A stretch of 29,320 nucleotides of DNA from a virus: IMG/VR virus record IMGVR_UViG_3300020205_000938, positions 1 to 29,320 of that record; one strand, written 5' to 3'. This document shows, in pieces, positions 1 to 29,320 of this stretch (position 1 is the stretch's first letter; each line of letters begins with the position of its first letter). Both the position numbers and the translations under genes were made by a program. The notes under the pieces are model-generated. The model saw only the letters and a program-made list of their open reading frames with translations. It made no database searches and was not told the DNA's origin.

Positions 1-2631
1 ATAGATCGCAATATCTTTATCAACAGCACCGTCTATAATAAATCCTCCCGGATCACTATAACCAAGTAGAGTACCTTGCGGGAATGTTAAGTTACCATCT
101 GTGTCAAAACGCCAAGTCTTGCCCGATACTGAACTAAATGTAACTGTGTCATAATCATTATGCCCCGCAGTAATATCTTGTTCAACGTGGATTTGCCAAT
201 CGCCGGAGTCTTGTACAATATCTGTAATAGTGGCAGTTATGGGAGTTCCCCAGGATGTGGTGAAGGTGTCGCCTATCTGAACAATGTCACCTAAAGTAGG
301 ATAATCTTCGACAACAATAAACAATCGCCAAACGCCACCTGGCGGCACCCATTCATCTACTTCTGCCACTTCGATGTTTCCTAATGAACCACCACCTACT
401 ACAATTGATAAGTCAGTCTCACCGGGGATAGTTAGGTTACTTGCGGTGTCAACTGTAATGATAGGATTGCCGTTAACGGTGACATAGTTGTCAGCATTAA
501 CGCCCAGTGCTACTCCACCAATGTAGATTGTACCTGTGCCCACATAGATACTACGCCACTGTGTAGTGGTGCTACCTAGGTCATAGGCTAGGTCAGCGTC
601 AGGAACAATATGTCCCGGAGCAGTTAGTGTACCATCCGAGCCTAACACTACGCTGTAACTACCTGTGGTTAGTCTATCCTTGCTATCTTCAAGTGTAACT
701 GTTCTACCAGCAAGTTCATCTAGACCTGCTGTAAATGTTGCTACAGTTGGACTACCTTGCCAGTCTGTGGGTGTAAATGGGGTGTAAGTATCTGGACCTG
801 CGGCGCCAGTTGCTCCAATTTCTCCTGTGGCACCAGTCGCACCATCATTACCAGCAGGACCAGTCGCACCATCGTTACCAGTGGCACCCGTCGGTCCAGT
901 GGCTCCTTCTAGACCTGTAGCACCATCATTACCAGCAGGACCAGTCGCACCATCGTTACCAGTAGCTCCAATTTGACCTTGAATACCTGTTGAACCTTGG
1001 GGGCCAGTTGACCCTCTTGGACCCGTGCCACCTTCTATCCCTGTTGCTCCAATCTCGCCAGTGGCACCTGCCGGGCCTGTTGCTCCGTCAAATCCGTTAG
1101 CACCTGCTGTACCAGTGGCACCTACTAAACCAGTAGCACCTTGAGAGCCAGGGCCGCCGGCCGGACCAACGATAGGTCCAATGTTTTCCCAAAGTGTTGT
1201 TAATGTATTCCAAAAATAAACATCGCCGTCTGTAGTATTAATCCATCCCTGACCTACTTGACCTATACCAACTGTAGATGTTGTAACAGTATCTGTACTA
1301 CCAACTAATACTAGACTAATACCCTGTGGTCCAGTGGCTCCAGTTGTTCCTTGATATCCAGTAGCACCAGTTGTTCCTGCTCCAGTTAGACCGGTCGCTC
1401 CACTAGGACCTGTACTACCAGTTAATCCTGTAGCACCGGTAGCACCATTTTCACCCTGTGCTCCGTTAGGACCAACTGCGCCAACGTTTGGACTCATTTC
1501 TACCCATAATCCATCGTAATAAACGTAGCCGCGTCCTATAGTACTATCCCACCATTGATCCCCTAGTACTGCGCCGTCTGGGGGAGTATCACCAATAGCA
1601 GATAATACACTGCTTAATATTCCCGATGTTGTAATTGCAAGGTTATGCCCTACGATCACACCACCTATTTGTTCTGTTGTTGCTATATTAGCAAATGTCT
1701 GTCCTGTAGCACCTGTTGGACCAGTAGCACCTGTTGAGCCCGAACCAGTAGCACCGGCTGGACCTGTAGCACCAGTGGTACCTATTGGTCCTACGATTTG
1801 TCCCGCATCTATCCATTGACTACCATCCCACACATATAAATGACCATCAAATTCTACAATATATCCATCGCCGGCTGTGTTACCGGCTGTTTCTGCTACA
1901 ATATTAATTGTACCAATCATGCCACTATGATAACGACACTGATATACTATGCTGTTGGGAGCATCTACTGGAACAGTATATGTTACAGTTGCTCCGTTAA
2001 CACCATTTGCAGCATCGTTGCCCTGAGCTCCGGGCACAGTTGATGTATTGCCGTCCGATAATCTCAAAGCTATAGGATGACTGCTAGTTACTGCTTGGAA
2101 GTTAAAGATGTAAGTGCGACCTCTAACCAACGTTAAAACAGGATAATTTCCGTCATACCCGTCAACTGTATAGGCAAATCCTGGATTTTGAAATACGAAA
2201 GTTTCTCCTACTGCTGATCCGGGTAATGCCGCAACCGTACTAGTAGACCCTTTAATGTTTATACCTACTCCGGCTGGGCCCGTAGCACCTGTTGATCCTG
2301 AACCAGTAGCACCAGCAGGACCTGTAGCACCAGTAGAGCCGCCGGCGCCAGTTGCGCCTTCGCCAGTAGCACCGGCCGGGCCAGTTGCTCCAGTTGCGCC
2401 ATCTACACCGTTAGCACCTGTTGCCCCGTCACTGCCCGCAGGTCCTGTAGCACCCGGAATACCAGTTGCACCTTGGCTACCTGTTGATCCAATTAAACCG
2501 TTGATGCTGCCAATAAAGTTCTTGATGTCAAGGCCTGTGGCTTTTCTAGCTTGTCCGTTTTCCACCAAAGGAAATACTGTAGTGTCAGTAACGGTTGAAA
2601 TTGAATTGAAAGAATTGAATAAATTGCTCAT
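1..2631 (-). CDS. Collagen-like tail fibre / virion structural protein, 3' part outside the window
   Basis: The minus frame is open from ATG at 2631 to base 1 with no stop, so at least 877 residues are visible and the C-terminus is missing. The protein has a short N-terminal domain (about residues 1-40), then four Gly-X-Y blocks rich in GATGPAG-type triplets (roughly 2500-2255, 1790-1690, 1480-1325 and 1170-790). Between them lie non-collagen modules: a cupredoxin-like domain (residues about 150-245) and three short W/Y/G modules of the form GDxxWxxxxGxxYxWxxxxW. After the last collagen block comes a beta-rich region with repeated DTDGNLTFP-like and SDGTLTAPG-like turns, common in phage fibre proteins. 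The expected role is a trimeric adhesin or fibre; collagen-like repeats are common in phage tail fibres. A late octamer ACTAAATA lies 31 bp upstream and a GGGG stretch may serve as ribosome site. Phage fibre identity is inferred from repeats and context; the exact virion position is unknown. Confidence 0.85.
839..963. repeat. 44-nt exact direct repeat inside the collagen-like coding region
   Basis: Bases 839-882 and 920-963 are identical over 44 nt, 81 bp (27 codons) apart and in frame. They encode the same Gly-X-Y stretch ([13 protein letters not shown] type). Identity at nucleotide level, not only at protein level, suggests recent unequal recombination or slippage that changes fibre length by 27 residues. 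Confidence 0.9.
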
Positions 2632-2661
2632 GAATGATGGCCCCAATGTGACGTATAGTGC

Positions 2662-2669
2662 TATTTAGT
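2662..2669 (-). promoter_or_regulatory. Late promoter-like octamer ACTAAATA for the collagen-like gene
   Basis: On the minus strand the octamer matches the T4 late consensus TATAAATA at 6 of 8 positions. It ends 31 bp upstream of the ATG at 2631, leaving room for a normal leader with a GGGG ribosome site. It faces a second octamer at 2690-2697 on the plus strand. Confidence 0.5.
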
Positions 2670-2690
2670 TTGGATTTTTATAATCCAAAC
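2668..2690. repeat. Inverted repeat between divergent late promoters
   Basis: GTTTGGATT (2668-2676) and AATCCAAAC (2682-2690) form a perfect 9-bp stem with a 5-nt loop. The arms touch both flanking late octamers, so the whole element 2662-2697 is nearly symmetrical. It could be a protein-binding dyad controlling both divergent genes. Confidence 0.7.
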
Positions 2691-2697
2691 GTAAATA
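2690..2697 (+). promoter_or_regulatory. Late promoter-like octamer CGTAAATA
   Basis: The octamer matches TATAAATA at 6 of 8 positions. It ends 4 nt before the ATG at 2702, too close for a Shine-Dalgarno sequence if transcription starts at the T4 late distance. Confidence 0.55.
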
Positions 2698-2701
2698 TAT
2701 C

Positions 2702-2983
2702 ATGTTCATAGAAACTAAAAAGATTGAGACCAAATACACTAGATCCAGTAAATTAAAAAAGTCACACGCTTATACTAGAACAAAAACACTAGTGATATTT
2801 CGATGCGACAGTTGCCAATCCTTGTTCGAAAGAGAGCAGGGCAAAATGGATAAGCAACGTATTAGTAATCATTACTTTCATGTCTGTGCCAACTGTAATC
2901 CAAAACAGTTTGCCCAAATGAAAGGTGTTGAACAGAGAAAGATTTGGAGCCTTTCTGCCGATAGTGATAGAAATATTGGTTGA
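2702..2983 (+). CDS. Small zinc-ribbon-like protein, unknown function
   Basis: This is a 93-residue protein with a basic N-terminus (KKSHAYTRTKT) followed by CDSC at residues 35-38 and CANC at about 62-65. That spacing of two CxxC pairs suggests a structural zinc site. The C-terminal half (NPKQFAQMKGVEQRKIW) is amphipathic. I do not recognise a named family. It may bind nucleic acid, but this rests only on the basic charge and the Cys pairs. The ATG at 2702 is preceded by a late octamer and no ribosome-binding site. The stop codon overlaps the -35 element of the HNH gene promoter. Confidence 0.7.
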   Translation: MFIETKKIETKYTRSSKLKKSHAYTRTKTLVIFRCDSCQSLFEREQGKMDKQRISNHYFHVCANCNPKQFAQMKGVEQRKIWSLSADSDRNIG

Positions 2984-3008
2984 TATTTTTACCATTCTAT
3001 GTTATAAT
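2980..3008 (+). promoter_or_regulatory. Sigma-70-type promoter for the HNH endonuclease gene
   Basis: TTGATA (2980-2985) and TATAAT (3003-3008) are separated by 17 bp. The -35 matches 5 of 6 and the -10 all 6 consensus bases. Transcription would start near 3015, giving a leader of about 30 nt before ATG 3044. It points to early transcription by unmodified host polymerase. Confidence 0.75.
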
Positions 3009-3043
3009 TTTACTTGTAATAAACCCCCAACTAAATAGGTATT

Positions 3044-3565
3044 ATGAGCGATTGTTTACTACTTAATTCCGACGCACAACCAGTGAGTCTATTGCCTGTC
3101 AGTATCATCAACTGGCAAGATGCTATCAAATATATGGTGCTTGATAAAGCCCATGTACTGAGCTGGCACGACGATTGGATTGTCCGTTCAGCCCGCTGGG
3201 AAACTCGTGTTCCTGCTGTCATCATGTTGAGAGAATACATGAAAAAGAAGGCTGGCGTTAGATTTTCCAAGGGCAACGTGTTCCTGCGTGACGGCTACCA
3301 CTGTGCCTATTGCGGAACAGATGTAAGCCGCAAGACTGCTACACTAGATCACGTGTTGCCGACCAGCCACGGTGGTAAGACCAGCTTTGAAAACTGTGTA
3401 ACAGCCTGTGCTCCTTGTAATGCTAACAAAGGTAACAACAAGAAAATTGTGCCTAAGGTCAAGCCACACAAGCCAACCTACTGGGAACTTGTAGACAAGA
3501 GGAGAGGTATGCCTTTTGACATTAGGCATCCAGAATGGGCTGTATATTTAGGTGTAGAGCAATAA
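3044..3565 (+). CDS. HNH endonuclease
   Basis: This 173-residue protein is an HNH-family nuclease of the zinc-supported McrA-like type. The motif runs C87-x2-C90 (HCAYCG), then D102-H103 (LDHVLP), N117, C122-x2-C125 and N126...K129 (CNANKGN), so all metal-binding and catalytic positions are present. The N-terminal 80 residues (LLNSDAQPVSLLPV, then a WxxAIKYMVLDKA stretch) form the extension common to phage and bacterial stand-alone HNH proteins. Likely roles are genome processing, packaging, recombination or homing; nothing here separates these. It is followed directly by a bidirectional terminator and has its own sigma-70 promoter, so it is expressed as a single gene. Confidence 0.88.
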   Translation: MSDCLLLNSDAQPVSLLPVSIINWQDAIKYMVLDKAHVLSWHDDWIVRSARWETRVPAVIMLREYMKKKAGVRFSKGNVFLRDGYHCAYCGTDVSRKTATLDHVLPTSHGGKTSFENCVTACAPCNANKGNNKKIVPKVKPHKPTYWELVDKRRGMPFDIRHPEWAVYLGVEQ

Positions 3566-3588
3566 AAAGGGCCTTAGGGCCCTTTTTT
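3564..3588. terminator. Bidirectional Rho-independent terminator
   Basis: GGGCC (3569-3573), loop TTAG and GGCCC (3578-3582) are flanked by five A on the left and six T on the right, so the hairpin works in both directions. It ends the HNH gene (plus) and the infA-containing operon (minus); it overlaps the stop codon of the IF-1 gene. Confidence 0.9.
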
Positions 3589-3814
3589 ATCGTTCACGAT
3601 ATGCGATACGTCCACGGCTTAGGTCGTATGGGCTCATTTCGACTCTAACTGTATCGCCTAATAGAATTTGAATTTTGTTTTGGCGCATCTTGCCCGAGAT
3701 ATGCCCCAAGATTGTATGTTCGTTTTCCAACTTAACTCTAAACATAGCATTAGGCAGGACTTCTTCGACCTTGCCCATCATGCTAATTTGATCTTCTTTT
3801 GCCACTTTAAACAC
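3587..3814 (-). CDS. infA: Translation initiation factor IF-1
   Basis: The 75-residue product matches IF-1 along its whole length: AKEDQI at the N-terminus, [43 protein letters not shown]-1 is a one-domain OB-fold protein that binds the ribosomal A site of the 30S subunit during initiation. Two GTG starts are possible: 3814 (75 residues, VAKED preceded by MFK) and 3805, which gives MAKED and the canonical 72 residues. An AAGGAG lies 3 nt from the first and 12 nt from the second, so the start is unresolved. It overlaps the preceding gene and is the last gene of the early minus operon. Finding IF-1 in a phage-like genome is unusual; all core residues appear intact, so it is probably functional. 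Confidence 0.93.
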
Positions 3815-4052
3815 TTTCTCCTTTTAAACCTTTAAGTACTAACTCTTTAGCACGTTTGTCCAGTGCCCGCTCTTCTGCTGTGTGCATCTGCTTGGTCATT
3901 GAATTTACAAATTCCAGCAGTACAAAAGAGCCTTTCTCAGTCCAATGACTGTAATCGGCTCCGACACTACTGCGATAATAAAACTCTTTATTATTCATCA
4001 ATTCTGTTATACCACCGTAGAACAGATCCTTGACCGCGTCTTTTTCTAGCAT
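3807..4052 (-). CDS. Small hypothetical protein in early operon
   Basis: The frame is open further upstream to 4217, but the upstream part overlaps a better-supported gene, so I place the start at ATG 4052. That ATG overlaps the upstream stop in ATGCTAG. The resulting 81-residue protein starts [14 protein letters not shown] and ends in a charged helix ([19 protein letters not shown]). It has no recognisable domain. Its end overlaps the IF-1 start region (GGAGAAAGTGTTTAA), so the two are translationally coupled. Confidence 0.7.
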
Positions 4053-4273
4053 TTTAGGTATTCCATTGTGGCTTCGGAACCTCGTAGATACGCGACCGGT
4101 TTTAACCAACCATTTTGTATACAGGTAGCCAATATAGCTTTGTATTCTCGGGGACACTGATTGGATATTTCGAATCCAGCCCGAGGTGTTTGTACGAATC
4201 CGGAATTTATATGCCATAGTTTGTCACCGGGACGGATAGTCTTTACGTCAATCGTTAGTTGTTTAATGTTCAT
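4046..4273 (-). CDS. Small hypothetical protein (GWLKPVA motif)
   Basis: The start chosen is ATG 4273, which overlaps the upstream stop in ATGAACATTAA; the open frame to 4381 is overlap with the neighbour. The 75-residue product has a compact look: TIRPGDKLWHINSGFV, PRAGFEI, CPREYKAILATC, NGWLKPVAYLRG. The last part resembles small DNA- or tail-associated phage proteins, but I cannot name a family. It sits fourth in the coupled chain from the ligase toward IF-1. Confidence 0.72.
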   Translation of the reverse strand: MNIKQLTIDVKTIRPGDKLWHINSGFVQTPRAGFEISNQCPREYKAILATCIQNGWLKPVAYLRGSEATMEYLKC

Positions 4274-4454
4274 CTGGTAGTGGTCTGAATCTGCTCTCAA
4301 AACTTTCTCGATAGCAACTGTATTCTTTTGGAGTGCCTTCTTTGTTGGTTTCTTCTCGATAATGGATCCAAACACCGTCATCTAGAAATACTTCTGCCAG
4401 GACAATAAATTTTTTACCATCTGTGCTGTCCCATCTGCTTCCTTGTTTAATCAT
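4263..4454 (-). CDS. Small hypothetical protein
   Basis: The 63-residue protein begins MIKQGSRWDSTDGKKFIVL and contains WIHYRE and KEYSCYRESFESRF. This pattern of a beta-rich small domain is common in phage accessory genes, with no assigned function. A good ribosome site (AAGGAG, 6 nt before ATG) supports the start. It overlaps the upstream gene by 8 nt and the downstream one by 11 nt. Confidence 0.72.
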   Translation of the reverse strand: MIKQGSRWDSTDGKKFIVLAEVFLDDGVWIHYREETNKEGTPKEYSCYRESFESRFRPLPDEH

Positions 4455-4704
4455 TGATCTCTCCTTTCTTTTCCATATCGTAGACCTTTACCATTCGATA
4501 CAGAGGTTCCATTCGTTTTTGGAACACATTGGGAGCTGTTTCCGAAGCATGTTCCATATCCCATTCGCTAGGATAATGTCGCAGGCATCCTCTAACCCGC
4601 TCTTTGATTTCCTTGGGTACTCTTTTGTATTTTCCCATAAGAATATCTTCTAACAACTTTTGTGTCTGTACCACAGCACGATATCTTTCGTCTGGTAATG
4701 TCAA
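4447..4704 (-). CDS. BPSL0761-like small protein
   Basis: The 85-residue product has the signature LPDERYRAVVQTQKLLEDIL ... VPKEIKERVRGCLRHYPSEWD. This resembles the BPSL0761 family of proteobacterial proteins (pattern MPDERTRAV-QTREFL...RLLRHYPS-D), whose function is not known. It is largely helical. It overlaps the ligase stop by 4 nt (ATGA), so it is coupled to the ligase. The family match is from memory of the pattern, not from a search. Confidence 0.75.
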   Translation of the reverse strand: MTLPDERYRAVVQTQKLLEDILMGKYKRVPKEIKERVRGCLRHYPSEWDMEHASETAPNVFQKRMEPLYRMVKVYDMEKKGEIND

Positions 4705-5990
4705 ATCTTTTCTCCTACTGCGAAGCCGCGGAATCGTAGGAATCGCGGAAAGCGCAGACTATATGTTCCATCTTGATTTTGAGTAATAGCATCGGCACGT
4801 ACTTCTACAACCTGTCCGTCTACACGGCATGACCAAAATTCATCTCGATCCAAATCAGTAAATCCAGATCCTACATTAACCTTGATCAACTTGCCATCCT
4901 CTGTGCCTTCACAGACTAGGGCACCCATTTTACCTTCGTTACGGCCTGTGCCTTCTTCTGTTTCTTTAACAGTAAGGCTGACTTCAATAAAGGGCTTTTG
5001 CTTGAGCCAGCTGACCGAACGCTTACATTCGTAGGGGGCATCTGTATCCTTGATCATGATGCCTTCGTAGCCATTATCGATAGCTTCTTTGTTAAATTCT
5101 TTAAACAGCAATTCGCCCACATATTCGTCTAGGTTAACTTCTGTTTGTGGAATAATACCAATGTTGCCAACCTTGTCAAAGGTAGCTTTAAAATTCTGTA
5201 GATATTTGCTACGGCGGCGCTGTCCCAGCACACTCTTGCCCTTCTTAAACTCGCTAAGTGGCAGGATGTCGAACAGCATCAACACAGCATCGCTGGCATC
5301 AGCGTCGCTCTTACGATGTACCTGTTTCATCAGTGCCTGGAAGCTGGTGCTGATGATCTCACCATCTAAGACAAAACTGCGTTCAAAGTCGTCAATGTGG
5401 GCCAGCAGTCCATCTGTGATGTGACTAAAGTTTTCCAATACTTTACCATTGCGGCTGTATTGAACAACTGTACGGGCTTCAGTGTCAACAATAGTTAACA
5501 CACGGACTCCGTCCAACTTGGGCTCAAGCAGTTTCTTACCTGCTACTTTCTTTTCGTGATTGGCACCATCGTGTGCTAACATACACTCAAACACAGGAAT
5601 AGCGTTCTTTTTAACCTTGTTAATGGTCTTTTCGCTTACACCACAACGTAGATCTTTGATAAGGATACGACGATACCAATCATTCCATTGCTTTTGTGTA
5701 CTAGCACTCAGAGCCAGTTCAATTGCCGAACGGGCATCATCACCAGTAAGCTGTCGTGTACTTAAAAGAGTACACAATTCTTTAAAGGCAATCCAAGGCA
5801 AGCCCTGTCCATCTGGGCCACCGTGACTTGGAACCTTCTTAACACCAAAAGTGATGTAGGGGCTTAGTGCTAAATTAAAGCCTTCAAACAATTCTTCATT
5901 GTCCAACTGTGCTTCAATGATAGCCTCTTTGTTAAGACGGCTAGGATGGTCTTCTAGACTGCGAATAACGCTATCGCAAGGATCAATCAT
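4701..5990 (-). CDS. ATP-dependent DNA ligase
   Basis: The 429-residue enzyme seals nicks in duplex DNA using ATP. Nucleotidyltransferase motifs are all visible: motif I EPKLDGVR with the adenylated lysine K158 (T4 ligase uses K159), motif Ia/III region SRNGKVLENF and FVLDGEII (209-213), motif IV YEGIMIKD (308-315), motif V WLKQKP (328-333), then an OB-fold from about 335 to the end. An N-terminal helical DNA-binding region fills residues 1-130. Length and layout fit T4-type phage ligases. It follows the SWIM gene with an ATGA overlap and is followed by another ATGA overlap. Role: Okazaki fragment joining, repair and recombination in phage replication. Confidence 0.95.
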   Translation of the reverse strand: MIDPCDSVIRSLEDHPSRLNKEAIIEAQLDNEELFEGFNLALSPYITFGVKKVPSHGGPDGQGLPWIAFKELCTLLSTRQLTGDDARSAIELALSASTQKQWNDWYRRILIKDLRCGVSEKTINKVKKNAIPVFECMLAHDGANHEKKVAGKKLLEPKLDGVRVLTIVDTEARTVVQYSRNGKVLENFSHITDGLLAHIDDFERSFVLDGEIISTSFQALMKQVHRKSDADASDAVLMLFDILPLSEFKKGKSVLGQRRRSKYLQNFKATFDKVGNIGIIPQTEVNLDEYVGELLFKEFNKEAIDNGYEGIMIKDTDAPYECKRSVSWLKQKPFIEVSLTVKETEEGTGRNEGKMGALVCEGTEDGKLIKVNVGSGFTDLDRDEFWSCRVDGQVVEVRADAITQNQDGTYSLRFPRFLRFRGFAVGEKI

Positions 5991-6316
5991 ACATTCTCCA
6001 AATGTTTACAGGCACCACGAAATGTAAATCCAGGGCAAGAACAGGTCTTAGCATCCGGATCTACTGAATAGGTTTGTCCCTTACTGCCAGTGACAGTAAT
6101 GAGATTAGATTTAACTTTGGCTTTGAAAGGATTTGGTGTGACTACCATAAACTTGCGGCCACTCTTTGAAAAGCCTTTGATTGGATTCTTAAAGTAAAAG
6201 GGCTGGGTAGTGTTTTGTTGTATATAAGCCACAAGGCTAGTACCGTCCAAAAGATAGACGTGCGGTGGAAATAGACCACCTGTAGTTTCTTTAAGAGCTT
6301 CCATTATAGTGTACAA
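5987..6316 (-). CDS. SWIM zinc-finger protein
   Basis: The 109-residue protein ends with a SWIM motif, CSCPGFTFRGACKHLENV, i.e. CxCx(n)CxH at about residues 93-106. SWIM domains bind zinc and mediate DNA or protein contacts. Upstream is a small beta-rich region with KKxxx-type basic residues (SGRKFMVVTPNPFKAKVKSNLITV). It is first gene of the early operon behind the consensus promoter at 6337-6365 and is coupled by ATGA to the ligase, so it may help in DNA repair or replication. Confidence 0.85.
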   Translation of the reverse strand: MYTIMEALKETTGGLFPPHVYLLDGTSLVAYIQQNTTQPFYFKNPIKGFSKSGRKFMVVTPNPFKAKVKSNLITVTGSKGQTYSVDPDAKTCSCPGFTFRGACKHLENV

Positions 6317-6336
6317 TCTGCGTTGAACATGTGTAT

Positions 6337-6365
6337 ATTATACAATGATTTTGACTAGTTGTCAA
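6337..6365 (-). promoter_or_regulatory. Consensus sigma-70 promoter for the SWIM-ligase-IF-1 operon
   Basis: On the minus strand TTGACA (6365-6360) and TATAAT (6342-6337) are both perfect and separated by exactly 17 bp. Transcription should start near 6330, about 14 nt upstream of the SWIM start codon at 6316. It marks an early, host-polymerase operon. Confidence 0.9.
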
Positions 6366-6374
6366 GAGCAGGTT

Positions 6375-6617
6375 TTACCAAATTGCCCGTATTTGTACAG
6401 CCTTATCCAATGCGTTGATAAAGGTAACTTTGCCCTCTATTTTGGTTGGAAATGTCATTGTGTAGGTAGCTAGGATTTTTTCTGAGTCATTTTTCCAATG
6501 TATAAAAACTTTAGAGTTTTCATCAGGAACTAGATAAGCACCATCTTTGGCATCGTAGTCAAGTTGTGCCCGGCTTTCTAACTTTATGGTCTTGTGTTGT
6601 AATGGTTGATATTTCAT
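6375..6617 (-). CDS. Small hypothetical protein downstream of ErpA
   Basis: The start is ATG 6617, overlapping the ErpA stop as ATGA; the frame also reads upstream to 6638 but that lies inside ErpA. The 80-residue product ([13 protein letters not shown]...) contains alternating charged and hydrophobic stretches ([21 protein letters not shown]) suggestive of a beta-sandwich. No family is recognised. Coupling to ErpA suggests a shared role or just shared expression. Confidence 0.75.
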
Positions 6618-6937
6618 ACAGAGAAACTGGATCCGCATCCACAGGTTGTTTCTGCGTTGGGATTTTCTATGACAAATTGGCTACCGCTTAGGTCATCTTT
6701 GTAGTTTACCCTGGCACCTGTAAGATACTGCATGCTCATACCATCAACTATTAATAGATCGTCGCTGTTTTCAACGGTAAAGTCATCTTCGTTAACTGCG
6801 TCGTCTAGGGTAAATCCGTATTGGAAACCGGAGCAACCTCCGCCCTGAACAAACATTCGGACTTTGAGCTTAGGATTGTTTTCCTCTGCTAAAATGTCTT
6901 TGATCTTGTACATCGCTGTATTAGTAATTTCTATCAT
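6614..6937 (-). CDS. erpA: ErpA-type iron-sulfur cluster carrier (A-type, HesB family)
   Basis: The 107-residue protein matches bacterial ErpA closely: [22 protein letters not shown], then [12 protein letters not shown], and the C-terminal CGCGSSFSV. The three cluster ligands are C35, C99 and C101. ErpA transfers [2Fe-2S] or [4Fe-4S] clusters to apo-proteins. Here likely clients are the radical SAM proteins encoded nearby (inference). It is divergent from the IscA-type gene, 26 bp between start codons, and has a perfect TATAAATA late octamer 5 nt before its ATG with no ribosome-binding site. Confidence 0.94.
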
Positions 6938-6942
6938 GTCTA

Positions 6943-6950
6943 TATTTATA
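6943..6950 (-). promoter_or_regulatory. Late promoter octamer TATAAATA for erpA
   Basis: The minus-strand octamer is identical to the T4 late consensus. It ends 5 nt before the ErpA ATG at 6937, which places the expected transcription start on the start codon. It abuts the plus-strand octamer at 6951-6958. Confidence 0.75.
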
Positions 6951-6958
6951 GTTAAATA
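6951..6958 (+). promoter_or_regulatory. Late promoter-like octamer GTTAAATA for iscA
   Basis: The octamer shares TAAATA with the late consensus and ends 5 nt before ATG 6964. No purine-rich ribosome site exists in the 26 bp between the two divergent start codons. Confidence 0.6.
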
Positions 6959-6963
6959 GTAAC

Positions 6964-7290
6964 ATGATCACACTAACAGAGCAAGCCCACAACAAAGTAA
7001 AAAATGCCCTGGCTAAAAGAGGCAAGGGCGTTGGTATCAAGATTGGCGTAAAGACTACTGGCTGCAGCGGACTGGCCTATGTGCTAGAATATGTGGACCA
7101 TTACGAATCAGAAGTGGGCGTGATCAATTATGCCCAAAATGATTTTGTTGTGCTAGTAGATCAACAACACGAACCTTATCTAGCAGGCTTGACCGTAGAT
7201 TGGGTTCGTAATGGTTTGAACGAGGGATTTGATTTCAGCAATCCCAACGAACGCGATCGTTGTGGCTGCGGCGAAAGTTTTAGAGTTTAA
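6964..7290 (+). CDS. iscA: IscA-type iron-sulfur cluster carrier (A-type, HesB family)
   Basis: The 108-residue protein matches Isc[31 protein letters not shown] (C34) and the C-terminal [21 protein letters not shown] (C100, C102). IscA carries iron or Fe-S clusters between the IscU scaffold and client proteins. It differs from the adjacent ErpA and matches IscA better (GLNEGFxFxNPN, ECGCGESF ending), so the phage carries two functionally distinct A-type carriers. Residues needed for cluster binding are intact. A late octamer 5 nt upstream predicts a leaderless mRNA. Confidence 0.93.
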
Positions 7291-7297
7291 ACATACA

Positions 7298-7305
7298 CAT
7301 AAATA
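7298..7305 (+). promoter_or_regulatory. Late promoter octamer CATAAATA of the structural/glycan operon
   Basis: The octamer matches the late consensus at 7 of 8 positions and ends 21 nt before ATG 7327. A GAGG ribosome site lies between them, so this gene has a normal short leader, unlike the other late genes. It likely drives the coupled chain from 7327 to 14977. Confidence 0.65.
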
Positions 7306-7326
7306 TAAGAAATTGAGGATTAGCAA

Positions 7327-7869
7327 ATGGCTACAGTACAAACAATGACGTTAGAAGAAAAACAGAATCTCATAAATCTGTTATCAGTTACCGCTCCTGC
7401 AGAAAGTATAGGATTTGGTGTTAGTATTTTTGACGACAACGGTACATGGATGGGCGGGTACGCTTACAAGACCAGTAATTTGGAAAGTACCGATTCGTCA
7501 ACTGTTATCGGTGGAATCGTACCAGAATATAAAATTCTCGGTATGTATGACTGGGTAGAAAAATGGCCAGATATAGTCTACGCACTATTCGAAGCACGTG
7601 GTGACATATTTCATATAGCAGCCGCAGACAAAGAAGAAGCGAATTTATATAAAAAACTAGGATATTTTTCCAGTGCTGATCTTGTCACACACGAGAGAGT
7701 TATTTTCGCAAAACATGCCTTTGACGACTTTGCTAGAAAATTTTCAGCGAATCCAACGAGGACTATTAATTACGTTAAAGTTGCTCATGCTGAAGCTATG
7801 CCCAGTAAATGGGCTATGGAAACAACCGATGACCTAGGTAATACAACAGTCACCTTGAGGATGAACTAA
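7327..7869 (+). CDS. Hypothetical protein, first gene of the structural/glycan operon
   Basis: The 180-residue protein has an N-terminal part (MTLEEKQNLINLLSV ... GFGVSIFDDNGTWMGGYAYKT) and a C-terminal part with EANLYKKLGYFSSADLVTHERVIFAKH, loosely like the last helix and strand of GNAT acetyltransferases; the match is too weak to claim. A GAGG ribosome site precedes ATG 7327 and a late octamer sits upstream. It is followed one base later by two tandem structural paralogs, so a virion or virion-processing role is plausible. Confidence 0.8.
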   Translation: MATVQTMTLEEKQNLINLLSVTAPAESIGFGVSIFDDNGTWMGGYAYKTSNLESTDSSTVIGGIVPEYKILGMYDWVEKWPDIVYALFEARGDIFHIAAADKEEANLYKKLGYFSSADLVTHERVIFAKHAFDDFARKFSANPTRTINYVKVAHAEAMPSKWAMETTDDLGNTTVTLRMN

Positions 7870-7870
7870 T

Positions 7871-8866
7871 ATGGCACAGTATACTCAAATATTAGCACAA
7901 GAATATAACGACATACAATATAACGTAACCAAGGTACTAGGTGATAAAGGTTATGCGATTGAGCCTGCGTTTGGTTATGGTACTGCCACCGTTAGTACTT
8001 CAGTGATAGCTGGGCAAGAAATTGCTGCCACTGAATGGGACCTGCTGGCCAAAGACATCCGAAGTGCCTATTGGTATCAAAGTTCAACAGACTATGGTGT
8101 GCCGGCCGCTGTCGTCCAGGGTGCTGATATCTTCTGGTCAAACGTAGTTGCTTATCAAAATGCCGGAAATACTATTGTGTCCAATGCTGTTACAAACACC
8201 GTCGGTACCGGGCAGAGGCAGACCCAGCAGACCTTGAGTCAAGATCTGCTCGCTACGGACTGGCCTGCCGTAGTATTAGATACCCCAGTATCTAAAACCT
8301 CTAGTAGAGAGTTTCTCTGGAACAATTCTACACAAATGAGACAGTTTTTTAATGCTGGCGGATTTATTGCTGTAATTTGGAGCGTTACCGGAACTCCAAC
8401 TGTTGGCACGAAGAATTATGCCTATAAAAATGTATTGGAGGCTACCGCACTCACTTTCACTCGAGTTGATTGGATTGGTTTTGGGGGACTAAGTGAGCAG
8501 AGTACCATTGGGGCACAAACACAAACTTATACTTTGACTACTGGAGACACTGTTGATGTTGCAAGTGGGACGGATCCTTACACAGGAGACCTTCCCCATA
8601 AAATATCCAGGGCGGTTACTGTAACTATGAATTGTGCCCTTGCCAAGATAACTTTTACGACTACAATAACCGACGGAGCCACTAGGACCACTAACTCGCC
8701 GCCCAGCGCGGTGCCGGCTCCTAAAATTACAGTAGACGCCAATCAATTGAGTTTTGTATCTACTCCTTATGGAACACAGCCAACATCCGGAGGTAGTCCT
8801 ATTCCGGGAACAGGTCCCGTGAGAACTGCGGGCCCATATCTTTCAGTTAATCAAAATTGGAGTTGA
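7871..8866 (+). CDS. Virion structural protein candidate, tandem paralog A
   Basis: The 331-residue protein begins MAQYTQILAQEYNDIQYNVTKVLGD and contains GYGTATVSTSV, EWDLLAKDIRSAYWYQ and a C-terminus ending in GTQPTSGGSPIPGTGPV. It is Ser/Thr/Gly-rich and beta-rich, without membrane segments. It shares its start, middle and end motifs with the next gene. Genes of this shape in late phage operons are usually fibre or head-decoration proteins, but I cannot assign a specific part. The Ser/Thr-rich character fits a glycosylation target for the neighbouring glycosyltransferases (inference). Confidence 0.8.
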   Translation: MAQYTQILAQEYNDIQYNVTKVLGDKGYAIEPAFGYGTATVSTSVIAGQEIAATEWDLLAKDIRSAYWYQSSTDYGVPAAVVQGADIFWSNVVAYQNAGNTIVSNAVTNTVGTGQRQTQQTLSQDLLATDWPAVVLDTPVSKTSSREFLWNNSTQMRQFFNAGGFIAVIWSVTGTPTVGTKNYAYKNVLEATALTFTRVDWIGFGGLSEQSTIGAQTQTYTLTTGDTVDVASGTDPYTGDLPHKISRAVTVTMNCALAKITFTTTITDGATRTTNSPPSAVPAPKITVDANQLSFVSTPYGTQPTSGGSPIPGTGPVRTAGPYLSVNQNWS

Positions 8867-8881
8867 AATCTTTTATAAATT

Positions 8882-9847
8882 ATGGCACAGTATACTCCAG
8901 TATTAGCCGCCGAGTATAATTCTATACAGCTAGACGTAACCAAAGTACTCGGAGATCGATTCGCAGATACCAGCGCCCGTGCTTGGGGCTACGGAGCCGC
9001 GACCAGCAGTACTTCAGTGGTTGTAGGACAGCGGATCACTGCCTCAGAGTGGGGACTACTTGCTCAAGACGTGCGTAGTGCGTATTGGTACCAAACCGGA
9101 GGAGATTACGGGGTTCCTGCTAATGTTGTTCAGGGAAATAAAGTTTTTTGGGCGAATGTAGTGGCATATCAAAATGCCGCATCTACGATTGTAAGTAATG
9201 CTGGTTCGACAACAGTCGGAGCCAGCAACCGAACGACACAAGCATATACAGATAGAACACTAGCTGTCTGGACTACTTATGGTATCTATCGTCTTTCAAG
9301 GAAATATCAATTCACTGATGCTGCACAAATGAGATATTTTTTTAATAGTGGTGGTTCTGTAATATGTAACTTCTCTCGTGGGGGCATGTCAGTGTTTGCC
9401 GGAACTAAAGATTACGCTTATGTAGTAATGTTTGCCGCGGCTACTCAATCTTTTGACAGAGCCAGATGGATCACAGCCGGAGGGCTTTCGGGACTATCTG
9501 GCGGACAATATACTGTAACAGTAACAACTGGAGATAATATCCCACTTGACGCATATACAGATATTGTTCCCCATAAAATATCGGTTACAGTAGTTTACAC
9601 TTTAAATACTTCCAGCGCAGAACTACTTATAGATATCACCATTAACGATGAAGCCACTCTTACTACTGACGGAGTTACAGCGGCTCCATTTATTGGAGTC
9701 ATAACAGTGGCAGAATGTCGGGCGTTACATGCAACTGGGACACAGCCAGCTTCTGGCGGAAGTCCTATTCCCGGAACAGTTCCAGTAAATGTCGATCCGC
9801 CAACAATAACTGGAAACGGGCCAGCAGGCACCGACGATTGGTATTGA
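8882..9847 (+). CDS. Virion structural protein candidate, tandem paralog B
   Basis: The 321-residue protein begins MAQYTPVLAAEYNSIQLDVTKVLGD and repeats the landmarks of its neighbour: GYGAATSSTSVVVGQ, EWGLLAQDVRSAYWYQ, FWANVVAYQNA and GTQPASGGSPIPGT. It is clearly a tandem duplicate that has diverged most in the central region. The spacing after paralog A is 15 bp. Function is unproven; a paired fibre or decoration protein is likely. Confidence 0.8.
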   Translation: MAQYTPVLAAEYNSIQLDVTKVLGDRFADTSARAWGYGAATSSTSVVVGQRITASEWGLLAQDVRSAYWYQTGGDYGVPANVVQGNKVFWANVVAYQNAASTIVSNAGSTTVGASNRTTQAYTDRTLAVWTTYGIYRLSRKYQFTDAAQMRYFFNSGGSVICNFSRGGMSVFAGTKDYAYVVMFAAATQSFDRARWITAGGLSGLSGGQYTVTVTTGDNIPLDAYTDIVPHKISVTVVYTLNTSSAELLIDITINDEATLTTDGVTAAPFIGVITVAECRALHATGTQPASGGSPIPGTVPVNVDPPTITGNGPAGTDDWY

Positions 9848-9857
9848 TAGGACATCG

Positions 9858-10184
9858 ATGGATAATACTTTAGAGTTTGCTGACTATCAAAAAACGCATG
9901 CCAATCAACGGCAAATTGCTCGACAGAAGTTTCAAGACCAGTGTGTACTAGCGCATGGCGGTGGACTATTTCAAATCACAGCAGAACTTCTAGCTGTTGT
10001 TAGTTCTATCAAAGAACCCGGTCAATGGTTACTGGATATGAACTCGATACCTATTTGGATCAACGATGTTGACTCTTTTTATCAACAAGCGTATAATATC
10101 TATTATACAGCCTTGAACGATTACGGTAATACTTATAATCAATTAAAAACTCAACGGTCTGTTAAAACTTTAATAGGCCTATGA
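9858..10184 (+). CDS. Hypothetical protein between structural and glycosyltransferase genes
   Basis: The 108-residue protein is mostly helical (QKTHANQRQIARQKFQDQCV) with an aromatic C-terminal part (WLLDMNSIPIWINDVDSFYQQ). I recognise no family. It starts 10 bp after paralog B and ends with a 4-nt overlap with the first glycosyltransferase, so it belongs to the same operon and may chaperone or attach to the structural pair. Confidence 0.72.
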   Translation: MDNTLEFADYQKTHANQRQIARQKFQDQCVLAHGGGLFQITAELLAVVSSIKEPGQWLLDMNSIPIWINDVDSFYQQAYNIYYTALNDYGNTYNQLKTQRSVKTLIGL

Positions 10185-10984
10185 CCCAGGGATTCTTATT
10201 GTTTGCTCATGACAACGAGCAAGTACACTATAGCCTTCTAGCCGTTTGGCAAGCTAGGAGGATTCAACATTGGCTAGGCAAATCTACCAGCATCGTAACA
10301 GATCAAACATCTCTAGATAATCTAAAGTCCTACGGTATCGATGCCTATACTGAATTTGATCACGTTATACTTTCTACAGCAGACACTGACCAACAAAAGT
10401 CTTATTCAGGAAACACATTAACATTTAAAAATGTTGATCGATGCTCGGCTTGGGAGTTAACTCCCTACGATGAAACGCTTGTCATAGATACTGACATAGC
10501 CGTACAGTCCGATAGGTTAAACCTAGTATGGAACAGTCAAGAAGATTACTTAATCTGTTCGCACTCTAAAGATGTGTTTGGAAGATCCTTTCCTAGCTTT
10601 GACTATGTCAATGACTACGGCGGGATAAAATTCCAATGGGCTACCCTATTCTATTTTAAAAAGAACCAGAGATCAAAAATATTCTTTGATCTCTGTCAAC
10701 AGATCAAATCAAATTACAAAGACTATATTAAAGAATATGGACTTAAAGATAGGTATCTACGCAACGATCACGTCTGGAGTATTGCTGTACATCAGTTAGG
10801 AGCAGTAGCCATTCCTGTCAATCTTTGGTTTATCACAGACGCAGATCAAATAATAAAAATGACTGATGATACTGTTGTAGTATCTACTACAGATCGTGTA
10901 GCAAAGATACACGGACAGGATGTACATCTGATGAATAAGTTTAATTTGATCACTCACGTTAAAAAGGAAATGGGCTATGACTAA
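10181..10984 (+). CDS. GT-A-fold glycosyltransferase (pair 1, member A)
   Basis: The 267-residue protein has a nucleotide-sugar fold start (GFLLFAHDNEQVHYSLLAVW) and a metal-binding DxD motif D103-T-D105 in TPYDETLVIDTDIAV. Later FYFKKNQRSKIFFDL and NDHVWSIAVHQLG resemble acceptor-side regions of GT8-like enzymes. It would transfer a sugar from a nucleotide donor to an acceptor not identified here. The next gene is a paralog with the same SPYDET/TPYDET-D-x-D block. Start overlaps the preceding stop (ATGA). Family placement as GT8-like is inference. Confidence 0.75.
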   Translation: MTQGFLLFAHDNEQVHYSLLAVWQARRIQHWLGKSTSIVTDQTSLDNLKSYGIDAYTEFDHVILSTADTDQQKSYSGNTLTFKNVDRCSAWELTPYDETLVIDTDIAVQSDRLNLVWNSQEDYLICSHSKDVFGRSFPSFDYVNDYGGIKFQWATLFYFKKNQRSKIFFDLCQQIKSNYKDYIKEYGLKDRYLRNDHVWSIAVHQLGAVAIPVNLWFITDADQIIKMTDDTVVVSTTDRVAKIHGQDVHLMNKFNLITHVKKEMGYD

Positions 10985-11744
10985 AGGTTATATCATTGTT
11001 GCCCAAGGATCTTATGTCAACATGGCAGAACTTCTAGCACGTAGTATCAAAGCAACACAGAGTACTGTTAATAATGTTAGCCTAATCACTGACAGCACAG
11101 GAAGCAACATATTCGATCGAGTAATTCCCATAGATAATCAAAATGATTATATGTTGAATAGGACTAAAATTTACGATCTATCTCCTTACGATGAAACTGT
11201 CATGCTCGATGCTGACATGCTGTTCTTTAATGATGTTAGTCATTGGTGGGATCACTTACATCGTTTTCCCCTGTTGATCACTAATCGTGTAAAAACATTT
11301 AGAGGTGACTGGGCCACTGCTCCTTATAGAAATACATTTATAAAGAACGATCTAACCAATTGCTACAGCGCATTTACATATTTTAAGAAAGATCCGTTGG
11401 CCAAAGAGTTCTTTGATCTTTTAAAAATCATCATAGCCCATTGGGATCAATGGGCTTACAGATATGCGGCCGTTCATAGACAAACGTGGCCCAGCATTGA
11501 TCTGGCTATGGCCATAGCTGTTAAAGCTCTAGCATTAGAAGGACAAGTGTTTACCTCTTTGGACTATCCAACATTTACACATATGAAATCAGAATGTCAA
11601 GGATTTGGTAAAGGAACAGACTGGATTGATTACCTTGCTCGCAATATCAAGCCAGGGGAACTAAAATTAGGTAATTACAAACAAACCGGCATCTTACATT
11701 ATGTAGACAAGGACATGGTTAATGAACTATCAAGAATATTTTAA
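10977..11744 (+). CDS. GT-A-fold glycosyltransferase (pair 1, member B)
   Basis: The 255-residue enzyme begins MTKGYIIVAQGSYVNMAELLARSI and carries the DxD motif D78-A-D80 in LSPYDETVMLDADMLFF. A second conserved block, NCYSAFTYFKKDPLAKEFFDL, aligns with FYFKKN of its neighbour. HMKSECQGFGKG and a final ILHYVDKD resemble GT8 C-termini. It overlaps the upstream gene by 8 nt and the downstream gene by 23 nt. Divergent duplicates in tandem suggest two linkages in one glycan. Confidence 0.77.
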   Translation: MTKGYIIVAQGSYVNMAELLARSIKATQSTVNNVSLITDSTGSNIFDRVIPIDNQNDYMLNRTKIYDLSPYDETVMLDADMLFFNDVSHWWDHLHRFPLLITNRVKTFRGDWATAPYRNTFIKNDLTNCYSAFTYFKKDPLAKEFFDLLKIIIAHWDQWAYRYAAVHRQTWPSIDLAMAIAVKALALEGQVFTSLDYPTFTHMKSECQGFGKGTDWIDYLARNIKPGELKLGNYKQTGILHYVDKDMVNELSRIF

Positions 11745-12792
11745 AATCAAACTATCTGAAATAGAATTAGGAAACTTTGAATCAGGATACTGGAAAAAGG
11801 AAGACTTTTGCGTAGTTGATCAAGCATTGGCCAAGAAAGCCGCTCCTAAACAGATTACAAGATCTTTACCCAGTAGATTTTCTCTTGCGGAAATTGACTG
11901 CGTCTTTATCAGCTATGACGAACCCAATGCTGATCGCAACTGGGCAGACTTGTTAACCAAAGCACCTTGGGCTAAACGTGTACACGGAGTCAAAGGCAGC
12001 GATGCCGCACACAAGGCAGCGGCACAATTGAGCGATACTGAAAGATTCATTACCGTAGATGGTGACAACATTGTGAATCCAAAATTCTTTAACATAGCGT
12101 TAGACTTTAATGCCAAACCGGGTCTAAGAGATAAACAGCTTTCTTGGTGTGGGAAAAACTACATTAACAATCTAGTCTACGGCAACGGAGGACTTAAATG
12201 TTGGACTAAGGAATATGTTGAGTCAATGAGGACGCACGAAGCTTCGCTTGGAGAACAGGCGCAGGTAGACTTCTGTTGGAGTAATCGATATAAACAAATG
12301 GCTAACCTACATTCAGTAAGCTATGTGAATGCTAGTCCGTTACAGGCTTGGAGAGCAGGCTTCCGAGAAGGTGTCAAGATGACCCTAGACTATGGAAGCA
12401 AGCAAGAGCTGATTGATGCCAAACTCCAGATCGAGGGTAGAAACTTTAAAAGATTATTAGTATGGACCAGTGTAGGCAGTGATGTGGAGAATGGACTATG
12501 GGCGATCTACGGAGCAAGGTTGGGTGCCTATATGACTAACTGTACAGATTGGGATTGGACACAGGTAAAAGACTTTGACTATCTCAACGAATTGTTTAAC
12601 GAAAAATCTTCAGTAGATCTTATGAAGGAAATCAATAGTCTAGGAGATGAACTTAGTTTGCGATTTAATCTTCCTATGACCTTTCTAAATCCCGAACAGA
12701 GCAAGTTCTTTAAGGCCGCGTGGAGCAATCCTCCTAGATTTGATAGCATGACGGCAGAGTTAGATGTTAATTGGGATAGCATGGAACTATGA
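11722..12792 (+). CDS. Glycosyltransferase-like protein (pair 2, member A)
   Basis: The 356-residue protein carries CVFISYDEPNADRNW at about residues 60-74, then AKRVHGVKGSDAAHKAAA and FITVDGDNIVNP with a DxD-like D113-G-D115. These landmarks recur in the next gene and are typical of phage-encoded GT-A-like proteins whose substrates are unknown. A second half (residues 210-356) has no named domain: FKRLLVWTSVGSDVENGLW and a helical C-terminus. The start ATG 11722 overlaps the previous gene by 23 nt. Confidence 0.75.
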   Translation: MNYQEYFKIKLSEIELGNFESGYWKKEDFCVVDQALAKKAAPKQITRSLPSRFSLAEIDCVFISYDEPNADRNWADLLTKAPWAKRVHGVKGSDAAHKAAAQLSDTERFITVDGDNIVNPKFFNIALDFNAKPGLRDKQLSWCGKNYINNLVYGNGGLKCWTKEYVESMRTHEASLGEQAQVDFCWSNRYKQMANLHSVSYVNASPLQAWRAGFREGVKMTLDYGSKQELIDAKLQIEGRNFKRLLVWTSVGSDVENGLWAIYGARLGAYMTNCTDWDWTQVKDFDYLNELFNEKSSVDLMKEINSLGDELSLRFNLPMTFLNPEQSKFFKAAWSNPPRFDSMTAELDVNWDSMEL

Positions 12793-13664
12793 CGCCTATT
12801 TTTAACAAGGACCTGCCTGATGTGTTTGATCCTTTAGGTTATACTGTACAGCCTGAAGATATGGGATACGAACTAGTTTGGTATTTAGATCTTAAGTTCT
12901 TTCCGGACAAATGTCGAGTGTGGCACATTAATACAGTAGACGATCCTGTACGGATCAAACGTATGGGATTTGTTAAACCCAACTTGCCGGAAGACCTTGA
13001 CGTTGTGTTTATCAGCTATGATGAACCTAATGCACAATACAACTGGGAACACTTATTAAAGATATGCCCTAGAGCTAAACGAGTTATGGGAGTTAAAGGA
13101 ATATATCAAGCACATCAAGCGGCGTCTTATATCGCTAAGACTGATATGTTTTATGTTGTTGATGGAGACAGTTGGATAACTGATTTTAACTTTGATTTTA
13201 TTCCAAGCATATTTGATAGGAACTACATACACATTTTTAAATCAGTTAATCCTGTTAATGGACTAGAATATGGTAATGGTGCTGTTAAACTTATTCCTAG
13301 AAATGCATTTACCGAAGTAGAAGGAATCGATGTGACTACTTCATTAGGACAAATAAAATTAGTAGATCGAATAGTGTGCGAAACAAGATTTAACAACAGC
13401 GAATTTAATGCGTGGCGAAGTGCGTTTAGAGAATGTGTTAAGCTATCCAGTAGTGTCATTAACAATCAAGATACAGCAGAGACTTTGTTTAGATTAAAAG
13501 TTTGGTGCTCTAAAGGAATAGACAAACCCTTTGGTAACTATGTTGTTAGAGGAGCACAAGACGGAAAGGCATATGGAGATGCTAATAGAACTAACAACCA
13601 AGCATTAAAAATGATTAACGATTTTAAATGGTTATATGACAGATTCAAATTACATTATCAATAA
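12789..13664 (+). CDS. Glycosyltransferase-like protein (pair 2, member B)
   Basis: The 291-residue protein shares DVVFISYDEPNAQYNW, AKRVMGVKGIYQAHQAA and FYVVDGDSWITD (D125-G-D127) with its neighbour, as well as an NAWRSAFRECVKL segment matching QAWRAGFREGVKM. It is the shorter copy, with a different N-terminus (residues 1-65). It overlaps the previous stop by 4 nt (ATGA) and the next gene by 29 nt. It probably uses the same type of nucleotide donor, but neither donor nor acceptor can be read from sequence. Confidence 0.75.
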   Translation: MTPIFNKDLPDVFDPLGYTVQPEDMGYELVWYLDLKFFPDKCRVWHINTVDDPVRIKRMGFVKPNLPEDLDVVFISYDEPNAQYNWEHLLKICPRAKRVMGVKGIYQAHQAASYIAKTDMFYVVDGDSWITDFNFDFIPSIFDRNYIHIFKSVNPVNGLEYGNGAVKLIPRNAFTEVEGIDVTTSLGQIKLVDRIVCETRFNNSEFNAWRSAFRECVKLSSSVINNQDTAETLFRLKVWCSKGIDKPFGNYVVRGAQDGKAYGDANRTNNQALKMINDFKWLYDRFKLHYQ

Positions 13665-14196
13665 AGATTCATTTAGTAGTGGTCAAATAGGCAGTAAGAT
13701 CTGGCTATGCGAGGAACTAGAAAAGCTAGGTTGGTCTAGCAATTTAACCTATGTCTATGCAGGATGGTATGGCATTACGTCATTCCTGTTGTTGAGTAGA
13801 GGTAAGTTTCAAGTTGATCAAATACAGAGTTTTGATATTGATCCCAGCTGTGAATCAATTGCCGATATGATCAATGAAAACTGGGTCTGGCAAGAATGGA
13901 AGTTCAAAGCATATACCTTAGACTGTAACGGGCATGTAAGAGGGGGACCGGACCTAATCATTAATACCAGCACCGAACACTTTGATAGTCTGGATTGGTT
14001 TGACAATATTCCCAAAGGTACTAGGGTAATACTCCAGGGCAACAACATGCCGCACGACGATCATCACGTCCACTCTACATCGTTGGAAGAATTTAAAAAA
14101 CTGTATCCGTTAACAGAGTATGCCTATGAGGGCTCAAAAGAATTTGTTTATCCCAATTGGAGATTTACTAGATTCATGACAATAGGAATTGTTTAA
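13636..14196 (+). CDS. Class I SAM-dependent methyltransferase-like protein
   Basis: The 186-residue protein has TYVYAGWYGITSFLLLSR in the motif I position, IQSFDIDPSCESIADMI as the acidic loop of a Rossmann methyltransferase, then DLIINTSTEHFDSLDWFDNIPKGTRVILQGNNMP as motifs IV-V. The glycine loop is degenerate (AGWYG). It overlaps the upstream gene by 29 nt, so the true start may be later. It probably methylates a small molecule or a sugar in the glycan pathway, but the substrate is unknown. Confidence 0.6.
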   Translation: MTDSNYIINKDSFSSGQIGSKIWLCEELEKLGWSSNLTYVYAGWYGITSFLLLSRGKFQVDQIQSFDIDPSCESIADMINENWVWQEWKFKAYTLDCNGHVRGGPDLIINTSTEHFDSLDWFDNIPKGTRVILQGNNMPHDDHHVHSTSLEEFKKLYPLTEYAYEGSKEFVYPNWRFTRFMTIGIV

Positions 14197-14203
14197 AAAG
14201 ATT

Positions 14204-14977
14204 ATGATCAACCCAATAAATTACAAAGCATTTTACGATAGGTTTATGTCCACACAAAGAGGACAGCAGATAAAGGAAGAATACGACATAGTGTATTCAG
14301 AACCTAATCTATTAAAGTACTATCAGCGCACAGGCCACAATATTCTAGGAGTAGCCCAATGGGAGTTATTCGGAACCACACCTCGTGAAATTTCTGGTAA
14401 TCGAGACTTAACAAATTTACGTGTTGAACGTGAGGACAAGAGGCTAACAAGTTTTAGTATTACTCCATTTTATTACTTAGAATATCTTGAAGAATGTAAT
14501 CCAACAACGATAGCTGATGTAGGATGCGGATGGAATATCTTTAAAAAGTACATACCTTCTATTATAGGTTGGGATCCAAACGGTGAATGGGCCGATCATA
14601 GGCAAAAATACAGTGAAGAATTTAGAAAAGACTACAAAGAAAAGTTTGATTGTGCTTTTAGTATAAATGCAGTTTGGGCGTCAACGTGGGCTGATATTAA
14701 AACTAGTGTTGATGAATTTTTAACTATCGTTCGACCTGGTGGAAGAATTTTCTTATCATTCCCGGCAGGATGGTTATATCACAACACCTCGTATCAATGG
14801 TATCTCGATAACGGATTAACGCTCGGTAATCCTGATGAAATTTCAAAATGGGTATATAACGAAATATTATCTCTGGGACAAACAATACTGGTATTTGATA
14901 GTAATATTAGCCTAAACAATTCCTTTTTGTCTCACGACGGGGATCTAAGAATTGTCATCGAAAAGAGATATTATTAA
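14204..14977 (+). CDS. SAM-dependent methyltransferase
   Basis: The frame is open from TTG 14189 (262 residues) but I prefer ATG 14204 (257 residues). Neither start has a strong ribosome site. Motif I is clear: TIADVGCGWNIFKKYIPSIIGWDPNGEW, with DVGCG and an acidic loop, then FDCAFSINAVWAS and IVRPGGRIFLSFPAG at motifs IV-VI. This is a class I fold. It ends the operon, and its stop overlaps by 4 nt the stop of the converging gene at 14974. With the upstream methyltransferase it could finish sugar methylation. Confidence 0.8.
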   Translation: MINPINYKAFYDRFMSTQRGQQIKEEYDIVYSEPNLLKYYQRTGHNILGVAQWELFGTTPREISGNRDLTNLRVEREDKRLTSFSITPFYYLEYLEECNPTTIADVGCGWNIFKKYIPSIIGWDPNGEWADHRQKYSEEFRKDYKEKFDCAFSINAVWASTWADIKTSVDEFLTIVRPGGRIFLSFPAGWLYHNTSYQWYLDNGLTLGNPDEISKWVYNEILSLGQTILVFDSNISLNNSFLSHDGDLRIVIEKRYY

Positions 14978-15192
14978 GAATTTCCTGTAGACAGGCCATT
15001 TAATTCTGGATATAACATTGTACTTTTTAAGTTGCCAAATTCAACAATTAAATTTTGACTGTTAGGTTTAGTGTATTGGCTTGTAAGGGTATAACAAAAC
15101 GCCTGAGGAATATAGAACGGCTTAATATGTTTTCCGTCAGTTGTTTTAATTACCACATTAAGTCCAAACAAAGATCTTTCTTCTTGGTTCAT
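14974..15192 (-). CDS. Small hypothetical protein
   Basis: The start chosen is ATG 15192, which overlaps the upstream stop in ATGA; the frame also reads on to 15240 inside the neighbour. The 72-residue product (MNQEERSLFGLNVVIKT...) looks like a small beta-barrel: KTTDGKHIKPFYI, NLIVEFGNLK. No family is recognised. It is coupled to the gene upstream. Confidence 0.7.
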   Translation of the reverse strand: MNQEERSLFGLNVVIKTTDGKHIKPFYIPQAFCYTLTSQYTKPNSQNLIVEFGNLKSTMLYPELNGLSTGNS

Positions 15193-15917
15193 TTTAAAGA
15201 CTCCCATTTTGATACTGCATCTATTTTCCATTGTTGACAAGTTGATTCTTCTACTTCTAAGAAATACTTTAGAAATATTGGTAAGCTATAAATTGAATCA
15301 TCAATTGTTTTAACTATATCCTGATCCCATCGTCTAGTTTGCCTAACAAAGTAAAACCCTTCATTGTCTCTTAGGGTGTTACCAATTAGCACGGCCGGTA
15401 CCAGGCCATCCCCTATATCTTTAGCCGCTAACATTAACTGATAGTAGTTTTCTGTTAATTGAGTGAGATGGGTTAACAAATTTAGTTTTTCTGGGTCATA
15501 ATGATTAAAATTACAGAATCCCATAGAGCTACCAGGTCGTACCATGTGGTGGTACTCCCACTCTTCTCCTTTGAAATCAATTTTGTCAATTGATAAAGGA
15601 ACATCTATCCTAAATGCGTTTGACGTCGATGCTTTAATATATAACTCTCGATATTTTTGCCAGCTTTCTATATCGTACCCTCGATAAAGCCCAAAAGTGT
15701 GTCCTTGTCTGAAATCAGTAAACTCTATTTCTACGTCTAATCCTGATTTAGAAATTTTGTACATTCCATTATCTGTCCATTCTATAGCTATATCTTTTTC
15801 TGGGGATATTAATATATCAGGGTCTTGAGAATCGTCGTAATCCCACTTATTCTCCCACTCGCTGTATTTTTCTTTTAGTTTTTCAACTAAATCAAGTTCG
15901 TAATTATATAGACTCAT
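15189..15917 (-). CDS. Hypothetical protein
   Basis: The 242-residue protein begins MSLYNYELDLVEKLKEKYSEW and has a beta-rich first half (DVEIEFTDFRQGHTFGLYRGYDIESWQKY) followed by a helical C-terminal half (LLTHLTQLTENYYQLMLAAKDIGDGLV). I recognise no family. An AATAAATA octamer lies 22 nt before its ATG. It sits minus-strand between two large plus-strand operons with a divergent radical SAM gene. Confidence 0.75.
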   Translation of the reverse strand: MSLYNYELDLVEKLKEKYSEWENKWDYDDSQDPDILISPEKDIAIEWTDNGMYKISKSGLDVEIEFTDFRQGHTFGLYRGYDIESWQKYRELYIKASTSNAFRIDVPLSIDKIDFKGEEWEYHHMVRPGSSMGFCNFNHYDPEKLNLLTHLTQLTENYYQLMLAAKDIGDGLVPAVLIGNTLRDNEGFYFVRQTRRWDQDIVKTIDDSIYSLPIFLKYFLEVEESTCQQWKIDAVSKWESLK

Positions 15918-15938
15918 TCTGTGTTCCTCTCATAGCAG

Positions 15939-15946
15939 TATTTATT
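15939..15946 (-). promoter_or_regulatory. Late promoter octamer AATAAATA
   Basis: Seven of eight bases match TATAAATA. It ends 21 nt before ATG 15917, leaving room for a leader; upstream of the start a GAGG-like GAGGAA stretch may bind ribosomes. Confidence 0.6.
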
Positions 15947-15975
15947 CAAGATACTTAACAGTAGTAATATAGGTA

Positions 15976-15983
15976 CTTAAATA
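15976..15983 (+). promoter_or_regulatory. Late promoter-like octamer CTTAAATA
   Basis: The octamer shares TAAATA with the late consensus and ends 4 nt before ATG 15988. No ribosome-binding site is present. Confidence 0.6.
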
Positions 15984-15987
15984 CACT

Positions 15988-17340
15988 ATGGAACAACAAA
16001 TTCAATTTTTTAAGTCTGTTAGAGATAGACTAAATGCGGTTAGCCCTAGTTTCTGTGCGATGAAATGGCTACATCAAACCCTATATCTACACACAGGAGA
16101 TAACCATAGTTGCTATCATCCAAAACCACATCATATTCAACTTGACGAAATAGCCGCCAACCCAAATGCGTTACATAATACCAAATGGAAAAAAGAACAG
16201 CGCAAGAAGATGCTAGAAGGCGAGCGGCCTAAAGAATGTTTCTACTGCTGGAACATTGAGGATTTACCAGGAGAACATGCTAGCGATAGAATATTACATA
16301 GCGGATCAACCTGGGCAGAACCTATGATCGAAGAGCTAGGCATGCGCCCATGGAGTGCTCCTATTAATCCAAAATACTTAGAAATTAGTTTTGGCAATAA
16401 TTGTAACTTCCGTTGCGGATACTGCGGCCCGCAGGCCAGTACCATGTGGATGGAAGAAGTAAAGAAGCACGGCGATTACGACATTACGCATCCGCAATAC
16501 AGCATTGACTTTTTAGAACACGGAACATACTACGGCCCTAAAGATGAAAATCCTTACATTGATGCGTTTTGGAAATGGTGGCCTGATCTACGTAAAGATC
16601 TACACACACTACGCATAACCGGTGGCGAACCGTTAATGAATCCAGCCGCAATGGAGTTCTTTGATCTACTAGATCGAGAACCTGCTCCGGAACTAGAAGT
16701 AAGTATTAATACCAACTTGGGCGTAAGTTTTGCTAGGATTGATCGAGTTGTAGAACAAGTAAAGAAATTACTTCAAGAAAAGAAGATCAAGAAGTTTAAT
16801 ACGTTTACTTCTATTGACTCATGGGGACCGCAAGCAGAGTATATGCGTACAGGACTCGATTGTGCCCATTGGGAACGCAACATGCGAGTGGTAGTCGAAG
16901 CAGGTAAACGTATACATTTTATGTGTACCTTTAATGTACTGTGTGTTACTAACTATAAGAAACTGTTAGAAAAAGTTATTGAGTGGCGTAAAGAGTACGG
17001 AGTTGAAGCATTCCATTTAGATATACCTGCCCTTAAGGATCCTCCACATTGGATGATTAATATTCTTACAGACGACTTCTTAGTCTATATGGATGATACA
17101 CTTAAATTCATGGAAGACAACAAGGAGTGGTTTGAGCTTTCAGAGATCGTAAAGTTTAGGCGAGTCACTGAGTTTATGAGAACTAATCCGGTTGATCCTA
17201 GCAAGATACACAGGGGCCGTAGAGACTTCTATGTGTTCTTTACAGAAAACGATCGCAGGCTAGGTACTAATCTACTAGAAGTGTTTCCAGAATACGCTGA
17301 CTTTTATCAGTTGTGTAAGGAAACTTACGAGAACTATTAG
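15988..17340 (+). CDS. Twitch-type radical SAM protein 1
   Basis: The 450-residue protein has the radical SAM cluster motif C139-NFR-C143-GY-C146, and a GGEPLMN motif (SAM-binding GGE) near residue 210. Its N-terminus carries a separate four-Cys set (C23, C42, C84, C87) placed like the auxiliary [4Fe-4S] twitch domain that precedes the radical SAM barrel in some peptide-modifying enzymes. Such enzymes usually act on peptide side chains. The next gene, a 42-residue peptide, follows after 8 nt with a strong ribosome site. A late octamer 4 nt before the ATG predicts leaderless transcription. Reaction and substrate are unknown. Confidence 0.88.
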   Translation: MEQQIQFFKSVRDRLNAVSPSFCAMKWLHQTLYLHTGDNHSCYHPKPHHIQLDEIAANPNALHNTKWKKEQRKKMLEGERPKECFYCWNIEDLPGEHASDRILHSGSTWAEPMIEELGMRPWSAPINPKYLEISFGNNCNFRCGYCGPQASTMWMEEVKKHGDYDITHPQYSIDFLEHGTYYGPKDENPYIDAFWKWWPDLRKDLHTLRITGGEPLMNPAAMEFFDLLDREPAPELEVSINTNLGVSFARIDRVVEQVKKLLQEKKIKKFNTFTSIDSWGPQAEYMRTGLDCAHWERNMRVVVEAGKRIHFMCTFNVLCVTNYKKLLEKVIEWRKEYGVEAFHLDIPALKDPPHWMINILTDDFLVYMDDTLKFMEDNKEWFELSEIVKFRRVTEFMRTNPVDPSKIHRGRRDFYVFFTENDRRLGTNLLEVFPEYADFYQLCKETYENY

Positions 17341-17348
17341 GAGGCGTT

Positions 17349-17477
17349 ATGAAGTTAATAGAGTGGTCAAATGATCAATACACTGTTGGATGGACATTAC
17401 GATACCGGCATTACATCTATCATTTTAGATATTTTAAAATACACAAATTTTGGGATATTGGGAGGCAATATCTATGA
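17349..17477 (+). CDS. 42-residue aromatic peptide gene
   Basis: ATG 17349 is preceded by a strong ribosome site AGGAGG at 5-nt spacing. The product starts MKLIEWSNDQYTVGW and is unusually rich in Tyr, Trp, Phe and His, with many basic residues. The stop overlaps the next start as ATGA. It is too short for a known fold and lacks a signal peptide. Its position between a radical SAM enzyme and a 2-oxoglutarate oxygenase is that of a modified-peptide precursor or a small regulator; neither is shown. Confidence 0.65.
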   Translation: MKLIEWSNDQYTVGWTLRYRHYIYHFRYFKIHKFWDIGRQYL

Positions 17478-18544
17478 AGGTTAGCAAGATACCCGGTCTA
17501 GGTCGATTTGGTATATTCATTGACGATGTAGACTTTAACAATATAACAGATGACCAATGGACCGAAATTGGCAACCTACATCTACAAAATTTAGTTACTA
17601 TCATTCGAGATTGTAATCTAACATGGGAAAAACAAACAGACTTTTGTAAGAAGTTTGGAGATACCCGATACGGCATACGTTATCTAATGCTTAAGAAGTA
17701 TCTTGGTAAATCATGGCCGGAACTTGTTCGTATGGCTTTACAAGATACTTCAGGTGCCATGGACGAGATTGATCGTATTAGGCTAAAAAGTGTAGCACGT
17801 ATGCAAGAACTTACCAAAGACGGAAAACATGTAATGCGTGTTACTGGTAAGAAAGACAAAGACGGCAATCCATTAGGCATGTTTGCCGAAGGCGAACTAT
17901 TATGGCACAGCAATGAAAGTGGCACATTAACATTTACTCCCGGAGTAGCTTTGTTGGGTGCTGAAAATATGATTGGGTCTAGTACAGGATTTATTACTAC
18001 ACCCGATTACTATGAAAATGTCAGCAATGCTTTTCGCAGTGAGCTTGATGAGATGATTCTTGTACATAGGTTTACTCCCGGACGTATCAATCCCGGACTA
18101 CGTATGGAACAGGATGAAGTGATGCACGCTAACATGTGTCCAGAAGATGACGTAGAGATTCCTATCGTTATGCGTAGCCCCGGTGGCATCGTCGGCCTAC
18201 ACTACAGTTCAAATACTATCTACAGCATCAAAGGTATGACCAAAGAAGAATCCGATGCTGTGTTTAAAGAAATAGATAAAGAACTATTTGTAGACAAGTA
18301 TATCTACGATCATTGGTATAAAAGTAACAACGACTTTTGTTTATTTGATAATAGCATCACATTACATAGAAGACTAGGCGACATTAAAGATAGATTGTGT
18401 TATCGTATTCAACATGACTACAGTAACTTACAAGAAGGATTCTGGCAACCTTATCTACAAGAAGAATTTGCGGAAAAATACAAAAAAGATATTAAGTACT
18501 ACGTTGACCTAGCAGGCATTAAAGATTTCAAATTACCAGCATGA
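17474..18544 (+). CDS. TauD/TfdA-like Fe(II)/2-oxoglutarate oxygenase
   Basis: The start is ATG 17474, 8 nt after a GGGAGG ribosome site; TTG 17450 is also in frame but lies inside the peptide gene. The 356-residue protein has the TauD layout: WHSNESGTLTFTPGVALLGAENMIGSSTGFI (first metal block, residues 144-174), IVGLHYSSNTIYSI, and FCLFDNSITLHRRLGD with distal His298 and a probable 2-oxoglutarate arginine R311. The first block reads H-S-N where the family has H-x-D, so one metal ligand is replaced. It would hydroxylate a substrate with O2, iron and 2-oxoglutarate; the substrate is unknown. Confidence 0.75.
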   Translation: MKVSKIPGLGRFGIFIDDVDFNNITDDQWTEIGNLHLQNLVTIIRDCNLTWEKQTDFCKKFGDTRYGIRYLMLKKYLGKSWPELVRMALQDTSGAMDEIDRIRLKSVARMQELTKDGKHVMRVTGKKDKDGNPLGMFAEGELLWHSNESGTLTFTPGVALLGAENMIGSSTGFITTPDYYENVSNAFRSELDEMILVHRFTPGRINPGLRMEQDEVMHANMCPEDDVEIPIVMRSPGGIVGLHYSSNTIYSIKGMTKEESDAVFKEIDKELFVDKYIYDHWYKSNNDFCLFDNSITLHRRLGDIKDRLCYRIQHDYSNLQEGFWQPYLQEEFAEKYKKDIKYYVDLAGIKDFKLPA

Positions 18545-19215
18545 AGTCTTTTAACATATTGTATGTTGGTCAACTAAGGTTTGTCGAATGTGCTCGATAT
18601 CATTTGTCAAAGATAAAAAATGCCAACTCAATTGACGCTGTGTTTTTTAACGATCTATCAAATACACAGTTTAAATATAGTGTTAATGATCTTACATTCA
18701 AAGAAGCACTTGAGTATTTTACAAATACTGTAAATCCAAATAGTTGTACCGTGGTCGATCCTTTAAAGTATAGTTGGCATTATCCTGCTTATCGACAATT
18801 ATTGTTAACACTAGAGTACATTGAAGAAACAGATGTTGTATTCTTAATGACTCCGGAGTTAGTGTTTAATCGATGGTCGTTTTTAAATTTTAAATTTATC
18901 AGTCAATTTGTTCCTCAAGATACTCCTAAGGTATTTGCTTGGTCTACTGAAAAGAATACTATACATAATCATTTTTTATATTTAAATCGAAAAGCAATAC
19001 AACGACTTAAACAAAAATGGAGAGCATCATCATTTCCGTTTTTTTTACATACAGAGGAATGCTGGTATAATATGATTAAAGAATGCGGAATTGATATTGT
19101 TCATACTAAAAACACTAGCATGTCTAAGTGTATAAAATTTAAACCTAACATGGACTTTACAAAGATACACGATTTTAAATATATAGAGAAACAAAGAAAA
19201 TTATGGGACAAATAA
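18541..19215 (+). CDS. Hypothetical protein in radical SAM cluster
   Basis: The 224-residue protein starts NILYVGQLRFVECARYHLSKIKN, a Rossmann-like beginning, followed by ETDVVFLMTPELVFNRW and a basic C-terminus. The overall look recalls divergent glycosyltransferases, but there is no clear DxD or catalytic motif, so I leave it unnamed. The start overlaps the TauD stop (ATGA) and the stop overlaps the following radical SAM start. It is AT-rich. Confidence 0.75.
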   Translation: MKSFNILYVGQLRFVECARYHLSKIKNANSIDAVFFNDLSNTQFKYSVNDLTFKEALEYFTNTVNPNSCTVVDPLKYSWHYPAYRQLLLTLEYIEETDVVFLMTPELVFNRWSFLNFKFISQFVPQDTPKVFAWSTEKNTIHNHFLYLNRKAIQRLKQKWRASSFPFFLHTEECWYNMIKECGIDIVHTKNTSMSKCIKFKPNMDFTKIHDFKYIEKQRKLWDK

Positions 19216-20417
19216 CTAATAAAATGAGCCAAACATGGTGTGTAAACGCATACCATTCTCTACAAGCCAGTAATAACGGAGAGACCCGAGCTTGCTGTAT
19301 GTACAGAAGGCAAGCGCCATTAAAAGAAAAACTAGGCGATTTGTCTATTTCAGATTGCTTCCAACAACCGGATTTGATACAGCTGAGAAAAGACATTGAA
19401 GATGGCGTAAGAAATCCGGGGTGTACAAGATGTTGGCAAGAAGAAGACGGAGGCAAGGAAAGTAAAAGAACACGAGATAACGAAAAGTATCATAACATGA
19501 TAGTTTCCGGAGGTGTTCCTTACAAAGGTATATCGTATTTAGAATTAAACTTAGGCAACGAATGTAATCTAAGATGTAGAACATGCGGACCTCATTCTAG
19601 CAGTCAATGGGTTAAAGAAGCCTATGACATACAATATTTCAAAGTAATTGATAAGAAAAGTTACGGTGAAGAAGTAAAACAATTTCATAAAACCTATGCC
19701 GAAGATAGTAGTTTTTGGCCCGACTTTGAAAAACACTTACCTACTATTAGACAGCTAGACTTTTACGGAGGTGAGCCATTCATGAGTAAAAAGATGTGGC
19801 ATGTCCTACGAGTTGCTGTAGAAAAGGGGTATGCTAAAGACATAGAATTAAATTATGCTACCAACGGATCTTTCTGGCCCGAAGAGGTTGAAATCTTTAA
19901 ACACTTTAGACGAGTTAGTGTTCAATTTAGTATAGATGGTATTGGTAAACAATTTGAATTTATGCGATACTTGTCTGACTGGAATGTTGTAACAGAAAAC
20001 ATGACCAGGGCCGAGGAGTTTCGAGACTCTAATCCTAATGTATTTTTAGGATGGTGTATTACTCTAAGTGCCCTTAATGTTTATCAGCTACCGGAGATAC
20101 TACTAGAGCACCATAGGAACTACAGTAGTTTTGGTGTATATCTGAACCTTGTACATTTTCCTAATCATTTCAATATATCTATAATGCCAGAGAATGTAAA
20201 GGTACAGGTAATTGAAAAAATTAACTCATTTCCAAGTCACTATCAAAGTTACTGGCATAAAATTCCAGGAATAATAGGATTCATTGAAGGTGGTGAATAT
20301 AACGAAACAGATTGGAATGCCTTGATTGACAGTATAAGAGCTAGTGATGTTTATAGAAATCAAGACTATGCGGAGATATTTCCAGAGTTTGCCAATATTA
20401 TAGGATATAAGAAATGA
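19203..20417 (+). CDS. Twitch-type radical SAM protein 2
   Basis: The 404-residue protein has the cluster motif C121-NLR-C125-RT-C128 (LGNECNLRCRTCGPHSS) and a FYGGEPFMS SAM motif. The N-terminus carries C13, C31-C32, C74 and C77 (NPGCTRCW), matching the N-terminal twitch set of protein 1, to which it is clearly related. ATG 19203 overlaps the upstream stop; ATG 19224 (MSQTWCV) is an alternative and resembles family starts better. It is tightly coupled to radical SAM protein 3 (ATGA at 20414). Likely a peptide or protein side-chain modifier. Confidence 0.88.
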   Translation: MGQITNKMSQTWCVNAYHSLQASNNGETRACCMYRRQAPLKEKLGDLSISDCFQQPDLIQLRKDIEDGVRNPGCTRCWQEEDGGKESKRTRDNEKYHNMIVSGGVPYKGISYLELNLGNECNLRCRTCGPHSSSQWVKEAYDIQYFKVIDKKSYGEEVKQFHKTYAEDSSFWPDFEKHLPTIRQLDFYGGEPFMSKKMWHVLRVAVEKGYAKDIELNYATNGSFWPEEVEIFKHFRRVSVQFSIDGIGKQFEFMRYLSDWNVVTENMTRAEEFRDSNPNVFLGWCITLSALNVYQLPEILLEHHRNYSSFGVYLNLVHFPNHFNISIMPENVKVQVIEKINSFPSHYQSYWHKIPGIIGFIEGGEYNETDWNALIDSIRASDVYRNQDYAEIFPEFANIIGYKK

Positions 20418-21634
20418 TTGACTTTTGGAATGTGAGCGATCTAAAACAATTGCATATTGAATTGACCAATGCCTGTAATGCCGCATGTCCCATGTGTGTA
20501 AGGTTTTATAAAAACTCTCCATTGGTCAGACCAGATTTAGAAATTGATCAGATAACTTTGGAAAAGTTTCAAAATTATTTTCCTCCTGAAATTTTAAATC
20601 CCCTAGTTAAGATACTGTTCTGCGGAGTACACGGAGATCCTTGTATGGCCAGCGATCTCGTAGAAATCTGCGAGTATATACAATCAAATACTTCAGATAA
20701 GTTTGTTCTTCAAATACATACCAATGGAGGAATGCGTAATCCCGAATGGTGGACAACGCTAGGCAAAGTATTTGCCAATCGAAACGAACTTAGTATGGAC
20801 TGCTGGAGAGTCATATTCAGTGTAGATGGGTTAGAAGATACTAATCATCTATACAGGAGAAATGTTGACTGGAATAAACTAACGGCCAACATCAAAGCGT
20901 TTATTGGCGCAGGGGGCAACGCTGCCTGGGAATATTTAATCTTTGAACATAACGAACATCAGATAGATGAGGCTCGTAAGATGTCAGAGGAGATGGGTTT
21001 CAAAATGTTTATACCCAAAGCCGCATTAGGTGTTGATGATGGAAGAAGTTTAAAACCTTTACCAGCATTAACTAGAGAAGGTAAATTAGATTACTTCATT
21101 GAAGCTCCTAACAATCCAGAACTTCGAAACTTAAAAAATCCTGTAGGGTTTACACCTGCTAAGTTTAGAGAATTTAAGATAGAAGATTATCGAAATCTTA
21201 AACAAAGCAAATCAGACGACGACTACCAACAACGAGTAGAAAATGTCTATGACAAAATTGCCGTTAACAATTTTAATCAGCTTGACACTAATCAAATAAA
21301 GTGTAAAGCTCTAAAAGAGTGGGGTGGAAAAGAAGTATTCATTGACAACCACGGTAGAGTGTTACCTTGCTGTTATGTAGGTACGCACATAAATGGTGTT
21401 TATGAAGATGTACAATCTTTACAGATGCACAAACATATGAATGATTATGGATGGGACCATTTTGATCTAAACAAGCATAGCTTTAAAGAAATACTAGAAG
21501 CTGGACATCTAAACAGAGTATTTGCCGACTCTTGGGAAAAGAAAAGAGTCAAAGACGGTAAACTGGCCTATTGCTCATCTATCTGTGGCGAGGAAAGCAG
21601 GATTGATAGAGTTTATTTTAATAGACTTACTTAA
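20414..21634 (+). CDS. SPASM-type radical SAM protein 3
   Basis: The 406-residue enzyme has C21-NAA-C25-PM-C28 near its start (ELTNACNAACPMCVR) and a C-terminal Cys-rich region: KCKALKEW, EVFIDNHGRVLPCCYVG and LAYCSSICGEES, typical of a SPASM-like auxiliary cluster domain. SPASM-domain enzymes commonly modify ribosomal peptides or proteins. The stop overlaps by 4 nt the stop of the converging AspH-like gene. It is a paralog of protein 5 (25890-26975): both share the N-terminal layout, TNGGMRNPEWW and EVFIDNHG-type C-termini. Confidence 0.9.
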   Translation: MIDFWNVSDLKQLHIELTNACNAACPMCVRFYKNSPLVRPDLEIDQITLEKFQNYFPPEILNPLVKILFCGVHGDPCMASDLVEICEYIQSNTSDKFVLQIHTNGGMRNPEWWTTLGKVFANRNELSMDCWRVIFSVDGLEDTNHLYRRNVDWNKLTANIKAFIGAGGNAAWEYLIFEHNEHQIDEARKMSEEMGFKMFIPKAALGVDDGRSLKPLPALTREGKLDYFIEAPNNPELRNLKNPVGFTPAKFREFKIEDYRNLKQSKSDDDYQQRVENVYDKIAVNNFNQLDTNQIKCKALKEWGGKEVFIDNHGRVLPCCYVGTHINGVYEDVQSLQMHKHMNDYGWDHFDLNKHSFKEILEAGHLNRVFADSWEKKRVKDGKLAYCSSICGEESRIDRVYFNRLT

Positions 21635-22152
21635 ACCATATATGGGCTAAGTGTGTCAGCCCATATATCAGCATCAAACTCTAATACAAATATAACACGT
21701 TGTTGATCTGTATTATTAAATCCAAAGTGTGTTAGAGCACCGTTAAAAACTAAAGGCTTACCTTCTGTCCATCTATGTACTGTGCCTTCTATATCAAACC
21801 CGGTATCGCCTTCTGGAATTATGATAGGTAGTTGGAATACAAGACGTTTACCCCAGTTAACATGATTGTGTACAGGACTGGCTGTATGCGGCTCTAGACT
21901 TAACCAACCCGAAGCACGATGGCAAGGACCATTGCGAATCATTTCAGTAGTTTTAGGACACCATTTTTGATAGACTTTCCATGCTTTGTAATCCCACCAA
22001 AGCGGCATTCCTCTCCAAGATTCGGAGACTTCGCCTGTCCAGGTGGGAATGGCCACAGTCTTTTTATCTTTAGAAGCAAGCCACTCTGCTCGAATAGTTT
22101 CAAAGTTATCGAGAAGTGTCTTCACGAATTGTTCTTGTTCAGTCTTGTTCAT
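21631..22152 (-). CDS. Aspartyl/asparaginyl beta-hydroxylase-like oxygenase
   Basis: The 173-residue protein has the AspH-type core: GWLSLEPHTASPVHNH, NWGKRLVFQLPIIIPEGD, RWTEGKPLVFNGALTHFGFNNTDQQRVIFVLEFD. Metal ligands would be H95 or H97 and H142, with R152 for 2-oxoglutarate. The family uses Fe(II) and 2-oxoglutarate to hydroxylate Asp/Asn residues or other targets. The start ATG 22152 lies 5 nt after a GTTAAATA octamer that is back-to-back with the octamer of the next gene. Its target here could be phage proteins (inference). Confidence 0.85.
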   Translation of the reverse strand: MNKTEQEQFVKTLLDNFETIRAEWLASKDKKTVAIPTWTGEVSESWRGMPLWWDYKAWKVYQKWCPKTTEMIRNGPCHRASGWLSLEPHTASPVHNHVNWGKRLVFQLPIIIPEGDTGFDIEGTVHRWTEGKPLVFNGALTHFGFNNTDQQRVIFVLEFDADIWADTLSPYMV

Positions 22153-22157
22153 AACGC

Positions 22158-22165
22158 TATTTAAC
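22158..22165 (-). promoter_or_regulatory. Late promoter-like octamer GTTAAATA
   Basis: The minus-strand octamer ends 5 nt before ATG 22152 and sits 3 bp from the plus-strand octamer, forming a divergent promoter pair. Confidence 0.6.
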
Positions 22166-22168
22166 GCC

Positions 22169-22176
22169 TATAAATA
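22169..22176 (+). promoter_or_regulatory. Late promoter octamer TATAAATA
   Basis: This is an exact T4 late consensus ending 5 nt before ATG 22182. No ribosome-binding site lies between. Confidence 0.75.
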
Positions 22177-22181
22177 TTTCC

Positions 22182-22808
22182 ATGAGTTTTTTCGATCCCA
22201 ACAACTTTTATCACAAGATCTATTGGGAGACTTGCCCAGAATTTGAAGAAATTCGAGAGCTATGCCTATCCGAAACAGACAACTGGCTACGTGACATATA
22301 CCTTCCGGAAAATTTAATTATAGAAAAGCATCGTGGATACTCTGTAGTATTCCACAAGGCTTCTGGTGAGCCTGCAGGCATGGCCGGCTTGTTCAATGAT
22401 GGTAGATATCCTAGCAACATAGCTAGACATCTACATAGAGAATATCTATTCCCTAAGTTCCGTGTTAATCATAGTGTCTCTGTGCTAACACAAGGCCTTA
22501 AGATGTATCACGAACATATTATCAAGCCTTTAGATCAACATCATAAATTTGATGCTTACTTTGTAGCCATGCAGACACGCGATAAGAAGTCTACTAAAGG
22601 CTATTGGAACAGGGTATTTTCTCGGGCCATGCTAGATGCTGTACCAGGATTCCGCAAAGGTCCAGGACTTATACAAACTTGTCCTTGGCCCGTACAAAAA
22701 TGCTGGCAAAACTTTGTCTACTTTGAACACGTAGAAGGCGCATTTGAAAGATGGGCTCCACAGATAATCAGCGAAAACGTATGGAAGCTGTTAGACCCGG
22801 GTGTTTGA
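22182..22808 (+). CDS. Hypothetical protein
   Basis: The 208-residue protein has CPEFEEIRELCLSETDNW, then EKHRGYSVVFHKASGEPAGMAGLF, a strand pattern reminiscent of GNAT acetyltransferases, and a C-terminus rich in Trp (CPWPVQKCWQNFVYFEHVE). The GNAT similarity is weak and I do not claim a function. It is AT-rich, convergent with radical SAM protein 4, overlapping it by 18 nt, and is preceded by an exact late octamer. Confidence 0.75.
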   Translation: MSFFDPNNFYHKIYWETCPEFEEIRELCLSETDNWLRDIYLPENLIIEKHRGYSVVFHKASGEPAGMAGLFNDGRYPSNIARHLHREYLFPKFRVNHSVSVLTQGLKMYHEHIIKPLDQHHKFDAYFVAMQTRDKKSTKGYWNRVFSRAMLDAVPGFRKGPGLIQTCPWPVQKCWQNFVYFEHVEGAFERWAPQIISENVWKLLDPGV

Positions 22809-24395
22809 CTTTTTAATTTTTATAGGAGCCGATGTTCCTGAACCATCTCGCCAATTTAGTTTATTTAAAATATACTCTTTGGTAACGACATCATGTTTGG
22901 CATCGGCTATTAATCCTGTAGATCTATAGAACTCGCCTTGAATCTCTTTATTATTTTTATTATTAAAAAAATCTCGTGGTCTGTGTGTGGCCAAAAACCA
23001 TTGCCCAATACTCCAGATATCCGGAGTATTATAATCTTGATAGGTATGTAACCAATTTCCTACTTCTACAGTAGCAGACAGTCGACTCCAATGATCGTTT
23101 TCCCAATTCATACCAGAATCTTTTGAAGATAGATCGGCAGTTAGATATATAGAATCTTGAAGCTTTTTAGTCGATCCATTGTCTTTGATATACTGACTCA
23201 CTTGATCAAAATAATTGGTATCTAGCTTTCGATATCCATATTTGGACCAATGTTCGGTTAGTAGTGACGGAGTTTGTGTTTCTCCTTCTGCCGGAATAAA
23301 CAAAGGATAGGTGACAGAACTATCTCCTTTCCAATTCTTAAGGATCCACATTTTAGTTTTTTGCCAAGTTTCCGGAGTTTCTTTTGGAAGCCCTACTATC
23401 AAACTCATAGTAGCTCGATATAGAGAGTGAGATTTAAAGTACTGTCTAGCAGCCAAGAGTCCCGGTAGTAGGCGGTCTGGATGCATGCCCTTACCTATCA
23501 GCTTTAGCGTTTCGGGGTTGGTCGATTCTATTCCGTAATGATGACCAACAAATCCCATCTGTATCATAATATCCCAATCTTGAGGACGAGATACTAAAAG
23601 GTCTGCTCGAGCAAAACCATTAAGGGTGGGGCGAAAGTTTAATTGATCCACAGCATTCGAGAACTTGATCAATTTTTCCGTGTAGTCGTTGACAGTTTCA
23701 TCTGCTAGCATATAGTTAGTCACACCCCAATTGTCATAGTTAAGCTGTAGTTCATCTCTAAAATTATCAGCAGATCGTGTGTGATCTTCTTTAACACCTA
23801 ATATTGGAAAATTACAAAAACTACATTTAAACCTACATCCTCTACCTAACTCAGTTACCAGTGTTTCGTTAGCTTTGATAAAGTCCCGATCTTCGTAGAC
23901 TATACTGAGATCTGCCATTGGATAACTGGGATAGTCCGAGTTGCCATAGATAGCTTTCTTACCATTAGGCCCCAATCGGTACTTCAAGGGTTCAGTTAGG
24001 GTACCTGCCAGATGTTTCAGTAGGGCTTCTACGGCTCTCTCACCAAATCCATATACGTACCAATCGGCTCCACGATACATGTGACTTTGAGCACCACCTG
24101 CTATGATGGTTATATGGGGCCAAGTGGTCTTGACCCATGCTAGGAATTCTGCTATCACAGGATTCCATACAGGAAATGTGGCACCAAAGCCTACCCACTG
24201 AGTCTTTGAGTTAACCCTGCTCTGGGCATACTCTTTGAGTTCTTCTAAGGTCCAACTTTCCAGGAAGTCCAATATTTCAATGTCCCAACCCTGCCGTCTA
24301 AGATACGTGGCTAACCTATAGGCACCAGCGGCTCTATGATGTTCAAGATGGTTTTTATTATTACGGGGCATACCCGTGAATATCAATGCGTGCAA
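22791..24395 (-). CDS. Radical SAM protein 4 with N-terminal Rossmann-like domain
   Basis: The 534-residue protein has a Rossmann-like N-terminal half (residues 1-130) resembling the cobalamin-binding domain of B12-type radical SAM enzymes, but the cobalamin motif DxHxxG is absent. The radical SAM motif C187-RFK-C191-SF-C194 (LGRGCRFKCSFCNFP) is intact. The C-terminal half has Trp-rich segments (ENDHWSRLSATVEVGNW). An AAGGAG ribosome site precedes ATG 24395 and a late octamer CATAAATA lies 19 nt upstream. The reaction is unknown; methyl transfer or ring chemistry are possible for this architecture. Confidence 0.88.
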   Translation of the reverse strand: MHALIFTGMPRNNKNHLEHHRAAGAYRLATYLRRQGWDIEILDFLESWTLEELKEYAQSRVNSKTQWVGFGATFPVWNPVIAEFLAWVKTTWPHITIIAGGAQSHMYRGADWYVYGFGERAVEALLKHLAGTLTEPLKYRLGPNGKKAIYGNSDYPSYPMADLSIVYEDRDFIKANETLVTELGRGCRFKCSFCNFPILGVKEDHTRSADNFRDELQLNYDNWGVTNYMLADETVNDYTEKLIKFSNAVDQLNFRPTLNGFARADLLVSRPQDWDIMIQMGFVGHHYGIESTNPETLKLIGKGMHPDRLLPGLLAARQYFKSHSLYRATMSLIVGLPKETPETWQKTKMWILKNWKGDSSVTYPLFIPAEGETQTPSLLTEHWSKYGYRKLDTNYFDQVSQYIKDNGSTKKLQDSIYLTADLSSKDSGMNWENDHWSRLSATVEVGNWLHTYQDYNTPDIWSIGQWFLATHRPRDFFNNKNNKEIQGEFYRSTGLIADAKHDVVTKEYILNKLNWRDGSGTSAPIKIKKSNTRV

Positions 24396-24414
24396 AGTAT
24401 CTCCTTAGTGAAGA

Positions 24415-24422
24415 TATTTATG
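24415..24422 (-). promoter_or_regulatory. Late promoter octamer CATAAATA
   Basis: Seven of eight bases match the late consensus. It ends 19 nt before ATG 24395, with an AAGGAG site between, so this late gene has a conventional leader. Confidence 0.65.
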
Positions 24423-24429
24423 GGAGTGG

Positions 24430-24648
24430 CTACTTGCTGTCGTAGTCTTTGACTGCGCCGCCGTAGTGTACTGACTTGGCTTTCTTACCCTTGACGTAAT
24501 TACCGTGGCCATCTGTGTGGCCTTTGCCCTTGCTTTGATGGGGACGTAGCCCCTGTGACACACATGAGCTGTGATCACTGCGTCCAAGACGCTTGGGGCT
24601 ACGGCAGATCTTTGGGTCTGTTTTTTCTAGTAATTCTTGTATACGCAT
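24430..24648 (-). CDS. Small basic protein
   Basis: The 72-residue protein begins MRIQELLEKTDPKICRSPKRLGRSD and ends with a Gly/Lys/His-rich tail (GHGNYVKGKKAKSVHYGGAV). Its high positive charge suggests nucleic-acid or virion binding. I do not recognise a named family. The start ATG 24648 is 5 nt downstream of an AATAAATA octamer and has no ribosome-binding site. It follows the membrane protein gene of the lysis cassette on the same strand. Confidence 0.7.
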   Translation of the reverse strand: MRIQELLEKTDPKICRSPKRLGRSDHSSCVSQGLRPHQSKGKGHTDGHGNYVKGKKAKSVHYGGAVKDYDSK

Positions 24649-24653
24649 TACTT

Positions 24654-24661
24654 TATTTATT
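24654..24661 (-). promoter_or_regulatory. Late promoter-like octamer AATAAATA
   Basis: Seven of eight bases match; it ends 5 nt before ATG 24648 and overlaps the stop codon of the membrane protein gene at 24657. Confidence 0.6.
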
Positions 24662-24983
24662 TGAATAGAATCAAACTCATAATAACTGTCTGTGCGGCAA
24701 AGCCAATACAGATAGTGGCAATGTACAGGAAGTTCTTTTCAATCAAGGCCTTGAAGAACAGGGTGATCAGGGCTGACCAAACAAACACCATCAAGTCCAC
24801 TGGGGGTAGTTTGTCCGATTGCGCCATGAGCACGGCTATCAGGGTGGGTACGCTACTGAGGTGTAGCAGTACAATGGTAATCCAACCCAGGGTATGGCTT
24901 GACACACGCCCCAGATGATCACGGAGGAAGTACCAAATCCAACGGGGCATGGCCGCTAGGGCTGTTAAAATTTCTCTACGCAT
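24657..24983 (-). CDS. Three-TM membrane protein, holin candidate
   Basis: The 108-residue protein has three probable membrane spans: residues 34-55, 61-81 and 85-107, with a basic N-terminal segment. It follows the SleB-type hydrolase by 8 bp on the same strand. Its size, span number and place fit a holin, the membrane protein that opens the inner membrane to an endolysin. Holins share little sequence, so the call rests on topology and neighbour only. Confidence 0.6.
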   Translation of the reverse strand: MRREILTALAAMPRWIWYFLRDHLGRVSSHTLGWITIVLLHLSSVPTLIAVLMAQSDKLPPVDLMVFVWSALITLFFKALIEKNFLYIATICIGFAAQTVIMSLILFK

Positions 24984-24991
24984 GTCTGTCC

Positions 24992-25570
24992 TTACTTGTA
25001 AAAGATGTGGCGTCCGATGTGGGCGATCCGTTCACGCTTCCATCCGGGGTTGATGTAATCGCCATGAAAGTACATGGCATCCTTCAAGCTGGGCAAGCGA
25101 AAGCCTTCCAGCAGAACCTTTTTGGCCACGGCCATTGATTCTTCATAGACAGCCTTGTTCATGGGCCGTACTCCTGTGTCGCGGTCGCAAGCCCATGAGA
25201 ACTGGCATACGACCCGTTCGTATACTATGTTCTTTTGGTAAATGGTCTTGCACACATCTTCGGGGAACTGCCCGCTCTGTGTACGATTCATAGTGACCTG
25301 TGCGACAGCGACCTTGCCTTCAAAAGGTTCACCTCCGGCTTCGTGGTATATATTTTTAGCCAAACACTGTAGTTGTCGATCACGCACAGCGGCTGTGATG
25401 GCCGACGCTTCTACAATTTCTGTCTGGGCTAACTTTTGGGACACAGCCCATTTTAGCAAGGATCCGGCACAAGTCAATGCCGAGATCATGAGAACGATCA
25501 AAAAGAACCTGCTGAAGATAGCAGTTAGTTCTAGATCACGCTCTACCTTACCTAGTGTAATCTCAGTCAT
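24992..25570 (-). CDS. SleB-type cell wall hydrolase (endolysin candidate)
   Basis: The 192-residue protein has an N-terminal membrane anchor or signal-anchor (about residues 20-41: SRFFLIVLMISALTCAGSLL) followed by the SleB/Hydrolase_2 core: LAKNIYHEAGGEPFEGKVAVAQVTMNR, with catalytic-type glutamates E77 and E81, and AMYFHGDYINPGW. SleB enzymes cut peptidoglycan glycan strands. The signal-anchor suggests export through the host Sec system and membrane attachment, as in SAR endolysins (inference). A perfect ribosome site AAGGAGGT precedes ATG 25570. A sigma-70 promoter lies at 25684-25712. Confidence 0.88.
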   Translation of the reverse strand: MTEITLGKVERDLELTAIFSRFFLIVLMISALTCAGSLLKWAVSQKLAQTEIVEASAITAAVRDRQLQCLAKNIYHEAGGEPFEGKVAVAQVTMNRTQSGQFPEDVCKTIYQKNIVYERVVCQFSWACDRDTGVRPMNKAVYEESMAVAKKVLLEGFRLPSLKDAMYFHGDYINPGWKRERIAHIGRHIFYK

Positions 25571-25683
25571 AAAGACCTCCTTTTTCTAGTTTAAGTTCGA
25601 GTGGACATAATAGTTATGCCTATAAAGATAAAAACAGGCACGAAACGGCACAGTTTTTACCAGTTTTAGCAATAACTACGTAT

Positions 25684-25712
25684 ATAATAGCATTTTTTCT
25701 CAGCCCTGTCAA
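25684..25712 (-). promoter_or_regulatory. Sigma-70-type promoter for the lysis genes
   Basis: On the minus strand TTGACA (25712-25707) is perfect and TATTAT (25689-25684) matches 5 of 6, spaced 17 bp. Transcription would start near 25677, giving a leader of about 107 nt before SleB. A host-polymerase promoter for a lysis gene is unlike late control elsewhere here. Confidence 0.8.
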
Positions 25713-25718
25713 CCAGCC

Positions 25719-25726
25719 CATAAATA
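25719..25726 (+). promoter_or_regulatory. Late promoter octamer CATAAATA
   Basis: Seven of eight bases match the late consensus; it ends 4 nt before ATG 25731 and lies back-to-back with the sigma-70 promoter on the other strand. Confidence 0.65.
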
Positions 25727-25730
25727 CTCG

Positions 25731-25889
25731 ATGCTACTCAACGAACGATACCTAAGACTCAAAGAAGATCTACTGGAGATGGAATTGGCCTACAAGCACT
25801 CGCCTTCAAACGATCTACTCAACGCAATATTTGAACTACAGCTGGAGATCCAACGAGTCGAAGGTTTATTATCAAACCAGAACCAGTGA
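25731..25889 (+). CDS. 52-residue coiled-coil-like protein
   Basis: The ATG at 25731 opens a frame of 52 codons, MLLNERYLRLKEDLLEMEL, ending in LLSNQNQ. Leu, Glu and Lys repeat at heptad-like spacing, so a coiled coil is likely. It ends exactly at the stop of the converging radical SAM gene. A late octamer sits 4 nt upstream and there is no ribosome-binding site. Function unknown. Confidence 0.65.
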   Translation: MLLNERYLRLKEDLLEMELAYKHSPSNDLLNAIFELQLEIQRVEGLLSNQNQ

Positions 25890-26975
25890 TCAGCTGGCCG
25901 CCAGACTGGTGCGTTCCACAAACATTTCTTCGGGCCTGCTTATGGGTGTGTTGACTCCACAATGTCCCGCACAGGTGGTCAGCTGACCCTGCTGCCAAAA
26001 GCCATCCCATATGGTTTGGTAAGCTGGACTCTCAATGATGTCCTTTATGGAGCGATGGTGTGCGTTCAAGGCCTGCTCACCGCCCAGCGCCGCCATCAAG
26101 GCTGCATGCTCCCCTAACATGTGTTCCTGTACTGGAGCAAATTCCGGATGTAGCAGGGGGCTATCGGGCACGATGCCCAAAAAACAGCAGGGGTATACCT
26201 GCCCATGTGCGTCAATGTAGACTTCTCGTGAAGCCCGGGCAGTACAGGCTATCTCCGTGCTCTTGACCACCTGTTGATAGCTTTTTAACGCTTGTCGATC
26301 AAAAAAGCGAATGGCCGTGTGCCTGCTGGGTTCTAAAGTGGCCTGTGTATGACCCGCACGATCCTTGACGGGCCACTCTAGATCCAACCAAAAGCGGCCG
26401 CTGTCCTTCATGGTAAAGGCCTCAAAGCCCGTTTGGCCAGCCAACTCACGTGCCCTGTCCACTTGATGTTCATTGTGCCGGAATCGAATAAAGGCCCATT
26501 CGGCACGACCCCCGGCCTCAATGAATGTCTGTGCGTTGGCCACGACACGATCAAAATCAGTGCCCACCCTGTAGACGGCATGTGTGTCAGCCAAGCCATC
26601 GATGCCAAAAATCACCCGATGATTTGGGGGCAAGGCCCGGGCCAACTGGCGCCACCATTCAGGTGATCGCAAGCTGCCGTTGGTATAGATACAGGTGCGG
26701 ACCCGTGGATTGACCTCGCGACTGTACTCAATCATGGGAATCAAATGACCATTCAGCAGAGGATCCCCATAATTCCCACAGAAGTAATAGTGCTGGATCT
26801 GACTCAAAACTTCTGGCGAAATGATCTGTTTAAACTGATCCAATGTCCAATCAGCGAGCTTGAGCCTGGGATTGACACTACCCCCAGGGCCAGTACGGGC
26901 GCATTGTGGACAGCTGGCTTGACAGCGATTGGTAATTTCTAGGTGTATCTGCCCTAGTTGATTGAATCTGAACAT
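25890..26975 (-). CDS. SPASM-type radical SAM protein 5
   Basis: The 361-residue protein has the motif C18-QAS-C22-PQ-C25 (EITNRCQASCPQCAR) and a C-terminal Cys set: IACTARASREVYIDAHGQVYPCCFLG and TTCAGHCG, as in SPASM-domain enzymes. It is a paralog of radical SAM protein 3 but is much richer in G and C, with many CGG/GCC/GGC codons, so the two copies have different histories. It lies 98 bp downstream of the prolyl-hydroxylase-like gene on the same strand. Likely a peptide- or protein-modifying enzyme; substrate unknown. Confidence 0.9.
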   Translation of the reverse strand: MFRFNQLGQIHLEITNRCQASCPQCARTGPGGSVNPRLKLADWTLDQFKQIISPEVLSQIQHYYFCGNYGDPLLNGHLIPMIEYSREVNPRVRTCIYTNGSLRSPEWWRQLARALPPNHRVIFGIDGLADTHAVYRVGTDFDRVVANAQTFIEAGGRAEWAFIRFRHNEHQVDRARELAGQTGFEAFTMKDSGRFWLDLEWPVKDRAGHTQATLEPSRHTAIRFFDRQALKSYQQVVKSTEIACTARASREVYIDAHGQVYPCCFLGIVPDSPLLHPEFAPVQEHMLGEHAALMAALGGEQALNAHHRSIKDIIESPAYQTIWDGFWQQGQLTTCAGHCGVNTPISRPEEMFVERTSLAAS

Positions 26976-26991
26976 GCGTTAATTATCCATA

Positions 26992-27006
26992 GCCCAGTGA
27001 GTGGGC
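26992..27006. repeat. Short hairpin in the leader of radical SAM protein 5
   Basis: GCCCA (26992-26996) and TGGGC (27002-27006) form a 5-bp stem with a 5-nt loop, 17 nt upstream of the ATG at 26975. It lacks a T-tract, so it is not a terminator; it may affect mRNA folding. Confidence 0.45.
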
Positions 27007-27072
27007 GAACCCTCAGCGAAAATTTTTACAGAGTGTATAACTGCTTTTGATTGCTAGTCACCCCATGTGCAC

Positions 27073-27102
27073 ATTATACATAACGCAACCACCCTGTTAC
27101 AA
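27073..27102 (-). promoter_or_regulatory. Sigma-70-like promoter candidate upstream of radical SAM protein 5
   Basis: On the minus strand TTGTAA (27102-27097, 4 of 6) and TATAAT (27078-27073, 6 of 6) are spaced 18 bp. It overlaps the end of the upstream gene. The weak -35 lowers confidence. Confidence 0.4.
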
Positions 27103-27643
27103 CCATTTTTTCGCTCGTTTGTGATATCTGCCCTCGGTGTGTGAACGTCCAATCCGCGGGCCATATCAAAGTCAAACCTCGCTCAGCTTTTACCAATAAG
27201 TTCTGATGTAGGAACTGAGTACCGCCATCTGCTAGGTCATTTAAGTAAGTCATAAAGACCAAATGACGAGCTGAATCATGTCCTTTTGATGCACGTTCAC
27301 AATGCCATACTTTATAACCACCACCCACAGGATAGTGTTGACACAGTACAGGATACTCTAGATCAAAAGCTGAATAACGATTTGAATAGGGATATAACGC
27401 TATATAGTGATCAAGCACAGATTGAAGATGCTGTTTATACTGAGCATGTAGATCAACACGGACATCCAAACGACTGTCCCATCCATGTTTAACAGCAGTA
27501 TTGACATGACCCTTACTGCTGACAGCGGCGCTACGATCCAGACTAGTCTCAGTATAGTCAAGTAAACTATCGATTAGACTGTGATCATCTGAGTACCATC
27601 CTGCTATGAATGGTGTAGTGGTGTTTAGGTCATGTGCTCGCAT
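27074..27643 (-). CDS. Prolyl-4-hydroxylase-like Fe(II)/2-oxoglutarate oxygenase
   Basis: The 189-residue protein has the double-stranded beta-helix core of prolyl-4-hydroxylases: YKVWHCERAS, HLVFMTYLNDLADGGTQFL, GLTLIWPADWTFTHRG and EKMVVTGWLRY. The metal set is H114-x-E116 with H169, and K179 is the 2-oxoglutarate anchor; Glu replaces the usual Asp in HxD. Known family members hydroxylate proline or lysine in collagen-like and other proteins. The collagen-like fibre at 1-2631 is therefore a possible substrate (inference). A sigma-70-like promoter at 27651-27678 would start transcription at or next to the ATG. Confidence 0.85.
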   Translation of the reverse strand: MRAHDLNTTTPFIAGWYSDDHSLIDSLLDYTETSLDRSAAVSSKGHVNTAVKHGWDSRLDVRVDLHAQYKQHLQSVLDHYIALYPYSNRYSAFDLEYPVLCQHYPVGGGYKVWHCERASKGHDSARHLVFMTYLNDLADGGTQFLHQNLLVKAERGLTLIWPADWTFTHRGQISQTSEKMVVTGWLRYV

Positions 27644-27650
27644 ACAGATA

Positions 27651-27678
27651 GTTATACATGTACAGACCCCGCTGTAAA
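27651..27678 (-). promoter_or_regulatory. Sigma-70-like promoter for the prolyl-hydroxylase-like gene
   Basis: On the minus strand TTTACA (27678-27673) and TATAAC (27656-27651) are spaced 16 bp, each 5 of 6 consensus. The expected start is near 27644, next to ATG 27643, so the leader would be zero or very short. The -35 overlaps a copy of the decamer CCCCGCTGTA. Confidence 0.6.
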
Positions 27679-27960
27679 GAATGCTGGCTACTGGGGGATG
27701 ATAAACTCTATAGTGAATTATAGTTGACTATAGTGGAAATACCTGAGACCACAGTGGAATATGGTGGGAGAGTATTTGAGCATTACCTCTCATCACCACC
27801 GCCATTGGAAAAAGATTTACCTAAAATTTCCAGCATAAATGCCACGTTTTCTAACCATTTCCAGCATCTTTCACGGTTTTTCCAGGCCTTTTGAGCCAGA
27901 ATCTCCACCGTAGATTCACAGTTTTTCACAGTGGCCCCGCTGTACACAGTATGAATTCAC

Positions 27961-27989
27961 TTGACAAAACCACTAGATGCGTGTATAAT
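27961..27989 (+). promoter_or_regulatory. Perfect consensus sigma-70 promoter
   Basis: TTGACA (27961-27966) and TATAAT (27984-27989) are both perfect with a 17-bp spacer. Transcription would start near 27996 and read the 29-residue peptide and probably the GT9-like gene. Confidence 0.92.
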
Positions 27990-28018
27990 AACTACATACA
28001 CAGCAAATAGGAGTCAAC

Positions 28019-28108
28019 ATGTTACGCATACTAAAGAGTTTTGTCATTGGGTTCATCACAGTGTTTGTGGCCAAGACTGTTTACTACAAGATCAGGGATC
28101 GCAAGTAA
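28019..28108 (+). CDS. 29-residue membrane peptide
   Basis: ATG 28019 is preceded by an AGGAG ribosome site at 5-6 nt spacing. The peptide MLRILKSFVIGFITVFVAK has a hydrophobic stretch (FVIGFITVFVA) between basic ends and finishes YYKIRDRK. That is a single membrane span with a positive tail. It is immediately downstream of a perfect consensus promoter, so it may be highly expressed early. No family is recognised. Confidence 0.7.
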   Translation: MLRILKSFVIGFITVFVAKTVYYKIRDRK

Positions 28109-28131
28109 CCGGTAATGATGGATCTCGTTCG

Positions 28132-28145
28132 GTGCATGCATGCAC
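28132..28145. repeat. 14-bp perfect palindrome
   Basis: GTGCATGCATGCAC is self-complementary over 14 bases and lies directly before the third CCCCGCTGTA copy, 32 bp upstream of the GT9-like start codon. It may be an operator. Confidence 0.75.
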
Positions 28146-28176
28146 AAGACCCCGCTGTAATAGATAAGAAAAACAT

Positions 28177-28965
28177 ATGGAAAGAACAGATATTAACTTA
28201 TATAAAAGCCTAACGGACATTAGCTCAGATCGGATAGGTATCATACAGAGCCGAGGACTTGGTGATCTCTTTATTGCCCTGCCCATCGCTCTACACTATA
28301 GGGAACAGGGTAAGACAGTCTACTGGCCCATATGTGAGCAGTTCATGAAGACTATGACTGCTTGTGCTCCTTGGGTCAATTGGCTACCTTTGACTGTTGA
28401 TCCCAGAGGGGAGTTCTTTTATGCTGGTGCTGAACAGGCACTGACTGCTGCAGGAGTAAGTGAACATGTATGCTTATATCAGTACCTCAGCAACATGCCC
28501 CAACTGAGTGATCCGGATCTGTTTCCCATACTCAAGTTCGATCAATACAAGTATGCTCGTGCCGGAGTGCCATTTAAGGCCAAGCAGAGACTGGCCGAGT
28601 GTATACAGCGTGACCCCGCTGCAGAGGCCAGGGTATACAAGCAGGTGGTACGCAATCATCAGCGTTATATCGTCATACACCTAGAGGGCAGTGATCGGCG
28701 GTTGGATCTAGACTTTAGTGAAGCGGAAGCCGCAGGTTATCAAGTGGTAGAGATACGGGAAGGTGTCACTGATCGCGCACTGGACTGGCTCAAGGTTATA
28801 GAAGGTGCCAGTAGCTTGTACTTGATCGATAGTGTGTATGCCAACATCGTAGACGGGCTGGATATACATCGTGACAAGTGGTTTATTCGCAGATCAAAGA
28901 TGGATCTAACGCCCGTCTTGTTGAGTGATTGGAACTATTTTCCATTGAGCGAACTGGGCCTGTGA
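28177..28965 (+). CDS. GT9-like (heptosyltransferase-type) glycosyltransferase
   Basis: The 262-residue protein begins, after a short N-terminal tail, with IGIIQSRGLGDLFIALPIA, the glycine-rich GDxxxxxP start typical of GT-B glycosyltransferases of the GT9 family (heptosyltransferase-like). YIVIHLEGSDRR and a C-terminal domain with LKVIEGASSLYLIDSVYANI resemble the nucleotide-sugar half. It is shorter than typical GT9 enzymes (about 320-350 residues). No strong ribosome site precedes ATG 28177. It could add a sugar to phage or host surface glycans. Confidence 0.75.
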   Translation: MERTDINLYKSLTDISSDRIGIIQSRGLGDLFIALPIALHYREQGKTVYWPICEQFMKTMTACAPWVNWLPLTVDPRGEFFYAGAEQALTAAGVSEHVCLYQYLSNMPQLSDPDLFPILKFDQYKYARAGVPFKAKQRLAECIQRDPAAEARVYKQVVRNHQRYIVIHLEGSDRRLDLDFSEAEAAGYQVVEIREGVTDRALDWLKVIEGASSLYLIDSVYANIVDGLDIHRDKWFIRRSKMDLTPVLLSDWNYFPLSELGL

Positions 28966-28974
28966 CTGTATAAT
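28945..28974 (+). promoter_or_regulatory. Sigma-70-like promoter before the tRNA
   Basis: TTGAGC (28945-28950, 4 of 6) and TATAAT (28969-28974, 6 of 6) are spaced 18 bp. It starts transcription near 28981, a few nt before the tRNA. Confidence 0.6.
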
Positions 28975-28984
28975 TACTAGTGTA

Positions 28985-29062
28985 GGGCCTCTAGCTCATG
29001 TTGGTTAGAGCAGTGGACTCATAATCCATTGGTGCCGTGTTCGACTCACGGGGGGCCCACCA
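28985..29062 (+). tRNA. tRNA with CAU anticodon (Met elongator or Ile2), CCA encoded
   Basis: GGGCCTC pairs with GGGGCCC (acceptor stem), D stem GCTC/GAGC, anticodon stem GTGGA/TCCAT with loop CTCATAA, T stem CCGTG/CACGG with loop TTCGACT, and a templated 3' ACCA. The anticodon is CAT. The body (TAGCTCA...GTTGGTTAGAGCA...ACTCATAAT) resembles both elongator tRNA-Met and the lysidine-modified tRNA-Ile2 of bacteria. The sequence alone does not decide which; Ile2 depends on TilS recognition. Confidence 0.95.
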
Positions 29063-29305
29063 ATTGAAACTGTAGGCTGAGTGATATATCAGTGGGGAAA
29101 GCATCAGGGGCTTGCTGCCTGCGAGATGCCGGACGGCACTGTGAGGAATAGTCTTAGACTATCCGTATATCAGCCGAACCCAGCACCAAATCCAGCAAGT
29201 GGTAAGGGCTCGCTGTAGGCGATACAGCAGGAAGCACTGGGGCGGGGCTCGTGGGAATATACCTTATCAACGCGAGCACTGAGAAAAGGACCTCCGGGTC
29301 CTTTT
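29063..29305 (+). ncRNA. Structured noncoding RNA candidate downstream of the tRNA
   Basis: No ORF of note lies here, but complementary segments suggest a folded RNA. A long-range helix pairs GGCTGA (29075-29080) with TCAGCC (29170-29175). Inside are GCATC/GATGC (29101/29125) and hairpin ATAGTC/GACTAT (29148-29162). Outside are GCTGTA/TACAGC (29212-29228) and the 7-bp stem GCTCGTG/CGCGAGC (29247-29277). The element ends in a strong terminator and shares the tRNA promoter. It does not match tmRNA, RNase P RNA or a known intron that I can recognise, and it could also be only a transcript trailer. Confidence 0.5.
29284..29305 (+). terminator. Rho-independent terminator
   Basis: AAAAGGACC, loop TCCG, GGTCCTTTT form a 9-bp stem with a T-run, ending the tRNA/ncRNA transcript. 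Confidence 0.9.
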
Positions 29306-29320
29306 CGCTTAACAGTCTGG

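Follow-up and report, generated by a model that had tools for sequence, protein, structure and literature searches.

Ordered arrays of radical SAM and putative glycosyltransferase genes beside tail-fibre genes: a candidate decoration module of T4-like phages

The closest described counterparts of the locus considered here come from T4-like viruses. The T4-like environmental viral genome TARA_ERS488813_N000010 codes for an A-type Fe-S carrier along with 12 radical SAM (rSAM) genes, and the authors relate genes for Fe-S assembly to the Fe-S enzymes that viruses encode (PMC5332604, 2017). The host recognition cluster of the pelagimyophages is a hypervariable island located by the tail fibres and containing GT8 transferases (PMC7029224, 2020). 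In that study, AspH is a core gene of the pelagimyophages and the rSAM cassettes differ between two related members; the transferases are read as modifiers of the host O-chain, and the rSAMs are named in passing only. A works-like precedent for virion decoration comes from the mycobacteriophages, whose capsid and tail-tube subunits bear glycans (Freeman 2023, cited in PMC12619734). Those phages are unrelated to the ones considered here. We know of no rSAM array in the mycobacteriophage systems, nor of any virus using rSAM-based diversification of its particle.

The window analysed here (the whole stretch of 29,320 nucleotides, positions 1 to 29,320 of the IMG/VR record IMGVR_UViG_3300020205_000938) is a fragment of a T4-like bacterial virus: its tail-fibre PHROGs and phage-type ligase rule out a cellular origin, and gp23 is found in 19 of the 37 long contigs of its relatives. 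It resembles TARA_ERS488813_N000010 in being T4-like and in combining an A-type Fe-S carrier with multiple rSAMs. With the pelagimyophage cluster it shares a T4-like background, GT8 genes and an island adjacent to tail fibres. However, the passage of PMC5332604 on that genome gives no array order, link to transferases or tail fibres, late promoter or function, whereas here hundreds of loci display a fixed order; and unlike the pelagimyophage cluster, the present module includes the FISY and vir7871 families, neither of which found a match among 50,697 records of cultured phages. The rSAMs gave only distant matches in the cultured-phage search, namely in Vibrio phages, a marine single-cell virus and a pelagiphage. 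The view in the preliminary description that such a concentration of enzymes is undescribed has to be narrowed. A multi-rSAM T4-like genome (PMC5332604) and pelagimyophage rSAM cassettes (PMC7029224) precede it, but our literature search found no description of the ordered tail fibre-vir7871-u9858-GT8-FISY-rSAM module.

All eight ORFs are present where the preliminary description placed them. The Pfam Radical_SAM model (PF04055, cut-off 29.5 bits) matches all five proteins that had been proposed as rSAMs: A (15988..17340, + strand; 32.5 bits), B (19203..20417, +; 29.9 bits), C (20414..21634, +; 24.2 bits, just below the cut-off, with E 4e-7 in its own record), D (22791..24395, -; 57.9 bits) and E (25890..26975, -; 37.3 bits). 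The two N-terminal twitch and two C-terminal SPASM-like cysteine sets noted earlier likewise hold. Both A and B belong to the NF033640 subfamily (NCBIfam N_Twi_rSAM; 306 and 316 bits against a cut-off of 170), with all the cysteines present: in A these are at 23/42/84/87, followed by CNFRCGYC at 139 and a GGEP motif, and in B all seven cluster cysteines (four N-terminal and those of CX3CX2C) are invariant across 70 relatives. To our knowledge, this family has no known function or solved structure, and the AlphaFold model of B (pLDDT 94.8) reaches a best query-normalised TM-score of 0.39 in the PDB. The SPASM region of E exceeds its cut-off (24.4 versus 21.5 bits), and that of C falls below it (19.0 bits) but has the same pattern of cysteines (297/319/320/387/391). 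The remaining protein, D, combines the rSAM domain with a B12-binding region (30.3 bits, slightly short of the cut-off of 32.1). The cluster motif CX3CX2C is present in all five, and altogether in six of the 25 window ORFs of at least 150 aa, against 0.025 expected from shuffling. The motif alone is insufficient because the sixth case (CVTACAPC, as read from the sequence) is evidently an HNH nuclease at 3044; the identity of the five rSAMs is instead settled by the profiles. Purifying selection acts on these genes, with pS of 0.71-0.85 and pN of 0.11-0.46 relative to their closest relatives. Orthologs of A include a syntenic one in the related locus L006 and an 82% identical one in L090. The protein encoded between A and B (18541..19215, +), of unknown function, is retained in related contigs, and another such protein (22182..22808, +), with TATAAATA directly upstream, is kept in the relative L169.

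The window rSAMs share their core fold and the SPASM/twitch cluster logic with BlsE, DesII and the SPASM maturases anSME, CteB and SuiB, but all of the corresponding family models score below their cut-offs. Because the substrates of these enzymes span peptides to sugars, no reaction is assignable to the window rSAMs. The peptide maturase equivalogs (TIGR04317, SkfB and anSME types) reach at best 49 bits against a cut-off of 380, and D scores 71.5 bits against 600 with the PhpK-type B12 P-methyltransferase model TIGR04479. The fold of B gave no decision between peptide and sugar, with rSAMs that act on peptides, on sugars and on nucleotides all among its matches. The twitch/SPASM architecture, together with hits to CteB, SuiB, SkfB, anSME and EpeE in profile and fold comparisons, would fit a RiPP-like system whose rSAMs modify a small peptide encoded by the phage, for secretion or for action against competitors. 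We consider this highly improbable: the 461 same-strand rSAM pairs in 141 arrays have a median gap of -8 bases, with gaps of at least 60 bases in just three, leaving no room for a precursor between the rSAM genes, and p74, a small protein that recurs in 21 loci, shows conservation over its whole length, which a leader-core precursor would not. The 25 Pfam families listed in the array tally include no transporter or protease.

Searching IMG/VR for the rSAM and neighboring families recovered at least 490-593 confirmed relatives per family; the searches used alignments, B as a single-sequence query having found one relative only. Among the matches listed, 203 distinct loci form the comparison set, in which the rSAMs usually number three to nine per 12 kb and up to 20 on long contigs. 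These loci share a conserved order, tail fibre > vir7871 > u9858 > GT8 > GT8 > u198 > FISY > rSAM, the successive adjacent pairs being seen 70, 90, 105, 115, 85, 83 and 85 times in the listed loci, with slight gene overlaps from u9858 onward (median spacing of -4 to -25 bases). Among the matches listed, FISY occurs in 62 of 68 N-twitch loci and 38 of 60 SPASM loci, and an rSAM in 40 of the 70 loci fetched with the FISY query alone. Hundreds of uncultured viral sequences contain the block, as a rule with genes for sugar transferases and tail fibres next to it. Tandem duplication or junk is rejected as the origin of the arrays because 743 of 756 array rSAMs have their nearest relative in another contig rather than in their own array, and CX3CX2C is intact in 830 of 842 (the exceptions are mostly short or cut by a contig end); the array members are old, distinct and conserved orthologs.

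In the window, the island begins earlier than 15988, at about 7300, with vir7871 paralogs and GT8-like genes. Further upstream lies a collagen-like tail fibre (1..2646, -; PF01391 103 bits, tail-fibre PHROGs) with threonine at 44 of 92 Y positions. An A-type Fe-S cluster carrier of the IscA/SufA-like type (6614..6937, -; PF01521 60.5 bits), with TATAAATA directly upstream, and a second A-type carrier (6964..7290, +; phrog_17776, E 2e-34) come next; such a carrier is present in all 12 records of at least 198 kb. A T4-type late-promoter-like ATAAATA (7299..7305, +) precedes the vir7871-glycosyltransferase operon, which opens with a gene of unknown function (7327..7869, +) followed by two vir7871 paralogs (7871..8866 and 8882..9847, both +). 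The vir7871 protein is presumably a virion component, and its gene is driven by a late promoter in relatives; its fold has no PDB match and resembles only three viral models without a named function. The u9858 gene (9858..10184, +) sits between these and two GT8-like genes, as the earlier mention of nearby glycosyltransferases had it: one of the glycogenin type (10181..10984, +), whose family profile retrieves glycogenin with E 5.5e-7 though with few Pfam matches, and one of phrog_1903 (10977..11744, +). Two copies of FISY (11722..12792 and 12789..13664, +), a family with at least 593 confirmed viral loci, are predicted to be GT-A glycosyl transferases with a conserved DGD; their Pfam GT2 matches are sub-threshold only. 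Then come two methyltransferase-like genes, one recognized by sequence motif and lacking a Pfam match (13636..14196, +), which is conserved beside FISY/rSAM genes, and one with a sub-threshold Methyltransf_11 match (14189..14977, +).

The module is probably switched on late. In the listed loci, NATAAATA is found in the roughly 100 bases preceding the start of 40% of the tail-fibre genes, 26% of the vir7871 genes and 11% of the u9858 genes, most often near -30, against 0.8% expected, and upstream of none of the 624 GT8, u198, f17 and FISY starts. The module genes would be co-transcribed. Of the seven ATAAATA sites in the window, six are followed after 6-22 bases by a gene on the same strand (p ~1e-9), and the genes so preceded include the glycosyltransferase operon, rSAM D (20 nt upstream of the ORF) and an Fe-S carrier.

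We tentatively propose, with somewhat less than even confidence, that the island represents a decoration module which is conserved among T4-like phages, jumbo phages included, is transcribed late, and acts on virion proteins of the tail-fibre region or on their glycans. Sugars would be attached by the two GT8-like transferases and by the one or two putative ones of the FISY family, and the diverse rSAM set that follows would perform radical C-H chemistry such as epimerization, cross-linking, dehydrogenation or methylation, with the phage-encoded Fe-S carriers providing the clusters. The late-promoter and operon evidence tilts the target towards virion components: the most likely acceptors would be proteins encoded on the module's own late transcripts (the tail fibres, vir7871 and u9858), or glycans on them, and the receptor-binding end of the virion would be chemically diversified. 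Of the window genes, those for the 2OG oxygenases and for the B12 rSAM would be variable additions. Against such a module, rSAMs A to C form a run with a separate start at 15988, where there is only an imperfect late motif, and the fold of B is no closer to one class of substrate than to another. The broader idea that T4-like and jumbo phages use late-made arrays of 5-20 non-redundant rSAMs for radical-dependent modification of their own virion proteins is, in our estimate, less likely than not. Should the arrays target the virion, phages would offer new radical chemistry at the post-translational level and would have a second route to receptor-binding diversity, besides sequence variation.

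The main rival of virion decoration is remodeling of the host surface, whereby the transferases and rSAMs would build or alter an O-antigen/LPS-like glycan and so block co-infecting phages. Sugar-nucleotide enzymes and carbamoyltransferases near the arrays fit host-surface glycan synthesis equally well: the arrays hold NDP-sugar epimerases, a UDP-sugar dehydrogenase, an aminotransferase, a CMP-transferase, a phosphomannomutase and carbamoyltransferases. In addition, the SPASM rSAMs C and E have BlsE, which decarboxylates a sugar acid, as their closest profile match, the fold matches of B include DesII, and the same reading has been published for the glycosyltransferases of the pelagimyophage islands (PMC7029224). 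We nevertheless regard it as unlikely: the chain directly adjoins tail-fibre genes and carries promoters of the late type, whereas exclusion genes are expected to be early, and the window itself contains no recognized sugar-nucleotide synthesis gene. Were it correct, the arrays would represent a large untapped pool of glycan-editing rSAMs. Either way, they name the adjacent tail fibre, vir7871 and u9858 proteins as candidate substrates.

N-twitch rSAM arrays also occur on Bdellovibrionota chromosomes, where the GT8/FISY transferases are absent (L249), so that the transferases are not obligatory partners, a point that counts against the decoration module. These stand-alone arrays would fit an auxiliary metabolic role, with the rSAMs supplying the infected host with a cofactor or other small metabolite and the proximity to tail fibres reflecting merely a hypervariable island. 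The B12 rSAM and the variable island additions (a carbamoyltransferase, a QueC-like ATPase and, by sequence, an amidinotransferase-like protein) could be accommodated likewise. Yet the fixed order and overlap with GT8/FISY genes across many contigs, and the NCBIfam pathway profiles, none of which for a known pathway exceeds its cut-off, render this improbable.

The preliminary description thus stands as regards the enzymes, their architectures, the glycosyltransferases and the gene order it suggested seeking in viral contigs, but not in making the 2OG oxygenases part of the conserved system. The three ORFs themselves match their families above cut-off. The TauD/TfdA-like protein of the cyanophage family phrog_24590 (17474..18544, +; PF02668 56.5 bits versus 27, phrog_24590 E 9e-106) has an ORF that opens at 17450 (TTG), ahead of the ATG at 17474. 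The Asp/Asn beta-hydroxylase-type protein AspH (21631..22152, -) matches PF05118 (Asp_Arg_Hydrox) with 66.7 bits versus 22.6 and AspH structures with E 3e-7; its weak likeness to LpxO (45.5 bits against a cut-off of 500 for the lipid A hydroxylase model NF033391) would favor host-surface remodeling. The prolyl-hydroxylase-like protein with HxE (27074..27643, -) matches PF13640 (2OG-FeII_Oxy_3) with 32.1 bits versus 27 and phrog_61 with E 4e-28. Among the 203 listed relatives, the window TauD family is found in very few, AspH in two and the P4H family in none, a rarity that rules these genes out as conserved core; other Asp_Arg_Hydrox genes occur inside or close to the arrays of relatives. In the TauD-like protein, the HxD of the TauD/TfdA iron ligands (HxD...H) is replaced by HxN, LWHSN aligning with LWHSD of TfdA, and this HxN is conserved among its phage homologs.

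All five radical SAM (rSAM) ORFs and all three 2-oxoglutarate (2OG) oxygenase-type ORFs of the preliminary description were found in the window, an IMG/VR record of 29,320 bases. In profile searches, rSAM A (15988) and rSAM B (19203) score well above cut-off as members of the NF033640 N-terminal-twitch subfamily, rSAM D (22791) is a B12-binding rSAM, and rSAM E (25890) is of the rSAM+SPASM type, as is rSAM C (20414), albeit slightly below both Pfam cut-offs. The profiles thereby assign the twitch (A, B) and SPASM-like (C, E) architectures first read from the bare sequence, and the cysteine maps concur. The window's rSAM genes are under purifying selection. The record is that of a phage, and its gene families, among them a collagen-like tail fiber, an ATP-dependent ligase (phrog_114), a hydrolase of endolysin type and a pair of A-type Fe-S carriers, indicate a T4-like affiliation. 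A tRNA-Met gene lies at 28985-29062, close to the window end.

The window's island is one case of a widespread module. Adjacent-gene counts yield a single chain running from the tail fiber through the viral families vir7871 (in the window, 7871-8866) and u9858 (9858-10184), two GT8-like transferases (10181-10984 and 10977-11744) and one of two further families, u198 or f17, to FISY (11722-12792 and 12789-13664) and the rSAM array, with the variable genes coming after the array; from u9858 onward neighbors overlap by a few bases. This chain recurs across many viral contigs, as anticipated for a genuine system. One relative (L006) matches the window's order, with vir7871, u9858, two GT8-like genes, FISY, orthologs of rSAMs A, B and C, another FISY and a methyltransferase-like gene, and packs about 10 rSAMs within 14 kb. 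Alignment-based scans of IMG/VR, one each with FISY, SPASM-type rSAMs and N-twitch rSAMs, gathered at least 593, 568 and 490 confirmed relatives, respectively. Among 203 distinct loci, a 12-kb span holds 5 or 6 rSAMs in 77 and 7-9 in 26. The FISY-rSAM association stands whichever family serves as the query: with FISY only, rSAMs are present in 40 of 70 loci (three or more in 27), and FISY is present in 62 of 68 N-twitch and 38 of 60 SPASM loci. Long contigs (76-363 kb) show at most 20 rSAM matches each, and 19 of 37 carry the T4 major capsid family. Neither FISY nor vir7871 had a match among 50,697 phage isolate records, so that collection includes essentially no cultured member of the lineage. 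Phage-like contigs with the same module also occur in Gammaproteobacteria, Neomarinimicrobiota and Flavobacteriales MAG bins (L250, L253 and L248), possibly as host hints or binning errors.

The arrays do not stem from recent duplication, as the nearest relative of 743 of 756 array rSAMs lies outside their own array (best identity about 29% inside arrays versus about 75% outside). Nor are they in decay: 830 of 842 rSAMs retain an intact CX3CX2C.

Starts of tail-fiber, vir7871 and u9858 genes have a strong excess of T4-type late-promoter motifs some 30 bases upstream, and none was found upstream of the GT8, u198, f17 and FISY genes in relatives. Six of the window's seven ATAAATA sites lie 6-22 bases upstream of a same-strand gene; the sites at 7299, 24415 and 6943 precede the gene that opens the GT operon, rSAM D and an Fe-S carrier, respectively. 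We infer that the transferases, together with any rSAMs contiguous with them, are probably carried on late tail-fiber transcripts. The window's rSAMs A-C form a separate plus-strand run from 15988, behind a minus-strand gene, with only a degenerate late motif, CTTAAATA, spotted by eye upstream. Motifs at 6943, 22169, 24654 and perhaps 15976 end just 5-6 bases upstream of the annotated start, a spacing that would fit leaderless late mRNAs in some cases or a real start farther downstream.

The GT8 assignment comes from a match of the profile built for that gene family to glycogenin, and FISY is a putative GT-A transferase, judged by its DGD motif and sub-threshold GT2 matches. In some cases FISY lies within very large proteins of more than 1,200 aa (L121:16373-20443, L133:2729-6397). 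Among the array neighbors are GDSL/DUF6071 hydrolases, carbamoyltransferases, NDP-sugar enzymes and the Fe-S factors SufE/NifU; an A-type carrier is present in each of the 12 records that reach 198 kb. The structural model of rSAM B has high confidence (pLDDT 94.8), and its closest solved folds are enzymes acting on peptides, sugars and nucleotides. We therefore tentatively prefer the reading that the module acts late to decorate virion proteins or the glycans they bear, at somewhat short of even odds. The pelagimyophage host recognition cluster likewise adjoins tail fibers and has GT8 genes, with rSAM cassettes mentioned, and its glycosyltransferases are viewed as modifying the host O-chain (PMC7029224); host-surface remodeling by our module seems rather unlikely, and a role in auxiliary metabolism improbable. 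A RiPP-like product is very doubtful, given that the array is not a standard RiPP cluster: the median gap over 461 same-strand rSAM pairs is -8 bases, and only three gaps reach 60 bases or more. At L156:9784-10008 and 20 other loci, the rSAMs have beside them p74, a conserved protein about 74 aa long, which often follows the methyltransferase-like gene.

The three oxygenases, proposed earlier as part of the island, do not belong to the module's core: the window's TauD family (17474-18544) occurs in very few relatives, AspH (21631-22152) in two and the prolyl-hydroxylase-like P4H (27074-27643) in none. Of 37 long contigs, 16 carry other Asp_Arg_Hydrox genes. In the TauD-like protein, HxN replaces the TauD/TfdA iron ligand HxD, as it does in the cyanophage and pelagiphage homologs, which may be read as altered chemistry or lost oxygenase activity. 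The window pairs P4H with the collagen-like tail fiber (1-2646), and the retrieved portions of the relatives showed neither of them. The fiber has Thr at the Y position in 44 of 92 triplets, a type of O-glycosylation site.

The suggestion that such rSAM density was undescribed holds in part. An earlier report describes a T4-like environmental genome that encodes 12 rSAMs along with an A-type carrier (PMC5332604), and rSAM cassettes had been mentioned (PMC7029224); no description of the ordered tail-fiber/GT8/rSAM module, or of a function for it, was found in the open PMC literature. Its function is a substantial, directly testable question, and the cultured Pelagibacter phage Mosig (L009) is a possible experimental system. 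Mosig has a related tail-fiber island with TauD, two Asp_Arg_Hydrox, MoaA-like rSAMs, nitroreductases, a carbamoyltransferase and aminotransferases. Bdellovibrionota-type chromosomes (L249, L252, L254, L257-L261) bear N-twitch rSAM genes without the phage transferases; in L249, a bacterial MAG contig, seven lie in one stretch flanked by an mfd-like gene on one side and ATP synthase genes on the other.
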